A DNA stretch of 64,000 bases, from assembly GCF_014863355.1 (NCBI RefSeq), contig NZ_JACZEP010000012.1, positions 62,001-126,000 of the forward strand. The letters are read 5' to 3'. Source of the DNA: Aminobacter carboxidus (lineage in GTDB: Bacteria; Pseudomonadota; Alphaproteobacteria; Rhizobiales; Rhizobiaceae). A program made the translations under genes and the position numbers. This document shows positions 1 to 64,000 of the stretch, in pieces (position 1 is the stretch's first letter; each line of letters opens with the position of its first letter). Under the pieces are notes generated by a model that was not told where the DNA came from, did not search any database, and saw nothing but the letters and a program-made list of their open reading frames with translations.

Positions 1-744
1 GTCGGCGGAACACCACGCATATCGGTCGTGGTTCCCGCCAAGAACGAGGCCAAGAACCTTCCACACGTCCTTCCCCATATTCCTGCGTGGGTGGATGAAG
101 TCATCCTCGTCGACGGCAATTCGACGGACGACACGATCGCGGTCGCCAGATCGTTGTTGCCCGACATCGTCGTGCTGCAGCAGGACAGGCGCGGCAAGGG
201 TGCGGCCCTGCGCACCGGCTTCAATGCCGCCAGGGGTGACATCATCATCACCCTCGACGCCGACGGCTCGGCCGATCCGGGCGAGATCCCCGCTTTTGTC
301 GGCGCGCTGCTGGCGGGTGCCGATTTCGTCAAGGGCTCACGCTTCATGCAGGGCGGCAACACCACCGACATGGAATGGTATCGCAGGCTCGGCAACTGGG
401 GATTGCTGACGCTCGTGCGCATTCGCTTCGGCGGCAAGTTCACCGACCTTTGCTACGGCTACAACGCGTTTTGGCGCGACGTGCTGCCTTATCTCAACAT
501 CGAGGACGCGACAGGTTTCGAAATCGAGACCGAAATGAACGTCCAGGCGCTGCGCGCCAACCTCAACGTGTTCGAGGTGGCCAGCAAGGAGTTCCCGCGC
601 ATCCATGGCGTCAGCAACTTGCGCACCATCCCCGACGGCTGGCGGGTGTTGAAGACGATCGTTCGCCTCGGCGTCTCCCGCCCGGCACGGCCGGCGGTAC
701 CCGCCCGCAACGCAACCGGACAACAACACCAACCCAGCGTCTAG
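1..744 (+). CDS. Family 2 glycosyltransferase, 5' end cut by window
   Basis: The reading frame is already open at base 1, so the true start lies upstream; the first in-frame start codon inside the window is GTG at 28. The visible ~247 residues carry a GT-A fold nucleotide-sugar signature: VVVPAKNEAKNL at the N terminus, then DGNSTDDT and a DADGS motif that would bind the metal-nucleotide diphosphate. The family (dolichol-phosphate-mannose-synthase-like GT2) transfers a sugar from a nucleotide donor to a lipid or polysaccharide acceptor at the inner face of the membrane. No transmembrane segment is evident. It is followed after 10 bp by a second GT2 gene and then a GT2-deacetylase fusion, so an exopolysaccharide or surface-glycan operon is likely. 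Acceptor and donor are unknown. Confidence 0.85.
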   Translation, partial: VGGTPRISVVVPAKNEAKNLPHVLPHIPAWVDEVILVDGNSTDDTIAVARSLLPDIVVLQQDRRGKGAALRTGFNAARGDIIITLDADGSADPGEIPAFVGALLAGADFVKGSRFMQGGNTTDMEWYRRLGNWGLLTLVRIRFGGKFTDLCYGYNAFWRDVLPYLNIEDATGFEIETEMNVQALRANLNVFEVASKEFPRIHGVSNLRTIPDGWRVLKTIVRLGVSRPARPAVPARNATGQQHQPSV

Positions 745-754
745 GCGAGCGATC

Positions 755-1699
755 ATGACGGCGTCGGCGACTTCGGTATCGGTCATCATCTGCGCCTACG
801 CCGACAACCGTCGCGAGCAGTTGCAGCGCGCCATCGCCTCGGTGGTCGCCCAGCGCACCAAGGCGGCCGAGATCATCGTGGTCATCGACCACAATATGCC
901 GCTGTGGGCCTACTTCTTTGCCACCTATCCGGATGTGCTGGTCATCTGCAATGAAGGCACGCGCGGCCTGTCAGGCGCCCGCAACACCGGGGTCAGCCGG
1001 GCCAGTGGCGAAGTCCTGGCCTTCCTCGACGACGACGCTGTCGCAGCCCCCGACTGGCTCGAAAGGATGCTGCCGCATTATCGCAACCCGTCGGTCATCG
1101 GTCTCGGTGGCCGCGTCCTGCCGATGTGGCAGGTCGATCGTCCGCGCTGGTTTCCCGAAGAATTCCAGTGGGTGGTCGGCTGCAGCTATCGCGGCCAGCC
1201 CGAAAAAGTCGAGCCGGTGCGCAATCCCATCGGCTGCAACATGTCGTTCCGCCGCTTCATCTTCGATCTGACCGGGGGTTTCCGTGAAGGCATCGGCCGC
1301 ACTGCGGCCGATGCCGCCGGTTGCGAGGAAACGGAGCTGTGTATCCGCGCCCTGCAGGCCATTCCCGGCTCGCTCATCCTGTATGATCCGGCGATGAGCG
1401 TGCACCACCAGGTGACGGCCGAGCGTGCCGGCTGGCGCTATTTCCGCAAGCGTTGCCTTGCCGAAGGCCGCTCCAAGACCCAAGTTGTCGGTGCAGTGGG
1501 CGCGTTGGACGGATTGTCCAGCGAACAGCGCTACGTCATGCGCGTACTGCCGGCGGGCGTGCTGCGCGGGCTTGGTGATGCCGTGATCAAATTCGACATG
1601 TGGGGGCTGGCCCGCGCCGCCGGCATCTGTTTCGGGCTCGGCTACACGACGATGGGCTATGTCGGCGCCCGTCTGAGCCTCGCATGGAGGCATGCATGA
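755..1699 (+). CDS. Family 2 glycosyltransferase
   Basis: A 314-residue GT2 enzyme. The N terminus has the usual strand-loop VSVIICAYADNR, a central acidic motif FLDDDAVAAPDWL (metal/UDP-sugar binding) and an ETELCIRAL segment matching the catalytic-base ED/ET region of the family. A hydrophobic C-terminal tail may contact the membrane. The ATG at 755 follows an AGGCGAG stretch and lies 10 bp after the upstream gene. The stop overlaps the next start as ATGA (1696-1699), indicating translational coupling. It probably adds one sugar in the surface-glycan pathway built by this three-gene run. Substrate cannot be read from the sequence. Confidence 0.88.
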   Translation: MTASATSVSVIICAYADNRREQLQRAIASVVAQRTKAAEIIVVIDHNMPLWAYFFATYPDVLVICNEGTRGLSGARNTGVSRASGEVLAFLDDDAVAAPDWLERMLPHYRNPSVIGLGGRVLPMWQVDRPRWFPEEFQWVVGCSYRGQPEKVEPVRNPIGCNMSFRRFIFDLTGGFREGIGRTAADAAGCEETELCIRALQAIPGSLILYDPAMSVHHQVTAERAGWRYFRKRCLAEGRSKTQVVGAVGALDGLSSEQRYVMRVLPAGVLRGLGDAVIKFDMWGLARAAGICFGLGYTTMGYVGARLSLAWRHA

Positions 1700-3783
1700 T
1701 CGCGCCCGAGTTTCACCCGATCAAGATTCTCGACGTCGACGTCTGCCGGCCGATGAGCGATGTGCCGATGGTCGACGCGGCGAGCGGTCAGCGCTATGGC
1801 GGTGTCTTTTGCCTCGTCCGCCGCCAAGGTCGTCCGGTGACGATCATGGAATTCGATTTCGACCAAGACGTGCTCACCACATTCGAATTGCGACGCCGCA
1901 TCTCCGAAAACCAGGCCGTGCAGGACAGCACATTCCAGCACGACGCGCCGCTGCCGAAGAAGGAAGGTCCATTCGCCAGCGTCGTCATCGCCACGCGTGA
2001 CCGCGCCGAAAGCCTGGCGCGCTGCCTCGATTCATTGCTGCTCCAGACCTACCAGCCGTTCGACATCGTCGTCGTCGACAACGCGCCGTCCTCGTCGCAG
2101 ACCGCCGACCTCATCGCCCGCCGCTACGGCGGCGCGCGCGCGGTCCGTTATGTCAGGGAGAACGTGCCGGGCCTCGGTCGCGCCCACAATGCCGGGCTCG
2201 CCAACCTGTCTTCCGAACTCGTGCTGTTCACCGACGACGACGTCGTGGTCGATCCCAACTGGGTCGCGGCAATGGCCACCAATTTCGACCGCGACGGCCG
2301 GGTCGGCTGCGTCACCGGCCTGATCCTGCCGGCCGAACTCGACACCCGCGCGCAATTCTGGACCGAGCGCCATGGCGGCTTCGGCAAGGGTTTTGCACGC
2401 AAGATCTTCGATCTCGCCGGTAATCGGCCGGCGGGGTCGCTTTTTCCCTTCACTGCCGGACAGTTCGGCTCGGGCGCCAACATGGCATTCAGGACCGAGG
2501 CGCTGCGCCAGATCGGCGGCTTCGATTCAGCGCTGGGCGCTGGCACGCTGGCGCGCGGCGGCGACGACCTCGCCTCGTTCTATGCCGTGGTCCAGGCTGG
2601 TTTCCAGCTCATCTACGAGCCGCGCGCCCTGCTCTGGCACCATCACCGCCGCGGCGAAGACGGCATGCGCCGCCAGGCCTTCGGTTACGGCATGGGCCTA
2701 GGCGCCTATCTCACCAAGGTCGTGATCGACGAACCGGCGGCAGCCTTGCGCCTGGCCCGCGCCATGCCGGCTGGTATCGCTCACATGGCCGGGCCGACAT
2801 CGCCCAAGAGCCAGCGCCTGCCAGGCGACTATCCCAGCAACCTGATCTGGCGCGAGAGGCTGGGTATCGCCGCTGGCGTTCCGGGCTACTTGCGCAGCCG
2901 CTATGCCGCAGCACGCAGCCCGTCATCCGGCATCGCCCCATCGGCGAACGGGCACGAGGTCGCCGTCAAGGGAGGATCGACAGCCATGCGCCCATCCGTG
3001 CCTATCCTTGTTTACCACAGCATCGACACCAGCTGTGCTGCGCTCTACCGGCGCTGGATGATGCTGCCCGACGAGTTCGAACGCCACATGCAGGTGCTGG
3101 CCGAAGGCGGCTTCCGCCCGGTGACGATCTCTGCGCTGGCGACGATCTTCCGCGAAAAGCGGCCCCTGCCCCCACGCACGATTTGTATCACCTTCGATGA
3201 CGGACTGCAGGACTTCCTCACCGGCGCGATGCCCGTGCTGGAACGCCACGGCTTTGCCGCGACCCTCTACGTCGTCTCGGGCCTCGTCGGCAAAACCAGC
3301 CAGTGGCTCGCCACTTCAGGCGAAGGCGACCGCCCCATGCTCGGCTGGGGCGACCTGCGGGCGCTGGCCTGCGAAGGCATCGAAATCGGGGCCCATACCG
3401 TCAGCCACCCGCAGTTGGATATCTTGTCGGCAAGCGACGCGGCGCGCGAGATCCATGACAGCAAGCTTGCCCTCGAACACGGCTTGAAGCGGCCGGTGCA
3501 CGGGTTCGCTTACCCGCATGGCTATTCGAGCCGCACCACGCGCGCGCTGGTTCGCGGCGCCGGCTTCACCTCGGCGTGCCGGGTCAGGCATGCCATGACC
3601 TCGACGACGGAGGATCCGTACACCTTGTCGCGTATCGTCATGACCAGCGAGGTCGGGCCAGCCGAATTGCGCCGCATGCTGACCCAGCCGGTGCTGCCGG
3701 TGGCACCGCCGGCCGACAGGCTGGTCGCCTCGGGCTGGCGCATGGTTCGGCGCTTCCAGCATCTCGCCCACGCCAGCAGCTAA
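1696..3783 (+). CDS. Fusion: GT2 glycosyltransferase + polysaccharide deacetylase
   Basis: 695 residues when started at the ATG at 1696, which is preceded by GGAGG (1686-1690) and overlaps the upstream stop; an upstream in-frame extension to 1600 lacks support. Residues ~1-90 form an uncharacterised N-terminal segment. Residues ~93-330 are a GT2 domain (SVVIATRDRAESL, then TDDDVVVDPNW). Residues ~431-690 are a NodB-type carbohydrate esterase 4 domain: a YHSID start, the metal-binding TFDDG (~497-501), HTVSHP (~566) and AYPHG (~605). Such a protein could both transfer and N-deacetylate an amino-sugar in one chain. There is no signal peptide, so the deacetylase domain appears cytoplasmic, which is unusual because many CE4 enzymes are exported. 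It is the last gene of the glycosyltransferase run. Confidence 0.85.
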   Translation: MIAPEFHPIKILDVDVCRPMSDVPMVDAASGQRYGGVFCLVRRQGRPVTIMEFDFDQDVLTTFELRRRISENQAVQDSTFQHDAPLPKKEGPFASVVIATRDRAESLARCLDSLLLQTYQPFDIVVVDNAPSSSQTADLIARRYGGARAVRYVRENVPGLGRAHNAGLANLSSELVLFTDDDVVVDPNWVAAMATNFDRDGRVGCVTGLILPAELDTRAQFWTERHGGFGKGFARKIFDLAGNRPAGSLFPFTAGQFGSGANMAFRTEALRQIGGFDSALGAGTLARGGDDLASFYAVVQAGFQLIYEPRALLWHHHRRGEDGMRRQAFGYGMGLGAYLTKVVIDEPAAALRLARAMPAGIAHMAGPTSPKSQRLPGDYPSNLIWRERLGIAAGVPGYLRSRYAAARSPSSGIAPSANGHEVAVKGGSTAMRPSVPILVYHSIDTSCAALYRRWMMLPDEFERHMQVLAEGGFRPVTISALATIFREKRPLPPRTICITFDDGLQDFLTGAMPVLERHGFAATLYVVSGLVGKTSQWLATSGEGDRPMLGWGDLRALACEGIEIGAHTVSHPQLDILSASDAAREIHDSKLALEHGLKRPVHGFAYPHGYSSRTTRALVRGAGFTSACRVRHAMTSTTEDPYTLSRIVMTSEVGPAELRRMLTQPVLPVAPPADRLVASGWRMVRRFQHLAHASS

Positions 3784-3810
3784 GGTCCAAAACGAGCGAA
3801 GCGACCTTAC

Positions 3811-4575
3811 TCAGGCAGCGGCCAGTTTGGCGTCGGTATTGACGATGCGGTCGCGGCCATTGGCCTTGGCGACGTAGAGGTTCCTGTCGGCAGCGAGCAG
3901 AAGCGCGTCGAGGCCCTGGCCCGGCTGATGTTTCGACACGCCGATGCTGACGGTGACCTCGCGGCCGCTCAGGCCGACAATGGCTGAAATCGTCTTCACC
4001 TTGCGCCGCAGGCGTTCGCACACTTGCGCTGCCTTCTCGGGGCTCGCGCCGCGCAGCAGGACGACGAATTCCTCGCCACCAAACCGCCCGGCAATGTCCT
4101 GTTCGCCAATGCTCGCAGTCAGCGCGGCACCGATTTCCTGCAGCACTGCATCGCCCATGGCATGGCCGTGGCGGTCGTTGATCGCCTTGAAATGATCCGC
4201 ATCGATGAAGAGCAGCACCCCGGCGCCTTCTCCACCTTCGTCAGCGCCGACAACCAGCCGGGATTGAAGCAGGAAGGTTTTTCTGTTGAGCAGCCCGGTC
4301 AGGTCGTCAAGGCGATTGGCCCGGTCGAGCTCGGCGGCGAGTTCGACGAGCCTGGCGCTGCGGCCCATGAAAAAGTACGACAGTGGAAACGCCACCGCGA
4401 CGACGATTAGGCTGGTCAGCACGAGATCGAGCAGCAGCCGGTCGGAGAAGAAGATCGCGTAGAAGATAAGCGTGAGCAGATCGGCACCGATCGTCGCGGC
4501 TGCCACGATCGCGCAAGCCTGCCCCAGTACCGACAGGCGGTTGAAACGTGCAGCGATGCGACTTGCCCCAACCAT
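3811..4575 (-). CDS. Membrane-anchored GGDEF diguanylate cyclase
   Basis: 254 residues from the ATG at 4575, behind a GGGAGAG/CAGGG stretch; a TTG at 4617 would add 14 poorly supported residues. Two hydrophobic segments (~17-40 and ~48-70) anchor it in the inner membrane with almost no periplasmic sensor. The C-terminal ~160 residues are a GGDEF domain: DDLTGLLNR, a metal-binding FIDADHFKAIND, and the active-site motif GGEEF, a functional GG(D/E)EF variant. It should make cyclic di-GMP from two GTP. An RxxD product-inhibition site was not obvious. It is convergent with the glycan cluster, and exopolysaccharide production is often c-di-GMP controlled, so a functional link is possible but not shown. 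Confidence 0.9.
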   Translation of the reverse strand: MVGASRIAARFNRLSVLGQACAIVAAATIGADLLTLIFYAIFFSDRLLLDLVLTSLIVVAVAFPLSYFFMGRSARLVELAAELDRANRLDDLTGLLNRKTFLLQSRLVVGADEGGEGAGVLLFIDADHFKAINDRHGHAMGDAVLQEIGAALTASIGEQDIAGRFGGEEFVVLLRGASPEKAAQVCERLRRKVKTISAIVGLSGREVTVSIGVSKHQPGQGLDALLLAADRNLYVAKANGRDRIVNTDAKLAAA

Positions 4576-4698
4576 CCCTGGCCGCTCTCCCGAATTTCGG
4601 GTTTCAGATAGCAGCAAATGGTAAAGCCAAGCTGACCGGTTTTGTTAATTGTTTGTTTCGATTGGCCTCGGGGCGAGACACCGAGGCTTCGATACGCC

Positions 4699-5973
4699 TC
4701 AGCCAAAGCGCTCCATGGCATAAGGGGCAGGATCGGTGAATGTGGGCTTGCCCGTCATCATCTCGGCGAGCAGGCGCCCGGAGATCGGGCCAAGCGTCAG
4801 GCCGTGATGGTTGTGGCCGAAGGCGAACCACAGCCCCTTGTGGCGATAACCCCGGCCGATCACCGGCCGCATGTCGGGCAGGCACGGACGCGATCCCATC
4901 CAGGGATTCGGCTCGATACGCTGCCTGATCGGGAAGATCTGGCGCGCCAGCGGCTCCGTCCTGTCAAGCTGGATCGGGCTTGGCCGGCTGCCGCGCGAGG
5001 CGAACTCGACGCCGGTGGTCAGCCTGATGCCTTTGGCCATCGATGCCAGCACGAAACCGCCGTCGGCATCGACAATGGGATGATAGAGCCGGGCGTCGGC
5101 ATCGGTTTCGAAATGGACGTGGTAGCCACGCTTCATTGCCAGCGGAATCTTGTAGCCGAGCGAACGGGAGATCGTATCCGTCCAGGGCCCCAGCGCGACA
5201 ACTGCTTCCGCGGCCTCGACGCGCCCGCTGTCGGTGACGATGCTCCAGCCCGTTTCCTCCTGCCGCAGCTGTCGAGCATCGCCGTGCAGGAACAGCCCTC
5301 CACGATCGACGAAATGGCTGGCATAGGCTTTCACCAGCGCGCCCGGATCGGCAACGGTGGCCGGATCGAGCCAATGCACGGCGCCAACCAGGCCGTCGGA
5401 GAGATGCGGTTCGCGCTGTTGCAGCGCCTTGCGGTCGAGCACTTCGTAATTCAGGCCAAATTGGTGAAGGGCCGCGGCAGCACCGCGCGCATGTTCGAAC
5501 GTCTTTTCGCTTCGATAGACTTCGAGCCAGCCGGCCCGGCGCAGTTGCGGCAACACGCCGGCCTCGGACATCAGTGCCTCGTGCTCGCTCACAGAACGCT
5601 CGATCAGCGGCTGCATGTCGGCTGCCGCCCGCGCCAGCGGCTTGGGCGCCGACTCGCGCCAGAACCGCCACAGCCAGGGTGCAATGCGCGGCATTTGCAG
5701 CCAGTCGAAACGTACGTCAGCCGAGAGGTTGAACGCATAGCGCATCAGCTTCGAAAGCTCGCGCGGCGCACCATAGGGCACGACGCTCGAGCGTTCGATC
5801 AGGCCGGCATTGCCGTAGCTCGTTTCCTCTCCCGCATCACGGCGGTCGACAAGGACGACCGACCGTCCGCGCCGCTGCAGCTGCAGCGCGGCCGATACGC
5901 CGATGATCCCGGCACCGAGTACGATGACGTCGGCTCGCTGGATATGTGGTTCCATCATCGCTGCCATGGCCAT
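4699..5973 (-). CDS. FAD-dependent D-amino-acid dehydrogenase-like oxidoreductase (DadA family)
   Basis: 424 residues. A Rossmann FAD motif VLGAGIIGVSAALQLQRRG sits at the N terminus, followed by a DAGEETSYGNAGLI loop typical of DadA/DAO family flavoenzymes; the C terminus carries the second FAD-contact region (FGHNHHGLTLGPISG). The family oxidatively deaminates D-amino acids or related amines to 2-oxo acids and ammonia, passing electrons to the membrane quinone pool. Several in-frame ATGs (5973, 5967, 5958, 5955) are possible starts. It starts 4 bp after the M81 peptidase stop, so it is the last gene of the peptide-uptake operon; oxidation of released D-residues is the natural inferred role. 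Confidence 0.85.
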   Translation of the reverse strand: MAMAAMMEPHIQRADVIVLGAGIIGVSAALQLQRRGRSVVLVDRRDAGEETSYGNAGLIERSSVVPYGAPRELSKLMRYAFNLSADVRFDWLQMPRIAPWLWRFWRESAPKPLARAAADMQPLIERSVSEHEALMSEAGVLPQLRRAGWLEVYRSEKTFEHARGAAAALHQFGLNYEVLDRKALQQREPHLSDGLVGAVHWLDPATVADPGALVKAYASHFVDRGGLFLHGDARQLRQEETGWSIVTDSGRVEAAEAVVALGPWTDTISRSLGYKIPLAMKRGYHVHFETDADARLYHPIVDADGGFVLASMAKGIRLTTGVEFASRGSRPSPIQLDRTEPLARQIFPIRQRIEPNPWMGSRPCLPDMRPVIGRGYRHKGLWFAFGHNHHGLTLGPISGRLLAEMMTGKPTFTDPAPYAMERFG

Positions 5974-5977
5974 GCGC

Positions 5978-7468
5978 TCAAAGTGTCATGTCGCGGTCGA
6001 GCGGGAAGATAGGGCGCGCGACGTTGCGATACGGCATTCGGGAATAGTCCATGGTGCACAGCGCGCCGCTGTCGCAGACGATGACCTTGCCGGCGATGGG
6101 TTCGAAGGCAGCACGGAAATGCTGCATCGACTTGAGCCCGACCACGCGATGACGCGCCGGGTCGATGCCGAAGGCCCCAAACTGCTGGAGATCGCGCATC
6201 TGCGACGGCTCGGTAACGACGAGCACGGCGATGCCGTCGATCTGCACCACGGCTGTCGGACCGAAGCTGAACTCCAGCCCGCCCAGCTGCTCGCCGTCGC
6301 CGATGAGCTTGCCGTCGCTGATGACGAGCAGCTTGCCGGTCACTTCAAGCGGGTCGCCGCCGAAACGGGGATCGGTCTTGCCGCCGAGCCTGAGCTGGAC
6401 GGTGTCCCCGACGGTCGCGCTGTGAAGCTGCTTGGCCGTCTCCGGATCAACGATCGGACCGAAGCAGGCGTCGCCAATACCCACTTGCAGAAGAGCCCCC
6501 AGCAGGGCCGTCGCGTCGCCATAGCCGCCGGCACCGGGATTGTCGGCATAGTCGGCGATGATCAACGGGCGGTCGCCGCGGTAGTCGTGCGCGATCTCGG
6601 CGGCCTGCATCACCGTATAGAAGGTGTTCAGCACGTTGAAGCGGTTGTCCCAGATCTCGTCGGCGATGCTTTCGGCGAAGCTTTGGTGCCGCGCCGGGTC
6701 GCCGTCATAGGTGACAAGCACCGTCGGGCCAACTTCCGGGATATCGGCGTTGGGGAAAGCGCCGTTGATGCTGACGGCGAGCGCGCCTGCCGTCTCTTCA
6801 TAAGCGCGGGCTCTTGCAATCCATTCGACCATCGGCCCGATGTCGGTGCGCCCGGCATTGGCCTCCTCCAGCATCGGCCGGCGCGCCAGAAGCGTCTTGG
6901 GGCGGATCTCGCCGGCCATCGTCTTGTGCAGCAACTCGCCAGCGTGATGCGCAATCTCGCGCATGTCGATATGCGGGTAGGTCTTGAACGAGATCAGGAT
7001 GTCGGCGAGTTCGCACATCTTGGCCGTGACATTGGCGTGCGGGTCGAGCGTGACGGCGATCGGCAAGTCCGGTCCGACGACGGCGCGCAGCCGCTCCAGC
7101 AATTCGCCTTCGCCATCGGGCGAGAAATCTGTGACCATCGCCCCGTGCAGGCCAAGCAGGATGCCGTCGAGCTGGCCCTTGCGTGCGGCCGCCGCCTTGA
7201 CGATGGCGCCTCCGATGCGGTCGAAGGCATCGCGCGTCACCGGTCCCGCCGGTTCGGCGCCGGTGCTCAGCACATGCTCGATGGCCCAGCCGTATTTGCG
7301 CGAGATGTCGAGGAAACCGGCGATTTCAGTGTTGGCTTCGCCGCGCGCGCGGATGGCGTCGTCGCCGAACATCACGCCTTCGACGGTGAAGGCGTCATAG
7401 CCGGTCTTGCGCACGCTGAACGTGTTGGTTTCATGTTGGAATTCTGCGGTTAGAACACGAAAGCTCAT
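5978..7468 (-). CDS. M81 family metallopeptidase (MlrC-like)
   Basis: 496 residues starting at the ATG at 7468, which has GGAGACC just upstream. The N-terminal FQHETNTF and the internal TLDPHANVT and REIAHHAG motifs are hallmarks of the M81/MlrC family, zinc peptidases named after the enzyme that cleaves linearised microcystin into its amino acids. Length is normal for the family (~490-510). No signal peptide is seen, so it acts in the cytoplasm. It lies between a beta-lactamase-fold serine hydrolase and a DadA-like flavoenzyme, downstream of a full peptide ABC transporter, which supports a role in hydrolysing imported peptides. Most M81 members have no known substrate, so microcystin itself is not implied. 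Confidence 0.9.
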   Translation of the reverse strand: MSFRVLTAEFQHETNTFSVRKTGYDAFTVEGVMFGDDAIRARGEANTEIAGFLDISRKYGWAIEHVLSTGAEPAGPVTRDAFDRIGGAIVKAAAARKGQLDGILLGLHGAMVTDFSPDGEGELLERLRAVVGPDLPIAVTLDPHANVTAKMCELADILISFKTYPHIDMREIAHHAGELLHKTMAGEIRPKTLLARRPMLEEANAGRTDIGPMVEWIARARAYEETAGALAVSINGAFPNADIPEVGPTVLVTYDGDPARHQSFAESIADEIWDNRFNVLNTFYTVMQAAEIAHDYRGDRPLIIADYADNPGAGGYGDATALLGALLQVGIGDACFGPIVDPETAKQLHSATVGDTVQLRLGGKTDPRFGGDPLEVTGKLLVISDGKLIGDGEQLGGLEFSFGPTAVVQIDGIAVLVVTEPSQMRDLQQFGAFGIDPARHRVVGLKSMQHFRAAFEPIAGKVIVCDSGALCTMDYSRMPYRNVARPIFPLDRDMTL

Positions 7469-7586
7469 AGTCGGTCTCCAGATGTACATTCGGGCGTTTC
7501 GGATCGCTCAGGCGCGCGTAACGGTTGCTTGCCTCGTCGAGGGAAGCGCAGCTGAGCGGGCAAATTGGTTTGGTGTGTCTGGAACA

Positions 7587-7614
7587 GCGGCCGCGCCGGC
7601 GGGGCAGCGGCCGC
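7587..7614. repeat. Hairpin from two GCGGCCGC palindromes
   Basis: GCGGCCGC occurs at 7587-7594 and again at 7607-7614 with a 12-base GC-rich loop, so the RNA can form an 8-bp all-GC stem. It lies in the 162-bp gap between the serine hydrolase stop and the M81 start. No T-run follows on either strand. It may tune expression within the operon or be a REP-like element. Confidence 0.4.
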
Positions 7615-7630
7615 CCCAGGTCAGTTGCGG

Positions 7631-8989
7631 TTACTCCATGTGGAAGCGCATTTCGCTCACCCGGTCTTCAGCGTCGCGGCTGATCGTCCAATGCAGGTGG
7701 TATCCGCCCATCTCCAGTCGGTAGCGCCTGGCGGCGGCGTCGCCTTCCTGCTGGGTAAGCTCGAGCGGCACCCCAGTCACCGCAACGCCGCTTGAGGCGA
7801 TCTGTTCGAACCAGCCATTGCTCCACAAGCGCCAGGCCTCTTCGGCAAAGCTCTCGCGCGGCGCGCGACGATCGACAATTGCCTGCAGCAGTTCATGGTC
7901 GCGTTTGGTCTGAGTTGCGTTGCCATCGGCGATCGGCTCGTACGGCGCCAGCGCCGGATCGACGATGCCGGCGATCTTCTGGCCGATCCGGGCGACCTGG
8001 GCTTCGTCCGTATTGGCGAGCACGCAGACCGACAGCTTGCGCGCTGGAAACCGGGCGATCTCGGCACGGAAGCCGTCCCAGGTGCCGCCATGCCGGATCT
8101 TGCGATGGCCGCGGGTCACGGAATTCTGCCAGCCAAGGGCATAATTGTTGAACGACGGCTGACCGTTCTTCATCAGCACCGGCTCGGACATCAGCGCGAT
8201 GGTATCGGGGCGCAGCACCGTCGGATTGTCCAGTTCGAGCAGCCAACGGGCAATGTCGCGCGGCGAGAAATAGAGCCCGCCATCACCGGTGCGCTGCAGC
8301 GTCGGCGCCGCCCAGTAGCGGTTCTCCAGCTTGCCGTCGCGAATGCAGTGGCCGGCGGCGCGATTCGGCACGATGTCGTACCAGGACGCCTCGCGCGCCG
8401 TGGCCATGCCGACCGGCCCGAACAACCGCTCGCGCAACAGCTCGTAGTAGGGCTTGCCCGAGATGCGGGCGACGACGAGCCCGGCCAGGATGTATCCGGT
8501 GTTGCTGTACTGGTATCCTTGGCCCGGCTGGTACATGAACGGCGAGCGGCGCGCGAGATCGATCAGTTGCTCGTCGCTGTGATCCTGCCACAAATTGAGC
8601 GGCACGGCCCCAGCCTCCCCGCCACTCGTCGCAGCAAAGACGATGTCGAAATTGCCGAAGCCGGCCATCATCGACAACAGGTTGCGGATGGTGATGCCGG
8701 CCCAGCTCTCCGGGCCCTCGGGAATGTAGCGGCTCAACGGGTCGTCGAGCGTGATGCGCCCGTCCTGCAAAAGGAACATCACCGACGCCGAGGTGAACAT
8801 CTTGCCGGTCGAACCGGAGTGGAAAACCGTATCCGGCGTAACCGGCGTTTGGTTTTCGACATTGGCAAGGCCGTAGCCCGCGAGGTGAATGATCTCGCCG
8901 TCGTGTACGACGGCGACGCCCAGGCCGGGAACCTGGCTGTTTTCGACTTCCGACTGCAGGTAGCGGTCGAGTTCTTCGCTGAAGTTCAT
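7631..8989 (-). CDS. Beta-lactamase-fold serine hydrolase (class C / MlrB / D-aminopeptidase type)
   Basis: 452 residues from the ATG at 8989 with AGGA upstream; a TTG at 9085 would overlap the ATPase gene and is disfavoured. The SxxK motif is S60-T-G-K63, the second motif is Y161-S-N163, and the third, HGGTWDG, lies near residue 313 in place of KTG. This is the class C penicillin-binding/esterase pattern also found in D-stereospecific aminopeptidases and in MlrB of microcystin degraders. A C-terminal ~100-residue domain follows. No signal peptide is visible, arguing against a classical periplasmic beta-lactamase. Its place directly after the oligopeptide ABC genes and before an MlrC-like peptidase makes a peptidase role most likely. 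Confidence 0.85.
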   Translation of the reverse strand: MNFSEELDRYLQSEVENSQVPGLGVAVVHDGEIIHLAGYGLANVENQTPVTPDTVFHSGSTGKMFTSASVMFLLQDGRITLDDPLSRYIPEGPESWAGITIRNLLSMMAGFGNFDIVFAATSGGEAGAVPLNLWQDHSDEQLIDLARRSPFMYQPGQGYQYSNTGYILAGLVVARISGKPYYELLRERLFGPVGMATAREASWYDIVPNRAAGHCIRDGKLENRYWAAPTLQRTGDGGLYFSPRDIARWLLELDNPTVLRPDTIALMSEPVLMKNGQPSFNNYALGWQNSVTRGHRKIRHGGTWDGFRAEIARFPARKLSVCVLANTDEAQVARIGQKIAGIVDPALAPYEPIADGNATQTKRDHELLQAIVDRRAPRESFAEEAWRLWSNGWFEQIASSGVAVTGVPLELTQQEGDAAARRYRLEMGGYHLHWTISRDAEDRVSEMRFHME

Positions 8990-9062
8990 GCTGATTTCCT
9001 GGTCTTCAAAGCCGTCAGCGTCGGTGCAATGCACCTGCAACGGCAGTGTCTGCGAATGGAGT

Positions 9063-10052
9063 TCATGCGACCGACCTCTGCTCAACTGCTAACTCGGGCA
9101 CGGCAGTGAGCGGGTGATGACAGGCGGCCTGATGTCCGCTGGCTTGCGACGTGAGCGTTGGCAGAACCTGGCGGCACAGATCCGTCACGCGCGGGCACCG
9201 GTTGGCGAAGGCGCAGCCGGGCGGCAGGTCGTAGCCGCTCGGGATTTCGCCGGCGAGCCGCGTGATTGAACGACGGCGTTTCGGATCGGGCTCGAAGGTG
9301 CTGTCGAGCAGTGCGCGCGTATAGGGATGCGCGGGCGCTGCACCGCTCGGCATCACCTCGACGATGCGGCCGAGATACATGACCAGGATCTGGTCGCAGA
9401 AATAGCGCACCAGTCCGAGGTCGTGCGAGATGAACAGATATGTCAGCCCGAGTTCCTGGCGCAGCCGCTCCAAGAGCGCAACGATCTGCGCCTGCACCGA
9501 GACGTCGAGCGAGGCAGTCGGCTCGTCTAGCACCACCAGCGACGGATTGAGCGCGAGCGCCCGCGCGATGCCGACGCGCTGCTTCTGGCCGCCCGACAAC
9601 TGGTGCGGATAGCTCTGCGCGAGCGAAGAGTTCAGGCCGACCATGTCGAGCAGCGATGCGACTGTCTCATCAGTGGATTTCGGCTTCACGCCTTGCACGC
9701 GGTAGGGTTCGAGCAACGCGTCCCTGACTGAGTAGCGCGGATCGATCGCTGAATAGGGATCCTGGAAGACCAGCTGCATGCGCTGGCGCAGACGGCGCAT
9801 GTCTCCACGCGAAAGCGAGGCCATGTCGACGCCGTCGAACTGCACCTGCCCCTCGCTGGGGTTGATCAGGCGCAGCACCAGCCGGGCCAAAGTGGACTTG
9901 CCGCAGCCGGATTCGCCGACGACACCGAGGATCTCGCCCTGCTTCAAGGTGAATGAGACGTCGCTGACGGCGTGGAACACCTTGCGTTTGCGAAACAGCC
10001 CGCCGTCGCTGAAACGGCGGCTGAGACCATTGACGGTAAGAAGGTCGCTCAT
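9063..10052 (-). CDS. Oligopeptide ABC transporter ATP-binding protein (OppF/DppF type)
   Basis: 329 residues. Walker A GESGCGKST, signature LSGGQKQRVGIARAL and Walker B VVLDEPTASLD are intact, and the C terminus has the oligopeptide/dipeptide extension with the PPGCAFANRCPRVTDLC cysteine pattern. It pairs with the neighbouring OppD-type ATPase to energise import through the two permeases upstream. The start ATG overlaps the previous stop (10049-10052), so the two ATPases are translationally coupled. Confidence 0.95.
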   Translation of the reverse strand: MSDLLTVNGLSRRFSDGGLFRKRKVFHAVSDVSFTLKQGEILGVVGESGCGKSTLARLVLRLINPSEGQVQFDGVDMASLSRGDMRRLRQRMQLVFQDPYSAIDPRYSVRDALLEPYRVQGVKPKSTDETVASLLDMVGLNSSLAQSYPHQLSGGQKQRVGIARALALNPSLVVLDEPTASLDVSVQAQIVALLERLRQELGLTYLFISHDLGLVRYFCDQILVMYLGRIVEVMPSGAAPAHPYTRALLDSTFEPDPKRRRSITRLAGEIPSGYDLPPGCAFANRCPRVTDLCRQVLPTLTSQASGHQAACHHPLTAVPELAVEQRSVA

Positions 10053-11002
10053 GCTGCCTCCGCCACGTGGCAGGCCACGCCATTGCCGCTGGCGCCAACG
10101 CGCAGCTCGGGGATTTCAACGCGGCAGCGGTCCGCGACACGGGCGCAGCGCGGGTTGAACCTGCAGCCTGGCGGCTGCGCCGCTGCGCTCGGAACGATGC
10201 CGGGGATGGCGCTCATCGTCCCGCGCGCCATGTCGTGACGGGGGATGCAGCGGATCAGCGCCTGCGTATAAGGATGACGCGGGTGTTCGAAGAGCGCATC
10301 GACCTCAGCCAACTCGACCACACGTCCGCAATACATCACAGCCACACGGTCGCAGGCCTGGGCAACGACGCCCATGTCGTGGGTGATCAGGATCAGCCCC
10401 AGCCCGCGCTGCCGCGCTAGGTCGACAAGGATCTGCACGATCTGCGCCTGCACCGTGACGTCGAGCGCGGTGGTCGGCTCGTCGGCGATCAGCAGTTCGG
10501 GGTCGCCGGCAAGCGCCATGGCAATGACGATGCGCTGCTTCATGCCACCGGAAAGCTGGTGCGGAAACAGGTCGTAGACCGAAGCGGGATCGGGGATGCG
10601 CAAGTCGGCCATCAGCTCCAGGCTTCTTGCCCGCGCCGCACTTCGGCTCAGACCGAGATGCAGGCGCGCGGCCTGATCGATCTGCGGTCCGATTCGCATC
10701 ATGGAATCGAGCGAGGTCATCGGGTTCTGCGTGATCAGTGCGATGCGCCCGCCGCGCAGCCGACGCATCTCCCGCTCTGGCAGCCCGACGAGGTCGGTGC
10801 CGTCAAAGCGGATAGTGCCGGCGGCGACCTGACCGCCGATACGCGGCAAAAGCCCCATGATCGCGGTCGCGGTCAACGACTTGCCTGAACCGGATTCACC
10901 GACGATGCCGAGGATCTGGCCGCGATCGACGCTTAGCGTGACCTGGTCGACCGGCGAGAACGCGCCGAACCTGATGCGCAGCATTTCCAAATCCAGCAGC
11001 AT
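10049..11002 (-). CDS. Oligopeptide ABC transporter ATP-binding protein (OppD/DppD type)
   Basis: 317 residues from the ATG at 11002, which has GGGAGG upstream; a longer frame to 11119 runs antisense-like into the permease gene and is rejected. It shows Walker [12 protein letters not shown], signature [15 protein letters not shown], Walker [13 protein letters not shown], and the C-terminal [17 protein letters not shown] extension. It forms a heterodimeric motor with the OppF-type protein encoded next. It begins 2 bp after the permease stop. Confidence 0.95.
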
Positions 11003-11004
11003 CG

Positions 11005-11856
11005 TTACGCCTCCCTGAACTTGGCGCGGACATCGAGCGCAGCGATGACCGCGTCGCCGAACAGGTTGATGAAGACGACCGTCAGCGCCACTGCGAGGCC
11101 GGGGAGCAGGATCACCCAAGGGGCGATGAACAGTTGTGCCGTGCCGGAACTCATCATCGCACCCCAGCTTGGCGTCGGCGGCTGCGCGCCCAGTCCGAAG
11201 AAGCCGAGCGTCGCCTCGAGGATGATGGCGTCGCCCGTCGCCAGCATCGCCGCCACCAGCACAGGCGCCAGCGCGTTGGGCAGCAGATGCGAAAACAGGA
11301 TGTGGGTGTGGCCGGCGCCAAGGCTGACAGTCGCCTCGACATAGGTCTCGCTCTTCAGCGACATGATCTGGGTGCGCGTCAGCCGGGTAAACTGCGCGAG
11401 ATAGGCGATGGCGATGGCAATCACCACGCCCTCCAGCCCCGGACCGATGATAGCCACCAGCATCAACGCGATCAGGATTTCGGGGAACGACCAGGTCAGG
11501 TCGATCACCGTCATGACGACGCGATCGAAGGTGCCGCCGAAATAGCCGCAGGTGGCGCCCAGGACCAGGCCGAGCAGCACGGAGATGCCGATCGCCGTGA
11601 TGCTGACAGACAGCGAGGTGCGCGCCCCGGTGATCATCCGCGACAGCACATCGCGACCGAACTCGTCAGTGCCGAACAGATGCGTCAGCGACGGGGCCTG
11701 GTTCATGATGCCCAGGTCCTGCTGGTCGTAGGGATATGGAGATAGCCACGGCGCAAACAGCGCGCCGATGACCAGCAGCAGCAGAAAGGCCCCTGAAATG
11801 CCGCCCTTGAAGGTCGAGACGGCCTTGAGCAATGCCAATGCACGATGTCCGCTCAT
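11005..11856 (-). CDS. Peptide ABC transporter permease (DppC/OppC type)
   Basis: 283 residues from the ATG at 11856, which overlaps the DppB-type stop as ATGA (11853-11856); the much longer upstream open frame is a shadow of that gene. The N-terminal OppC segment has one membrane helix and the motif LFGTDEFGRDVLSRMI, followed by about five more helices. The EAA cytoplasmic loop EATVSLGAGHTHILFSHLLP contacts the ATPases. It forms the inner-membrane channel with the DppB-type partner. Confidence 0.94.
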   Translation of the reverse strand: MSGHRALALLKAVSTFKGGISGAFLLLLVIGALFAPWLSPYPYDQQDLGIMNQAPSLTHLFGTDEFGRDVLSRMITGARTSLSVSITAIGISVLLGLVLGATCGYFGGTFDRVVMTVIDLTWSFPEILIALMLVAIIGPGLEGVVIAIAIAYLAQFTRLTRTQIMSLKSETYVEATVSLGAGHTHILFSHLLPNALAPVLVAAMLATGDAIILEATLGFFGLGAQPPTPSWGAMMSSGTAQLFIAPWVILLPGLAVALTVVFINLFGDAVIAALDVRAKFREA

Positions 11857-12779
11857 GCCCGTACCTCGCGCTGGCGTGGATCCATCGCAGCCTGGACGAT
11901 GTCGCCGATCAGGGCACCGATGATGACGGCCATGGCCAGCATGAGCAGGCAGCCCTGTACCAGCGGATAGTCGCGCTGGTTGAGCGCGCGGATCAGCAGC
12001 GAGCCGAGCCCGGGACGGGCGAAGACATATTCGATCGTCACAGCACCACCGAGCACCCAGCCTATGCGCAGGCTGAGGATCGTAACGACGGGAACCATGG
12101 CGTGGCGCAGCACATGGCGTAGCTGGATGATGAAGGGCGGCAGCCCCTTGGCGTGCAGCAGCGTCACGAAATCCTGCCGCGACGTCTCGATCATGGCGAT
12201 CCGCGTGACCCGCGCCACCAGCGCAATGCCACCAAGGCCGGCAGCGATCGTCGGCAGGATGAGCGAACTCCAGCCGCGCGCTCCCGATACCGGCACCCAG
12301 CCGAGCCACACCGCGAAAACCAGGATCAGCAGCAAGCCGAGCCAGAAGCTGGGCACGGTGGAGCCAAGCAGGATGAAGCCAGTGATCACATCGTCGACGC
12401 GTGTGCCCTGGTAGCTCGCCGCAATCACGCCGGCGGTAATGCCGGTCAGCGTCGAAAACAGCAGCGCGGCAATACCCAGCTCGAGGCTGAAGGGCAGGTT
12501 CCGGGCGATCAATGCGCTGACCGGGCGCCCCTGGATGATCGAAGTGCCAAGATCGCCGCTCAGAAGCCGCCCCATCCAGGTGAAATATTGCTCGACGAGA
12601 CTGCGGTCGAGACCGTACTTCGCCGCTATCTGCAGCCGTTGCTCCGGAGACGAGCCGGCGCGCAGAAGATTGTCGATGGGATCGCCCGGAACCAGGTGGA
12701 TGATGAAGAACACCACCAGCGAGACGACAAAGAATACGGGCAGCAGCAAAACAAGCCGCCTCAAGGTGAAGCCGATCAT
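11853..12779 (-). CDS. Peptide ABC transporter permease (DppB/OppB type)
   Basis: 308 residues with six predicted membrane helices. The N-terminal RRLVLLLPVFFVVSLVVFFI helix and the following GDPIDNLL and GLDRSLVEQYFTWMGRLLSGDLGTSI region are standard for DppB-type permeases. It starts 18 bp after the substrate-binding protein stop and overlaps the DppC-type gene, as in most peptide/nickel ABC operons. Confidence 0.94.
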   Translation of the reverse strand: MIGFTLRRLVLLLPVFFVVSLVVFFIIHLVPGDPIDNLLRAGSSPEQRLQIAAKYGLDRSLVEQYFTWMGRLLSGDLGTSIIQGRPVSALIARNLPFSLELGIAALLFSTLTGITAGVIAASYQGTRVDDVITGFILLGSTVPSFWLGLLLILVFAVWLGWVPVSGARGWSSLILPTIAAGLGGIALVARVTRIAMIETSRQDFVTLLHAKGLPPFIIQLRHVLRHAMVPVVTILSLRIGWVLGGAVTIEYVFARPGLGSLLIRALNQRDYPLVQGCLLMLAMAVIIGALIGDIVQAAMDPRQREVRA

Positions 12780-12797
12780 TATCGTCCCGCCGACCGC

Positions 12798-14387
12798 TTA
12801 GCCAACGACCTTGATGTCGACGGTGGTTGCCTGCACCAACTGCGTGCCGCGCAGCTTTTCCGGCACTTCGAGCAACGTCTCGTTGAATGCGTAGTTCAGA
12901 ATCGGCTCGTGAATCGGAACGAACAGGAAATTGCCGATCAGGTTCTCCTGGTACTTCCTGAAATTGGCCACGCGCTCGTCCAGCGTCTTCGACTGCTGCA
13001 TGGCAATGTCGCGAAGCTCCTGCGATTTCTCATCCTGCCAGCCGGAGGAGTTCGGATAGGGAATATTGGTGGTGCTGAAGAACCAGTCGAGAATGTCGGC
13101 GTTGTTCCAGCCGTACTGCCGCACCGCCAGTTGATGTTGGCCCTTCTTGAGCTGATCGACGATCGTCGTGCTGTCGAAGATTTCGATCTCGACATCCATG
13201 CCGATTGTCTTGAGCTGCGCCTGGAGGATCTCTGCCGTACGTTTGAACGCCGTCTCCGACTGCGCCGTCAGCTTGACCTTCAGCGGCTTGCTGTCCTTGC
13301 TTCGCATGCCGTCACCGTCGCGCACCCAACCTGCGGCATCGAGCAGTTGGTTGGCCTTGGCCAGATCGTGGCGGATTTCCAGCTTGGGATCGATCTTCGA
13401 TTCCGCCAGCGTGCTGATCAGGAACTGATGCGCCTCGAGGCCGACGCCGTTGAAGACGCTCTTGAGGATCGCGCTTTGGTCCACTGCCAGTGCGGTTGCC
13501 TGGCGCACAGCGACATCGCCGAAGGGCTCTGCCAGCGTATTGAACGCGAGATAGGTGATGCCGAAGCCAGGCAAGCTTCGAAAGCCCAAAGTCTCTTCTG
13601 CTTGCAGTTGCGGCAGGAATTGGTCTGGCACCCCGAGCAGCAAACCGACGCCGCCTGTTTTCAGTTCGAGGAAGGCCGTCGAGGCGTCGGGAATTTCGCG
13701 CAAGGTAAGCCGCTTGATATACGGTGCTCCCTTGTTTTCCGAGAGGTCGCTGCCCCAATTGTAGTCCTCATTGGCGACCAGCACGGTCTCCTGGCCTACG
13801 GCGAAACTTTCGAACTTGTAGGGCCCGGTTCCAGCGGCCTCGGTCACGCCAAAATTGTCACCGGCCGCGTCGTAGGCCTTCGGCGACGGGATGCCCATGA
13901 AGGACGACGCCAGATTGTAGATCAAGTTTGGCTCTGCCCGTTTCATCACGAAGCGAACGGTGTAGTCGTCGACTACCTCGACACGATCGACAGCGTCGAC
14001 AAGGTACTCGTTGACGCTGCCTTTGAACTTGGGGATCCACCACGCTATGGTCGCGGCATTGAACGGTTCACCATCATGAAAGCGAACGCCTTGCCGCAAC
14101 TTGAAGGTCCAGTTCATGCCGTCGGCGCTGTTCTCCCAGGATTCGGCGAGATGGGGATGATAGGACTGGTCGGCGTCCTGCTCGATCATGCGGTCGTAGA
14201 TCAGGGTCGCGACGGTGCTCAGCAAGGTGGCCCGAATTGGATCGTGATGAGGCGCGCCGATTTCGGCATTGCCGAGAGCAAATACGGCCTCCGATTCTGA
14301 CGCCCGCGCTGAATTTCCTCCAGCCAGGCCGAGGCCTGCGGCCAGCGTGACCACCGATACCGAAGCAAGAAACTCACGTCGATTCAT
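12798..14387 (-). CDS. Peptide ABC transporter substrate-binding protein (SBP_bac_5)
   Basis: 529 residues from the ATG at 14387, which has GGGGAGG six bases upstream. A twin-arginine style N terminus (NRREFLAS followed by a hydrophobic run and an ARA site) suggests export through Tat or Sec to the periplasm. The mature protein matches the family 5 extracellular solute-binding fold (LAESWENSADGMNWTFKLR, VRFHDGEPFNA). It captures oligopeptides or glyco-peptides and delivers them to the DppB/DppC-type channel. It is the first gene of the operon that ends with the DadA-like gene at 4699. Confidence 0.93.
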   Translation of the reverse strand: MNRREFLASVSVVTLAAGLGLAGGNSARASESEAVFALGNAEIGAPHHDPIRATLLSTVATLIYDRMIEQDADQSYHPHLAESWENSADGMNWTFKLRQGVRFHDGEPFNAATIAWWIPKFKGSVNEYLVDAVDRVEVVDDYTVRFVMKRAEPNLIYNLASSFMGIPSPKAYDAAGDNFGVTEAAGTGPYKFESFAVGQETVLVANEDYNWGSDLSENKGAPYIKRLTLREIPDASTAFLELKTGGVGLLLGVPDQFLPQLQAEETLGFRSLPGFGITYLAFNTLAEPFGDVAVRQATALAVDQSAILKSVFNGVGLEAHQFLISTLAESKIDPKLEIRHDLAKANQLLDAAGWVRDGDGMRSKDSKPLKVKLTAQSETAFKRTAEILQAQLKTIGMDVEIEIFDSTTIVDQLKKGQHQLAVRQYGWNNADILDWFFSTTNIPYPNSSGWQDEKSQELRDIAMQQSKTLDERVANFRKYQENLIGNFLFVPIHEPILNYAFNETLLEVPEKLRGTQLVQATTVDIKVVG

Positions 14388-14677
14388 GTTCAACCTCCCC
14401 TTGAAAAATTGGAAAAAGCTCGCCGTGCCGCGGAAGCAGCATTATTTAGACAACAGACAAGAATTCGCGAGCTGACGCGGTCCAATGACCTGCCCCAACT
14501 ATGCGCCGTTTCCTCACGGTTGCTGTATGTCACTGACTCCAGCCAGCAGCTCAGCAACATTTTGCTTCCCCGCTCCTCAACGAGGGTGGGTTCAAGCTAT
14601 TTTGAAAAAAAACAAACGTCAATCGAATCTATGATAGAATTCTTGCAAGAAATCCCACCCCAGCCACGGAGAACCAA
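14388..14677. promoter_or_regulatory. Divergent promoter region with two GAATTCTTG sites
   Basis: This 290-bp AT-richer gap separates the peptide operon from the RpiR gene. GAATTCTTG is present on the minus strand at 14458-14466 and on the plus strand at 14637-14645, in inverted orientation, one near each start. The plus-strand copy lies in a 12-bp perfect palindrome TTCTTGCAAGAA (14640-14651). These are candidate operators for the adjacent RpiR regulator; binding is inferred, not shown. Confidence 0.45.
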
Positions 14678-15535
14678 ATGACGGAATCGGTACGCCGAAG
14701 GCTTGTCGAAAGCCTTGCCACCGCGACCAACGCCGAAAAGGCCCTTGCCAACTACATGCTGGCAAATCTCAACGGCGTGCCGTTCGAGACATCGGCAACC
14801 CTGGCCGCCAAGGTCGGCGTCAGCGAACCAACTGTCGGGCGCTTCTGCCGGACGCTGGGTTATGCGCGTTTCAAGGACCTCAAGGAGGACCTCAGGGACA
14901 ACATCGGCACGCAGCCCTGGCTGGCCGGCGACCGGCTCAAGGAATTCCGCGACCGCAGCCAGAACGGTGATGCCCTAGCGCGCAGCCTGGAGCTGGAGAT
15001 CGCAGCACTGCTCAGGATCTACGAGATCGCCAACACCAAGGAGTGGGCCCGCGCCGTCAAGCGCCTGGCCAACACGCCCCAGCTGTTCGTCGCCGGCTTC
15101 CAGACCGAGCGCGGCATCGCCCAGTACTTCGCCAACCAGCTGCAATACCTGCGCCCCGGCGTCCAGCTCGCCGACATCGCCGGCGGCAATTTCAGCGAGA
15201 TCCTGCTCAACCCGCCCAAATCCACCTGCCTGGTGATCTTCGAGGCCCGCCGCTATTCGCGCCTGAACCTGCTTCTGGCACAGGAAGCCAAGAGGGCGAA
15301 AATCCCGATCACGCTGGTCACCGACGCCTTCTGCGACTGGGGCCGCGACCTTGCCGACGAAATGTTCGTCGTGCCGACCGAATTCGGCATGTTCTGGGAA
15401 TCGACGGCGCAGATGGCCAGCCTCGGCAACCTGCTGATCAATGGCATATTCAACGAACTGGGCGTCGCCATCGAAGGGCGCATGAACAGGGTCTCGGAAC
15501 TGCACGGCAAGATCACCGGCTATGTCGGCGATTGA
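14678..15535 (+). CDS. RpiR/MurR family transcriptional regulator (HTH + SIS)
   Basis: 285 residues. The N-terminal ~80 residues are an RpiR helix-turn-helix (TSATLAAKVGVSEPTVGRFCRTLGYARFKDLK). Residues ~110-260 are a SIS sugar-phosphate-binding domain with the typical FVAGFQTERGIAQYFANQL and FEARRYSRLN segments. The ATG at 14678 follows GGAGAACCAA. Relatives respond to phosphorylated sugars, including MurNAc-6-phosphate in MurR. Divergent placement opposite a peptide-uptake operon suggests it controls that operon, and a muropeptide or amino-sugar-linked peptide is one possible inducer. Confidence 0.92.
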   Translation: MTESVRRRLVESLATATNAEKALANYMLANLNGVPFETSATLAAKVGVSEPTVGRFCRTLGYARFKDLKEDLRDNIGTQPWLAGDRLKEFRDRSQNGDALARSLELEIAALLRIYEIANTKEWARAVKRLANTPQLFVAGFQTERGIAQYFANQLQYLRPGVQLADIAGGNFSEILLNPPKSTCLVIFEARRYSRLNLLLAQEAKRAKIPITLVTDAFCDWGRDLADEMFVVPTEFGMFWESTAQMASLGNLLINGIFNELGVAIEGRMNRVSELHGKITGYVGD

Positions 15536-15560
15536 CCGGTTTCTTGCCTGAAAGCCCAGG

Positions 15561-15604
15561 CGTTCGCACACCGAACGCACGGGCCGGGACGGCGCCTTCC
15601 GTGC
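15561..15604. terminator. Hairpins between convergent rpiR-type and lysR-type genes
   Basis: CGTTCG (15561-15566) pairs with CGAACG (15572-15577) around a 5-base loop, and GCACGG (15577-15582) can pair with CCGTGC (15599-15604). No T-run follows. They lie in the 73-bp gap between two convergent genes and could act as weak terminators on both strands. Confidence 0.35.
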
Positions 15605-15608
15605 AGTC

Positions 15609-16508
15609 TCAGGCCTGCGGCGTCACCTGCCCGACGATCCAGTCGAACAGCTGGTTGGTCAAAAGCCCCGCCGTCTTTCGCTCCGGAACGACGAAGTAGT
15701 AGCTCTTTTCGGTCTGCAGCGGCATGTCGAGCACGACCTGGAGCTTGCCGTCGCGCAGTTCGCTTTCGACCAGATAGCGCGGCAGCAGCGCCACGCCCAT
15801 GCCGGCCACCGCCGCCTCGATCAGCATGGTGAATTGGTCGAAGCGGTGTCCCAGATAGGCACCTTGCGCATCGACGCCGGCGGCCTGAAACCAGTTCGCC
15901 CACGCCTTGGGGCGCGTCGCCATGTTGAGCAGCGGCCTATGCGCCAGCGCCTCTGGCGTCGCGATATCGCGGCCGGCGAGAAAGTCCGGGCTGGCAGCCG
16001 GCACGATCACCTCGCTGCAGATGTAGCGGCACACGGCATTTGCCCATACCGGCTGGCCGTAATGGATGGCCGCATCAAACCCTTGCTCCTCGAGGTCGAA
16101 CTGCTCGGCGCGCGACACGACGTTCAGCGCGATGCCGGGATGGGTTTTCAGGAAGCCCGGCAGTCGCGGCACCAGCCAACGGCTGCCGAATGTCGGCAAG
16201 GTGGCGAGGCTGAGCAGCGACACACCTGAACTTGCCATCGCCCGCAGCATCGCCGCCTCGCCCTGTTCGAGCAGCTTGCGCGCGTCGGGCAGGAACTTCT
16301 GCCCGGCGGCCGACAGCACCACGCGCTGGCGCACGCGCTCGAACAGAAGCAAGCCAAGCTGGGCCTCGAGATCGCGGATCTGCCGGCTGACTGCACTTTG
16401 CGAAAGATTGAGCTCGCAGCCGGCCAGCGTGATGTTGCCATGGCGGGCGGCAGCCTCGAAGGCCTGCAGCTTGCCCAGGTCAGGAAGGAGCGTACGCGCA
16501 GTGGTCAT
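15609..16508 (-). CDS. LysR family transcriptional regulator (GcvA-like)
   Basis: 299 residues. The winged HTH occupies residues ~8-67 (LQAFEAAARHGNITLAGCEL, then LSQSAVSRQIRDLEAQLG) and a periplasmic-binding-like effector domain fills residues ~95-295. It is transcribed divergently from the hglS-amaB-amaA cluster, the classic arrangement for a LysR activator of a catabolic operon; lysine, pipecolate or 2-aminoadipate would be reasonable inducers. The N-terminal sequence resembles GcvA-type members common in Hyphomicrobiales. Confidence 0.9.
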   Translation of the reverse strand: MTTARTLLPDLGKLQAFEAAARHGNITLAGCELNLSQSAVSRQIRDLEAQLGLLLFERVRQRVVLSAAGQKFLPDARKLLEQGEAAMLRAMASSGVSLLSLATLPTFGSRWLVPRLPGFLKTHPGIALNVVSRAEQFDLEEQGFDAAIHYGQPVWANAVCRYICSEVIVPAASPDFLAGRDIATPEALAHRPLLNMATRPKAWANWFQAAGVDAQGAYLGHRFDQFTMLIEAAVAGMGVALLPRYLVESELRDGKLQVVLDMPLQTEKSYYFVVPERKTAGLLTNQLFDWIVGQVTPQA

Positions 16509-16622
16509 TCTGTTTTCGCATCAACTTAGATGAAATCAGCGCAATTCAGCACCGATAGAACCGGATATAGCACTGTCGAAGCATGAAGTCGCCCATGCCG
16601 AATGTGAAAACAGAGGGTTCGA
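16509..16622. promoter_or_regulatory. Divergent lysR / hglS promoter region
   Basis: A 114-bp gap with a short inverted repeat CATC (16519-16522) and GATG (16529-16532) near the LysR start, compatible with a LysR-type box but weak. AGAGGG precedes the hglS ATG at 16623. No convincing -35/-10 pair could be assigned by eye. Confidence 0.35.
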
Positions 16623-18008
16623 ATGTCTCCTTCCATGTCGCCCGATGCGATCCGCGCCGCCTTCTCGGCGGCCATGTCGGCCATGTATCGTGATGAAGTA
16701 CCGGCCTATGGCACGCTGATGGCCCTGGTCGCCGACGTCAACGAAGCGACTCTAGCCAGCCAGCCGAAGCTGCGCGCCTCCCTGGAAGCGACCGAGACGC
16801 TCGACCGCGTCAGTGAAGAGCGTCACGGCGCCATCCGCCTCGGCACCGAAGCGGAGCTGGCGATGATGCGACGCGTCTTTGCCGTCATGGGCATGTTCCC
16901 GGTCGGCTACTACGACCTCAGCGAGGCCGGGGTGCCGGTGCACTCGACTGCTTTCCGGCCGGTCAGCGAAGCGGCGCTTAAACTCAACCCGTTCCGGGTG
17001 TTCACCTCGCTGCTGCGTCTCGACCTGATCGCCGATGTGGAATTGCGCGCCACCGCCGAGATCACGCTTGCTCGCAGGCAGATCTTTTCCGACGTCGCCG
17101 TAGCACTTGTCGACAAGGCCGAACGCGACGGCGGGCTGTCGCATGAGGACGCAGCGTTGTTCGTCACCGAGGTGCTCGACACTTTCCGCTGGCACAGTGA
17201 GGCGAGGGTCGACCAGCCACTCTACACCAGACTGCATGATGCGCATCGCCTGATCGCCGACGTCGTCTCGTTCAAGGGACCGCACATCAACCATCTGACG
17301 CCACGCACGCTGGATATCGATGCCGTTCAGGTCCAGATGCCGTTGCGCGGCATCGTGCCCAAGGCGGTCGTCGAAGGCCCGCCCAGCCGCGCTTGCCCAA
17401 TCCTTCTGCGCCAGACCTCGTTCAAGGCGGTCGAGGAGCGCGTTTCGTTTCCTGACGAAAACGGCAACCTAGAGACGGGCTCGCATACGGCGCGGTTCGG
17501 CGAGATAGAACAGCGTGGTATAGCGCTGACGCCGAAGGGCCGCGCGCTCTACGACAGGCTCTTGAACCAGGCCCGCGCCACGGTACGCCCCGCCCCGGAC
17601 GGCTCGAACGCCGACGCCTATCGCGACGCACTCGCCCGGAGTTTCGCCGCCTTCCCTGATGACTGGAACGCCATGCGCAAGGCCGGGCTCGGCTATTTCC
17701 TCTACACCGTCGACCAAGCAATTGCCGGTGCGCGCGGCAGCGATATCGAGGCCCTGATCGCAGTCGGTGCGGTGCGTGTCGACCCCATCGTCTACGAAGA
17801 TTTCCTGCCCGTTTCCGCCGCCGGCATCTTCCAGTCCAATCTCGGTGACGATGCGGTGCAGGATTTCACCGCCAGCCCCAACCAGCGCCTGTTCGAAAAG
17901 GCGCTCGGTGCTGCCGTTCTCAACGAGTTCGAACACTATGCCGGCATCGAGCGGGCATCGATCGAGCGCTGCCAGGCCACGCTGAAGGCGTTTTCGGACG
18001 CGGCCTGA
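16623..18008 (+). CDS. hglS: 2-oxoadipate dioxygenase/decarboxylase (HglS, former DUF1338)
   Basis: 461 residues, the usual length. The family converts 2-oxoadipate plus O2 to D-2-hydroxyglutarate and CO2, using an Fe(II) held by two His and one Glu. The matching residues are visible: H68 with R72 (HGAIR), H224 (HINHL) and E294 (FGEIEQRG); their spacing agrees with my recollection of the Pseudomonas putida enzyme (H70, R74, H226, E294). It is a soluble cytoplasmic enzyme of D-lysine/2-aminoadipate breakdown. The ATG at 16623 follows AGAGGG. It opens an apparent operon with a D-2-hydroxyglutarate dehydrogenase-like gene 5 bp downstream, then amaB and amaA, which strongly supports the assignment. 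Confidence 0.92.
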   Translation: MSPSMSPDAIRAAFSAAMSAMYRDEVPAYGTLMALVADVNEATLASQPKLRASLEATETLDRVSEERHGAIRLGTEAELAMMRRVFAVMGMFPVGYYDLSEAGVPVHSTAFRPVSEAALKLNPFRVFTSLLRLDLIADVELRATAEITLARRQIFSDVAVALVDKAERDGGLSHEDAALFVTEVLDTFRWHSEARVDQPLYTRLHDAHRLIADVVSFKGPHINHLTPRTLDIDAVQVQMPLRGIVPKAVVEGPPSRACPILLRQTSFKAVEERVSFPDENGNLETGSHTARFGEIEQRGIALTPKGRALYDRLLNQARATVRPAPDGSNADAYRDALARSFAAFPDDWNAMRKAGLGYFLYTVDQAIAGARGSDIEALIAVGAVRVDPIVYEDFLPVSAAGIFQSNLGDDAVQDFTASPNQRLFEKALGAAVLNEFEHYAGIERASIERCQATLKAFSDAA

Positions 18009-18013
18009 CAAGG

Positions 18014-19435
18014 ATGCTGGCAAACGAGCACATCGACAACCTCAGTGCCCTGCTCGGCGCGGGCGGGCTGCTGACCGGTCGCACCGACATGGCCGGCTAC
18101 GAGAAGGGCGCGCGCTATGACAGCGGACGCGCCGCCTTCGTTGCACGCCCGGCGACGGCGGAAGCCGTCTCGGCCGTTGTCGCCTATTGCGCACGCCATG
18201 CGATCGCGCTGGTGCCGCAGTCCGGCAATACTGGGCTCGTCGCCGGGTCGACCCCTGACGACAGCGGCACAGAAGGCGTGCTGAGCCTTGAGCGCCTGCG
18301 CTCGACCTTCGATCTCGACCTCGATAACCGCACCTTGCGCGTCGACGCCGGCTTCCGCCTATCGGAAATCAACGCGCGGCTCGAGCCGCACGGACTGTTC
18401 TTTCCGATCGACCTCGGCGCCGACCCGATGGCAGGCGGCATGGTCGCGACCAACACCGGTGGGGCGCGTTTCCTGCGCTTCGGCGACGTGCGCCGCAACA
18501 CGCTCGGGCTCAAGGTGGTGCTCGGCGACGAGGCGGGCACGACAGTCGAACTCGGCGCAGGATTGCGCAAGGACAACACCGGCGTCGACTGGAAGCAGCT
18601 CTTCATCGGCACGGCGGGTGCCTTTGGCGTCATCACCGAATGCACCTTCAACCTTGAAAGGTTGCCACAGCAGACCGCGACCGCCTATCTGGTGCCGCGC
18701 TCGCCTGAACACGTGTCTGTCCTGCTCAACGCGATGGAAGAGCAGCTCGGCACCTATCTCAGCGCCTTCGAAGGCATGTCTGGCGCCGCAATCAAGCGCA
18801 CGCTTGGCCATGTCACCGCACTGCGCAATCCATTCCCGGGCGGTGCCGTTCCCGACTACGTCATCCTCGCCGAAGTGTCGCGCTCCTGGCCGCGCCGCGC
18901 GAGCGAGCAGCCTTTGGAGGCCGTGCTCGAGGAGGTTCTTGCCGAGGTCTGGAACCATTCTGACGAGCCATTGGACGATGCGTTCATGGGGCCGCCGCAG
19001 GAGATGTGGGCGCTCAGGCACGCACTGTCGGAAGGCGTGAAATCGGCCGGTTATGTCGTCGGCCTCGACCTCTCCTTCCGCCGTGGTGGCGTGATGCCGT
19101 TCCGCGCCCGGATGCGCGAAATCCTGGCCAGCGAATTCCCTGATGTCGAGATCTGCGACTTCGGCCATGTCGGCGACGGCGGCGTGCACTTCAATCTCGT
19201 CGTTCCGCGCGAAGCAGACGGCTCGGTGAATGCCGCGCGGGTCGACGCGCTGCGCGATCGCGTGATCTCGATATCAGTCGAGGCGCATGGCGCAAGCTTC
19301 AGCGCCGAACACGGCCTTGGCCGCCGCAACCAGCATTTCTACGACCGTTACACGCCACCCAAACTGAAATCGATGGCCGCACAGCTCAAGCAGGCGACCG
19401 CCCCGGGCCCCCTCGGCTCGACGCGGCTGGGCTGA
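18014..19435 (+). CDS. FAD-binding oxidase, probable D-2-hydroxyglutarate dehydrogenase
   Basis: 473 residues of the GlcD/D2HGDH family. The N-terminal FAD_binding_4 domain has PQSGNTGLVAGSTP and MAGGMVATNTGGARFLRFGDVR. The C-terminal FAD-oxidase domain has the metal/substrate region FGHVGDGGVHFN and EHGLGRRN. Family members oxidise D-2-hydroxy acids to 2-oxo acids and pass electrons to a quinone or flavoprotein. Lying 5 bp after hglS, whose product is D-2-hydroxyglutarate, it is best read as the enzyme returning that product to 2-oxoglutarate. An AAGG sits directly against the ATG at 18014, so the exact start is uncertain. Confidence 0.88.
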   Translation: MLANEHIDNLSALLGAGGLLTGRTDMAGYEKGARYDSGRAAFVARPATAEAVSAVVAYCARHAIALVPQSGNTGLVAGSTPDDSGTEGVLSLERLRSTFDLDLDNRTLRVDAGFRLSEINARLEPHGLFFPIDLGADPMAGGMVATNTGGARFLRFGDVRRNTLGLKVVLGDEAGTTVELGAGLRKDNTGVDWKQLFIGTAGAFGVITECTFNLERLPQQTATAYLVPRSPEHVSVLLNAMEEQLGTYLSAFEGMSGAAIKRTLGHVTALRNPFPGGAVPDYVILAEVSRSWPRRASEQPLEAVLEEVLAEVWNHSDEPLDDAFMGPPQEMWALRHALSEGVKSAGYVVGLDLSFRRGGVMPFRARMREILASEFPDVEICDFGHVGDGGVHFNLVVPREADGSVNAARVDALRDRVISISVEAHGASFSAEHGLGRRNQHFYDRYTPPKLKSMAAQLKQATAPGPLGSTRLG

Positions 19436-19484
19436 TCACCCACGCAGTGCAATTGAACAGAAACTAAAACCGAAGGACAAAACG

Positions 19485-20999
19485 ATGACGATAGCGAAGG
19501 AAACGGCCGAACTGCTCGGCAAGCTCGGCGTTGCCACAACTGCTTTCAGCGGCGGCGACCTTATCGTGCGCAGCCCGGTGACGGGCGATGAGATCGGTGC
19601 GCTGAAGTCGATCGCGCCTGCCGAGGCGGGTGCGGCGATCGAACGGGCCGATGTCGCCTTCAAGGCCTGGCGCAACGTGCCGGCACCCAAGCGCGGCGAG
19701 CTCGTGCGCCTGCTCGGCGAGGAACTGCGCGCCTCAAAGGCCGATCTCGGCCGTCTGGTGTCGATCGAGGTCGGCAAGATCCCGTCCGAGGGCCTGGGTG
19801 AAGTCCAGGAAATGATCGACATCTGCGATTTCGCCGTCGGCCTGTCGCGCCAGCTCTATGGCCTGACCATCGCCACCGAGCGTCCCGGCCATCGCATGAT
19901 GGAGACCTGGCACCCGCTCGGCGTCGTTGGCGTCATCTCGGCCTTCAACTTCCCGGTCGCAGTATGGTCGTGGAATGCAGCACTTGCCTTAGTCTGCGGC
20001 AACTCGGTGGTCTGGAAGCCGTCGGAAAAGACGCCGCTGACCGCCCTTGCCTGCCAGGCGATCTTCGAGCGTGCAGCCAAACGCTTCGGCGCTGATGCAC
20101 CGGCAAACCTGTCGCAGCTGCTGATCGGCGACCGCGCCGTCGGCGAGGTGCTTGTCGACCATCCCAAGGTGCCGCTGGTCTCGGCCACCGGCTCGACCCG
20201 CATGGGCCGCGACGTCGGCCCGCGCCTGGCCAAGCGTTTCGCCCGTGCCATCCTCGAGCTCGGCGGCAACAATGCCGGCATCGTTTGCCCCTCGGCCAAT
20301 CTCGACATGGCGCTGCGCGCCATTGCCTTCGGCGCCATGGGCACCGCCGGCCAGCGCTGCACCACCATGCGCCGGCTGTTTGTCCATGACAGCGTCTACG
20401 AACAGCTCGTGCCGCGCCTGAAGAAGGCCTATGACAGCGTCTCGGTCGGAAGCCCGTTGGAAAGCTCGGCGCTGGTTGGCCCGCTGATCGACAAGGCCGC
20501 CTTCGACGGCATGCAAAAGGCGCTGAAGCACGCGGCCGAAAGCGGCGGCACTATTACCGGCGGCGCCCGTGTCGACCAGGGCCATGACGGCGCCTATTAC
20601 GTCAAGCCGGCACTGGTCGAGATGCCCGGCCAGGTCGGTCCGGTGCTGGAAGAGACTTTTGCGCCGATCCTCTATGTCATGAAGTATTCCGACTTCGACC
20701 AGGTGCTTGAGCAACACAACGCCGTCGGTGCTGGCCTGTCGTCGTCGATCTTCACGCTTGACCTGCAGGAAGCCGAGCGTTTCCTGTCGGTCGAGGGTTC
20801 CGACTGCGGCATCGCCAACGTCAATATCGGCACCTCTGGCGCCGAGATCGGTGGCGCCTTCGGCGGCGAGAAGGAAACCGGCGGTGGCCGTGAATCAGGC
20901 TCCGACGCCTGGCGCGCCTACATGCGCCGCGCCACCAACACGGTGAACTACTCCAAGGCGCTGCCACTCGCCCAGGGCGTGTCGTTCGACATCGACTGA
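19485..20999 (+). CDS. amaB: Aldehyde dehydrogenase family 7 (AmaB, 2-aminoadipate semialdehyde/P6C dehydrogenase)
   Basis: 504 residues. It matches ALDH7 (antiquitin) with WHPLGVVGVISAFNFPVAVWSWN, ELGGNNAGIV and GTAGQRCTTMRR; the catalytic cysteine is C292 and the general-base glutamate E258. In the pipecolate route it oxidises 2-aminoadipate 6-semialdehyde (in equilibrium with piperideine-6-carboxylate) to 2-aminoadipate using NAD(P)+. The ATG at 19485 follows GAAGGACAAAACG. Co-location with hglS and amaA makes this function more likely than a generic ALDH role. Confidence 0.92.
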   Translation: MTIAKETAELLGKLGVATTAFSGGDLIVRSPVTGDEIGALKSIAPAEAGAAIERADVAFKAWRNVPAPKRGELVRLLGEELRASKADLGRLVSIEVGKIPSEGLGEVQEMIDICDFAVGLSRQLYGLTIATERPGHRMMETWHPLGVVGVISAFNFPVAVWSWNAALALVCGNSVVWKPSEKTPLTALACQAIFERAAKRFGADAPANLSQLLIGDRAVGEVLVDHPKVPLVSATGSTRMGRDVGPRLAKRFARAILELGGNNAGIVCPSANLDMALRAIAFGAMGTAGQRCTTMRRLFVHDSVYEQLVPRLKKAYDSVSVGSPLESSALVGPLIDKAAFDGMQKALKHAAESGGTITGGARVDQGHDGAYYVKPALVEMPGQVGPVLEETFAPILYVMKYSDFDQVLEQHNAVGAGLSSSIFTLDLQEAERFLSVEGSDCGIANVNIGTSGAEIGGAFGGEKETGGGRESGSDAWRAYMRRATNTVNYSKALPLAQGVSFDID

Positions 21000-21012
21000 G
21001 CACGACGCCAAC

Positions 21013-21078
21013 TGCGGCGAGGCATCGGCCACGCCGCAGCCGCCTGACTTCAAGCGCCGTCCGCATAAGCGGGCGGCG
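21013..21078. terminator. Two hairpins between amaB and amaA
   Basis: TGCGGCG (21013-21019) pairs with CGCCGCA (21032-21038). CGCCGTCCGC (21055-21064) pairs with GCGGGCGGCG (21069-21078), with one G-U pair and an ATAA loop. Neither is followed by a T-run. They may reduce read-through from amaB into amaA or act as Rho-influenced attenuators. Confidence 0.4.
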
Positions 21079-21161
21079 TGCATCTACCTAAGCCAGCCCG
21101 GCGCGAACCTGTTCAAGCCGGGTAGGCCTTCCCCACAACCTGAAGCCACGGACGCCTGCCG

Positions 21162-22457
21162 ATGCTCAGCACGTTGCAAACACCGCATTCACATGGGCCA
21201 CGCTCGCATGGGCTGTGGCAAGCGACGGCACCCGCGGCACCGGCAACAACGGCGCTTCAGGGCCACGTCTCGGCCGAGATTGTCATCGTCGGCGGTGGCT
21301 ACACCGGCATGTCCTGCGCGCTGCACCTTGCCGAGGCAGGCCGGCGGGTGGTGCTGCTGGAAGGCAAGGAGGTCGGCTTTGGCGGCGCCGGCCGCAATGT
21401 CGGCCTGATCAATGCCGGCCTGTGGTTGGCGCCGGACGACGTGTCGGCGGCACTCGGACCCGATCATGGCGAACGGCTGCTCAAGCTTCTCGGCGAAGGA
21501 CCGGCCGAGGTGATGGCGCTCATCGACAGGCACGGCATCGATTGCGAACTGGAGCGCAACGGCACGCTGCATTGCGCGGTCGGCCCGGCTGGCCTCGCCG
21601 AAATCAGGGAGCGCGAGGCGCAATGGCAACGGCGCGGCGCGCCGGTCAAGGTGCTCGACGCCGTTGAGACGGCGGCAAGGCTTGGCACGTCGGCTTATGC
21701 GGGGGCGCTGCATGATGCGCGCGCCGGCACGCTGCAGCCGCTGGCCTATGCGCGCGGGCTGGCCACCGCTGTCGTCAAGGCGGGCGCAACGCTCCACACC
21801 TCGAGCCCCGTCACCACAGCCGAACGGAAGGCGGACCGCTGGCACCTGTGTACGCCTGGCGGCACTGTCGACGCCGATTGGGTCGTCGTTGCGACCGACG
21901 CCTACAGCACCGGCCCCTGGCACATGGTGCGTACCGAACAGGTGCACCTGCCCTACTTCAATCTGGCGACCCAGCCGCTCTCACCGGACCTGTTGCGCAA
22001 GATCCTGCCCGGGCGCGAGGGCGTGTGGGACACCAAGACCATCCTCTCCTCCTTCAGGCTCGACCGCGCAGGCCGGCTGGTGTTCGGCAGCGTCGGCGCC
22101 CTGCGCAACTCCGGCACCGCCGTTCACAAGGCCTGGGCCCGTCGTGCCCTGTCCAGGCTCTTCCCCGAGCTTGGCGACATCGCGTTCGAACACGAATGGT
22201 ATGGGCAGATCGGCATGACCGGCGATGCCTTGCCAAGGCTCCACACCTTCGGCCCGAACGCCGTCGGCTTCTCCGGCTATAACGGCCGCGGCATCGCGCC
22301 CGGCACGGTGTTCGGCCGCGAACTCGCGCTGCTGATCGCAGGCGAGAAGACCTACGCCGACCTGCCCCTGCCGGTCTCCGATGTGACGCCAGCTCTATTT
22401 CGCCGGAGCCGAGAAGCCTGGTACGAAGCCGGGGCGCAGGTTGCGCATCTGCTCTGA
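21162..22457 (+). CDS. amaA: FAD-dependent L-pipecolate oxidase-like (AmaA)
   Basis: 431 residues, close to the ~428 of P. putida AmaA. The FAD Rossmann motif IVIVGGGYTGMSCALHLAEAG begins near residue 40. GGAGRNVGLINAGLWLAPDDV and the C-terminal GFSGYNGRGIAPGTVFGRELA are typical of the AmaA/OrdL branch of DAO-like flavoenzymes. It oxidises L-pipecolate to piperideine-6-carboxylate, the substrate of AmaB. A 161-bp gap with two hairpins precedes it, so it could have its own promoter. OrdL-type amine oxidases with other substrates are the alternative, but neighbouring amaB and hglS favour pipecolate. Confidence 0.88.
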   Translation: MLSTLQTPHSHGPRSHGLWQATAPAAPATTALQGHVSAEIVIVGGGYTGMSCALHLAEAGRRVVLLEGKEVGFGGAGRNVGLINAGLWLAPDDVSAALGPDHGERLLKLLGEGPAEVMALIDRHGIDCELERNGTLHCAVGPAGLAEIREREAQWQRRGAPVKVLDAVETAARLGTSAYAGALHDARAGTLQPLAYARGLATAVVKAGATLHTSSPVTTAERKADRWHLCTPGGTVDADWVVVATDAYSTGPWHMVRTEQVHLPYFNLATQPLSPDLLRKILPGREGVWDTKTILSSFRLDRAGRLVFGSVGALRNSGTAVHKAWARRALSRLFPELGDIAFEHEWYGQIGMTGDALPRLHTFGPNAVGFSGYNGRGIAPGTVFGRELALLIAGEKTYADLPLPVSDVTPALFRRSREAWYEAGAQVAHLL

Positions 22458-22792
22458 CGGCTTCGCCGCGTTGGCGAGCCAGGGCCACGCATTGCTTGAG
22501 AAGTAGCGACTGACGGCAGCCGATCAGCAAAGATCAGCCCGGAAAAGACGTAGGCAATGCGCAACCGTCCTACATATGATTGAGCAGAACAGCCAGCCAC
22601 TCAGGCAGGTGCCGCCGAAGCGCATGCAGAGTTAGGTCCTAGTGTAAGGCTTGGCTGCTAGACCGTGTGGGGCCACAAAATGGTAGACCCGTTGACCGGT
22701 TCGTGACCTTTAGGTTCGCAATTGAGTTGGTTCAGGCGGCGGCTGGTGCCAGGTAAAGCGCCGCCGCCCACCTTCAACGTCCGACGCTGCGC
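22458..22792. other. 335-bp gap without a recognisable gene; one hairpin
   Basis: I see no gene. A short open stretch near 22690-22757 ending in TAA could be a decayed coding remnant, but I cannot name it. GGCGGCGG (22735-22742) pairs perfectly with CCGCCGCC (22761-22768) across an 18-base loop and may serve as a terminator for the convergent amaA and nucleoside hydrolase genes; it has no T-run. Confidence 0.5.
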
Positions 22793-23722
22793 TCAATCCC
22801 TCAGGAGATCGAACATCAGCTTGAAGAAGCGGTCGGCATCGACTTCATAGGCGATCCTGGCGTTGTTTTTCTCGCCACGCTCGCCCCAGAAGTCGGCGAC
22901 CGTCGCGCCGAAGGTATGGGTGCCCGTAAGGTCGACGGCAATGTGGGCCGGGCGGATTTTGACCAATGTCGGATCGATCGCCAGCGCCAGGGCCAGCGGA
23001 TCGTGCATGGCGCCACCAACGCCCATCGAGTTGCGGTGCAGTTTCTCGTAAAACAGCAGCCAGTCGTTGACGAGCTTGCCGAGCGGCGTGTCGATTTTGG
23101 CAAGCTCGGCATACTGCGCTTCCTCGACCAGCACCTGCATGGTGACGTCGAGACCGACCATGAGGATCGGCACGCCGGAATCGAGCACGATCTTCAGCGC
23201 CTCAGGGTCGCAGAAAGCGTTGAACTCGGTTGGCGTGATGATCTCGCTCTTCCGGTAGAAGACGCCGCCCATCCAGATCAGTTCCTTGATCTTGGGCAGC
23301 ACCTCAGGGTGCTTGAGGATCAAGAGACCGATATTGCTGAGCGGACCGGTCGCGACCACCAGGATCGGCTCGGCCGATGCGAGCAACTTCTTGGCGAGGA
23401 AATCGACAGCGTGCTGGTCGACCGGCTTGATGGTTGCCTGCGGCAGATAGGGCGAGCCCTCGAGGCCACTGGGACCATCGGCGGTGCCGAGCACAAGCGG
23501 TCGCGCCAGCGGACGGTGGCAGCCGGCCGCGACCGGCACGGCGCCAGCGCCGATGTATTCGAGAATGCGCAGCGCGTTGGTCGTGGTTTTCTCGAGCTCG
23601 GCATTGCCACAGGTAGTCGTGACGCCGAGCAGTTCGATATCAGGCGAGCGGTGCGCCATGACCAGCGCGATCGCGTCGTCGTGGCCCGGATCGCAGTCGA
23701 AGAGAATGGGTGTAGCTGTCAT
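22793..23722 (-). CDS. Inosine-uridine-preferring nucleoside hydrolase family protein
   Basis: 309 residues from the ATG at 23722 (AAGAG upstream); a GTG at 23737 overlapping the previous stop would add five residues. The N-terminal metal-binding signature is FDCDPGHDDAIA, matching the DxDxGxDD calcium site of nucleoside N-ribohydrolases. Family members cleave the N-glycosidic bond of ribonucleosides to free base and ribose. Downstream of a second, divergent paralogue and a BMP-type ABC transporter, it probably processes the imported nucleoside. Base specificity cannot be read from the sequence. Confidence 0.92.
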   Translation of the reverse strand: MTATPILFDCDPGHDDAIALVMAHRSPDIELLGVTTTCGNAELEKTTTNALRILEYIGAGAVPVAAGCHRPLARPLVLGTADGPSGLEGSPYLPQATIKPVDQHAVDFLAKKLLASAEPILVVATGPLSNIGLLILKHPEVLPKIKELIWMGGVFYRKSEIITPTEFNAFCDPEALKIVLDSGVPILMVGLDVTMQVLVEEAQYAELAKIDTPLGKLVNDWLLFYEKLHRNSMGVGGAMHDPLALALAIDPTLVKIRPAHIAVDLTGTHTFGATVADFWGERGEKNNARIAYEVDADRFFKLMFDLLRD

Positions 23723-23733
23723 GATATCACTCT

Positions 23734-24747
23734 TCACGCTGCCCGCTCGTAGCGCGCGATGGTTTCTTTGAACATTTCGAGGAAGCGGCGACCTTCGAGG
23801 CCGGTGCCTATGCGCGTGGTCTTGGGACCACCGCCGGGCAGGATCTGGAAGCCGCGATAGGCAACCGTCTGGCCACGCGAAACGCTGCCATCGATCAGGA
23901 CGTCGACAAACAGCGGTTCGGTTAGCGTCGCCAGATCTGGGTCGAAGGCCAGCACTACTGTGATGACGTCGTCGAGCGGGAAGCCGACGAGGCCGAAGAA
24001 CTCGCGCCAGATGTCGATGTAGATCGGGAATACATCGGCGATCATGTCGAGAACCGGATTGTCCTTAGCCTTGTCCTGCATGTCGGCGATGTCGTCGCGT
24101 GTCAGCATCGAGGTGGCGACGCGGTTGTCCTCGCAGATATCAAGCGGCACCAGGATCTTGTCGACCTCGGCGTTGAGCACGATGCGCGAGGCCTCGGGAT
24201 CAGCCCAGACGTTGTATTCGGTCACCGGCGTGATGTTGCCGGGCGTGGTGAAGGTGCCGCCGAGCACGATCAAGCGCTTCAGCGCCCCGGCGAGCGCCGG
24301 CTCCTGCAGCAGCGCCATCGCCGCATTGGTCAACGGGCCGGTGGTGACCAGCGTGATCTCACCGGGATTGGCCATGACGGTCTTGATGATGAAATCGACG
24401 GCGTGGCCCGGTGTCGCTTGCCGCTTCGGCTTGGGCGCGGGCGGGTTGAACTTCTTCAGCCGATCGCCGAAGCGGGCGGTGAGCGTTTTTTCGAAATGCA
24501 CAGGCGCTTCCATGGCCGCCTTTGAATGGCCGACGATCGGCCGCCATGCACCGGCATAAACCGGAATGTCGTCGCGGTTGGCAATCGACAGCGTATTGAG
24601 CACGACATTGGTGACCTGCTCGATGGGGCCGGCGGCACCGGTGCAGGTTGTCACCGCCTCGAGCTTCACGTTGGGGTTGGCCGCGGCAAACAGCACGGCG
24701 AGAATATCGTCGCCGGCCGAATCCACGTCGAGAATTATGCGTTCCAT
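23734..24747 (-). CDS. Nucleoside hydrolase family protein (variant metal motif)
   Basis: 337 residues. The N-terminal motif is LDVDSAGDDILA: both aspartates of the DxD and the later DD are kept, but the usual Pro-Gly is replaced by Ser-Ala. The body is otherwise typical of the inosine-uridine hydrolase fold (LVTTGPLTNAAMAL, VLGGTFTTPGNITPVTEYNVWADPEA). It lies 29 bp after the permease gene and its stop lies against the second hydrolase gene. Two different hydrolases in one transporter operon suggest two substrates or a non-standard ribo- or deoxyribonucleoside. Confidence 0.9.
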   Translation of the reverse strand: MERIILDVDSAGDDILAVLFAAANPNVKLEAVTTCTGAAGPIEQVTNVVLNTLSIANRDDIPVYAGAWRPIVGHSKAAMEAPVHFEKTLTARFGDRLKKFNPPAPKPKRQATPGHAVDFIIKTVMANPGEITLVTTGPLTNAAMALLQEPALAGALKRLIVLGGTFTTPGNITPVTEYNVWADPEASRIVLNAEVDKILVPLDICEDNRVATSMLTRDDIADMQDKAKDNPVLDMIADVFPIYIDIWREFFGLVGFPLDDVITVVLAFDPDLATLTEPLFVDVLIDGSVSRGQTVAYRGFQILPGGGPKTTRIGTGLEGRRFLEMFKETIARYERAA

Positions 24748-24776
24748 GCCTTGCTACAGCCCTTCAGCGTGAGAGG

Positions 24777-25751
24777 TTACTTGCCGGTCTCGGCCGGCTT
24801 GTTTTCGACCGAAAGCAGCTTGCGCATGCTCTCCAGGGTCTCGCGGATGATCTTCGGCCGGCTGCGATAAGACAGCGCGAACAGTGCCGTCAGCGCCACC
24901 AGATAAGGCACCGCCAGGATCAGGTAGGACGGAAAGCCGAAGGTCTGGAGGCGTAGCGAAAATGCATCGGCAAAGCCAAACAGCAAACAACCCGCCAGCA
25001 CCTTCAAGGGGCTTCCATTGGAAAAGATCAGGATGGCGACCGCCATGAAGCCTCGGCCCGACGACATGTTTTCGGTGAACATGGTGATGTAGCCGAGCGA
25101 AAGGTGCGCACCGGCAAGCCCGGCGAGCAAACCGCACAACAGCGAGGCAATATAGCGAACGCGCGTGATCGAGATGCCGAGCGCTTCGGCGGCCTCGGGC
25201 TTTTCGCCGACGACGCGGATGTAGAGCCCAAGGCGCGTGCGCTTGTAAAACACCACCAGAAGCGGCACGGCGATGAAGGCGACATAGACCATCGGCGTGA
25301 AGCCGTTGATCAGTGGCGCCCATGACCCCAAAAGATCCCTGGCACCGGGGATCTGCACCTTGGGCAGGCCGACGATGCCCTTGCCGACGATCGAGCCGCG
25401 AGTACCGAAGATCGCCTTCATCAACGAAATGGTCATGCCGCCGGCGAGGATGTTGAGCGCCAAACCCACCACCACTTCATTGGCGCGGAAGCTGACGACC
25501 AGTACGGCGAAGGCGAGCGCGAACACCAGTGCCGCCGCGACACCGCAGGCCACACCGACCAGTGCCGAGCCCGACCAGATCGAGCCGAGCACGGCGAAGA
25601 AGGCGCCGACAAGCATCTGGCCTTCGAGGCCGATATTGAAGATGCCGGCCTTGGTGGTGAACGAGCCGCCGAGCGCGACCAGCAGGATGGGAGCCGTCAT
25701 CCGCAGTGTTGCGACGATCAGCGCGACATTGAAGAGACTTAGAATTTCCAT
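24777..25751 (-). CDS. Nucleoside-type ABC transporter permease (BmpA-associated, second permease)
   Basis: 324 residues with about eight to nine hydrophobic segments. The GIFNIGLEGQMLVGAFFAVLG stretch is diagnostic for the BPD_transp_2 permeases that pair with BMP-family binding proteins (YufQ/NupQ-like). It overlaps the partner permease gene by 13 bp. It forms half of the inner-membrane channel. Confidence 0.93.
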   Translation of the reverse strand: MEILSLFNVALIVATLRMTAPILLVALGGSFTTKAGIFNIGLEGQMLVGAFFAVLGSIWSGSALVGVACGVAAALVFALAFAVLVVSFRANEVVVGLALNILAGGMTISLMKAIFGTRGSIVGKGIVGLPKVQIPGARDLLGSWAPLINGFTPMVYVAFIAVPLLVVFYKRTRLGLYIRVVGEKPEAAEALGISITRVRYIASLLCGLLAGLAGAHLSLGYITMFTENMSSGRGFMAVAILIFSNGSPLKVLAGCLLFGFADAFSLRLQTFGFPSYLILAVPYLVALTALFALSYRSRPKIIRETLESMRKLLSVENKPAETGK

Positions 25752-26779
25752 CGGCGCTCTCCTGCGGTGCTGTCGCCGCGACGCTTCATCAGAACCTGAG
25801 CCGAGACGCTCAGGATGATCAGCGCCTGGATCACCGTGATGATTTCGCGCGAAGCGTTGGTGTCGGTCTCAAGCAGCAGCGAACCGTTGCGCAGCGCGCC
25901 AAAGAACAGCGCCGTCACGATGGTACCGATCGGCGAGCCGTTGGCCAGCAGTGCTGCGATCAGGCCGTCGAAGCCGAAGCCAGGCGCAAAACCTTCCATG
26001 AAGCGGTGGTGTACACCCAGCGTTTCGATGCCGCCGGCAAGACCGCCAACCGCACCCGATGCCAACAGCACCAGGAAACCCTGACGCTTGACATCAATGC
26101 CGCCATATTCGGCGAATTTGGGCGCAGAGCCGACCATCGAGATCGAATAGCCCTTGGCGGTATGGCGGAAGAACCAGGCAACGAAGAGCGCCAGCACCAG
26201 GCCGATGATCAGGCCCCAGTTGAGCCGCGAGAAGGCAAACAGCTCGGGCAGATAGGCGGTTGCCAGTATCGGCGGGGTCTCCGACCATCCGCCGGGCCGC
26301 TTGAACAGGAAGATGGTGAGGTAAGAGGTCAGCAACACCGCGACGTAGTTGGAAAGGATCGTCGAGACGACCTCGTTTGTACCGTAGCGCACGCGGAAGA
26401 AGGCGGGGATCGAAACCCAGGCAGCACCGGCGATCACCGCGACGGCCATAGCGACCACGACGTGCAGGCCGGCGGGCAGCGGCATTGCGAAGCCGACCCA
26501 GGCTGCGGCGAAGCCGCCGAGAAACAGCTGGCCCTCGATGCCGACATTGAACATGCCGCCACGCAAGCCGATGCAGGCGGCAATGCCGCAGATCAGGATG
26601 GGCGTGGTCTGCAACAAGGTGCCGGCGATCTTGGCCTGGTCGCCGAAGGCGCCGCGCATCAAGGTCATGAACACCTTGATGGGGCTCTCGTCGATAAGCA
26701 TGATGATCACGGCACCCATGGCGAGCGCGATCAGAACGGCGACGATCTGGCCGGAGAATGCACGCAATTTGTCGCTCAC
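25739..26779 (-). CDS. Nucleoside-type ABC transporter permease (BmpA-associated, first permease)
   Basis: 346 residues. GMFNVGIEGQLFLGGFAAAWVG and the GFGFDGLIAALLANGSPIG segment mark it as the YufP/NupP-like partner in the BPD_transp_2 family. It starts where the ATPase gene ends, overlapping by 4 bp (26776-26779), so translation is coupled. Confidence 0.93.
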   Translation of the reverse strand: MSDKLRAFSGQIVAVLIALAMGAVIIMLIDESPIKVFMTLMRGAFGDQAKIAGTLLQTTPILICGIAACIGLRGGMFNVGIEGQLFLGGFAAAWVGFAMPLPAGLHVVVAMAVAVIAGAAWVSIPAFFRVRYGTNEVVSTILSNYVAVLLTSYLTIFLFKRPGGWSETPPILATAYLPELFAFSRLNWGLIIGLVLALFVAWFFRHTAKGYSISMVGSAPKFAEYGGIDVKRQGFLVLLASGAVGGLAGGIETLGVHHRFMEGFAPGFGFDGLIAALLANGSPIGTIVTALFFGALRNGSLLLETDTNASREIITVIQALIILSVSAQVLMKRRGDSTAGERRWKF

Positions 26780-28359
26780 GAGGCCACCTCATCGGAAGCA
26801 TTGCCGGGTTGGAGACCTGCCATCATCATGCCGATCCTTTCGCTGTCGGCGCTGTCACCGTCGACCTCACCCATGATCCGGCCGTTGAACATCACCAGGA
26901 TGCGGTCGGCCAAGGTGAGCAGTTCGTCGAGCTGCACCGAAATGACGAGCACGGCCCGGCCCGCTGCACGCTGGCGCATGATCTCGTCGTGGATGGACTC
27001 CTGCGCACCGATATCGACGCCGCGCGTCGGCTGATCGACCAGCAGGAAGTCTGCGTCATTGGTGAATTCGCGCGCCAGCACGACCTTTTGGATATTGCCG
27101 CCCGACAGCCGCTTGACGGTGTCTTCGGGGCCACGGGCGCGGATGTCGAAACGCTTGATCATCTCGACGGCCTGGTTGGCTGCCGCACGCCAGTCGAGGA
27201 CGCCGTTGCGGCTCCACGGCGCCTTGAACTGCCGGCCCATCAGCAAATTGGAGGAGATCGAGGCGCTGCCATCGACGCCGCGTACCAATCGGTCGCCGGG
27301 CACGTGGGCAAGACCGGTTTGGCGGATTGCGGAAGTCGAGAGCGTGGTCAGATCGCTGTCTTTGAGCAGCGCCGAACCGTGGCTTGCCGGACGCAGGCCC
27401 GACAGAACTTCGGCAAGCTCGGTCTGGCCGTTTCCTGCGACACCGGCGATACCGACGATCTCGCCAGAGCGCACCGTGAAGCTCGCGTCACGCAAAGCCG
27501 GCAGATGTCGGTCGTCACGCGCCCACAGGTTCTTGACCTCCAGGACGACCTTGCCGCCGGTCTTGTCGCGCGGACGCCGGTCAAAGCTAACATCGCGCCC
27601 AACCATCATGCGCACCATGTCGGCCTTGGTCAGCTCGGCCGTCGGTTGCGTCGCGACATGCTTGCCATGGCGCAGCACGGTCACGGTGTCTGAAACCTCC
27701 ATCACCTCTTCGAGATGATGCGAGATGAAGATGACGGTCATGCCGCCGGCAACGAAGCCGCGCAGCGTCTGGAACAGCTCGCGGCTTTCCTGCGGAGTTA
27801 GCACCGCGGTCGGCTCGTCGAGAATGATGGTGCGAGCACCGCGCGCCAGCACCTTCAGGATTTCGATGCGTTGCTCGATGCCGACCGAGAGCAGCGAAAC
27901 CCGCTCCTCCGGGTCAACCTTGAGGCCGAAGCGCTCGGAAAGCTCGCGCGTCTTTTCGACCTGGGCCCTGTGGTCGATCAGGCCGTTGCGGCGGATTTCC
28001 ATACCGAGGAAGACGTTGTCGGCGACAGACAGCGAAGGCACCAGCTTGAAGTGCTGGTGCACCATGCCAAGGCCGGCATCGATCGCAGTCGCCGGGTCGG
28101 TGACGACTGTTTCCTTGCCGTTGAGCACGATCTTGCCTTCATCGGGCTGCAGCAAGCCAAACAGGATGTTCATCAGCGTTGTCTTGCCAGCGCCGTTCTC
28201 GCCGATGATGGCGTGGATCTCGCCGCGTTTGACGCTGAGACTGACGTCTTCATTGGCAACGAAAGCGCCGAAACGCTTGGTGACACCGATCAATTCAACA
28301 GCAGTTTCGGCAGGACCTGCCTCTCGTGCCGTCATGGCTGGCGACGTGGTCGACAACAT
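26776..28359 (-). CDS. Nucleoside-type ABC transporter double ATP-binding protein
   Basis: 527 residues with two ABC cassettes in tandem (YufO/NupO, RbsA-like). The first has Walker A GENGAGKTT, followed by ILDEPTAVLTPQE. The second has a degenerate Walker A (GVAGNGQTEL) but intact LSGGNIQKVVLAREF and LVDQPTRGVD, the normal asymmetry of this family. Start may be 28359 or the ATG at 28335. It powers import through the two following permeases. Confidence 0.94.
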   Translation of the reverse strand: MLSTTSPAMTAREAGPAETAVELIGVTKRFGAFVANEDVSLSVKRGEIHAIIGENGAGKTTLMNILFGLLQPDEGKIVLNGKETVVTDPATAIDAGLGMVHQHFKLVPSLSVADNVFLGMEIRRNGLIDHRAQVEKTRELSERFGLKVDPEERVSLLSVGIEQRIEILKVLARGARTIILDEPTAVLTPQESRELFQTLRGFVAGGMTVIFISHHLEEVMEVSDTVTVLRHGKHVATQPTAELTKADMVRMMVGRDVSFDRRPRDKTGGKVVLEVKNLWARDDRHLPALRDASFTVRSGEIVGIAGVAGNGQTELAEVLSGLRPASHGSALLKDSDLTTLSTSAIRQTGLAHVPGDRLVRGVDGSASISSNLLMGRQFKAPWSRNGVLDWRAAANQAVEMIKRFDIRARGPEDTVKRLSGGNIQKVVLAREFTNDADFLLVDQPTRGVDIGAQESIHDEIMRQRAAGRAVLVISVQLDELLTLADRILVMFNGRIMGEVDGDSADSERIGMMMAGLQPGNASDEVAS

Positions 28360-28435
28360 AGCCTCGCAGCTTCAGACCTATCCGCCCTGCTCTCAAGGGC
28401 GAATACATCTCTAACCTAGTCCTGGAAGAAATGAT

Positions 28436-28463
28436 GCCGGAAGCCGGTATGCCAGCTTCCGGC
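28436..28463. repeat. Intra-operon hairpin after the binding-protein gene
   Basis: GCCGGAAGC (28436-28444) pairs perfectly with GCTTCCGGC (28455-28463), loop 10. It lies 13 bases past the BMP protein stop, before the ATPase gene. Such hairpins often protect the binding-protein message from 3' decay and lower downstream expression. No T-run follows on the transcribed strand. Confidence 0.5.
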
Positions 28464-28476
28464 CGGGGGCCGTGCC

Positions 28477-29484
28477 TTACTTGGCGCGGTCGATCTTGAT
28501 CGAGCCGTCGGTGATGCCCTTCTTGATCTCGTCGAGCTTGGCAGTCACCTCTGCCGGGATGGAAGGTGCGATGTCGTCGCAGACCTTCACTTCGACGCCA
28601 CCCGAGGCCAGATCGAAGGTGTGAGTGCTGCCGGCAACCACCTTGTTGCCCTCGACTTCGCTCTTGATCAGGCTGTAGACGGCGACGTCACCGCGCTTCA
28701 GCATCGAGGCGAGCACGTTGCCCGGTGCAGAACTGCACATGTCGATGTCGACGCCGATCGAATATTTGTCGGCGCCAGCGCTCGCCTGCATGACGCCTTC
28801 GCCCGTCGGCCCGGCCACGTTGTAGATGATGTCGGCGCCCTGGCCGTAGAGCGCAAGCGCCAGTTCGCTGCCCTTGGCCGGATCATCGAAGGTGCCGGCA
28901 AAGACCGAGTTCACCTTCACCTCGGGCGCCGCATATTTCGCGCCCTGCTCATAGCCGCCAAGGAAGTTGCGGATAACAGGGATATCGCGGCCGCCGACGA
29001 AGCCGATGGCCTTGCCGTCGCCGATCTTGTCGAAGGCGCTGCCCTGGTTTTCGATCATGCCGGCAAGCGCACCGGCGACGAACGAGCCCTGCTCTTCGGC
29101 GAAGTTGGCATAGACGATCTTTTTCGAATCGAGCACGCCGTCGATGAATACGAAGCGCTGGTTGGGATAAGCTTCGCTGGCCTTGGTCAGCGCATCCACC
29201 AGTTCCCAGCCCATCACAAAGATCAGGTCGTACTGGCCATCCTTTGCGAGGTTGGCGAACTGCTCTTCATAGTCGAGTGCTCGATTGCCGGTGTCGACCA
29301 GCTTGAGATCGATACCGAATTCGCCCTTGGCCTTGTTCAAGCCATCGACGATCGAGATGCCGAAGCCCTGGGCGAAATAACCAGAGATTGCCGCGACAGA
29401 GACCTTGTCCTGGCCTGTGGCCGAACCCACCGAGGCTACAAGGGCCGCGCCAGCGATAATGCAATTACGGAATACGTTCTTCAT
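28477..29484 (-). CDS. BMP family ABC transporter substrate-binding protein
   Basis: 335 residues from the ATG at 29484 with GGGGAG upstream; an in-frame start at 29559 lacks a site. An N-terminal hydrophobic signal ends near an ATGQ cleavage region, and no clear lipobox cysteine follows, so the protein is probably soluble in the periplasm. The mature part matches the Bmp/Med family (GYFAQGFGISIVDGLNKAKG, FVMGWELVDALTKA, IGFVGGRDIPVIRNFLGGYEQGAKY). BMP proteins characterised so far bind nucleosides such as guanosine or adenosine. It is the first gene of a six-gene minus-strand operon ending with two nucleoside hydrolases. Confidence 0.93.
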   Translation of the reverse strand: MKNVFRNCIIAGAALVASVGSATGQDKVSVAAISGYFAQGFGISIVDGLNKAKGEFGIDLKLVDTGNRALDYEEQFANLAKDGQYDLIFVMGWELVDALTKASEAYPNQRFVFIDGVLDSKKIVYANFAEEQGSFVAGALAGMIENQGSAFDKIGDGKAIGFVGGRDIPVIRNFLGGYEQGAKYAAPEVKVNSVFAGTFDDPAKGSELALALYGQGADIIYNVAGPTGEGVMQASAGADKYSIGVDIDMCSSAPGNVLASMLKRGDVAVYSLIKSEVEGNKVVAGSTHTFDLASGGVEVKVCDDIAPSIPAEVTAKLDEIKKGITDGSIKIDRAK

Positions 29485-29545
29485 CTCAACTCCCCAATCT
29501 GAAGCCCTGTCACCAGCCGTAGGGCTCATCCTCGATGGCCAAAAC

Positions 29546-29583
29546 TTGTTGGTGGTCATATGACTTTATGGGTGGTCCTACGA
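29546..29583. promoter_or_regulatory. Operator-like repeats in BMP / DUF1185 divergent promoter
   Basis: TTGTTGGTGGTCATA (29546-29560) is followed exactly 20 bp later by GGTGGTCCTACGA (29571-29583). The first 15 bases recur identically upstream of the isochorismatase gene (33531-33545), and a close inverted copy precedes the epimerase gene (33692-33709). TGGTCCTACGA (29573-29583) fits the TNGTNNNACNA consensus of FadR-type GntR regulators; TGGTCATATGA (29553-29563) is one base off. These are candidate operators for a common regulator. Confidence 0.55.
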
Positions 29584-29730
29584 ACTGTCAATTGGCCTGC
29601 GAGCGCTCGAACAACGCAGCGAACAATCACGACAGCTGCGGTTTCACACCTCCGGCTTGACAAAAATGCCGGAAGGATAATTGTTGATACTCTAACAAGT
29701 TTTCAGCCCGCCAGAAATGTGGAGCATTCG

Positions 29731-30315
29731 ATGCCGGACGTAGTCGTCAGGAAATTGATCGTGCAGATCGAAGAGATTTTTCATGAGGGCGGGCCGGTGC
29801 GTGCCGAGCCGGTCAAGCGCGGCACTGTGATGGCAGTCATCGCCAATCCGTATGCCGGCCGCTATGTCGAGGATATCCAGCCTTTCATGGAAGATCTGAA
29901 GCCGCTCGGCCTCGAAATGGCGTCCCGCCTGCTTGAAGCACTCGGCGGCGACGCCTCACTGGTCGAAGGCTATGGCAAAGGCTCCATCGTCGGCGGCGGC
30001 GGCGAACTCGAGCACGGCGCGCTGTGGCACAATCCGGGTGGCTACGCGATGCGCGAACTGCTGGGCGGCGCCAAGGCCATCGTGCCGTCGAGCAAGAAGG
30101 TCGGCGGACCCGGTGCCCGCATCGACATTCCCGTCACCCACGTCAACGCCTCCTATGTGCGCAGCCATTTTGATGCCATCGAGGTCGGCATCAACGACGC
30201 GCCGCGCAGCAACGAGTTGGTGCTCGTCCTGGCCATGACCACCGGTTCGCGCGTGCATGCCCGCGTCGGCGGCCTTGACGCCAAGGACGTCAAGGGCGAG
30301 GACGGCTTGCGATGA
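29731..30315 (+). CDS. DUF1185 (amino acid synthesis family) protein, first copy
   Basis: 194 residues from the ATG at 29731 (GTGGAG upstream); the frame is open further upstream without a usable site. Motifs shared with the next protein are NPYAG near residue 38, GELEH, PSSKKVGGPG and VRSHFDAIEVGINDAPR, all typical of PF06684. The Pfam name suggests amino-acid synthesis, but I know of no established reaction for the family. It is divergent from the BMP transporter operon and shares its operator region, and its stop overlaps the second copy as ATGA. Confidence 0.88.
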   Translation: MPDVVVRKLIVQIEEIFHEGGPVRAEPVKRGTVMAVIANPYAGRYVEDIQPFMEDLKPLGLEMASRLLEALGGDASLVEGYGKGSIVGGGGELEHGALWHNPGGYAMRELLGGAKAIVPSSKKVGGPGARIDIPVTHVNASYVRSHFDAIEVGINDAPRSNELVLVLAMTTGSRVHARVGGLDAKDVKGEDGLR

Positions 30316-30896
30316 GTGTCGAAATCCGACGAATTATCACCATCGTCGAAGAGACGCGGACCGAAGGCGACAAGGCGGTCAGCCCGCCAACGCGTCGTGC
30401 CGCAGCGGTCGCGGTCATCCGCAATCCCTATGCCGGCACCTTCGTCGACGACCTCGCCATGCTCAGCGAGATCGGTGCCGAGCTTGGCGACATTCTGCCC
30501 CGCCGCGCAGTGGCCGCACTGGGTATTCCGGGCGACCAGGTCGAGAGCTTCGGCAAGGCCGCCGCCGTCGGTGCCGATGGCGAGTTGGAACATGCAGCAG
30601 CAATCCTCCACCCAAAGCTCGGCGCACCGTTCCGCGACATACTCGGCAAGGGTGCCGCGCTGATCCCGTCTTCCAAGAAGCGTGGTGGCCTAGGCATCCC
30701 TCTCGACATTCCATTGGGCCATAAGGACGCCGCCAAGGTGCGCAGCCACTTCGATGGCATGGAGGTGCGCATTCCCGACGCGCCACGCGACGATGAGATC
30801 GTCGTGGCGATCGCGGTCACCGATTCGGGTCGCCCCCATCCACGCGTCGGCGGCCTCACCAAGGACAAGGTCGTCGGTATCGACGGCATGAACTGA
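30312..30896 (+). CDS. DUF1185 (amino acid synthesis family) protein, second copy
   Basis: 194 residues, the same length as its neighbour, and starting inside that gene's stop codon. It keeps the family motifs NPYAG, GELEH, PSSKKRGGLG, DIP..H and VRSHFDGMEVRIPDAPR, but overall identity with the first copy looks moderate. This fits an old duplication with divergence into different roles or a hetero-oligomer. It is followed at once by a strong terminator. Function unknown. Confidence 0.88.
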   Translation: MSVEIRRIITIVEETRTEGDKAVSPPTRRAAAVAVIRNPYAGTFVDDLAMLSEIGAELGDILPRRAVAALGIPGDQVESFGKAAAVGADGELEHAAAILHPKLGAPFRDILGKGAALIPSSKKRGGLGIPLDIPLGHKDAAKVRSHFDGMEVRIPDAPRDDEIVVAIAVTDSGRPHPRVGGLTKDKVVGIDGMN

Positions 30897-30900
30897 AAAT

Positions 30901-30930
30901 GAAAAAGCGGCTCGCCAGAGCCGCTTTTTC
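30901..30930. terminator. Bidirectional rho-independent terminator
   Basis: GAAAAAGCGGCTC (30901-30913), loop GCCA, GAGCCGCTTTTTC (30918-30930): a perfect 13-bp stem with A and T flanks on both sides. It ends the DUF1185 operon and also the convergent enamidase operon. Confidence 0.9.
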
Positions 30931-30947
30931 ATAGGCGTCTTCCTGAA

Positions 30948-32147
30948 TCAGGCCGTAATGATCTGAGGCACGCGAATAGCTGGCGGTGTGTTGCGGCTGC
31001 GTGCCGTGCGGACGACGCCGTCGACCATGATCATGCCGATGCCTGGCAGGTTGCCGAGTGCAAGGCTCTCCAGGAAATCCTTGCCGATGCCGCCTGCTGC
31101 CTGGTCCATGAACACCAGATCAGCGGCGCGACCGGCCTCAATGATGCCGCGGTCGTCGAGCTTGCGCACGCGCGCCGTATTGCCGGTCGCGAAACAGAAG
31201 GCGACTTCCGTAGGTACGTCGCCGAGCGAGGCAAGGTGGCAGATGGTCCTGAGGATGCCGAGCGGCTGTACGCCGGACCCTGCCGGACCGTCAGTGCCAA
31301 GAATGACGCGGTCGAGGATGTTGCGGTCCTTGGCAATGCCGAGCACGAACAGGCCGGTGCGCAGGTTGCCATTGTGGACGATCTCGAGGGCGCGCGTGCT
31401 TTCCTCGCATAAGCGACGGATCTCTTCGTCGGGCAGCGCCGTTGGGCCGCCGTTGATATGGGCCACCACGTCGGCATCGACTTCCAGCACGACGTCGGCG
31501 CCGATGCGCCCCGAGCCCGGGATCGACGGACCGCCGGTATGGGTCATCGACGTCATGCCGTATTTGCGCGCCCAGGCGATCATCTGGCGGCCGGTAGGGC
31601 CGTCCTTGACACCACCAAGCCCGACCTCGCCGATCAACGTCACGCCGGCGTCGGCCAGCTCACGAAAATCGTTCTCGGTCATTTCAGGCTCGAGCACCGG
31701 GGCACCGGCGATGATCTTCATGCCGCTCGGGCGGAAATTGGCGAAGCTGCGCTGGGCGGCGATGGCGAGCGCCTTGATGCCGATGATGTCCTTCGGTCGG
31801 CCCGGGTAATGCGCCTCGCCGGCGGAGATCATGGTGGTTACGCCGCCATGCAGTGTCGAATCGATCCAGCCAATCTGGTTCTGGCGCGGCGTCCAGTCGC
31901 CGGCCACCGGGTGGACGTGATTATCGATGAGACCAGGGGTAACAACGCAACCCTGCGCATCGATGACACTCGTCGCACCAGCGAGATCAAGATCGGTGGC
32001 CATACCGACTGCAGCGATGCGGCCATCCAGGACAATGATTGCATCAGCATCGAGAACCGGTCGGGCGAGATCGCCGCTCAGCATCAGGCCGACGTTGCGG
32101 ATGACGAGCTTGTCTGCGGTGATCTTGTGTTGCTGTTCAGGCGACAT
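30948..32147 (-). CDS. Enamidase-like binuclear amidohydrolase
   Basis: 399 residues, ATG at 32147 behind AAGGAA. An amidohydrolase barrel with metal ligands in place: H77 and H79 (DNHVH), E174 (GEVGLGG), H203 (HTGG), H230 (HING) and D286 (GTDGP). Long stretches recall the Eubacterium barkeri enamidase, which hydrolyses 6-oxo-tetrahydronicotinate to 2-formylglutarate: TLHGGVTTMISAGEAHYPGRP, HTGGPSIPGS, HINGGPTA, PLGILR and the C-terminal SRNTPPA. A ring-opening hydrolysis of a cyclic enamide/lactam is therefore the best guess. It is cytoplasmic, third in an operon after an isochorismatase-like gene and a MarR gene. Its true substrate may differ from the nicotinate intermediate. Confidence 0.82.
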   Translation of the reverse strand: MSPEQQHKITADKLVIRNVGLMLSGDLARPVLDADAIIVLDGRIAAVGMATDLDLAGATSVIDAQGCVVTPGLIDNHVHPVAGDWTPRQNQIGWIDSTLHGGVTTMISAGEAHYPGRPKDIIGIKALAIAAQRSFANFRPSGMKIIAGAPVLEPEMTENDFRELADAGVTLIGEVGLGGVKDGPTGRQMIAWARKYGMTSMTHTGGPSIPGSGRIGADVVLEVDADVVAHINGGPTALPDEEIRRLCEESTRALEIVHNGNLRTGLFVLGIAKDRNILDRVILGTDGPAGSGVQPLGILRTICHLASLGDVPTEVAFCFATGNTARVRKLDDRGIIEAGRAADLVFMDQAAGGIGKDFLESLALGNLPGIGMIMVDGVVRTARSRNTPPAIRVPQIITA

Positions 32148-32255
32148 CGGTGGAATTCCTTGCGTCTCGGTAGGGCATGAGGCGGCCGACCCGGCTCATG
32201 GCCGGCGATCGGTCGTTTCGGACAATGTCTGTTGAAGGGTTGTTAGGTCAGCCTG

Positions 32256-32798
32256 TCATTTGCCTTCGGCGCCGCCTGGTTCGTCGCCGCTGATGCGCTG
32301 CAGCAGCCTCAGCAGCGTCGCTTGTTCAGGCGCAGTCAGAGGCGAAAGCAGTTTCTGGCCAACCTCGACGCTGCGTTCCAGCCGATCGAGCGTGTAGCGT
32401 GTGCCTTCGTCGGTGAGTGCGATGATCGCGAGCCGCTGGTCGGTCTGCGAAGGGCTGCGCTTGATCAAGCCCTGTTTCAAAAGCTTGCGGACCACCAGGC
32501 TGATGGTCGAGGGGTCCATCGCCGTCATGCGGCCGAGGTGGTTCTGCGAAACCTCGCCGTGCTTGAGCACCGTTGCCAGGGCCGCGAACTGCGTCGGTGA
32601 CAAATCCTCGCCGGCCATAACCTGCTGAAAGCACAAGGTAGCGCGCTGATGGGCGCGGCGTACGACGTGTGCTGGGTGGACGTCCAGGTCATAACCGGTC
32701 TTGGTATATCGGGTCATTATCTCTTCGCGGCTCAGCGGCTCATCGACCGCCTCTGCCGCCTTACGCTTGAATTTGTGGGCTTCGTCGAGGGTTGTCAC
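32256..32798 (-). CDS. MarR family transcriptional regulator
   Basis: 180 residues from a GTG at 32798 with AGGAG upstream; an internal ATG at 32717 is an alternative. A winged HTH occupies residues ~65-130 (LSPTQFAALATVLKHGEVSQ, then MTAMDPSTISLVVRKLLKQGLI and a DQR wing). Some MarR proteins, such as NicR, repress N-heterocycle catabolic genes and are released by an aromatic acid. Its position between the isochorismatase-like and enamidase-like genes suggests control of this locus. Confidence 0.9.
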   Translation of the reverse strand: MTTLDEAHKFKRKAAEAVDEPLSREEIMTRYTKTGYDLDVHPAHVVRRAHQRATLCFQQVMAGEDLSPTQFAALATVLKHGEVSQNHLGRMTAMDPSTISLVVRKLLKQGLIKRSPSQTDQRLAIIALTDEGTRYTLDRLERSVEVGQKLLSPLTAPEQATLLRLLQRISGDEPGGAEGK

Positions 32799-32848
32799 GG
32801 CGCTTCCAACTCCTGGCTTGAAACCTGAGATTTCGCCGACCCCAGAGG

Positions 32849-33493
32849 CTATGCGGCGATGCTTGTGTTCTCGATGAAGGCACCTTCGCGAAGGGCCCTC
32901 ACCACGCTGTCGGCATCGCAGACGACGCCGAAATGGGTCGAGATGTCGTAGAGCGTGCTTTCCTGCTCGCGCGGCCCGGTGGCTGCACAGCAGTCGGCAG
33001 GCACGACGACTTCGTAGCCGTTGAAGAATGCGTCATGCACGGTCGAACGCACGCAGATGTTGGTGACCACGCCGAAGACAATGATCTGGTCGACCAGCAT
33101 ATCCTTCAGCGTCATGTCGAGATCGGTCTGGAAGAACGACGAATAACGCCGCTTGATGACGTGGATCTCGTCGTTGCGGGCGCCGAGATCATCGATGACG
33201 TCAGTGCCCCAGGTGCCTTCGACGCAATGCGGAGCGCGTTTGAGCCACTCACGGTCGCGGCGCATGTTGCGGCGATGTGCATCATGCACCCAGATCACAG
33301 GCGCACCGGCGGCGCGTGCCGCCTCGATAACACTCAATTGCGGAGTGACAAGTGCCTCGTAACCCGGCAGCACCATGGCGCCACCCGGTTTGCAGAAGTC
33401 GTTGATCATGTCGACGACGATGATCGCTACACGCGCTGGATCGATCTTGATCCCGGCGTCCTGGCGATGAGACGAAAAGCTGTCCAATGGCAC
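32849..33493 (-). CDS. Isochorismatase-family cysteine hydrolase
   Basis: 214 residues from a GTG at 33493, preceded by AGGAGG at good spacing. The catalytic triad of the family is D28 (IIVVDMINDF), K114 (VIKRRYS) and C147 (TNICVRST), with the usual cis-peptide VVTN before it. Members hydrolyse amides or N-carbamoyl compounds: nicotinamidase, N-carbamoylsarcosine amidase, ureidoacrylate hydrolase, maleamate amidase. First gene of the operon that continues with MarR and the enamidase-like enzyme, so it may act on the linear amide produced by ring opening, or on a nicotinamide-like precursor. Confidence 0.9.
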   Translation of the reverse strand: MPLDSFSSHRQDAGIKIDPARVAIIVVDMINDFCKPGGAMVLPGYEALVTPQLSVIEAARAAGAPVIWVHDAHRRNMRRDREWLKRAPHCVEGTWGTDVIDDLGARNDEIHVIKRRYSSFFQTDLDMTLKDMLVDQIIVFGVVTNICVRSTVHDAFFNGYEVVVPADCCAATGPREQESTLYDISTHFGVVCDADSVVRALREGAFIENTSIAA

Positions 33494-33530
33494 GACCTTA
33501 CCTCCTCAGCGAGTTGCCGATTGTTGGTGG

Positions 33531-33548
33531 TCATACAAAAAACCGTGA
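33531..33548. promoter_or_regulatory. Shared operator motif upstream of isochorismatase operon
   Basis: TTGTTGGTGGTCATA (33531-33545) is identical to 29546-29560. TGGTCATACAA (33538-33548) fits TNGTNNNACNA exactly. The site lies about 40-55 bases upstream of the GTG start at 33493, a sensible repressor position. Confidence 0.55.
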
Positions 33549-33691
33549 CGGCTTCCAAGTCAATCCTTGCGCTGTCGCTTGTCACAATATGGCGGGTCAC
33601 GGCATCTTGCCATCCGGCTGGCGGCCATGACGGGCGCTTATCCACGGCCGCAAGAAAGGCATTGACAAGCAGGGCTGTTTGCGTTGTCCGA

Positions 33692-33709
33692 TTGTTTGAC
33701 CATCAACGA
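33692..33709. promoter_or_regulatory. Shared operator motif upstream of epimerase/SDR operon (inverted)
   Basis: Read on the minus strand, this 18-mer is TCGTTGATGGTCAAACAA, matching 15 of 18 positions with the site at 33531. TTGTTTGACCA (33692-33702) is a perfect TNGTNNNACNA element in reverse. It lies 44 bp before the epimerase start. Confidence 0.5.
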
Positions 33710-33752
33710 TATTTGCCAAGTAGACGCACGTGATCGCCAACAGGAGGCCGAG

Positions 33753-34592
33753 ATGAAAATCGTCATTACCGGATCGAGTGGCCTGCTTGGCCGCCACGTC
33801 GCGGCAGCCATTGTTGCTGCCGGCCACGACGTTCTCGGCATTGACGCCGTCGTCCCGGCCGACGGCAATTGGGCGCACGTAAGTGCCGACCTCACCGATC
33901 TCGGCGTGGCGCTGCAGCTCATTCGCGATTGCGACGCTGTCGTCCACATCGCGGCGATCCCGCGACCGCTCGGCAAGGCGCCGGCAGAGGTGTTCAAGAC
34001 CAATGTGGCGATTGCCTACAACGTCGTTGAAGCAGCAGCCCTTTCGCAGGCCAGACGCTTCATCTACGCCTCGTCCTTCAGCGTGCTCGGCTATCCCTTC
34101 GCCGAAAACTTCGTCGACCCGGCCTATCTGCCCATCGATCACAACCACCCGATCGGCGCGCAGGACGCCTATGGCCTGTCGAAATGGCTGGGTGAGGAAA
34201 TTGTCGAAGCCGCCGTTCGCCGGCGCGCCTTTTCGGCCGTCAGCCTGCGCATGCCATGGATCCAGACACCGGAGAGCTTCTTCGACAGCATAGGCCCACG
34301 CCGCGAACTCGCCGAAGCGGCTCGCGACCTGTGGAGCTATCTCGACGCGCGCGACGCTGCCGATGCCTTCATCAAGGCGTTGGACTGGCGAGGCGATGGC
34401 CATGTGCGCACCTACCTCAGCGCCGCCGATACCTACTCGAAACAGATCACCGAAGAGCTCGTCCGGCGCGCCTTCCCGGCAACGCCGATCACGCGCCCGA
34501 TTTCGGGACATGAAGCAATCATCGACAATACGCATGCGCTGGAAACGCTCGGCTTTGCGCCGCGTCATTCCTGGCGCGACTACGGCAATTGA
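33753..34592 (+). CDS. NAD(P)-dependent epimerase/dehydratase-like oxidoreductase
   Basis: 279 residues from the ATG at 33753 with AGGAGG upstream. Extended SDR fold: nucleotide-binding GSSGLLGRH at residues ~7-15, a DAVVHIAAIPRP segment, and the YGLSK catalytic pair after an ASSFSVLG serine region. Such enzymes act on sugars, sugar acids (uronate dehydrogenase-like) or nucleotide sugars. With the following SDR it forms a two-gene operon sharing the motif found at the transporter and enamidase operons, so it might process the sugar or lactone part released by the nucleoside hydrolases. That role is inferred. Confidence 0.87.
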   Translation: MKIVITGSSGLLGRHVAAAIVAAGHDVLGIDAVVPADGNWAHVSADLTDLGVALQLIRDCDAVVHIAAIPRPLGKAPAEVFKTNVAIAYNVVEAAALSQARRFIYASSFSVLGYPFAENFVDPAYLPIDHNHPIGAQDAYGLSKWLGEEIVEAAVRRRAFSAVSLRMPWIQTPESFFDSIGPRRELAEAARDLWSYLDARDAADAFIKALDWRGDGHVRTYLSAADTYSKQITEELVRRAFPATPITRPISGHEAIIDNTHALETLGFAPRHSWRDYGN

Positions 34593-34606
34593 GGCAGGAG
34601 ACCGAC

Positions 34607-35422
34607 ATGAAGCGTTTCGACAACAAGGTGGTTCTTGTCACCGGCGGCGCTGGGGCGATCGGCAGTGCGGCCGTGCGCAGGTTCATCGATGAAGGTGCAC
34701 GTGTGTCGGTCGTCGATCTCGACGGCGCGCGCGCGGCACAGGTCGCATCGGCATTCGGCGACACGGCCCTTGCCATCACCGCAGATGTTTCCGACGCGGC
34801 AGCGGCGCAACAGGCCGTTGCAAAGACTGTCGAAGCGTTTGGCCAACTCGACGCTGTGTTCAACAACGCCGGCATATCCGGCAAGGTAGCGCCGGTCCAT
34901 GAACTGCCTGTCGAAGAATGGGACCTCATCGTGCGGATCAATCTGCGCAGCATGTTCCTGGTGCTCCAGGCCGCACTCAAGGCGATGATCGCTGCCGGCA
35001 CCGAAGGCTCGATCGTCAACATGGGCTCATCGATGGCCGGCTGGGACGTATTGTCAGGTGGCGCGGGTTACGCCTCGACCAAGCATGGCGTGATTGGCCT
35101 CACCCGTGTCGCAGCACTTGACGCCGCCGCCTACGGCATCCGTGTCAACGCCATCTGTCCTGGCGTCATCGAGACCACTCTCGGCGTTCCGGCCAATGAT
35201 CGCGCAGCCTATGCCGCTGGAATCCAGCGCTTTGCCGACCGCATTCCGCTGCGCCGCATCGGCCAGCCAGAGGACGTCGCAGCGGCAGTCGCCTTCCTGG
35301 CATCGGACGAGGCGCGCCACATCACCGGCGTCGACTGGCTTATGGACGGCGGACAGACGCTGCAGAGCTTCGCCAATGCGCCCGATGCGGGCGCCTATCC
35401 GCGCCACCACAGGCCCAACTGA
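34607..35422 (+). CDS. Classical short-chain dehydrogenase/reductase
   Basis: 271 residues from the ATG at 34607 (AGGAG upstream), 14 bp after the epimerase stop. It has TGGAGAIG cofactor binding, NNAG, the catalytic serine in NMGSSMAGWD and the YASTK pair, then the ICPGVIET loop. An acidic residue after the second strand (VVDLDG) favours NAD+ over NADP+. It probably oxidises a sugar or hydroxy-acid intermediate of the neighbouring pathway. Confidence 0.9.
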   Translation: MKRFDNKVVLVTGGAGAIGSAAVRRFIDEGARVSVVDLDGARAAQVASAFGDTALAITADVSDAAAAQQAVAKTVEAFGQLDAVFNNAGISGKVAPVHELPVEEWDLIVRINLRSMFLVLQAALKAMIAAGTEGSIVNMGSSMAGWDVLSGGAGYASTKHGVIGLTRVAALDAAAYGIRVNAICPGVIETTLGVPANDRAAYAAGIQRFADRIPLRRIGQPEDVAAAVAFLASDEARHITGVDWLMDGGQTLQSFANAPDAGAYPRHHRPN

Positions 35423-35554
35423 GCGCCCTGGAGTGAATTGCCGATCGCCTCATCAGGCGGGCACCGTCAGCCGCTATCCGCCTGCTGAAGGAGGGGACCT
35501 CCAGAATGCCCGAAAGGGCTAGCTATGGAGGTCGATCGACCGAACTGGATGGCG

Positions 35555-35968
35555 TCACTTTTCAACATAACGGCCAAAGTTACTCAGGATCGCCTGCCAG
35601 CCGTCGCGTTGCATGTCGATGGAATTCTGCGTCTCCGCATCGAACATGGTGGTCACCCTTGTGCCATTGTCGGCGGCTTCGAAGGTCGTACGCGCCTTGC
35701 GACCGTCGCTCATGGCTAATGTGATGACCTTGTATGGTTCGACCTCTTCGTACACTGCCTCGAAATCGAACCCGAAGCTGCCGTCCTTGGCTTCCATCCG
35801 CGCCTTGTAGACACCGCCTACCTTCAGGTCGGCTTCGGCGCTGGGGCAACACCAGTCGTCGGAAGCGAAGTTCCACTGCGTGATATCAGCGGGTGTCGTA
35901 TAGGCCTCCCAGACGCGCTCGATCGGCGCAGCAATCGTGGTGGCGATGGTGATCTGCTGGATGGTCAC
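35555..35968 (-). CDS. SRPBCC (AHSA1-like) protein
   Basis: 137 residues from a GTG at 35968 with GAGGAA upstream; a longer frame to 36049 would overlap the preceding gene. It is an activator-of-Hsp90-ATPase-like START-fold protein: IAAPIERVWEAYTTPADITQW at the N terminus, a GGVYKARMEAKDGSFGFDF centre and a DGWQAILSNFGRYVE C terminus. The hydrophobic cavity binds an unknown ligand. Second gene of a two-gene set with another SRPBCC protein; a toxin/stress or polyketide-like role cannot be told apart. Confidence 0.85.
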   Translation of the reverse strand: MTIQQITIATTIAAPIERVWEAYTTPADITQWNFASDDWCCPSAEADLKVGGVYKARMEAKDGSFGFDFEAVYEEVEPYKVITLAMSDGRKARTTFEAADNGTRVTTMFDAETQNSIDMQRDGWQAILSNFGRYVEK

Positions 35969-36014
35969 TTTTGAATTCCTCGTTGTCGCAGTTGGATGAG
36001 ATTTCGCCGGCAGT

Positions 36015-36458
36015 TCATTGTGTGATTTCGGGTTCGACGAGTTTAGCAAGCTTGCGCAGCGACTCTTGCCAACCGAGGTAGCATGCCTCGACAGGGATCA
36101 GATCGGGCACGTTTTCCTGAACCACCGTCATCTCCGTTCCGACTGAGACAGCCCTCAGCGTGACTGTCACTTTCATCTCGCCCGGAAGGTTCGGATCGTC
36201 GAACACGTCGCTATAGACGAGCGTCTCGTTGGGAACGAGTTTCAGATAAGTGCCGCCGAAAGAATGGCCTTGCCCGGTGGTGAAGTTTCGGAACGACATT
36301 CTGTGCTTGCCCCCTTGCCTCGCATCAAGCTCATGGACCGTACAGGTAAAGCCGAAGGGCGGGAGCCAACTCGCAATCGCGTCAGGTTCCAGAAATGCGC
36401 GGTAGATCTTTTCGGGTTTCGTGGCGAAGACCCGGTGCAATTTGATGGTGTTGGGCAT
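36015..36458 (-). CDS. SRPBCC (AHSA1-like) protein
   Basis: 147 residues from the ATG at 36458, directly behind GGAGGTGAAC. It has the family N terminus HRVFATKPEKIYRAFLEPDAIASWLPP and the C-terminal CYLGWQESLRKLAKLV. It precedes the second SRPBCC gene by 46 bp, and the two are probably co-transcribed. Function unknown beyond ligand binding. Confidence 0.85.
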   Translation of the reverse strand: MPNTIKLHRVFATKPEKIYRAFLEPDAIASWLPPFGFTCTVHELDARQGGKHRMSFRNFTTGQGHSFGGTYLKLVPNETLVYSDVFDDPNLPGEMKVTVTLRAVSVGTEMTVVQENVPDLIPVEACYLGWQESLRKLAKLVEPEITQ

Positions 36459-36756
36459 GTTCACCTCCATTCATTGATCTCCCCTAGGACGAACGACCAG
36501 TGCGTCTCCCGACAACCGACCTCAATTTTTTGCCCGAGCCTTCTCGCAGGCGCACAAGATCGCAGTGTTCTTGAAGCTGACTGGCAATGTCGAGGATTTG
36601 GCTCCGGCTTTGCCCGATCCAGCATGCCTGCTTCGGACAACCGCAAAACTGACAGGCAACGGACAGTCGGCTTTGAGTGCACGGCGAGGCAAATGCCGCC
36701 GTCCGGCTATCCAGAATATAGTTGAAGCATACGAATTGTTATCTAGAAGGACGTCT
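36459..36756. other. 298-bp gap, nothing recognisable
   Basis: Less GC-rich than its surroundings. I find no open frame with coding character or homology I recognise, and no clear terminator. It holds the promoter of the SRPBCC pair and the 3' region of rsgA. Confidence 0.5.
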
Positions 36757-37752
36757 TCAGCGCCGGCCACGCTTCGGCGCGCTGCCGGCTGTGTTCTCAT
36801 CATGCAACTTACGCCAGCGCGAAAAGCGCTTGGCATCGATGCTGCCACGCGCAAGGGCGGCGAGCACGGCGCAGGAAGGCTCGTGTGAGTGCGTGCAATC
36901 ATTGAACTTGCACTGGGTCGCCAGTTCGATGATTTCGGCGAACACCACATCCAGCCCCTCGGCCATCTCACCTAGATGCAACGTGCGAATCCCGGGAGAA
37001 TCGAGCACCCACCCGCCGCCTTCGACCGGATGGAGTGAGCGCGCCGTCGTCGTGTGCCGCCCGGTTGAATCATGGACTCGAATGGCGCCGGTGAGTTGGG
37101 CTGTGGCGCCGCCCGAGCCGGCTAGCGTGTTGACCAGTGTCGACTTGCCTACCCCCGACGACCCGGTCAGCGCCACCGTCTTGCCCAGACCAAACCAGGT
37201 CTGCAGCTTTGTCATCGCGTCGGGCTTTCGCGGATCGACGACCACCACCGGCAGGTCGCGCGCCAACTCGGCTGCTTGCGCGAGAAAGGGGGCGGCGTCA
37301 TCGGCGGTGTCGGCCTTGGTCAGAACAAGGACCGGCGCGATTTCAGCCTGGCCTGCCATGGCGAGATAGCGCTCGAGCCGTGGCACGTTGAAATCGCCAT
37401 TGCAGGAGGTGACGATGAATAGTGTGTCGATGTTGGCGCCGGACAGCTGTGTGCTGCCGTCCGCCATACGCCGCGTGAGAAGCGAATGGCGAGCAAGCCG
37501 CCGTCGCACGAGGAAATCGCCTGGCTCGGCGAGCACGAAATCGCCGACCGCATAATCGCCGCTGGCACTGTTGGCCGGCAGAATGAGATCGACCGCACCA
37601 TTGATGGATTGCCCGCTCATTCGCGCGCGATGGATATGGGAGATGCGGACGGGCACAAGGCTGGCCTCGTCTTCGCCGACCTGGTCACCAAAGAAGGAAG
37701 ACCAACCCAATCCGATGAGCACTGCCTGGTGTATCGGTTGTGTCAATGCCAT
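36757..37752 (-). CDS. rsgA: Ribosome small-subunit-dependent GTPase A
   Basis: 331 residues from the ATG at 37752 (AAGGA just upstream; an ATG at 37788 is an alternative). The circularly permuted GTPase order is visible: an OB-fold N-terminal domain, G4 TKAD, then G1 GSSGVGKST, then G3 DSPG. The C-terminal zinc-binding domain shows CKFNDCTHSHEPSC. It checks late 30S subunit maturation by hydrolysing GTP on the ribosome. Apparently monocistronic. Confidence 0.93.
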   Translation of the reverse strand: MALTQPIHQAVLIGLGWSSFFGDQVGEDEASLVPVRISHIHRARMSGQSINGAVDLILPANSASGDYAVGDFVLAEPGDFLVRRRLARHSLLTRRMADGSTQLSGANIDTLFIVTSCNGDFNVPRLERYLAMAGQAEIAPVLVLTKADTADDAAPFLAQAAELARDLPVVVVDPRKPDAMTKLQTWFGLGKTVALTGSSGVGKSTLVNTLAGSGGATAQLTGAIRVHDSTGRHTTTARSLHPVEGGGWVLDSPGIRTLHLGEMAEGLDVVFAEIIELATQCKFNDCTHSHEPSCAVLAALARGSIDAKRFSRWRKLHDENTAGSAPKRGRR

Positions 37753-38026
37753 TTCCTTGTCCAACTCCGCATATGCCGGAGGTAGCATAGTGAGACGCCG
37801 CCGACTCCAAACCGTGATCCCTATCACAACGCAAGGTCCGCGCCTGCAAAATATAGGCGTCGTTGCGCGGTAAGCATGAAGCTGGATGCTCCCGCCCACG
37901 TGCCGCCAAAGGCGCTTTGCTCGTGGTCGGGACCTGCCTCGGTCAGCTCCGAAGCCAGGGGTGGATAGTGCCGTCTCCGAAACGAGAGGTCTATGAGAGA
38001 CTGTCCTCGTAAAAACAGGTCCTTTC

Positions 38027-38806
38027 TCACATTCCCATGGCTATCCTGAGCACCACTGCAACCGAAGTGCGCGAAATCTCTCCCACCTTTTTGGAGCTCA
38101 TGTCCTTCAGCATCGGCGAAAACACTTCGGCGCCGACCTGATTGAGCCCTCCAGTTTCCGAAAGGATCCGCACGATCTCGACATTCGGGAACTGGCGGTC
38201 ACCTGGAAATTTTCGGTCGTAGCGATCGTCCTTGATCGTCACGCCGTCAGGCAGCACCAATGGTCCGTCGTTCAACTGGACACAATGGATCTTGTCACCG
38301 GGAATGGTGCGCAGATCGGCGAGGTCGGATTTTCCACGCACGAAATGCCTGGTGTCGAAAACCAGCCCCCCATTGCTGGCGCCGGCGCCCTGAACGAACT
38401 GCCAGGCCATAGCCAGCGTCGCCCCCCACAGCGGAATGAACTCCAGCGAACAGTCGAGATCGAAACGCGCCGAGGCGGCGCAGATTTTGGCGTAGTCCTC
38501 GATAATCGCCTCAATCGACATCGAGCCGCGCGGGAACGTGGCGTTCAGGCTGATTGAACGGCAGCCGAGCTCGGCGCACAGCGCGAATACCCGATCCTGC
38601 CTGGTGTCGACGGTGGCTATGTAAGCGTCGTCCATGTTGTCGGGCAGCCAGACCCCGCGACCAGGTATTGAGCAAGTCGAGGCGCAGGATGGACATGCCG
38701 GCGTCGTCGGCGCGCTGGCGCACTTCCTTCGGCGAAACACCGGTCGCTGCCATCTGTTCCATCTCGTAGCGCCCCGACCGACCGATCTGATCTTTGGTCT
38801 GATCAA
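38027..38806 (-). pseudogene. Frameshifted, N-terminally truncated sugar phosphate isomerase/epimerase
   Basis: The C-terminal ~200 residues, in one frame, match the AP-endonuclease-2-type TIM barrel (SLEFIPLWGATLAMAWQFV, GGLVFDTRHFVRG, HCVQLNDGP). The preceding part (GVSPKEVRQRADDAGMSILR, then LDLLNTW) lies in a different frame; the two join cleanly if one base is removed from the CCCC run at 38653-38656. Upstream of ~38806 the frame has no start and abuts an integrase remnant, so the first tens of residues of the barrel are lost. Inosose/xylose isomerase-like function is ruled out for the present form. A sequencing error could explain the frameshift but not the missing start. Confidence 0.75.
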
Positions 38807-39027
38807 GAAGCTGTTTCGGCCATGTGGCTTATCGAGCGTGAGAGGTGCAACGCCTTTTTCGGATCGCGGGTCCGCAGCGACACCTTGACAGTCGACTGCC
38901 TACAGCCCGGATGCAGGCCCTTCGGAATAGGCCAGCGCAGGTACCAGACTCCATGTCTGGACAGCTGCAAATACGCCGGAATGAACAAGCCGATGTCTCC
39001 CCTGGATATCCCACCAGCAGAATCCAA
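38803..39027 (-). pseudogene. Tyrosine integrase N-terminal fragment (DUF6538-like)
   Basis: 74 residues ending at a stop. The core LSRHGVWYLRWPIPKGLH and VKVSLRTRDPKKALHLSRSI matches the N-terminal domain that precedes tyrosine-recombinase domains in many alphaproteobacterial phage/island integrases. The SAM-like and catalytic domains are missing. It lies just past the 3' end of a tRNA-Ile gene and on the same strand, the usual position of an island integrase. Read as the relic of an integrated element. Confidence 0.7.
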
Positions 39028-39054
39028 GGGCTACGGCATTGTTTTTAAACGAAA

Positions 39055-39130
39055 TGGTGGGCCCGGAGGGACTCGAACCCCCAACCAAGCGGTTATGAGC
39101 CGCCGGCTCTAACCATTGAGCTACAGGCCC
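39055..39130 (-). tRNA. tRNA-Ile (CAT anticodon, lysidine-modified type)
   Basis: 76 bases including an encoded CCA (39055-39057). The acceptor stem GGGCCTG pairs with CGGGCCC (one G-U), the D arm is GCTC...GAGC, the anticodon loop CTCATAA gives anticodon CAT, and the T arm GGGGGTTCGAGTCCCTC is standard. The overall sequence resembles tRNA-Ile2 rather than initiator or elongator tRNA-Met, so the C is expected to be changed to lysidine by TilS to read AUA. Its 3' end faces an integrase relic. Confidence 0.92.
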
Positions 39131-39265
39131 CACGCCCGGCTGGATAGTCAGTTTTGCGCGCTGGCACAAGCCATCTTCGCGCATCTGTTGCGCGCCGCCG
39201 CAATCCACCCATAATCCGCTCCTATTGGACACTCCCGAAGGGCTCAGGACAACGGAGATTATATT

Positions 39266-39979
39266 ATGAATCGCAAATACATGGCGCTTGCACTTGCAGC
39301 AGCACTGACACTTCCCGCCGCTGCCGCCCGCGCCGACAACGAGCCGTCGCCGCGCATCATTGTCACGGGCGAAGGCGAAGCCTCTGTCGCGCCCGATCTG
39401 GCGCTGCTGTCGCTGTCGGTGATGCGCGAGGCCAAGACCGCGCGTGAGGCGCTCGACGCCAACAACGACGCCATGGCCGCCGTGATCGCCGCGATGAAGA
39501 GCTCAGGCGTCGCCGACCGCGACCTGCAGACCGCCGGCATCCAGATCCAGCCGCGCTACAACTACACCAACAAGCCCGACGGCTCGCAGGATGCCGAACT
39601 CGTCGCCTACCAGGTGATCAACACCTTGTCGGTGCGCGTTCGCGACATCGCCAAGACCGGTGAGATCCTCGACAAGGCCGTGTCGCTCGGCGTCAACCAG
39701 GGCGGCGGCATCACCTTCACCAACGAAAAGCCCGAAGGCGTCATCTCCGAGGCGCGCAAGCTTGCGGTGGCCGATGCCATCGCCAAGGCGAAGGTCCTGG
39801 CCGACGCAGCCGGCGTCAAGGTCGGCAAGGTGCTCGAGATCACCGACCAGTCCTACGCGCCGCCGCCAATGCCGATGCAGGCCAAGTCGTTCGACCGTGC
39901 AGCCGGTGCCGCCCCCGTCGAGGCCGGCGAAAACGCCTACCGCGTCCAGGTCAACGTCACCTTTGAACTGAAGAACTGA
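39266..39979 (+). CDS. SIMPL domain (DUF541) periplasmic protein
   Basis: 237 residues with a Sec signal peptide (MNRKYMALALAAALTLPAAA, cleavage near ARA-DN). The mature part is a SIMPL/DUF541 domain: RIIVTGEGEASVAPDLALLS, ARKLAVADAIAKAKVLADAA and GVKVGKVLEI. Homologues such as E. coli YggE lower oxidative stress by an unclear mechanism, and BP26 of Brucella is a major immunogen that forms a channel-like oligomer. Monocistronic, with two hairpins downstream. Confidence 0.9.
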   Translation: MNRKYMALALAAALTLPAAAARADNEPSPRIIVTGEGEASVAPDLALLSLSVMREAKTAREALDANNDAMAAVIAAMKSSGVADRDLQTAGIQIQPRYNYTNKPDGSQDAELVAYQVINTLSVRVRDIAKTGEILDKAVSLGVNQGGGITFTNEKPEGVISEARKLAVADAIAKAKVLADAAGVKVGKVLEITDQSYAPPPMPMQAKSFDRAAGAAPVEAGENAYRVQVNVTFELKN

Positions 39980-40011
39980 CGGCGAATTGAACATACCCTA
40001 AGCCGATAGCT

Positions 40012-40035
40012 CCTGCCGCGCATCCGCGCGGCAGG
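40012..40035. terminator. Hairpin downstream of the SIMPL gene
   Basis: CCTGCCGCGC (40012-40021), loop ATCC, GCGCGGCAGG (40026-40035): a perfect 10-bp GC stem without a T-run, 33 bp past the stop. May act together with the strong terminator that follows. Confidence 0.5.
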
Positions 40036-40061
40036 TTCGGCCAAGCGGATCGGCAGCAATG

Positions 40062-40097
40062 AAAAACCCCGGAGGCCAGGCCTCCGGGGTTTTTTTT
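40062..40097. terminator. Strong rho-independent terminator
   Basis: CCCCGGAGGCC (40067-40077) and GGCCTCCGGGG (40079-40089) with a T-run of eight immediately after and an A-run before, so it can work on both strands. It separates the SIMPL gene from a convergent small secreted protein. Confidence 0.9.
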
Positions 40098-40134
40098 GGA
40101 GCCACACACCCTTCCCTGGAGAAGGGGGCTCCCG

Positions 40135-40536
40135 CTACCAGCGAACGACCGGGCAATTCGGGGCACGGGCGAAGGTGATCGCGACGCGCTCGCCGTACTT
40201 GCGCCCGCTCACCGTGATCGAGCGGCGGTTGACGTCGACGATGCGGGCGCGGCGCAGGCCCATGCGGTCGGCCTTGTCGAGGGCGCGGTCAGGCGAACAT
40301 GCGCGGTCCCAGCGACCACCCGGACGGCCGCCCCAGCGGTTGTCATGGCGGTTGTCACGGTTATCCCAGCGGCCGCCATTGCGGTTGTCGCGATCCTGGA
40401 TGTAGACGCCAACATTCGGCGAGCCCTGGCCGAGATTGAGATAGAGGCCGTCGGCCTGAGCGGTCGCGGGGATGGCGGCCAGCGTGCTGAAGCCGATGAC
40501 AGCCGAGAGGGCCGCAGTCTTGATCTTGTCGAACAT
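40135..40536 (-). CDS. Small secreted Arg/Asn/Asp-rich protein
   Basis: 133 residues with a signal peptide (SAVIGFSTLAAIPATAQA). The mature protein begins with a short GLYLNLGQGSPNVGVYIQD segment, then a low-complexity stretch rich in Asp, Asn, Arg, Trp and Gly (residues ~48-80), and ends with a compact domain containing RRARIVDVNRRSITVSGRK and two cysteines. Similar exported proteins are common in rhizobia but uncharacterised as far as I know. The start is preceded by AGGAGAAGA. Confidence 0.75.
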   Translation of the reverse strand: MFDKIKTAALSAVIGFSTLAAIPATAQADGLYLNLGQGSPNVGVYIQDRDNRNGGRWDNRDNRHDNRWGGRPGGRWDRACSPDRALDKADRMGLRRARIVDVNRRSITVSGRKYGERVAITFARAPNCPVVRW

Positions 40537-40772
40537 GGTCTCTTCTCCTTGAATTCAGAGGCGTCAGGCCATCTGTGCCTGAGCGATGGGCAGACAATGC
40601 ACCGCTCAAGCTGAACCGTTTTCGAACCGTGCATTCATTTTCGGTTCATCTGGTAACGTATTGATTCCGAATTGTAATATTTGCGCACAACAACCGTTGC
40701 CCCACCGTGCGGCGGGGACATTGGCCTGCCAAAGGAGTCGCTAATATGGCAAATTCAACGGAATCGGCACGC

Positions 40773-41243
40773 CTACGGCTCTTCTTCGAGCATGTGGTCG
40801 AAATAGTCTTCCGGCTCGGCCAGATCGTCCTCGGAGGCCGTCAGCTTGCCCCGCACCGAAATACCGGCATCGTGCACCGTATCAGGGCTGCCCGAGACAA
40901 GGTGGTGCCACCAGTAAAGGTCATGGCCCTCGCCGACCAGGCGATAGGCGCAGGTGCTGGGAAGCCAGGAAATCGTGCGCACGTTCTGAGGCGTCAGCCC
41001 GACGCAGTCCGGCACGCGCTTGAGGCGATTGGCATAGTCGGCGCAGCGGCACGTCTCGCCGTCGAACAGCCGGCAGCCGACGCTGGTCCAGTAGATTTCG
41101 CCAGTGTCTTCGTCCTCAAGCTTGGACAGGCAGCATTTGCCGCAGCCGTCGCAAAGCTGCTCCCACTGGGTCGGGCTCATCGCCTCCAGCGGCGTCGTTT
41201 TCCAATAGGCATCGTCCATGTCAGGCATTTGGCCCCGATGCAA
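40773..41243 (-). CDS. YcgN-like cysteine-cluster protein (UPF0260)
   Basis: 156 residues, possibly starting at the internal ATGs 41228 or 41219. The N-terminal half holds the CxxCGxCC cluster (CDGCGKCC) followed by [14 protein letters not shown] and a later PDC, together probably binding a zinc or iron-sulfur group (YkgJ/YcgN family). [20 protein letters not shown] is a conserved stretch of the family. Function unknown. Confidence 0.87.
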
Positions 41244-41421
41244 AGGTACGTCAAGCCACGGTTCGCATTCATCGCCAGTTCAGCGAAACCACGATATTGC
41301 CATGTTGATGTCGGGCAATCGCCCCGATGCGATGCGACTGCCACGTCAAGCGGAACCATTGACGGTTCCATCTGTTTGGGCCGGGACGGGACCAAAGTTC
41401 ACTTCGAGGAGATTTCCAACG

Positions 41422-43512
41422 ATGAAACGCCAACCACGGATTCTCGCAGGCACGGCAATCGGCCTGTTCATGGCATCCGCGCCGTTGGGCGCCATGCCGC
41501 TGCCGAACGGCCCACTGGCCGACGCAGCCACATCGCTGCCGCTGATCCGCGTCCAGTCGGACTGCCAGGAAGGCGAATCGGCCGAAGCCTGTGCCGCGCG
41601 CCAGAGTGGCGGCCAGCAGGCCCCCGCGCCCGAGCCGCAGCCTGAACCAGCCCCCGAGCCGGAGCCGGCACCGCAGCCTGAGCCCCAGCCAGAACCTCAG
41701 CCGCAGGCCGAACAGCCGGCACCGCAGGCCGAAGAACCCGCACCCGAGCCACGCAGCAAGAAGCGCGAGGCACCGGCGGAAGAGCCTGCGCCCGAGCAGA
41801 AAGTCACACCCCAGGCAGAGCCCGAGCCGCAGGCCGAACCCGCGCCGCAGGTGGAAGAGCCAGCCCCCAAACGCAAGAAGCGCGAGCCCGCCGCCGAGCA
41901 GCCGCAGGAACAGCCGGCCGCCGAGCCGGAGGCAGCGCCGCAGCCCGAACCGCAGGCCGAGGAGCCCGCAGCCAAGCCGAAGGAACAGGCGCCAGCCGCC
42001 GAGCAACCCGCCCAGACGCCCGAGGTCGCACCTCAGCCCGAGGCCCAGCCCGAGCAGAAGCCGCAGGCCGAACAGCCTGCCGAGCAGCCGGCGGAGAATC
42101 CTGCCGAGCCGACACCGGAGCAGACACCTGCCCCAACGCCCGCGCCGGAAACACCCGCATCTTCAGGCGAAGCTCCGGCCCAGGGCGAACAGCCTGCGGC
42201 AGAGCAGCCGCAGCAGCCAGCAACGGGCGAGCAACCAGCTAGCGGTGAACAGCCGGCGACAGGCGAACAGCCGGCAACGGGTGAGCAGCCGCAACAGCCT
42301 GCCCAGCAGGGCGAAGCGCCTGCAAACCAGCCGCCGGTGAACCCGAATGAGGCACCGCTCCTCGACAGCCAGAAGGAAACGCCGCCCGCCCAGGCTGGTG
42401 GCCAGCAGCCTGATGTCGAAGGCCAGCCCGCGCAGGAGGGTCAGCCCGCACAGCCGGCGCCTGAAGGCCAGACTGGTGAACAGACCACCCAGCCGGTACC
42501 GGTGCCTGTCGATCCGGGCCCGCCCCCGGTCGACGACAAGACGGCCACCGAAGCAGCCCAGCCTGTCGATATCCAGGCTGTGACAGCGGAGAAGGGTACC
42601 CGCATCGAGCAGATGCCCGAGGTCGACCTGCGGCGCAGGCCGCGCCCCGAGGGCACCGAAGTCGTGCGTGAGATCGGCGACCGCATCATCATCCAGATCA
42701 ACAACCAGATCATCGTCGAGAGCAACGACCGGCCTCGCATCACGCGCGACGCTCAGGAGGTCTATTACGAAGAACTGCCGCGCGGCCGCACCCGCGAGGT
42801 GATCATTCGTAAGAATGGCAACCAGATCATCACCATCCGCAACCGCTACGGTGACATCGTGCAGCGCTCGCGCATCACGCCCGATGGCCGCGAGTACGTG
42901 CTGAGCTATGTCGACGACCAGTATTACGAGGGTATGGACCAGTGGCGCGATCCAGGCCTCGACCTGCCACCGCTGCAGCTCCACATTCCGCGCAACGAGT
43001 ACATTCTCGACGCGCAATATGTCGAGGATGACGACGCCTATTACGACTTCCTCGAGCGTCCGCCGGTGGAACGCGTCAAGCGGCTCTATTCGGTCGACGA
43101 GGTCAAGCGTTCGGCCCGTGTCCGCGACATCGCGCGGCGCGTCGATCTCGATACGTTGAGCTTCGAGTTCGGCTCGGCCTCGATCCCCGAGAGCGAGATT
43201 TCCAAGCTTGAGGGCGTCGCCAATGCGATGGAGAAGCTGCTCAAGAAGAACCCGGCGGAAACCTTCCTCATCGAGGGTCACACCGACGCCGTCGGTTCCG
43301 ATGTCGCCAACCTGGCGCTTTCGGATCGCCGCGCCGAGGCCGTGGCCGATGCGCTGACCAATGTCTTCGGCATCGCGCCGGAGAACCTGTCGACCCAGGG
43401 CTACGGCGAGCGCTACCTCAAGGTGAAGTCTGAGAAGCAGGAGCGCGAAAACCGCCGCGTTGCCATCCGCCGCATCACGCCGCTGGTGGCCCCGATCGCC
43501 AGCGCCAACTAG
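41422..43512 (+). CDS. OmpA-family outer membrane protein with long Pro/Glu/Gln/Ala-rich region
   Basis: 696 residues from the ATG at 41422 (GAGGAG upstream). A signal peptide covers ~1-36. Residues ~65-390 are an extreme low-complexity tract of Pro, Glu, Gln and Ala with short repeats such as PEPEPAPQPEPQ and ATGEQPA. A middle domain (~400-570) contains IIIQINNQIIVESNDRPRI and DIVQRSRITPDGREYVL. The C-terminal ~120 residues are the OmpA peptidoglycan-binding fold: FEFGSASIPESEI, EGHTDAVGSD and LSDRRAEAVADAL. The tract may reach across the periplasm or outwards. A terminator follows the stop. Confidence 0.88.
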   Translation: MKRQPRILAGTAIGLFMASAPLGAMPLPNGPLADAATSLPLIRVQSDCQEGESAEACAARQSGGQQAPAPEPQPEPAPEPEPAPQPEPQPEPQPQAEQPAPQAEEPAPEPRSKKREAPAEEPAPEQKVTPQAEPEPQAEPAPQVEEPAPKRKKREPAAEQPQEQPAAEPEAAPQPEPQAEEPAAKPKEQAPAAEQPAQTPEVAPQPEAQPEQKPQAEQPAEQPAENPAEPTPEQTPAPTPAPETPASSGEAPAQGEQPAAEQPQQPATGEQPASGEQPATGEQPATGEQPQQPAQQGEAPANQPPVNPNEAPLLDSQKETPPAQAGGQQPDVEGQPAQEGQPAQPAPEGQTGEQTTQPVPVPVDPGPPPVDDKTATEAAQPVDIQAVTAEKGTRIEQMPEVDLRRRPRPEGTEVVREIGDRIIIQINNQIIVESNDRPRITRDAQEVYYEELPRGRTREVIIRKNGNQIITIRNRYGDIVQRSRITPDGREYVLSYVDDQYYEGMDQWRDPGLDLPPLQLHIPRNEYILDAQYVEDDDAYYDFLERPPVERVKRLYSVDEVKRSARVRDIARRVDLDTLSFEFGSASIPESEISKLEGVANAMEKLLKKNPAETFLIEGHTDAVGSDVANLALSDRRAEAVADALTNVFGIAPENLSTQGYGERYLKVKSEKQERENRRVAIRRITPLVAPIASAN

Positions 43513-43533
43513 CGCCGGGCTATAGCAAACAGA

Positions 43534-43564
43534 CCCGATCCGCCCCGTGGGCGGGTCGGGTTTT
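43534..43564 (+). terminator. Rho-independent terminator after the OmpA-family gene
   Basis: CCCGATCCGCCC (43534-43545) pairs with GGGCGGGTCGGG (43549-43560) with one G-U, then TTTT. Confidence 0.85.
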
Positions 43565-43737
43565 CCGTGTCCCGGACCATCGACAACAGCCATCGCCGAC
43601 ACCCGCCCGGACACGGTATCGACCGGTAACAATCACGCGATCACCCGGCTTTTGCCATTGTATCGCTGGATTTTGATGCCACTTTGTGGGTGACGTGGTT
43701 CCCTGCCCCGTCCCATCTCCGGCGTTTCAGGAGATCA

Positions 43738-43771
43738 GGCCCGGCCGAATCCCCCCTCCAGCGGCCGGGCC
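43738..43771 (+). repeat. Leader hairpin upstream of the UPF0114 gene
   Basis: GGCCCGGCCG (43738-43747) pairs perfectly with CGGCCGGGCC (43762-43771), loop 14, followed by TTGTTTT. It sits 70 bp before the UPF0114 start. It could be a terminator or attenuator. Confidence 0.5.
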
Positions 43772-43841
43772 TTGTTTTATCCCCAAAGCTGTTGCATTCG
43801 TCGGCACCGCCAATTTCCAATCGCCAATTTTCGGACGTCTC

Positions 43842-44378
43842 ATGAAACGCCTCGAACACGCCGTCGAATCCATCATTCTCGCCTCGCGCTGGCTGCTCGT
43901 GGTGTTTTACCTCGGCCTCGCCGTAGCACTCGGCGTCTACGCGATATCCTTCGCCAAGAAGCTCTACGAGTTCGTCATGAAGGTGATGGTGCTCGACGAC
44001 ACCGACACCATCCTCAAGGTGCTCGGCCTGATCGACGCAGCCCTTGTCGCCTCGCTGGTGGTGATGGTCATCATCTCCGGCTACGAGAATTTCGTCAGCC
44101 GCTTCGACAACCATGATGGCGAGGTCCACTGGCTCGGCACCATCGACATCAGTTCGCTCAAGATCAAGGTCGCCTCCACGATCGTCGCGATCTCGTCGAT
44201 CCACCTGCTCCAGGTCTTCCTCAACCATCAGCAATACACCTCTGAACAGCTGATGTGGCTGACCATCATCCACCTGACTTTCGTCGTGTCGGCGATGCTG
44301 CTCGCTTACATCGACCGCCTGACGGGCCTGTCGAAGGGCGACAAGAAGGCCGCCGCCGAGGACGGTCCCAGCCTCTAG
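43842..44378 (+). CDS. UPF0114 (YqhA/TIGR00645) membrane protein
   Basis: 178 residues from the ATG at 43842. It has three to four membrane helices (WLLVVFYLGLAVALGVYAI, ALVASLVVMVIISGYENFV, LTIIHLTFVVSAMLLAYI) and the family segment DHHDGE-like DNHDGEVHWLGTIDISSLKIK. Conserved in many proteobacteria; function unknown. A terminator lies 99 bp after the stop. Confidence 0.9.
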   Translation: MKRLEHAVESIILASRWLLVVFYLGLAVALGVYAISFAKKLYEFVMKVMVLDDTDTILKVLGLIDAALVASLVVMVIISGYENFVSRFDNHDGEVHWLGTIDISSLKIKVASTIVAISSIHLLQVFLNHQQYTSEQLMWLTIIHLTFVVSAMLLAYIDRLTGLSKGDKKAAAEDGPSL

Positions 44379-44476
44379 AACGGATCGTCTGGCCGGACTC
44401 ATTTTCTCAACCGCGCCTGATAACCCGCTGGATTGACTACGCTTCGGCTGGAGTACCGTCGATTGACAACGACGGA

Positions 44477-44506
44477 CGGAGGTGCTGCACAAGCACCTCC
44501 GTTTTT
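44477..44506 (+). terminator. Rho-independent terminator
   Basis: CGGAGGTGCT (44477-44486), loop GCACA, AGCACCTCCG (44492-44501), then TTTTT. It ends the UPF0114 transcript. Confidence 0.9.
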
Positions 44507-44532
44507 CATTTGCGCGGGAGGCTCCGCTGCGT

Positions 44533-44754
44533 TTGTTGGGATATGCATTGTTGGTCCTGGGAATCGTGGTCTGCGCCGCGACCTTTGGCGGTTGGGTCTG
44601 GCTGAACGCCTATGGCTGCGGCACCGGCTGCAATGATTTCCGCCTGCGCTGGGAAGACAGCGAGGCGTTGGCCGTATTCATCCCACCCTTCATTGCCGGT
44701 TCAGTGCTAACACTCGCCGGCGCCGGAACGATCCTTTTCAATCGCAGGAAGTAG
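44533..44754 (+). CDS. Small two-helix membrane protein, unknown
   Basis: About 73 residues if started at the TTG at 44533, eleven bases after GGAGG (44517-44521); an earlier in-frame ATG-like start at 44482 would lie inside the terminator hairpin and is disfavoured. Two hydrophobic segments (YALLVLGIVVCAATFGGWVW and FIPPFIAGSVLTLAGAGTIL) flank a short loop with CGTGCNDF cysteines. No family recognised. Confidence 0.5.
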   Translation: MLGYALLVLGIVVCAATFGGWVWLNAYGCGTGCNDFRLRWEDSEALAVFIPPFIAGSVLTLAGAGTILFNRRK

Positions 44755-44951
44755 CCGGACAACACTGGCTCACGCAGGAAGGCAGTTGCAAGCCTGCCAC
44801 TGTCTCCCGCCGTGCCTGGCACCGTTGAACAGCCTGACATGGCAGTATTGAACAGCCCGCCACGCTTCACTAATCTTGCCTTGGAAGCGAGGACCATCTC
44901 CCCCATCTGGGACGCTTTTTCGGAACGGGCCGAAATCCCCAGGGGTTGCAG

Positions 44952-45380
44952 ATGCGCACTACTCTCGATCGTGTCCGTCATGCCATAAGTTTCGAGCTGA
45001 TCGGGCTGGCGCTCGTCACCCCGCTCGGCGCCTGGGCCTTCGATATGCCGATGGGCGACATCGGCGTCGTCGCCATCGTCAGCGCGACGATTGCCACGAT
45101 CTGGAACTACCTGTTCAATCTCGGCTTCGACCACCTGCTTGTAGCCATCAAAGGCAGCGTCAAGAAATCGCTTAAGGTGCGTGTCGCTCACGCCGTCCTG
45201 TTCGAGGTCGGGCTTCTCGCCGTCCTGATGCCGTTCATCGCTTGGTATCTCGGCATAAGCCTTCTCCAGGCGCTGCTGATGGACGCGTCCTTTGCCCTGT
45301 TCTACATGGTCTACGCATTCGTCTTCAACTGGGCCTACGACCGCGTCTACCCAGTAGAGGAGCGTCCGGCCAAGGCTTAG
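44952..45380 (+). CDS. PACE family efflux transporter
   Basis: 142 residues from the ATG at 44952. Two tandem bacterial transmembrane-pair domains are visible: the first helix of each carries the R(V)xHAxxFE signature (RVRHAISFELIGLALVTPLG and RVAHAVLFEVGLLAVLMPFI), giving four helices. The AceI/PACE family exports chlorhexidine and other amphipathic compounds by proton antiport; natural substrates may be polyamines. No regulator is adjacent. Confidence 0.9.
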   Translation: MRTTLDRVRHAISFELIGLALVTPLGAWAFDMPMGDIGVVAIVSATIATIWNYLFNLGFDHLLVAIKGSVKKSLKVRVAHAVLFEVGLLAVLMPFIAWYLGISLLQALLMDASFALFYMVYAFVFNWAYDRVYPVEERPAKA

Positions 45381-45575
45381 CTTGACAACGCTCAGGTCAG
45401 CCGAAGCTGGGTCGACGAGCGACAGATCCGATTTGTCGCCCCAGAGCCCATTTGCTTGCCCCACGGGCGCCTTGTCTGACCGGACCAGAAGCCTTTCTTC
45501 AAGACGCCGCATTCATCTTGCGTTCAAGCCAAGCCCGCTAAAGTTGAGACCTCCAACGATTCGAGGACATCTATC

Positions 45576-46100
45576 GTGTCAATCGCCCAAACCCTTGCGA
45601 AGCGGACCGCCTTCGCATCGATCTGCATCGCCGGACTGGCGGCAACCGTGTCCGCCTTCACCCCGACCCCCGCAGAGGCTCAACGGCTGATCCGTTGCGC
45701 ATCGGAAGGCGGCACCTGCCGCCTGCCTTATCCGGCCGAGGTCGTCTACGGCGCGCAAGGCAGGACGACCTCGCGCTTCATCGACGCGCCTGCGGTCCGC
45801 TGCTCGAACCGCAGCTTCGGCGACCCCGCGCCGGGCATGCGCAAGGAATGCTACATCGTCGAGCGCGGCCGCCGCGGCCGCGATCATGGCGATGGCGGCT
45901 ACGGCGAACCACGCCGCAAACGCTGGGTGGCCTGCGCCAACGAGAACGAGTATTGCGAGTTCTACGGCCGCAAGCGGGTCCGCTACGGCACGATGAGCCA
46001 GTTCGAGGAAGGCGTCTTCCGCGACGGCGTCGATTGCGACAACGAAAATTTCGGCGATCCGGCGCCGGGTGTCCGCAAGCGCTGCTACATCCAGGATTAG
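45576..46100 (+). CDS. Secreted protein with two cysteine-rich FGDPAPG repeats
   Basis: 174 residues from a GTG at 45576 (GAGGA upstream). A signal peptide ends near AEA-QR (residue ~36). Two copies of a ~55-residue module follow, separated by an Arg/Gly linker: each has C-x(5)-C, a V.YG core, C.N..FGDPAPG.RK.CYI. The four cysteines per repeat suggest two disulfides in the periplasm or outside. The pattern reminds me of small modules attached to secreted glycosidases in actinobacteria, so a carbohydrate-binding role is possible but unproven. Confidence 0.75.
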   Translation: MSIAQTLAKRTAFASICIAGLAATVSAFTPTPAEAQRLIRCASEGGTCRLPYPAEVVYGAQGRTTSRFIDAPAVRCSNRSFGDPAPGMRKECYIVERGRRGRDHGDGGYGEPRRKRWVACANENEYCEFYGRKRVRYGTMSQFEEGVFRDGVDCDNENFGDPAPGVRKRCYIQD

Positions 46101-46134
46101 GCCTGCCTGCAAGGCGTTGCACTGGTGGAATTTC

Positions 46135-46164
46135 AACGGAGGCGCCTCGTGGCGCCTCCGTTTT
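46135..46164. terminator. Bidirectional terminator
   Basis: AACGGAGGCGCC (46135-46146), loop TCGT, GGCGCCTCCGTT (46151-46162), T-rich on the plus strand and A-containing on the other side. It serves the secreted repeat protein and the convergent VOC gene. Confidence 0.88.
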
Positions 46165-46172
46165 CGTTTGTA

Positions 46173-46598
46173 TCAGGCGTCAACCTTATCCGGCACATAC
46201 ATCGCCAGGAACTCGGGGCTCGGCGGGATCGGCGTGATGACGTCGATCAGCACGCCATTGGGATCCCTGGTGATGAAGTGGCGCTGCCCGAAGGGCTCGT
46301 CGCGCAACGAACGCAGGATCGGCAGCCCTTCCGCGACGAGCCTTGCATGCACGGCATCGACATCCTTGACCTCGAAATTGATCAGCAGGCCGGCGACCCG
46401 CCCGCGTCCCTCCTCGGGGATCGTCTCGTGGTCGCCCTGGACGATGGCGAGATCGACGCGCCTGTCTTCCGTCGACCGCAGATGGACATACCAGCCGGCG
46501 TCAAACTCAGACGCGAAGCAGAAGTGCTTGATGTAGAAAGCGGCGGTGCCGGCGACATCGCCGGTCATCAGCACGGGATAGTAGCTCGTCGTTTTCAT
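46173..46598 (-). CDS. VOC family (glyoxalase/bleomycin resistance-like) protein
   Basis: 141 residues from the ATG at 46598 with AAGGAAAGCC upstream; longer frames reach into the divergent regulator. The betaalphabetabetabeta VOC fold is visible: [20 protein letters not shown] at the start, [20 protein letters not shown] in the middle and [20 protein letters not shown] at the end. It may bind or modify a small toxic compound. It shares an operator region with the divergent TetR regulator, which probably controls it. Confidence 0.88.
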
Positions 46599-46621
46599 GG
46601 CTTTCCTTCTCTCCTCAATCA

Positions 46622-46667
46622 ACATACAGTCTGCATGTAAATGTGAACTAACATACAGGCTGCATGT
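46622..46667. promoter_or_regulatory. Two palindromic operators in the VOC/TetR promoter
   Basis: ACATACAGTCTGCATGT (46622-46638) and ACATACAGGCTGCATGT (46651-46667) differ at one base and are near-perfect inverted repeats, 29 bp centre to centre. The second ends immediately before the TetR start codon (46668). This is a textbook arrangement for TetR auto-repression plus repression of the VOC gene. Confidence 0.8.
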
Positions 46668-47276
46668 ATGCAAGTGAAAAGCGAACGCCGCTCCAACCGC
46701 GACCGAACCGAAGCAACGCGCGGGGATCTCATCGCCGCAGCACGAAAACTGTTCACCGAAAAATCCTATGCCGAAACCGGCACGCCCGAGATCGTGGCGG
46801 CGGCGGGCGTCACGCGCGGCGCGCTCTATCATCACTTCACCGACAAGCAGGCGCTGTTTGAGGCGGTGGCCGAGCAGGAGGCAAACGCTGTCGCCGAAGA
46901 GGTCGAACGCGCGGCACCCACCGCACTTGGCGCCCGAGAAGCGCTTCTCGTCGGCACCGAAGCCTATCTCCGGGCGATGCAGGCACCGGGGCGGACGCGG
47001 CTATTGCTGCTTGACGGCCCGGCGGTTCTTGGCCGTCCCGGCATGGACGCCATCGACGACCGTCACGGCAACCGCACGCTGCGCGAGGGCCTCGCAGCGA
47101 CCATGCGCGCCGGCGCGATGCGCAAGCTACCGCTCGCAGCCCTCACCAGCCTGCTCGCCGCCACCTTCGACCGCGCCGCACTGGCGATCGATGCCGGCGC
47201 GCCATTTGCCGACCAGGTCGCGGTCATCTCGGCCCTGATCGACGGGCTGATGGTCGAACCGAACGGCAACGCCTGA
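46668..47276 (+). CDS. TetR family transcriptional regulator
   Basis: 202 residues. The N-terminal HTH is [20 protein letters not shown], then [21 protein letters not shown]; the ligand domain fills the rest (TetR_C-like, [20 protein letters not shown]). The ATG at 46668 abuts an operator palindrome and has no strong ribosome site (only CAGG), so repressor binding would also block its own translation start region. Target: itself and the VOC gene. Confidence 0.9.
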
Positions 47277-47621
47277 CCCGACCGCGTTCTCGCTACCGGA
47301 TCGCTGTCGTCGCCCGCAGCGTTGATCCAGTTGCTGCTCGTTGACGGGCCAGACCGGCCGCGCGACTGCGCGCCGAAGCCAATCCCACCCTGCACCGCCC
47401 CGGCGAAAGCCATATGGACACCGGCCCGACGGGCGTTGCCAACGGCCAGGGCCGCCACAACTTCACCTCTTCAAACAGCATTCGCTCAATTACATAAACT
47501 TACTTGAGTTATTTTATCACGCTGGCCATAGTCTGCATGGCTGGCCCCATTGGCCAGCGGAGGCGCCCACGGGAGGGAGCTGCCACCTCTAGGCGCCGCC
47601 TGATTACGAGAGGAGATTTCC
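47277..47621. other. 345-bp gap; leader of PIG-L gene with alternative hairpins
   Basis: No gene seen. GCTGGCC occurs at 47521-47527 and 47540-47546; the second pairs perfectly with GGCCAGC (47552-47558) across a CCATT loop, and the first could compete for the same partner. The region near 47480-47520 is AT-rich and may hold the promoter. Confidence 0.45.
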
Positions 47622-50108
47622 ATGTCCACGATGACCCGGCGATTGTTCATCGCCTCGCTGCCGCCTGCCCTGCTGGCCATGCGCACTGCCGCGCATGCCG
47701 CGCCCGCCACCGACCTCGAGCTGATCGCCCGGCAGAAGCTGGAGCCGGCAATCGTGACCCTGCACCGCCGCCTCGAGCGACTGACCTCGACGCTCACCTT
47801 CATGACGACAGGCGCCCATCCGGACGACGAGCCGAGCGGCCTGCTTGCCGCCCTGCGCCACGTCTACGGCATCCGCCCGGTGCTCTACTGCATCACCCGT
47901 GGCGAAGGCGGCCAGAACAACATCGGTGCCGAGCGCGGCTCGGTGCTCGGCGTGCTGCGCACCCGCGAGATGCAGGAAGCCTCACGCTCGCTCGACGCCT
48001 CACTCGCCTTCGGCGGCCGTGGCCATTCCGATTCGGTGCACGATTTCGGCTTCTCCAAGGACCCCAACGCCACCATCGATCGCTGGGGACGCAACCGTGT
48101 CGTCGAGCGCATGACCTGGGCTTTCCGCCAGTACAAGCCCGACATCGTCATGAACTGCTTCCTCGACGTGGCCGGTCAGCACGGCCAGCACCGCGCCGCA
48201 GTGGTTGCCACCTTCGTCACCGCTGACATCTCGGGCGACGCCAAGGAGTATCCGGACCAGATCGCCTCCGGCCTCGACCCGTGGAACGTGCCGAAGATCT
48301 ATTCGCCGGCCTATGGCGGCGGCGGTGGCGTCTATGACGACGAAACACCTCCACCCCCGACTACGCTGACGGTTACCGCGCCCGAACGCGATAAGATCTC
48401 CGGCGCCACCTTCCCGCAGATGGGCGAGTGGTCGCGCTCTTGCCATCTGACCCAGGGCATGGGCAAGTGGCGCGAGGAGCCGCAGACCGAGTGGCAGCTG
48501 CATCTCGCCCGCGTCGCCAAGGGCGAGCCGGCCAAGAGCGAAAGCGACATCCGCGAGGGCCTGATCGCCACCGTCGGCGACATCGCCAAGCTCGACGGCA
48601 TGCCCGCATCTTCGGCCGACGCGCTGCGCAACGCGCAGGGCCTGATCGACGAGGCCATCGCCGACTATGGCGACCCGATAGTCGTGGTGAACAAGGCGGT
48701 TGAAATCGCCAAGGCCATCGCCGAAGCCCGCAAGCAGCTGCCACAAGAGCTGCGCGCCCAGGTCGCCCACCGCCTTGAACGCAAGACGCGCGAAATCGAC
48801 CTGGTTCTGGCAACCGCTGCCGGCATGCATATCAGGGCCTTCACCGACGGCGAAGACCTCAAGCCGGGCGACAACATCACCATCAAGACCTTGGTCGAAG
48901 CGCCTGAAAACGTTGTCATTGAATCGGCCGAAATCATCGCCCGCAAGGGCCTGACATCAAGCAACGACCAGCTCTCGGTGGCGGCGGACGCCGAGCTCAC
49001 CAACCCGCTGACCGAGCAGTTCGACCCGCTCGGCGGCAATGGCGATGCCTTCGTGCGCCTGACCGCCAAGATCGGCGGCCATTCGGCGGTGCTCGACGTC
49101 GATCTCGAAGACGCGCTCAGGGTCGTGCCCGCGGCATCGCTCGAGCTCAAGCCGGACGCGGTGGTGTTCAACACCGCTGCCGACCTTGCCCCCGTGGCGA
49201 TGACGGCGACGGTCGCCAACGCCAAGGTCGGCGACCTCAAATTCGATCTGCCCGAGGGCTGGGCGCTGAACCCGTCTGGCGAAGCACCTGATATGTCAGG
49301 CACCTTCGACCTGCAGCCACCGGCAAAGCCAGGAGAAACGCGCTTTGCCATCGAGCCGCAGCTGCTCGGCAAGGACGCCTACGCCATCAACACCTTCACC
49401 TACCCGCATATCGGCCGCTCCGTCGTGCCGACCAGGGTCTCGGTTCCGGTGCAGACGGTGGGCGCCGAGCTGACCGGGCTGAAGGTTGGCTATATCAGCG
49501 GCGGCAACGACAAGGTCGGGCTGTGGATGAAGCGGCTTGGCATCGACGTCATCGAGCTCAGCCCCGCCGACGTCGAACAGGGTGGCTATCGCGACCTCAA
49601 GACCATCGTCGTCGGCATCTTCGCCTTCGGCAAGCGCAAGGACCTCGCCAAGGCCGTGCCCGAACTGCACAAATGGGTGCAGGATGGCGGCCATCTGGTC
49701 ACACTCTACCATCGCCCGAGCGACGGCTGGGATGCCGAGAAGGTGCCGCCGCTGTTTCTCAAGATCGGCTCGCCCTCTATCCGCTACCGTGTCACCGACG
49801 CCGCTTCGGAGGTCGATATCCTCGAGCCGGAACACCCGCTGCTCAACAAGCCCAACAAGATCGGGCCGGACGACTGGGCCAACTGGGACAAGGAGCGCGG
49901 GCTCTACTTCGCCTCGGAATGGGACAAGGCCTACAAGCCGCTGCTGGCAATGAGCGACAAGGGCGAAGACAAGCTGCAAGGCTCACTGTTGTCTGCCGAG
50001 ATCGGCAAGGGCCGCCACACCCATACCAGCCTGGTGCTGCACCATCAGCTCGACAAGCTGGTGCCCGGTGCTTTCCGCCTGCTGGCCAATCTGGTCCAGC
50101 CGGCCTGA
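47622..50108 (+). CDS. Large Tat-exported PIG-L (LmbE-like) deacetylase
   Basis: 828 residues from the ATG at 47622 (GAGGAG upstream). A twin-arginine signal (TRRLFIAS) is followed by AHAAPA. Residues ~55-300 are the PIG-L domain with the zinc motif AHPDDE (~66), a GGQNNIG segment and the HxxH-like GQHGQHRAAV. A middle region (~400-600) looks like a beta-sandwich, and residues ~620-820 resemble a class-I glutamine-amidotransferase/ThuA-like fold (LKVGYISGGNDKVGLWMKRL). PIG-L enzymes remove N-acetyl groups from amino sugars. Export and multi-domain size suggest an extracellular glycan substrate. A terminator follows. Confidence 0.85.
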   Translation: MSTMTRRLFIASLPPALLAMRTAAHAAPATDLELIARQKLEPAIVTLHRRLERLTSTLTFMTTGAHPDDEPSGLLAALRHVYGIRPVLYCITRGEGGQNNIGAERGSVLGVLRTREMQEASRSLDASLAFGGRGHSDSVHDFGFSKDPNATIDRWGRNRVVERMTWAFRQYKPDIVMNCFLDVAGQHGQHRAAVVATFVTADISGDAKEYPDQIASGLDPWNVPKIYSPAYGGGGGVYDDETPPPPTTLTVTAPERDKISGATFPQMGEWSRSCHLTQGMGKWREEPQTEWQLHLARVAKGEPAKSESDIREGLIATVGDIAKLDGMPASSADALRNAQGLIDEAIADYGDPIVVVNKAVEIAKAIAEARKQLPQELRAQVAHRLERKTREIDLVLATAAGMHIRAFTDGEDLKPGDNITIKTLVEAPENVVIESAEIIARKGLTSSNDQLSVAADAELTNPLTEQFDPLGGNGDAFVRLTAKIGGHSAVLDVDLEDALRVVPAASLELKPDAVVFNTAADLAPVAMTATVANAKVGDLKFDLPEGWALNPSGEAPDMSGTFDLQPPAKPGETRFAIEPQLLGKDAYAINTFTYPHIGRSVVPTRVSVPVQTVGAELTGLKVGYISGGNDKVGLWMKRLGIDVIELSPADVEQGGYRDLKTIVVGIFAFGKRKDLAKAVPELHKWVQDGGHLVTLYHRPSDGWDAEKVPPLFLKIGSPSIRYRVTDAASEVDILEPEHPLLNKPNKIGPDDWANWDKERGLYFASEWDKAYKPLLAMSDKGEDKLQGSLLSAEIGKGRHTHTSLVLHHQLDKLVPGAFRLLANLVQPA

Positions 50109-50120
50109 CCCGAGCGAAAG

Positions 50121-50146
50121 GCCCCGGCGACAGCCGGGGCTTTTTT
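50121..50146 (+). terminator. Rho-independent terminator
   Basis: GCCCCGGC (50121-50128), loop GACA, GCCGGGGC (50133-50140), TTTTTT. Confidence 0.92.
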
Positions 50147-50168
50147 CCCCTGCAGCCGCCTGCCCCTG

Positions 50169-50627
50169 CTACAGCGGCATCTCTGACGTCTGCTTGATCG
50201 TCTGGCTCGGCACGTCGGTCTTGACGTTCTGCACACCCTTGATGCGACTGAGATGTTCGGACTGGAACCGCCGGTAGGCGTCGATATTGGCCGCCACGAC
50301 CCGCACCATGGCATCGCAGTCACCCAGCATCAGGTAGCACTCCAGCACCTCCGGCAACTTCGCCACCTCCGCTGCGAAATGCTCGATCGTGTCCTCGTCC
50401 TGCGCTTTCAGCCAGATGCGGGTGAAGAAGGTCTGTCCCTTGCCGATCTTGGCTGGATTGAGCATCGCGACGTAGCGGTCGATGACGCCGGCCTCCTCCA
50501 GCAGCTTGACGCGCCGCAGGCAGGGTGACGGCGTCAGCCCGACTTCCCGGGCCAGATCGTTATTGGCCATCCGGCCGTCGCGCTGCAACGCGCGCAGGAT
50601 GCGCTTGTCGATGTCATCGAGCTTCAT
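50169..50627 (-). CDS. Lrp/AsnC family transcriptional regulator
   Basis: 152 residues: HTH at ~1-60 (LDDIDKRILRALQRDGRMANN, then LTPSPCLRRVKLLEEAGVI) and a RAM/AsnC ligand domain after it (VLECYLMLGDCDAMVRVVAANI). It is divergent from azlCD, so it very likely responds to an amino acid and controls that exporter, as in Bacillus azlB. Confidence 0.92.
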   Translation of the reverse strand: MKLDDIDKRILRALQRDGRMANNDLAREVGLTPSPCLRRVKLLEEAGVIDRYVAMLNPAKIGKGQTFFTRIWLKAQDEDTIEHFAAEVAKLPEVLECYLMLGDCDAMVRVVAANIDAYRRFQSEHLSRIKGVQNVKTDVPSQTIKQTSEMPL

Positions 50628-50767
50628 GGCTCAGGATTCCAATATTACGATCACCTACCGCATCAGATGCCATACCGGTGCCAAACTCAACAATCTTCGC
50701 AAGCAAATTGCGCCGAAGTTGGACTAAGTTGCGGTTCGACACCATCAGTTCGAGCCATTTGGGAAAG

Positions 50768-50802
50768 CGCGCGCCGCAAGGCGCGCGGGGATGAATTCAT
50801 GA
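50768..50802 (+). promoter_or_regulatory. Hairpin and three-codon ORF at the azlC start
   Basis: CGCGCGCC (50768-50775), GCAA tetraloop, GGCGCGCG (50780-50787) forms an 8-bp GC stem whose 3' edge overlaps the GGGG ribosome-binding site (50787-50790). ATG AAT TCA TGA at 50791-50802 overlaps the azlC ATG at 50799, which could couple initiation. Possible translational control. Confidence 0.4.
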
Positions 50803-51539
50803 GCATTTCACAAGCCACATTGTCCGACCGGACAGAAGGCGGCATCGGTTCCGAGTTCTGGCGCGGCATGCGCTCATGCACGCCGGTGCTGCTCGGCATC
50901 GTGCCTTATGCCCTGGTGCTCGGCGCCCAGGCAGCACAGAAGGGGCTGAGCCCGGTCGAGGTGCCGTTGATGACCGGCCTGAACTTCGCCGGCGGCTCGG
51001 AATTTGCCGCGATCCAGCTTTGGACCTCGCCGCCGCATGTGCTGCTCATCGTTGCCATCACCTTCCTGGTCAACAGCCGTCACCTTTTGATGGGCGCGGC
51101 CCTGGCGCCATTCCTGCGCCACCTGCCCAGGCGCAAGGTGTTTCCGGCCCTGTTTCTGATGTGCGACGAGAGCTGGGCGCTCGGCCTTGCCGACGCCAGA
51201 AAACGTGCGGCGGCAGGTATCGGCCCGGCCTTCAGCCTGCCCTACTACGCCGGCGCCTCGATCCCCTTCTACCTCGCCTGGGTCGTCTTCACCGGCCTTG
51301 GCGCAGCACTCGGCCCCGTGCTTGGCGACGTCGAGGCCTATGGCTTCGACATGGCGTTTCCGGCCGTATTCCTGGTGCTGCTCGCCGGCATGTGGAAAGG
51401 CGTCGCCGCCGCAAGGCCGTGGTTGGTCAGCCTCGTGGTTGCAGCACTCGTCTATCTCCTCGTCCCCGGCGCCTGGTATGTCGCTGCCGGCGCGTTGTCC
51501 GGGCTTGTCGCGGCCTATTTCCTGGCAGGTGATGCATGA
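50799..51539 (+). CDS. azlC: AzlC family branched-chain amino acid exporter, large subunit
   Basis: 246 residues from the ATG at 50799. About five to six membrane helices and the family stretches TPVLLGIVPYALVLGAQA, GLNFAGGSEFAAIQLW, NSRHLLMGAALAPFLRHLP and MCDESWAL. With AzlD it exports leucine, isoleucine, valine or toxic analogues. The stop overlaps azlD as ATGA. Confidence 0.92.
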   Translation: MSISQATLSDRTEGGIGSEFWRGMRSCTPVLLGIVPYALVLGAQAAQKGLSPVEVPLMTGLNFAGGSEFAAIQLWTSPPHVLLIVAITFLVNSRHLLMGAALAPFLRHLPRRKVFPALFLMCDESWALGLADARKRAAAGIGPAFSLPYYAGASIPFYLAWVVFTGLGAALGPVLGDVEAYGFDMAFPAVFLVLLAGMWKGVAAARPWLVSLVVAALVYLLVPGAWYVAAGALSGLVAAYFLAGDA

Positions 51540-51835
51540 TCGACCCGGTCAACCTTCTTGCCATCGTCCTGATGGCTTCGGTCACCTACCTCACCCGCAT
51601 TGGCGGCTACGTCATATTGCGCAACCGCACGCTCAGCCCGCGCGCCACCGCCGTCATGGAAGCGGCACCCGGATGCGTACTGATCTCGGTCATCGCGCCC
51701 GATTTCGTCTCCGACAATCCGGCCGACCTTGCGGCACTCGCGATCACCGTGCTGGCGGCGACACGGCTGTCGATGCTGCCCACCGTCATCGTCGCCATCG
51801 CGTCCGCTGGCGTGCTGCGCCACCTGATCGGCTAG
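51536..51835 (+). CDS. azlD: AzlD domain protein, exporter small subunit
   Basis: 99 residues with three hydrophobic helices. VTYLTRIGGYVILRNRTLSP and AAPGCVLISVIAP are typical. Translationally coupled to azlC. Confidence 0.92.
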   Translation: MIDPVNLLAIVLMASVTYLTRIGGYVILRNRTLSPRATAVMEAAPGCVLISVIAPDFVSDNPADLAALAITVLAATRLSMLPTVIVAIASAGVLRHLIG

Positions 51836-51980
51836 GAAGGCGGATTTTATCTTTGCTCCGTCGGTGCCTGTGACATCGGCGGCCCTTGCGCGCCAAGGCT
51901 CCGGATGCTTTACGGGCGATCTCTTTACGGGCGCAACCGATGACGTGGTGACCCGACAAATCCTCTGGGTCCTACAAAAC

Positions 51981-53603
51981 ATGATTCGTCTCGAAAACAT
52001 CGGCAAGCAGAACGGCAAGCAGCTCGTCTTTATCGAGGCTTCGGCAGCCCTGCAGAAGGGCGAGAAGGTCGGCCTGGTCGGCCCCAATGGCGCCGGCAAG
52101 ACGACCCTGTTCCGCATGATCACCGGACAGGAACAACCCGACGAGGGCCAAGTCTCGGTCGATCGCGGCGTCACCATTGGCTACTTCAGCCAGGACGTCG
52201 GCGACATGGCGGGCCGCAGCCCGGTCACCGAGGTGATGGACGGTGCCGGCCCGATCAGCGAACTGCTCGCCGAGATGCGTGAACTGGAAGCGGCGATGGT
52301 CGACCCCGACCGCGCCGACGAGATGGACCAGGTCATCGAACGCTACGGCGAGGTGCAGGGCCGCTTCGAGGAGCTCGACGGCTATTCGCTCGATGGCCGC
52401 GCCCGCGAGGTTCTCGACGGTCTCGGCTTCTCCCAGGAGATGATGGACGGCGACGTCGGCGCCCTTTCCGGCGGCTGGAAGATGCGCGTCGCGCTTGCCA
52501 AGATCCTGCTGATGCGCCCCGACGCGCTTTTGCTCGACGAACCGAGCAACCATCTCGATCTCGAAAGCCTGATCTGGCTCGAGGCCTTCCTCAAGAACTA
52601 TGACGGCGCGCTTTTGATGACCTCGCACGACCGCGAATTCATGAACCGCATCGTCAACAAGGTCGTCGAAATCGACGGCGGTTCGCTGACTGCCTATTCC
52701 GGCAATTACGAGTTCTACCAGCAGCAGCGCCTGCTCGCCGACAAGCAGCAGCAGGCCCAGTTCGAACGCCAGCAGGCGATGCTGGCCAAGGAAATCGCCT
52801 TCATCGAGCGCTTCAAGGCGCGTGCCTCGCACGCCGCCCAGGTCCAGAGCCGGGTCAAGAAGCTCGACAAGATCGACAAGGTCGAGCCGCCGAAGCGCCG
52901 CCAGACGGTGTCGTTCGAGTTCCAGCCGGCGCCGCGCTCGGGCGAAGACGTGGTCACGCTCAAGAACGTGCACAAAAGCTACGGCTCAAAGACCATCTAT
53001 GAAGGCCTCGACTTCCAGGTTCGCCGCAGGGAACGCTGGTGCATCATGGGCATCAATGGCGCCGGCAAGTCGACGCTGCTGAAGCTTGTCGCTGGCGCCT
53101 CGAATCCTGACAACGGCACGGTCGCGCGCGGGCCGAGCGTCAAGATGGGCTATTTCGCCCAGCACGCCATGGACCTGCTCGACGGCGACCGCACCGTGTT
53201 CCAGCAGCTCGAAGACTCCTTCCCGCAGGCCGGCCAGGCGCCGCTGCGCGCCCTCGCCGGCTGCTTCGGCTTCTCCGGCGACGAGATCGAGAAGAAGTGC
53301 CGCGTGCTGTCGGGCGGCGAAAAGGCCCGCCTCGTCATGGCGATCATGCTATTTGATCCACCCAACCTTTTGGTGCTCGACGAGCCGACCAACCACCTTG
53401 ATATCACCACCAAGGAAATGCTCATCACCGCGCTGTCGCAGTATGAGGGCACTATGCTGTTCGTCTCGCACGACCGCCACTTCCTCGCGGCCCTTTCCAA
53501 CCGGGTGCTGGAACTGACCCCCGACGGCATCCACACCTATGGCGGCGGCTACACCGAGTATGTCGAGCGCACCGGCCAAGAAGCCCCCGGCCTCCGCAGC
53601 TGA
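51981..53603 (+). CDS. ABC-F family ATPase (YbiT/Uup-like)
   Basis: 540 residues from the ATG at 51981; a 39-residue upstream extension has no coding character. Two ABC cassettes without membrane helices: Walker A GPNGAGKTT and GINGAGKST, signatures LSGGWKMRVALAKIL and LSGGEKARLVMAIML, Walker B LLLDEPSNHLD and LVLDEPTNHLD. Between them is the ABC-F linker rich in Lys/Gln (QQAMLAKEIAFIERFKAR). ABC-F proteins bind the ribosomal E site and rescue or regulate translation. Confidence 0.93.
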   Translation: MIRLENIGKQNGKQLVFIEASAALQKGEKVGLVGPNGAGKTTLFRMITGQEQPDEGQVSVDRGVTIGYFSQDVGDMAGRSPVTEVMDGAGPISELLAEMRELEAAMVDPDRADEMDQVIERYGEVQGRFEELDGYSLDGRAREVLDGLGFSQEMMDGDVGALSGGWKMRVALAKILLMRPDALLLDEPSNHLDLESLIWLEAFLKNYDGALLMTSHDREFMNRIVNKVVEIDGGSLTAYSGNYEFYQQQRLLADKQQQAQFERQQAMLAKEIAFIERFKARASHAAQVQSRVKKLDKIDKVEPPKRRQTVSFEFQPAPRSGEDVVTLKNVHKSYGSKTIYEGLDFQVRRRERWCIMGINGAGKSTLLKLVAGASNPDNGTVARGPSVKMGYFAQHAMDLLDGDRTVFQQLEDSFPQAGQAPLRALAGCFGFSGDEIEKKCRVLSGGEKARLVMAIMLFDPPNLLVLDEPTNHLDITTKEMLITALSQYEGTMLFVSHDRHFLAALSNRVLELTPDGIHTYGGGYTEYVERTGQEAPGLRS

Positions 53604-53627
53604 CCAGCTACCTGCCATCAGGGCATC

Positions 53628-53648
53628 GGACCGGCGCGCCGCCGGTCC
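53628..53648. terminator. Hairpin after the ABC-F gene
   Basis: GGACCGGCG (53628-53636), loop CGC, CGCCGGTCC (53640-53648); a perfect 9-bp stem without a T-run. Confidence 0.55.
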
Positions 53649-53716
53649 GGGCAATCCTCTCGATCTATTGCTTGTGACCGGGCTTGTGCGACACTGCTGC
53701 CAACGGAGGATGGCAC

Positions 53717-54307
53717 ATGCGAAAACTCCAGGCACAAGGCGTACACCACATCACCCTTGTCGGTGCTGATCGGAACAGCTCGATCGACTTCTGGGAAGGC
53801 CTGCTCGGCATGCCTTTCATCTTTGAGCAGCCCAATCTCGACAAGGCCAGCGAGAGCCATCTCTATTTCGACCCCGGCGACGGCCGCCTCATCACAATCT
53901 TCACCGACGAGAACCGCAAGCCCGACCCGAAGCGGACGCCGACCGACATCGGCTGCGTGCATCACATTGCCTTCGCAGTCTCCAGAGTGACATTCCTGCA
54001 GGCCGTCGAACGCCTCGACGAGCGCGCCATCAAGCACAGCGGCGTCAAGGATCGCGGCTTCATGGATTCGGTCTATTTCGAAGACCCGCTCGGTCTTCTG
54101 ATCGAACTCGCCTCTTACCGGTTCGAGCCGCCGGTGGGCCACACCCATGCCGATGTGCTGATGGAGGCTCACAAGGTCAGGGTCGCGCGCGGCGACTACA
54201 ACATCGCCGAAGTCCATCTGGCCGACGCCATCGAGGCGCTCACCGAGCGCAGCCGGGCGACCTTGTCGGCCGGGCGCGAGCCCAAGGACCCTTATCGCAA
54301 CAACTGA
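53717..54307 (+). CDS. VOC family / extradiol dioxygenase-like protein
   Basis: 196 residues from the ATG at 53717 with GGAGG upstream. Two VOC modules: VHHITLVGADRNSSIDFWEG with DPGDGRLITIF, then VHHIAFAVSRVTFLQAVERL with YFEDPLGLLIELAS, supplying His, His and Glu metal ligands. A charged C-terminal extension follows. It may be a ring-cleaving dioxygenase or isomerase. It lies 17 bp before a GST gene and is probably co-transcribed, hinting at detoxification of an aromatic or electrophile. Confidence 0.86.
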   Translation: MRKLQAQGVHHITLVGADRNSSIDFWEGLLGMPFIFEQPNLDKASESHLYFDPGDGRLITIFTDENRKPDPKRTPTDIGCVHHIAFAVSRVTFLQAVERLDERAIKHSGVKDRGFMDSVYFEDPLGLLIELASYRFEPPVGHTHADVLMEAHKVRVARGDYNIAEVHLADAIEALTERSRATLSAGREPKDPYRNN

Positions 54308-54324
54308 AGCTGGGAGAAGCTGAC

Positions 54325-55014
54325 ATGGCCGACATCAAGCTCAACGTCATCAAGCCGAGCGTCAACAATATGAGCGCGCGCGTGTTCCTGCGTGCCTCGG
54401 GTCTCGGCTTCACCGAAAACGACGTCTACGGACAGACCCGGACGCCAGAATATCTCGCGGCATGCCCGGCCCATCTCACGCCGATGATCGAAACCTCCGA
54501 ATTGCCCAACGGCGTTTTGTGGGAGAGCTGCGCCATCATGCAGTATCTGTCCAACAAGCACGGGCTGGAAAACCTCTACCCAAGGGATCCCGAACGGCGC
54601 GCGATGATCGACAGCGCCATGTTCTATCTCATTGGCACCTTCTATCCGTATCTGGCGCGCGCCACCTACCCGGCCCTCAACTTCCCGCAATATCCGGGTG
54701 AAGTCGGCCACAGCGACGCCGATGCGCCGACCAAGGAAAAGGCGCGCCAGGCGGCTGTCGAAGCTCTCGCCGAGCCGCTCGACGTGTTCCGCTCCTTTTA
54801 CATCAAAGAGAAGCCCTTCATCGGCGGCGACAGGCCTTCCATCGCCGACATCCGGCTTGCCGCGACCCTGGAGTTCCTCGCCGTCATCGACTATCCGCTG
54901 CCGGGCTGGGCAAAGGCCTATGTCGCGGCGATGGAGAAATCGCTGGGCGATGCCTACACCGAACCTGCCAACGACGTGCGTGGCTACATCGGCTATGTCA
55001 GGTCGCTTGGATAG
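54325..55014 (+). CDS. Glutathione S-transferase family protein
   Basis: 229 residues. An N-terminal thioredoxin-like domain (VNNMSARVFLRASGLGF, TPMIETSELPNGVLWESCAIM with the ES motif binding the glutathione gamma-glutamyl group), then a helical C-terminal domain with PSIADIRLAATLEFL. Cytoplasmic; conjugates or isomerises electrophiles. Second gene of a pair with the VOC protein. Confidence 0.9.
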   Translation: MADIKLNVIKPSVNNMSARVFLRASGLGFTENDVYGQTRTPEYLAACPAHLTPMIETSELPNGVLWESCAIMQYLSNKHGLENLYPRDPERRAMIDSAMFYLIGTFYPYLARATYPALNFPQYPGEVGHSDADAPTKEKARQAAVEALAEPLDVFRSFYIKEKPFIGGDRPSIADIRLAATLEFLAVIDYPLPGWAKAYVAAMEKSLGDAYTEPANDVRGYIGYVRSLG

Positions 55015-55040
55015 TCTTGGCAGCAGCCCACCGCGAACAA

Positions 55041-55068
55041 AAAAACCCCGGCGCGAAGCCGGGGGTTT
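55041..55068. terminator. Bidirectional terminator
   Basis: AAAAACCCCGGC (55041-55052), loop GCGAA, GCCGGGGGTTT (55058-55068). A-run and T-run on opposite sides; shared by the convergent GST and porin genes. Confidence 0.85.
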
Positions 55069-55088
55069 GATGGCAAAGCAATGCCACC

Positions 55089-55790
55089 TCAGAACTTGTA
55101 GTTCAGGCCGATCTTGATCGCGTGCACGTCGAAATCGCCTTCGTAGGTGCGGAAGGCCACGGGATCGTTCACGGCAACATCGCCTGAGAAGCGATAGAAC
55201 TGATACTCGCCCTTCACCGACCATTTGTCGTTCAGGGCATGCTCGACGCCGCCGCCGATCGTCCAGCCCGTCAGCGTCTCGGATCCGCGTGCGTTGAAAG
55301 TATTGGGATCGTCGAAATCGTTGATTTCGAGCCGGGTGAAGCCAATGCCAGCCTTGGCATAGAACAAGGTGCGGTCCAGCGCATAACCGGCCCGACCGGT
55401 GATGCTTGCCAGGTAGGTGTACTCACTGTCCGTCCGGCCATCGGCGTCCAACCCATCGGGGAACGTATTAATTCTGGAGCTTCCATCTGCCCAGGAATAA
55501 GACAGATCGCCCTCGATACCGAGGACCAACGACCCCCACTGATGGTTGTAACCGACCTGCGCCCCCAACAGCCCACCCTGGGCCTCGGGATAAGCCGTCT
55601 CGTACTGCCCGACGCCAGGTTCCGGATAAGCACCATCACCACTGCCCCAGGAATAGCCGCCATGAACGCCAGCGTAAAAGCCTGTCCAAGTGTAAGGCGC
55701 AACCACCGGGTCGGACGCCACAGCGTCAGCAGCCATGCCGGCGCTGGTTGCGGCGAGGAGAATGGTCGATGCGAGAAGAACGGATTTCAT
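55089..55790 (-). CDS. Outer membrane beta-barrel protein (Omp25/Omp31-like)
   Basis: 233 residues with a signal peptide (SVLLASTILLAATSAGMAADA). WTGFYAGVHGGYSWG begins the barrel, alternating strands follow (LGIEGDLSYSW, TGRAGYALDRTLFYAKAGIG, GVEHALNDKWSVKGEYQFYR) and the chain ends with aromatic F (IKIGLNYKF), the Bam signal. A small monomeric barrel abundant in Hyphomicrobiales outer membranes. Confidence 0.92.
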   Translation of the reverse strand: MKSVLLASTILLAATSAGMAADAVASDPVVAPYTWTGFYAGVHGGYSWGSGDGAYPEPGVGQYETAYPEAQGGLLGAQVGYNHQWGSLVLGIEGDLSYSWADGSSRINTFPDGLDADGRTDSEYTYLASITGRAGYALDRTLFYAKAGIGFTRLEINDFDDPNTFNARGSETLTGWTIGGGVEHALNDKWSVKGEYQFYRFSGDVAVNDPVAFRTYEGDFDVHAIKIGLNYKF

Positions 55791-55951
55791 GAGCGTCCCC
55801 AGAATCGGATGTGAACACCCTAGGGTTTCATGAAAATGATGCGCAAGGCAGGATCGTGATTACCTAGCGTGCATTGCGACAGCAAGTTGCATTAGGGCAA
55901 CATGATGGACCGACATCGAGGCGAACGAAACCTGGTTGAAGACACCCGGCC

Positions 55952-56242
55952 TCAGCCGAACATGCGCTCGCCCTGCTCGTCGACGAGCTGGCGTCCCTTG
56001 GTCAGCGACACTTCCACGGCATCATCGAGGGCTGCGAAACGGTCGGCACGAATGAACTTGTGTTCCTTGACGATGCCATCGACATCCTTGGAAACGATGC
56101 CGCAAGTCTGGAACTGGCCGCCTTCCTTGTAGGGCATCGCCTTGATCGCAAAGCCCTTGTATTCGATCTCCTTGGCGACCGCCGCAGCCTGCGTCTCTGC
56201 CGCTGCGCCGCCACCGCCAAATAGCCTCTTCAGAAACGACAT
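55952..56242 (-). CDS. HlyU family protein
   Basis: 96 residues from the ATG at 56242. After a short Gly/Ala-rich stretch, EYKGFAIKAMPYKEGGQFQT and ADRFAALDDAVEVSLTKGRQ match PF10115 (HlyU). The Vibrio namesake is a DNA-binding activator, but these rhizobial proteins are only distantly related and may not be regulators. Confidence 0.85.
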   Translation of the reverse strand: MSFLKRLFGGGGAAAETQAAAVAKEIEYKGFAIKAMPYKEGGQFQTCGIVSKDVDGIVKEHKFIRADRFAALDDAVEVSLTKGRQLVDEQGERMFG

Positions 56243-56355
56243 CCTGGTTCTTCCCGTTGTTTTTCCGAAGCTTAGACGGTCATCTTGATTCAGTCGAGGC
56301 GTTTCGGCCCGGCGTGGCCACGGCGCGGGCGACATGCCTGCGCCGTGGCAGGCGC

Positions 56356-56649
56356 TTAGCCCATCGAGGCGATGATCTCGCGATAGGCGAGTTCGGGGAA
56401 GGCTTTCAGCGTGCGTGTCCTGATGTTGCCGGACTGTCCCAAGATCAGCGCGAAGCGCGCCACAACGGCGTCATCGGGCGCTTCGGCCACCGCCACCATG
56501 TCGTACTCGCCCATTGTCAGGTAGAACTGCTTGAACGAGCCGCCCATGTCGCCGAGCAGCTTCTTGGCCGCATCGAGCCGCTTGGGCGATGAACGCACGT
56601 CGCGCACGCCCTGGTCGGTCCAGTTGATCAGCATGATGTATGTCGTCAC
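56356..56649 (-). CDS. GYD domain protein
   Basis: 97 residues from a GTG at 56649 directly behind GGAGGTGTGCC. A ferredoxin-like dimeric alpha-beta fold: TTYIMLINWTDQGVRDVRSS, GGSFKQFYLTMGEYDMVAVA and FPELAYREIIASM, matching PF08734. Function unknown. Confidence 0.9.
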   Translation of the reverse strand: MTTYIMLINWTDQGVRDVRSSPKRLDAAKKLLGDMGGSFKQFYLTMGEYDMVAVAEAPDDAVVARFALILGQSGNIRTRTLKAFPELAYREIIASMG

Positions 56650-56778
56650 GGCACACCTCCCTCCGGTGCCACGGAGCACGGCAGCCAAGCCGGGGCGGGC
56701 ATCCGGGTCATCGCCCTCAAATGCATCCACGCAGAGAAGTATCCTCCCCTGCCGGTCTTCCGGCAAGGCTGGCCGTGA

Positions 56779-57669
56779 TCAGCCCGGCAGCGCTGTCTGG
56801 CGCAGCCGAATTTCGGCGGGCGAAGCGCCATACACCGCCTGGAAGCGGCGGGCGAAATGCGACCTCGAGGCATAACCGGCGGCGTTGGCGGCATCGGTGA
56901 TATTGCCTTCGCCGCGCACCAGCATCTCATGCGCCAGTTGCATCCTGGCCGACGCCTGGACGCCGCGCAGCGACGTGCCTGCCTCGACGAGCTTGCGCCG
57001 CAGCGTCGAGGCGCCGACCCCGAGTTCGCGCCCGATCTCCTCGGCCGTCCAGCGCTTCGCCGGCGCGCGCGCCACCAGCCAGGCCGCTCGCTCGGCCAGC
57101 GACTGCGCAAACAGCGGCTGCGCCACCGGCATCTTCCTCAGCAGGATGAGCACCTCGGCGAGGCGATGGCCGGCAAGTGCTGCGGCATGATCGGAACCAC
57201 TGAGCGAGATTGCGGCATGACCGAGCGCATCGACGAGTTCCTGAGACAGCGGCACGCGCAGGTCGAAGCCGGCAACCGGACGGGCACCCGGCATCTCCTG
57301 CACCCATTTCGGCACCTGGGTAATCTCGACCAGCAGCGACTCGTAGAGGCCGCTCGCCTCCGAGGGAATGTTGACAGCGTCGAACGCAGTGCCGGCGGGC
57401 AGCACGAACACGTCGCCGGCGACGAAGCGCTGGCCGGCATCGCCGAGCCAGAACTCCTTTTCGCCGCTGAGCACGATGCCGATCCTCGGCATTTCCGAAA
57501 CCACGCTGACGAGGCGCTCGCGCTCGATGCAGCAATAGCTGAACAGCTGGCGGGCGAATGTGTGCAGGCCGGGGCCCCGCGCCGTGCGGCTCGACATCGC
57601 CAGCGGTCGCAGCAATTGCAGCAGGCGTCGCGACAATGTGCTGTGGGCGTCTTCGACAGGTTTGAGCAT
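56779..57669 (-). CDS. AraC family transcriptional regulator
   Basis: 296 residues. An N-terminal cupin-like domain (~30-180) and a C-terminal double HTH with LGVGASTLRRKLVEAGTSLR and ITDAANAAGYASRSHFARRF. It is divergent from an exported metallo-beta-lactamase-fold hydrolase across 156 bp, its likely target. Confidence 0.9.
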   Translation of the reverse strand: MLKPVEDAHSTLSRRLLQLLRPLAMSSRTARGPGLHTFARQLFSYCCIERERLVSVVSEMPRIGIVLSGEKEFWLGDAGQRFVAGDVFVLPAGTAFDAVNIPSEASGLYESLLVEITQVPKWVQEMPGARPVAGFDLRVPLSQELVDALGHAAISLSGSDHAAALAGHRLAEVLILLRKMPVAQPLFAQSLAERAAWLVARAPAKRWTAEEIGRELGVGASTLRRKLVEAGTSLRGVQASARMQLAHEMLVRGEGNITDAANAAGYASRSHFARRFQAVYGASPAEIRLRQTALPG

Positions 57670-57825
57670 GCCGGCACTGTAGCGCCTGCCAAGGCGCTGT
57701 CGACTTCAGTTTGAGCGTTTCGGGCACATATGGCGCCAGTTCCGGGCACGCCTGCCTGACTTCAGCGGACCATTTTGGCGCAGCACCGGCAACCGACGCC
57801 ATCGCCGCATTCAAGGAGATCCGAC

Positions 57826-58656
57826 ATGACCCCAAGACAATATCTGCTCGCCGCCATGCTGGCGCTGCCGGCATTCGGTGCCGCACAGGCCGCCGACACC
57901 GAACTTTGGCGCCTCGATTGCGGGTCGATCAAGATCAGCGATCTCTCCGCCTTCTCCGACACCTTGCGCTATCAGGGCGAAGAACGGACGCTCACCAATA
58001 GCTGCTATCTGATCCGCCACGACGCATCCTACATGCTGTGGGACACCGGCCTGCCGGCAGCGCTCCTCGGGGCATCGCAGGATGGCGGCGGCATGAAGCC
58101 GAGTCTCGCCACGACGATCAAGGACCAGCTGTCTAAGATCGGCGTCGCTGCGGAGAACATCGAAACCGTTGGCCTCAGCCACAACCACTTCGACCATGTC
58201 GGCCAAGCCACCGATTTCCCGCAAGCCAAGCTGCTGATTGGCAAGGCCGACCTCGAAGGCTTTCGGGCCGAGCCGCCGGCCTTCGCCGTAGACCCGGCAC
58301 TGGTCAAGCCATGGCTCGACGGCAAAGCCGAGGTCGAAGCCGTCGAAGGCGACAAGGATGTGTTCGGCGACGGCTCGGTGGTCATGCTGTCGACGCCTGG
58401 CCACACCGATGGCAGCCATTCGCTGCTGGTCAGGCTCGCCGGCAAGGGGCCCGTGCTGTTGAGCGGCGACACCGTGCATTTTGAAGAGCAGTTCGCCAAT
58501 AGCGGTGTGCCGCCGTTCAACGTCGACCGGGCGCAGTCGCTGGCGTCGATGGACAGGCTTCAGGACATGGCCAAGGCGCTGAACGCCACACTCGTCGTCC
58601 AGCACGATGCCAACGACATCGCCAAGCTGCCCGCCTTTCCGGCCAGCGCGAAATAG
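57826..58656 (+). CDS. Exported metallo-beta-lactamase-fold hydrolase (AHL lactonase-like)
   Basis: 276 residues from the ATG at 57826 with AGGAG upstream. A signal peptide (YLLAAMLALPAFGAAQAAD) is present. The MBL metal motif is HNHFDH (HxHxDH), then TPGHTDGSH and the bridging aspartate in LSGDTVHF. The closest groups I recognise are N-acyl-homoserine lactonases (AttM/AiiB) and related lactonases, which are normally cytoplasmic; here a signal peptide puts it in the periplasm. Under the divergent AraC regulator. Other lactones or esters are possible substrates. Confidence 0.85.
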   Translation: MTPRQYLLAAMLALPAFGAAQAADTELWRLDCGSIKISDLSAFSDTLRYQGEERTLTNSCYLIRHDASYMLWDTGLPAALLGASQDGGGMKPSLATTIKDQLSKIGVAAENIETVGLSHNHFDHVGQATDFPQAKLLIGKADLEGFRAEPPAFAVDPALVKPWLDGKAEVEAVEGDKDVFGDGSVVMLSTPGHTDGSHSLLVRLAGKGPVLLSGDTVHFEEQFANSGVPPFNVDRAQSLASMDRLQDMAKALNATLVVQHDANDIAKLPAFPASAK

Positions 58657-58678
58657 GCAGCACTGCTTCCGGATCAGG

Positions 58679-59155
58679 TCAAACTGCCGTGGCCACGTCG
58701 CCGAGGTGCTTTTCCATGAACACGCTGAGCGGGTCCTCGCGATAACAGCCGAAGGGCCCGCGGCGAACGAAGCCCTTGCGTTCGTAGAGCGCCAAAGCCT
58801 CGTGGTTGTCGATGCCGGTTTCCAGTCGCAGCAGCGAATGGCCGGCATCGAGCGCCCTTGCCTCGAGGTCGGCGAGAACGGCCGTTGAAATGCCCTTGCC
58901 CCTGGCATCGGGCACCACCCACATACGCTTCAGCTCGGCAAAATCGCCCGCCAGCGCGATGGCTCCCGTGGCGAGTGCTGCGCCATGCCCGTCGCGGGCA
59001 ACGACGAAGCGGACATTCGGCCCGCGCAGCGCATCAAGCGGCAGGAAATGATTGCTTTCCGCCGGGTACAGCGACGCACCATAGGCATCGCCCGCTTCCA
59101 AAAGCGCAATCACGTCAGGTCTGGCGGGGTCTTCCAGGGCAATGCGGAATTGCAT
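58679..59155 (-). CDS. GNAT family N-acetyltransferase
   Basis: 158 residues. The acetyl-CoA-binding segment is LKRMWVVPDARGKGISTAVL (V/R-x-x-G-x-G/A), followed by LRLETGIDNHEALALYERKGF. Substrate unknown. Confidence 0.9.
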   Translation of the reverse strand: MQFRIALEDPARPDVIALLEAGDAYGASLYPAESNHFLPLDALRGPNVRFVVARDGHGAALATGAIALAGDFAELKRMWVVPDARGKGISTAVLADLEARALDAGHSLLRLETGIDNHEALALYERKGFVRRGPFGCYREDPLSVFMEKHLGDVATAV

Positions 59156-59239
59156 ATCGTCAGGCTCGGCTCAAAATTTCATCGAGCCTGACTTAAGCGC
59201 AGCCGCGACGGCCGGGCAACCCGGCCGACAGGGCCAATC

Positions 59240-59851
59240 TCAGCGTTCCGTCAAGGCCAGCTTGGCGCCGAGCATGACGAAGGCCGCGGCAAAGGTGCGC
59301 CGCATCCAGGTCATGACGCGCGGACTGCCCGTCACCTTGTCACGTACGGCGGCAGCGCACAGACCATAGATGGCGAAGATGAAGAAGGTCGCCAGCATGA
59401 ACACACCAGACAGTTCCAGCATGCGTCCGAGCACATTCGCCTCGTTCGGTGCGATGAACTGCGGCAGGAAGGCGACGAAGAAGATCGACAGTTTCGGATT
59501 GAGCACGTTGATCAGGATGCCGTCGACAAGCACCTGCCAGGCGCTGCGCGGATCGGCATTGGCCTCGACCTTGAGCGCACCGTGCTCGCGCAGGCTCTGC
59601 CAGGCCATGTAGAGCAGATAGACGACGCCGGCATATTTGACGATCTCGAAAAGCAGCGCGCTGGTGTGCAGCAGCGCGGCAAGGCCGGTCAGCGCGGCGA
59701 TCAGGTGCGGCACGATTCCGAGCGTGCAGGCAAAGGCAGCAAGCACGCTCGCCTTGCCGCCGCGCGACAGCCCCGCCGCCAGCGTGTAGACGACACCCGT
59801 GCCGGGCGATGCGACGATGATCAACGTGGTCAGCAGGAATTCGATCGACAC
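59240..59851 (-). CDS. LysE/RhtB family amino acid exporter
   Basis: 203 residues from a GTG at 59851 (GGAGG upstream). Six hydrophobic helices; SPGTGVVYTLAAGLSRGGKA and the NPKLSIFFVAFLPQF segment between helices are family hallmarks. Exports an amino acid or derivative by proton exchange. Confidence 0.92.
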   Translation of the reverse strand: MSIEFLLTTLIIVASPGTGVVYTLAAGLSRGGKASVLAAFACTLGIVPHLIAALTGLAALLHTSALLFEIVKYAGVVYLLYMAWQSLREHGALKVEANADPRSAWQVLVDGILINVLNPKLSIFFVAFLPQFIAPNEANVLGRMLELSGVFMLATFFIFAIYGLCAAAVRDKVTGSPRVMTWMRRTFAAAFVMLGAKLALTER

Positions 59852-60086
59852 TGGGGTCCTCCCTCAAGGTGAGGCGACCATAGTGCAAGACGACATCAGG
59901 CAAAAGCCACCCGAAAAGCTATAGCTGACGCCGTTGCATTCTGTTGCCGGCAAAGCTATCTAAGCCGCGCTGCCTTCACGGCATGCCGTAAGCGTCTCAC
60001 GTCAAGCAACGCATTCAACCGGTCGCCACCGGGAGGAATGCCATGACTTGCACCCTAGTGATCGACCGCTTCCAAAGTGTGATCTT

Positions 60087-60356
60087 ATGAGTTTACGTTC
60101 CAATCCCCGTTCGCGCGGCAAGCTGCCCGCGCGCTACGCTGCCATCGTCATGCCGCTGGTCCTGTCGGTGCTGATGTCGTCGGTGGTCTCGGCGATCTCG
60201 ACACTGAAAAGCCTGGGCCCAACGCCTGACTTCCTGTCGACCTGGCCCGCCGCCTGGGCGCTGTCCTGGCTGGTGGCCTTCCCGACGCTGCTGCTGGTCC
60301 TGCCGCTGGTCAGGCGGATCGTTGCGCTTGTCGTTGCCACGCCTCCGGCCAACTAG
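60087..60356 (+). CDS. DUF2798 small membrane protein
   Basis: 89 residues from the ATG at 60087; a longer frame to 60048 is possible. ARYAAIVMPLVLSVLMSSVV and WLVAFPTLLLVLPLVRRIVA form two helices, matching DUF2798. Function unknown. Confidence 0.8.
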   Translation: MSLRSNPRSRGKLPARYAAIVMPLVLSVLMSSVVSAISTLKSLGPTPDFLSTWPAAWALSWLVAFPTLLLVLPLVRRIVALVVATPPAN

Positions 60357-60655
60357 CCGTGAAGCACACCGGGCGGCACGACAGCTGCCCGGTGCCTGGC
60401 TCAACAGAAAGCCAATTTGCCGAAGCGCGTGGCGACGACGGCTCGAACTTTGCAACGGCAGCAAACTGCCCCAGCGTCCGCCGCCGATTCTAACATATGC
60501 ATCTCTCGCAAGGTCTAATTTAGACCCAACGCACTGAAACAAATGGCGAAATGTCGTCCACAGGCAGCGCCGCGCAATCCATGGATTAATCTGGACTCTT
60601 TCATTCAACTATCATAGCTCACCGACGATCAATCGGAAATTTGAAGTACCCCATC
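60357..60655. other. 299-bp gap; one hairpin, promoter of the barrel gene
   Basis: CACCGGGC (60367-60374) pairs with GCCCGGTG (60387-60394), a terminator-like stem after the DUF2798 gene but without a T-run. The rest, AT-richer towards 60480-60640, probably holds the promoter of the next gene; no coding frame seen. Confidence 0.5.
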
Positions 60656-62824
60656 ATGAAGTTCCCAAGCCTGTTTGTTGTGGCGCTGGCCTCCGGCACC
60701 GCCCTCTCCTCCCACGTCTTCGCGCAAGCGCAGCAGCCCATTCTCGAACTTGAAGGCAACCTCGCCTACGGCCAGGGAACCGGCGGGCTCGGCATCTTCA
60801 TGCCGTTCCTGCTCGACAGCGGCAACGGCGTCTTCTTCGATGCCCGCGGCCACTTCGTCGAAGGCTCGGTACGACAAGCCTCGTTCGGCATGGGCTACCG
60901 CCACCGCATCGAAAACGGCTGGCTGCTTGGCGGCTATGGCTATCTCGACGTCTTCAACAGCGAACACGGCAACACCTTCAACCAGCTGTCCTTCGGCATC
61001 GAAGCGCTCGGCCCGGTCTATGAAGGACGCGCCAACCTCTATCTGCCGCTCAGCGACGACAAGGTCGCCGCCAGCCTGAGCCACGCCTTCGTCTCCGGCA
61101 GCGAGCTCAAGTTCCAGGCCGGCCGCGAATTCGCCCGCACCGGCGCCGACGCCGAAGCCGGCATGCGCCTGCCCGTCTTCCCCGAAGGCATGAACGCCGA
61201 GATGAAGGTCTTTGGCGGTGCCTACTGGTATGACGGCGCACGCGGCCTCGACGACACCCTTGGCGTCAAGGCACGCACCGAAGTCAGCTTCTCCGGCCTG
61301 CCCGGCGTCTCCGGTTCGACACTGGCGCTCGGCGCCTCGGTCTCCTACGACAACGAAGACCGCACCGAATTCGGAGTCACCGCGCGCCTGCGCGTACCGC
61401 TTGGCGGCTCGAGCCGCACCGGCAAGGCGGCCTTCGACCCGATGTTCCAGCACGTCGAGCGTTCGGATTTCATACGCACCTATGCCGACAGGGACGGCGT
61501 CATCGAGGCCGCCGAATTCGTCCATGGCGGCCAGGCCGTCGGCAAGGTCGTCTCGATCTCGTCGGCAACTGGCGACGCGGCCGCCATCAACGCGGCACTC
61601 ACCACCGCCGGCACCAACGCGCTGGTGCTGGCCAATGGCGGCATTTCGCTTGGCCAGACTCTGCAGCTCGGTGCTGGCCAGCATCTGCTTGGTGGCGGCG
61701 GATCGATCGCCGTGCGTGGCGCCAACAGCCGCATCCAGGCGGCGTTCCGCGCCGACGGTCAGGCAGCGAACTTGACAGGCACCAACACGGCAGCCAACGT
61801 CGTCACCATGGGCATCGGCAGCGAAGTCGCAGGCCTTGCGATATCAGGCGGCCTTGCCGCGATCGCCAGCAACGGCGCCTCTAACCTTTCGATCAGTGAC
61901 GTCGACATCTCCAATACCGCGGGCGACGGCATCCGCCTCGACAACGTGATGGGCGCCACGATTTCAGGCGCCAACATTAACGACCTCTACATCTGCAGCA
62001 GCAACACCAATTGCGAGTTCGCGGTTGGCAGGCCGAACCGCGCGCCGCATGCCGCCATCGCCGCGCTCGGCACCAGGGGGCTGACAGTCCGCGACACGGT
62101 GATCGACAGCGTCACCTACGGCATCTTTGCAGGCAGCCGCATCGACCAGAGCGACTGGCCTGAGTTGATCACCCACGCTGCGACGGACATCGTCATCGAC
62201 AACGTCAAGATCAGCAAGTCACGCCGCGAAGGCATCCTGCTCGTCGCCGCCAACGATGTGACCATGAACAAGGTCACCATCGACAATTCCGAACAGGGCC
62301 TGGACATGGATCTGGTGGTGCTCCAAGGCACCTCTGATGTCACCATCACCGACATGACACTCAAGGGCGGCATCAACGGCCTGATGCTCGTCACCGCCTC
62401 AACCCTGCCTGAGGATGCCGTGACGACCAACGTCAATGTTCGCGGGCTCACCATCGACGGCACCCGCAACGCCGGCATCTTCCTCAACCCGGTCTCGGGC
62501 ATCAGCTTCAAGGATGTCACCATCTCCAATGCCGGCAGCTATGGCGCCTACATCTATGGCAGCGAGTGGGACTTCCTTGGCGGCCCGGTCAAGAACATAG
62601 ACTTCGGCAACATGCGCGTCGAAGGCGCCAGCAAGGCGGGTCTTTACTTCTCCGGCCCTGCCGAAAACATCCGCGGCGATATCACCGTCGTCGGCACGCC
62701 GCTCAACTGCCTTGCCGATCAGGGCGCATGGTCGGGCACCTCGCTGACCCAGACGGACGGCTCGGTGCTCAAGCTCAACGGCACGGCGCTTGAAGCGAGC
62801 AAGCTGAAGACCACTTGCAAGTGA
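60656..62824 (+). CDS. Inverse-autotransporter-like barrel with right-handed beta-helix passenger
   Basis: 722 residues from the ATG at 60656. A signal peptide (SLFVVALASGTALSSHVFAQ) leads into a ~240-residue beta-barrel with the invasin/intimin-type pattern: GNGVFFDARGHF, GMGYRHRIENGWLLGGYGYL, GIEALGPVYEGRANLYLPL and MNAEMKVFGGAYWYDGA. After a linker (~280-310) come ~380 residues of parallel beta-helix repeats (GLAISGGLAAIASNGASNLS, VTMNKVTIDNSEQGLDMDLV, GLTIDGTRNAGIFLNPVSGI). The barrel-first order means the passenger is exported C-terminally. Likely an adhesin or a glycan-binding surface protein. Usual inverse autotransporters carry Ig-like passengers, so this architecture is notable. Confidence 0.82.
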   Translation: MKFPSLFVVALASGTALSSHVFAQAQQPILELEGNLAYGQGTGGLGIFMPFLLDSGNGVFFDARGHFVEGSVRQASFGMGYRHRIENGWLLGGYGYLDVFNSEHGNTFNQLSFGIEALGPVYEGRANLYLPLSDDKVAASLSHAFVSGSELKFQAGREFARTGADAEAGMRLPVFPEGMNAEMKVFGGAYWYDGARGLDDTLGVKARTEVSFSGLPGVSGSTLALGASVSYDNEDRTEFGVTARLRVPLGGSSRTGKAAFDPMFQHVERSDFIRTYADRDGVIEAAEFVHGGQAVGKVVSISSATGDAAAINAALTTAGTNALVLANGGISLGQTLQLGAGQHLLGGGGSIAVRGANSRIQAAFRADGQAANLTGTNTAANVVTMGIGSEVAGLAISGGLAAIASNGASNLSISDVDISNTAGDGIRLDNVMGATISGANINDLYICSSNTNCEFAVGRPNRAPHAAIAALGTRGLTVRDTVIDSVTYGIFAGSRIDQSDWPELITHAATDIVIDNVKISKSRREGILLVAANDVTMNKVTIDNSEQGLDMDLVVLQGTSDVTITDMTLKGGINGLMLVTASTLPEDAVTTNVNVRGLTIDGTRNAGIFLNPVSGISFKDVTISNAGSYGAYIYGSEWDFLGGPVKNIDFGNMRVEGASKAGLYFSGPAENIRGDITVVGTPLNCLADQGAWSGTSLTQTDGSVLKLNGTALEASKLKTTCK

Positions 62825-62834
62825 CCCGTTCGAT

Positions 62835-62856
62835 CCGCGCGGCATCAGTCGCGCGG
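62835..62856. terminator. Weak terminator hairpin
   Basis: CCGCGCG (62835-62841) pairs with CGCGCGG (62850-62856), loop 8, no T-run, between the convergent barrel and TetR genes. Confidence 0.4.
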
Positions 62857-62867
62857 GTCTCCTCCCG

Positions 62868-63485
62868 TCAGGCGCTTGTCTGCTGTCTGAGGCCAGCGAC
62901 GAAGGTCGTCACCAGAAGCGTGATCTGCTCCGACACGTCGCCTCGCCTGCCCTCGATGTCCTCGGTCGCATAACCGACCGTCACGATACCATGCACACTG
63001 GACCACAAGGCATGGGCGGCCGTTCCCCTCCGCCGCGGATCGGTTATCAGGCCGCTCTTTTCCAGGATATCGGCAATGAGCAGGAAGGTGCTGGACAGCC
63101 GCTCCTCATAGGCCTTGCTATAGTCGGAGGGCGGCCCGGCAAGACCTGTCGCCAGAAGCGACTGCCAGCTTCCGGGATTGTCGCCGACGAAACGCTGATA
63201 GACCCCCGCCAGCGCCAGCAGCAGCCGGACCGGATCCGTCACGCCCTTGCGCTCCAGGTCTCCAAGCACCTGTTGGCCGGCCGCCTCCAGTTTTTCCAGC
63301 AGCCTGGTGTTGACCGCCCGCAGGATGCCGTTCAGGTCGCCGAACAGATTGTAGATCGAGCCGACCGCAATCCCCGCCTCGCTGGCGATCGTGCGCGCCT
63401 GCAGCTTGGCGGCCCCTCCCTGGTTGAGCAGCCGCTCGGCGATGCCGAGCACCCGTTCCATCGTCTCATCGCGATCCAGCGCCAT
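62868..63485 (-). CDS. TetR family transcriptional regulator
   Basis: 205 residues from the ATG at 63485 with AGGAGACAA upstream; a longer frame to 63560 runs through the operators. HTH: MERVLGIAERLLNQGGAAKL, then IASEAGIAVGSIYNLFGDL; the C-terminal ligand domain is WHG-like (GTAAHALWSSVHGIVTVGYA). It is divergent from the PspA-like gene with three palindromic sites between, so it probably represses both. Confidence 0.92.
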   Translation of the reverse strand: MALDRDETMERVLGIAERLLNQGGAAKLQARTIASEAGIAVGSIYNLFGDLNGILRAVNTRLLEKLEAAGQQVLGDLERKGVTDPVRLLLALAGVYQRFVGDNPGSWQSLLATGLAGPPSDYSKAYEERLSSTFLLIADILEKSGLITDPRRRGTAAHALWSSVHGIVTVGYATEDIEGRRGDVSEQITLLVTTFVAGLRQQTSA

Positions 63486-63547
63486 TTGTCTCCTGCCTGT
63501 CTCCTGGGCCCGCCATTGCCATTCAGATAGCACGACCGAGCCAAAAT

Positions 63548-63615
63548 GAACATTGTTCAAAATACCACTTGAACACTGTTCATTTTGTGGTAGCCTTCAA
63601 ATATGAACAATGTTC
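63548..63615. promoter_or_regulatory. Three GAACANTGTTC operators
   Basis: GAACATTGTTC (63548-63558), GAACACTGTTC (63571-63581) and GAACAATGTTC (63605-63615) are three copies of one 11-bp palindrome, spaced 23 and 34 bp, in the gap between the TetR and PspA-like genes. The third extends to TATGAACAATGTTCATA. Confidence 0.82.
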
Positions 63616-63628
63616 ATAAGAGGGAAAC

Positions 63629-64000
63629 ATGATACGGAATGTCTTCAAGTCGTTGCTGGCGGTGGCGGGAGCCAAGGCTGAAACCGGTCTTGAGAATCGC
63701 TTTGCCATCGACCTGATCGAACAGCACATCAGGAATGCCCAGTCCGGCCTGACCGCCGCCAAGCATACCTTGGCGACCATCGTCATCAGGCACCGGAGCG
63801 AACAGGCAGCACTCTCGCGCCTTGTCCAGCGCCTCAGTGACCTCGAACAGCGGACCGCCAGCGCCCTTCACGCCGGAGCCAGCGAGCTGGCGCATGACGG
63901 CGCAACCGTCATTGCCGAACTGGAGAACGAACGCGCCGTTCGCCAAGCAACACTGGCAGCCATTGAACAGCGGATCACCCGCATGCGGCTTTCGATCGAA
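63629..64000 (+). CDS. PspA/IM30 family protein, 3' end cut by window
   Basis: 124 residues are visible and the frame is open at the window end. The ATG at 63629 follows AGAGGGAAAC. NRFAIDLIEQHIRNAQSGLT and AAKHTLATIVIRH, then RLVQRLSDLEQRTASAL, match the N-terminal helices of phage-shock PspA/IM30 proteins, which coat and stabilise stressed membranes as coiled-coil polymers. Control by an adjacent TetR repressor instead of PspF is typical for the rhizobial type, as far as I recall. Confidence 0.85.
   Translation, partial: MIRNVFKSLLAVAGAKAETGLENRFAIDLIEQHIRNAQSGLTAAKHTLATIVIRHRSEQAALSRLVQRLSDLEQRTASALHAGASELAHDGATVIAELENERAVRQATLAAIEQRITRMRLSIE

Follow-up and report, generated by a model that had tools for sequence, protein, structure and literature searches.

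A MarR-associated regulon of Aminobacter carboxidus that may degrade an N-riboside of a reduced nicotinamide ring by way of an enamidase

The window analysed here is the whole 64,000-nucleotide stretch of an Aminobacter carboxidus contig. Between positions 22793 and 35422 it carries 13 genes, all of them found where an earlier note had placed them, which strand and spacing arrange into four operons. One operon on the minus strand encodes a BMP/PnrA-type substrate-binding protein (BMP, 28477..29481), an ABC ATPase with tandem domains (26776..28359), two BPD_transp_2 permeases (permease 2, 25739..26779; permease 1, 24777..25751), and two PF01156 nucleoside hydrolases, the divergent NH2 (23734..24747) and NH1 (22793..23737). 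The PF06684 pair DUF1185-a (29731..30315, 194 aa with the corrected start) and DUF1185-b (30312..30896) runs divergently from it on the plus strand. The second minus-strand operon consists of an isochorismatase-like cysteine amidohydrolase (ISO, 32849..33493), a MarR-family regulator (32256..32798), and an enamidase-like amidohydrolase with a predicted role in ring opening (ENA, 30948..32147). The fourth, on the plus strand, encodes an NAD-dependent epimerase-family oxidoreductase (EPI, 33753..34592) and an SDR oxidoreductase (34607..35422). A putative terminator-like hairpin with A/T runs, read from the sequence and not assigned to a strand, separates the convergent DUF1185-b and ENA genes (30901..30930). 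Sequence reading and comparison with relatives indicate that four starts were over-extended in the ORF list: BMP ends at 29481, not 29559, DUF1185-a starts at 29731, not 29560, EPI at 33753, and SDR at 34607, not 34589. A longer minus-strand ORF over EPI (33597-34568) has no Pfam match, and Rfam reported only a tRNA in window positions 18000-40000.

A conserved MarR-type operator, ATTGTwwGACCAyCAAyrAT, is found upstream of each operon. The 20-bp motif is a pseudo-palindrome of the form ATTGT-N10-AC(A/G)AT. The EPI-SDR site (33691..33710, plus strand) has no mismatches and the ISO-MarR-ENA site (33520..33539, minus strand) has one against the 20-bp consensus. Operator-like minus-strand sites with two mismatches each are present in the BMP/DUF1185 divergent promoter (29546..29563, 15 bp equal to the ISO site) and 5' of DUF1185-a (29681..29698). 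In 11 whole genomes, all 26 sites with at most one mismatch were upstream of pathway genes, and a reversed-pattern control gave none. One 1-mismatch site, in genome G009, is outside the cluster, as are 8 of 28 sites (six genomes) at two mismatches. Because a fixed 11-bp core served to select the 40 site sequences, independent evidence comes only from the columns that flank it. The operator is present at all 25 loci whose MarR has at least 54% identity, versus 4 of the 86 other loci (the loci counted include L038 and L040, repeats of L050 and L113), and three of these four are unlinked NH operons. The Sinorhizobium medicae locus L234 has no operator at up to four mismatches. Judging from co-occurrence, the MarR protein is the likely binder of the operator. 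A GntR/FadR-type operator (TNGTNNNACNA) was considered but is judged less likely, because the pseudo-palindrome accompanies the MarR gene, which adjoins ISO across loci, whereas GntR-like genes were seen by eye only in the flanks of a few (L047, L172, L235).

The gene set was followed through 397 genomes, a sample of a single order in which shared descent links the counts; a scan of contigs covered the best 80 of 259 relatives. ENA is found in 78, ISO in 19 and NH1 in 17 of the 397 genomes, and the latter two are confined to enamidase genomes. ISO is less than 8 kb from an ENA gene in all 19, and all 17 NH1 genomes also carry ISO and ENA (12 linked, 5 unlinked). Four of nine genomes of the same genus, and some from other genera, show full synteny, and some relatives have a single uninterrupted gene run from BMP to ENA. 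The earlier note had taken the four operons for one unit, a view that their failure to co-occur elsewhere was to overturn. They do co-occur, and together with the shared operator this bears out the idea: the four operons appear to form a single regulon. A chance neighbourhood is ruled out by the co-occurrence, the rearranged gene orders and the common operator. It could be argued that a nucleoside salvage operon and a separate route to glutarate share no more than regulator and neighbourhood, since the NH operon is located elsewhere on the genome in five Kaistia-like genomes. However, the three of these operons that were fetched (L168, L176, L180) keep the operator with at most three mismatches, the association holds in 17 of 17 genomes despite the unlinking, and some genomes have the BMP-to-ENA run. 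Two separate pathways are thus highly unlikely.

The window amidohydrolase is, by homology, a true enamidase relative. ENA matches the enamidase structure 2vun with 388 bits (E 3.7e-115), its sole PDB match at E<=1e-30, and the ENA profile scores 494 bits against 2vun versus 46 for the next PDB chain. In the ENA alignment 100 of 383 columns are invariant, including HxH and other putative metal ligands. The inferred ligands H67, H69, E164, H193, H220 and D276 are shared by 2vun and 98% or more of the ENA set. In some clusters, both of the nucleoside type and of the nicotinate type with 6-hydroxynicotinate reductase (HnaR), ENA is replaced by HyuAB, a hydantoinase/oxoprolinase with 67-75% mutual identity. 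HyuA at 50% identity or above occurs at none of 105 ENA loci, and is missing from 4 of the 11 HnaR loci without ENA, two of which end at a contig edge. Because ENA and HyuAB interchange in both kinds of cluster, the lactam that they open is probably one and the same, 6-oxo-1,4,5,6-tetrahydronicotinate (THON), for which the role of common intermediate is a strong inference.

How the ring reaches the THON level is suggested by the distribution of HnaR. At E<=1e-60, the reductase is absent from 12 of the 17 NH1 genomes, all twelve listed as 98-100% complete, versus 8 of the 61 other ENA genomes; it was not found in Xaviernesmea or M. soli. The ring is therefore probably imported in an already reduced state. 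In several genomes HnaR appeared to contain an in-frame TGA, which in L127, the sole case checked, is the normal stop at the alignment end. If the substrate were the ordinary riboside of nicotinamide or of nicotinic acid, the nucleoside hydrolases would release nicotinamide, which ISO would convert to nicotinate; THON would then arise through nicotinate hydroxylase and HnaR, as in the usual route. HnaR is indeed present in 5 of the 17 NH1 genomes. The source genome has a nicotinate cluster, on another contig (C28), which comprises PncA (210 bits, above the NF008623 cut-off of 174), nicotinate-hydroxylase subunits, HnaR, DUF1185-a and HyuAB. ISO lacks an NH1 at the same locus at L099, L165 (genome G306) and L166 (genome G143), and at the first two it adjoins nicotinate genes. 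Nevertheless, HnaR and nicotinate-hydroxylase genes occur at none of the 24 NH1 loci (neighbour-gene counts for these and for the 11 and 52 HnaR loci without and with ENA include L038 and L040), and with the reductase missing from so many complete genomes this route is unlikely. PncA as a general counterpart of ISO is weakened by its presence at 3 of the 52 HnaR loci with ENA; it is found at 10 of the 11 without.

With respect to uptake and cleavage, the family assignments agree with the functions originally proposed for the locus, namely import, N-glycoside cleavage, amide hydrolysis and enamidase-type ring opening. The BMP domain scores 187 bits against a cut-off of 24 (Bmp). RihA is the closest solved relative of NH1, and RutB and biuret hydrolase are the nearest named NCBIfam models to ISO, as might be expected if an enamidase-like ring hydrolase served ordinary catabolism of pyrimidine or dihydropyrimidine nucleosides such as uridine or dihydrouridine. 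However, NH1 reaches 262 of the 433 bits needed for the RihA equivalog, and ISO 113 of 378 for RutB and 56 of 174 for the PncA nicotinamidase model NF008623, all below cut-off. HyuAB, moreover, fills the ENA slot in nicotinate clusters too. Uracil carbon ends as C3 units. In contrast, in two Kaistia-like genomes (G144 and G270; handles G065 and G066 duplicate G144 and G175, with identical coordinates), the operator is found about 60-70 bp upstream of an unlinked operon, far from the cluster, that encodes a glutaryl-CoA-dehydrogenase-like protein and a glutarate-type CoA-transferase. Since the product is C5, pyrimidine nucleosides are most improbable; of the two ring types first suggested, the nicotinate-like one is retained and the pyrimidine-like one is not. 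The glutaryl-CoA end is seen in these relatives; in the source genome the CoA-transferase is unlinked, with no operator at up to five mismatches in 20 kb.

The oxidoreductases could point to a different entry. SDR was found in 25 of 27 handles (2 duplicates), that is, in every NH-cluster genome searched, and was missing from both genomes with ISO but without NH1. SDR has no assigned role, and regulons of the Kaistia type also encode an IolE-like protein and a Gfo/Idh oxidoreductase. The imported compound might instead be an oxidised riboside, for example that of a pyridone, whose ring an unrecognised enzyme, be it SDR, EPI or an oxidoreductase of the Kaistia sugar operon, would reduce to the THON level. 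However, pyridone reduction in the known pathway uses an Fe-S type reductase, and the usual substrates of SDR and Gfo/Idh enzymes are alcohols and ketones, which makes this quite unlikely. SDR and EPI may act on the sugar part, as the note suggested, or on the ring; a part for either in C6 oxidation is proposed only weakly.

By elimination, the DUF1185 pair would act between 2-formylglutarate and glutarate. Both proteins score 242 bits against a Pfam gathering threshold of 27. In a Foldseek search with the DUF1185-b model, the DUF1185 structures 3byq and 2qtp were the only convincing matches; the cyclic amide hydrolase 5hy4 appeared at E 0.1, which gives no support to a ring-hydrolase role like that of cyanuric acid hydrolase. 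A ring hydrolase (ENA or HyuAB) together with DUF1185 is present in the window and in relatives. The pair is not strictly required, since of the 72 ENA loci with at least 8 kb on each side of ENA, 13 have no DUF1185 in reach and 15 have DUF1185-b only. Hydrolytic loss of formate is the preferred reaction because no further enzyme is needed. In 7 of the 11 HnaR loci without ENA, all of Mesorhizobium type, an aldehyde dehydrogenase adjoins HnaR and DUF1185-a, so that decarboxylation and aldehyde oxidation are favoured there.

Taken together, we lean slightly towards a MarR-controlled regulon that imports and degrades an N-glycoside, most likely an N-riboside, of a tetrahydro-nicotinamide ring. 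At the level of sequence comparison, the regulon with its operator, the protein families, the exchange of ENA and HyuAB, and the glutaryl-CoA co-regulation in two Kaistia-like genomes are well supported. The substrate would, with moderate confidence, be a riboside of reduced nicotinamide, perhaps debris of hydrated NADH. It would enter through the BMP-type ABC transporter, lose its ribose to NH1/NH2 and its carboxamide nitrogen to ISO, and, if imported in the 6-hydroxy (hydrated) form, be converted to the lactam through C6 oxidation by SDR or EPI. ENA would open THON to 2-formylglutarate and ammonia. DUF1185-a/b would take the former towards glutarate, by formate loss or by decarboxylation to glutarate semialdehyde, and a CoA-transferase and glutaryl-CoA dehydrogenase would lead on to glutaryl-CoA and crotonyl-CoA.

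Tentatively, and with considerable doubt, the regulon may be a route for damaged NAD(P)H, in which breakdown of NAD(P)H hydrates in soil leaves 6-hydroxy- or 6-oxo-tetrahydronicotinamide ribosides; after import these would lose the ribose, undergo oxidation and deamidation, and pass via enamidase to glutarate, with DUF1185 as 2-formylglutarate deformylase or decarboxylase both here and in the reductive nicotinate pathway. The literature search found no paper on NADHX riboside catabolism or on a bacterial nicotinamide riboside route with nucleoside hydrolase and ABC transporter, and, for the nucleoside-type route, none of the literature matches listed mentions both nucleoside hydrolase and enamidase. 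A natural 6-oxo-tetrahydronicotinamide riboside is not named in the literature or databases searched, and the text available from PMC5938422 treats repair enzymes only for NAD(P)H damage products. The neighbourhood may now be viewed as a defined regulon that has its own operator, probably runs through THON as central intermediate and probably ends in glutarate. It suggests dedicated bacterial consumption of reduced-nicotinamide-ring glycosides, which might act as an environmental sink for products of NAD(P)H damage, and it offers a precise and cheap functional test for DUF1185.

Among known systems, the closest is the reductive nicotinate pathway of Eubacterium barkeri, Azorhizobium caulinodans and Bradyrhizobiaceae SG-6C (PMC3511419), for which clusters of the HnaR kind are described in Bradyrhizobiaceae and Azorhizobium. 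Shared features are the enamidase orthologue, often DUF1185 nearby, MarR and, probably, the glutarate end product, whereas its HnaR and nicotinate hydroxylase are missing from the window cluster, which has in addition an operator of its own and genes for the BMP importer, ISO, EPI, SDR and two nucleoside hydrolases. The initial impression that no such pathway had been described thus needs qualification: the enamidase-DUF1185 half is known from these clusters, but a nucleoside-type entry bypassing HnaR was not found in the sources consulted. The E. barkeri enamidase (2vun) is identical to ENA at 185 of 383 aligned residues, with invariant putative metal ligands; ENA differs in being linked to nucleoside rather than HnaR genes, and at 15 positions that are conserved elsewhere the main NH clade (in a tree without L038, L040 and L044) departs from the HnaR-linked ENAs. 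HyuAB, of a protein family unrelated to ENA and absent from the window, occupies the enamidase slot in the nucleoside clusters of S. medicae and Rhizobium rhododendri and in Mesorhizobium nicotinate clusters. The pyrimidine ribonucleoside hydrolases RihA and RihB share PF01156 with NH1 and NH2 and are their best PDB matches, but NH1, well under the RihA equivalog cut-off, is set in a different pathway. The PF06684 structures BB2672 (3byq) and SPO0826 (2qtp) share family and fold with the DUF1185 pair (PMC2954203); in the text available from PMC2954203 and PMC7913881, a function is not established. The former proposes amino-acid metabolism, whereas the tandem pair is tied here to enamidase or HyuAB and to glutarate.

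The gene set forms one system. All the genes that the earlier note had listed are present in the window (G000:C4:62001-126000 of the 6.29 Mb A. carboxidus genome, G000). At 22793-35422 they are arranged in four transcription units: BMP-ATPase-permease-permease-NH2-NH1 and ISO-MarR-ENA on the minus strand, and DUF1185a-b and EPI-SDR on the plus strand (NH1 and NH2, nucleoside hydrolases; ISO, isochorismatase-like; ENA, enamidase-like; EPI, epimerase family). As a result of this layout, there are two divergent promoter regions, BMP/DUF1185 and ISO/EPI. Judged by ENA, the closest named relatives of the genome are Mesorhizobium (ENA tree; best 80 of 259 relatives). Complete synteny recurs in four of nine same-genus genomes, in four named Mesorhizobium loci and in Xaviernesmea oryzae. 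Kaistia soli and a MAG labelled 'Bosea' have a rearranged single run, BMP-ATP-perm-perm-NH2-NH1-ISO-MarR-ENA, adjoining DUF1185b-a.

Among 397 genomes of the order, ENA is present in 78 (E<=1e-60), ISO in 19 (E<=1e-40), in all 19 on the same contig as an ENA and at most 8 kb apart, and NH1 in 17 (E<=1e-90), all 17 with ISO and ENA. NH1 is located in the same cluster in 12 of these 17 genomes, and elsewhere in the genome in five. With shared descent ignored, the hypergeometric probability that all 17 NH1 genomes fall inside the 78 ENA genomes is 2e-13. SDR (E<=1e-70) was found in 25 of 27 genome handles (two of them duplicates), including each NH-cluster genome searched; it is absent only from G306 and G143, both with ISO and without NH1. 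In a tree of 103 ENA sequences, for which support values are rough because the bootstrap was still unsettled, the 19 NH-linked rows require four changes (2-4 across bootstraps; mean of 17.9 after shuffling). Thirteen NH-linked rows group in a single, fully supported clade; the placement of the Kaistia-like rows is not resolved.

Directly next to the cluster, at 18014-22457, a piperidine-6-carboxylate dehydrogenase (above the NCBIfam cut-off) adjoins an L-pipecolate oxidase-like protein and a GlcD-like FAD enzyme; these genes probably serve lysine/pipecolate catabolism. Downstream of SDR, two neighbouring AHSA1-domain genes overlap slightly (35555-36470). In the RsgA-like GTPase encoded at 36757-37899, the RsgA domain begins only around residue 136, so that either the long N-terminal stretch before it has no explanation or the start has been set too far upstream.

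The units share an operator. The 15-mer TTGTTGGTGGTCATA has exact matches at 29546 and 33521 in the window. Across related loci, 40 different upstream sites selected by an 11-bp core extend it to the pseudo-palindrome ATTGTwwGACCAyCAAyrAT, which is matched at 33691-33710 (0 mismatches), 33520-33539 (1 mismatch) and 29680-29699 (3 mismatches); an operator-like site at 29546-29563 fits a shorter pattern with 2 mismatches. Three matches in the window were reached by none of 100 shuffles. At up to one mismatch, 11 whole genomes contain 26 sites (reversed-pattern control, 0), and comparison of positions with gene maps assigns all 26 to promoters of BMP, DUF1185-a, ISO, EPI, a sugar-transport operon or the glutaryl-CoA-dehydrogenase-like protein (GCDH). 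At up to two mismatches, 20 of 28 sites in six genomes are within the cluster and 8 outside (control, 3); one outside site, in genome G009, has only one mismatch. The cluster's MarR is the candidate regulator to which these sequence data point, because its presence tracks operator sites across 111 loci: a site (up to three mismatches) is found in all 25 loci that have a MarR of 54% identity or more and in 4 of the other 86, three of the four being unlinked NH operons of Kaistia-like genomes. A 2-mismatch operator-like site outside the cluster is conserved in two congeners (G000:C10:63249-63266, locus L229; G002:C1:2017617, locus L218), upstream of an ABC substrate-binding protein that is PotD-like by eye.

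The sequence of ENA places it in the enamidase family proper. ENA scores 388 bits against the enamidase 2vun, with 185 of 383 aligned residues identical, and a profile search gives 2vun 494 bits, with the PDB chain ranked second at 46. At 100 alignment columns, 2vun shares a residue with at least 98% of the ENA set. Outside the NH clusters, a common partner of ENA is 6-hydroxynicotinate reductase (HnaR), a name taken from plasmid annotations for a protein that no Pfam or NCBIfam model matched at E 0.001. Of 88 long loci, 45 have HnaR and 31 have a nicotinate-hydroxylase-like enzyme. Of the 78 ENA genomes, 58 have HnaR: 5 of 17 with NH1, versus 53 of 61 without it (Fisher p 1e-5). With the ENA set restricted to identities of roughly 60% and above, HnaR is missing from 12 of 17 genomes with NH1 versus 2 of 52 (p 5e-8). 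Neither HnaR nor nicotinate hydroxylase was found in any of 24 NH1 loci. Genome G132 holds both types, with one ENA beside NH genes and a second beside HnaR. A UPF0280 (weakly ApbE-like) gene occurs in 42 of 91 clustered loci, and beside HnaR in four of nine inspected loci (L044, L088, L096, L099); its product may be a helper of nicotinate enzymes.

The NH cluster is also found on plasmids of Sinorhizobium medicae and Rhizobium rhododendri (seven records, two fetched; NH1 67% identical). The fetched stretches contain no ENA, and a hydantoinase/oxoprolinase pair, HyuA/HyuB, adjoins DUF1185 (S. medicae HyuB match, 73%). In S. medicae ml29, the SDR and ABC ATPase of the NH cluster (L234:6527-7334 and 9576-10953) are each annotated as two pieces, which suggests that the cluster may be decaying there. 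A. carboxidus itself carries a nicotinate cluster (G000:C28:198000-217900, L044) with nicotinamidase, nicotinate-hydroxylase subunits, HnaR, UPF0280, DUF1185-a, MarR, aldehyde dehydrogenase and ferredoxin reductase, and with HyuA and HyuB in place of ENA; identity between the C28 and NH clusters is 67-68% for HyuA and 75% for HyuB. Seven of 11 fetched HnaR loci without ENA have HyuA (L044, L237, L238, L240, L241, L243, L244); it was not found in L236 and L239, both cut by a contig end, or within 19.9 kb in L210 and L242. No HyuA of at least 50% identity occurs among 105 ENA loci; the match in L100 is at 32%. Since HnaR or NH can each be paired with ENA or HyuAB, with all four combinations occurring, the simplest account is that both pathways converge on the same lactam, which in the HnaR pathway is 6-oxo-1,4,5,6-tetrahydronicotinate (enamidase reaction as given in PMC7356986).

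In those NH genomes that lack HnaR, the ring must either arrive at the tetrahydro level or be reduced by an unrecognised enzyme. The BMP protein most resembles Lbp, BmpD and TmpC, and NH1 most resembles RihA. ISO, present in 21 of 24 NH1 loci, may by analogy be the counterpart of the nicotinamidase PncA, which 10 of the 11 HnaR loci lacking ENA contain; the parallel is limited, because just 3 of the 52 HnaR loci that have ENA contain PncA. In our reading, the substrate is most likely a tetrahydronicotinamide N-riboside. In NAD(P)H hydrates the ring is 6-hydroxy-1,4,5,6-tetrahydronicotinamide, according to part of PMC5938422, and SDR could oxidise C6 of such a ring to the lactam, a step that is the weakest link of the proposal. 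Alternatively, EPI and SDR may handle the sugar, since the operator is likewise found ahead of an operon for a sugar-type ABC importer in G132, Xaviernesmea and Kaistia-like genomes; this operon encodes IolE-like and Gfo/Idh proteins and, where the fetched stretch extends that far, EPI-SDR. In Kaistia soli, a third nucleoside-hydrolase-family gene (L212:5531-6583) lies in the sugar-transport operon leading to EPI and SDR.

ENA would yield 2-formylglutarate and the regulon resumes at glutarate, so the DUF1185 proteins would act between the two. Among 72 ENA loci whose flanks extend 8 kb or more on both sides, 44 have DUF1185 a and b in tandem, 15 only b and 13 none; of nine HyuA-bearing loci, seven have only DUF1185-a, R. 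rhododendri has both and L244 none. Hydrolytic removal of formate would require the fewest enzymes, because none of the 24 NH1 loci contains the C28 aldehyde dehydrogenase. Decarboxylation followed by aldehyde oxidation would fit 7 of the 11 HnaR loci without ENA, all Mesorhizobium-type, where that dehydrogenase lies beside HnaR and DUF1185-a. According to an extract of PMC7913881, the DUF1185 relative TgnF stimulates an aldehyde-oxidation step in trigonelline breakdown, and HcdD had no measurable effect. The AlphaFold model of DUF1185-b (pLDDT 84.7) has convincing structural matches to two DUF1185 structures only.

In Kaistia soli (G144) and G270, the operator lies about 60-70 bp ahead of an operon of GCDH, labelled from its acyl-CoA dehydrogenase domains and our own reading, and a CoA-transferase; the distance to the main cluster is about 62 kb in the former genome and about 450 kb in the latter. 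The same two genes adjoin ENA and DUF1185 in three other genomes (loci L167, L177 and L181), so the regulon in these genomes extends to glutarate and glutaryl-CoA. For a related CoA-transferase beside ENA in L099, the top model is succinate--glutarate CoA-transferase, at 517 of 750 bits and under the cut-off. In A. carboxidus the CoA-transferase is located elsewhere, and no operator was found within 20 kb there at up to five mismatches.

Taken together, the data support well the earlier note's main idea, in which a single pathway handles an N-ribosylated, nicotinate-like ring, and do not support its pyrimidine option. For the entry half, which bypasses HnaR, no earlier description was found in the open-licence literature. 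The downstream half is part of a known pathway, and its glutarate end agrees with the route to glutarate that PMC3511419 reports for Azorhizobium.
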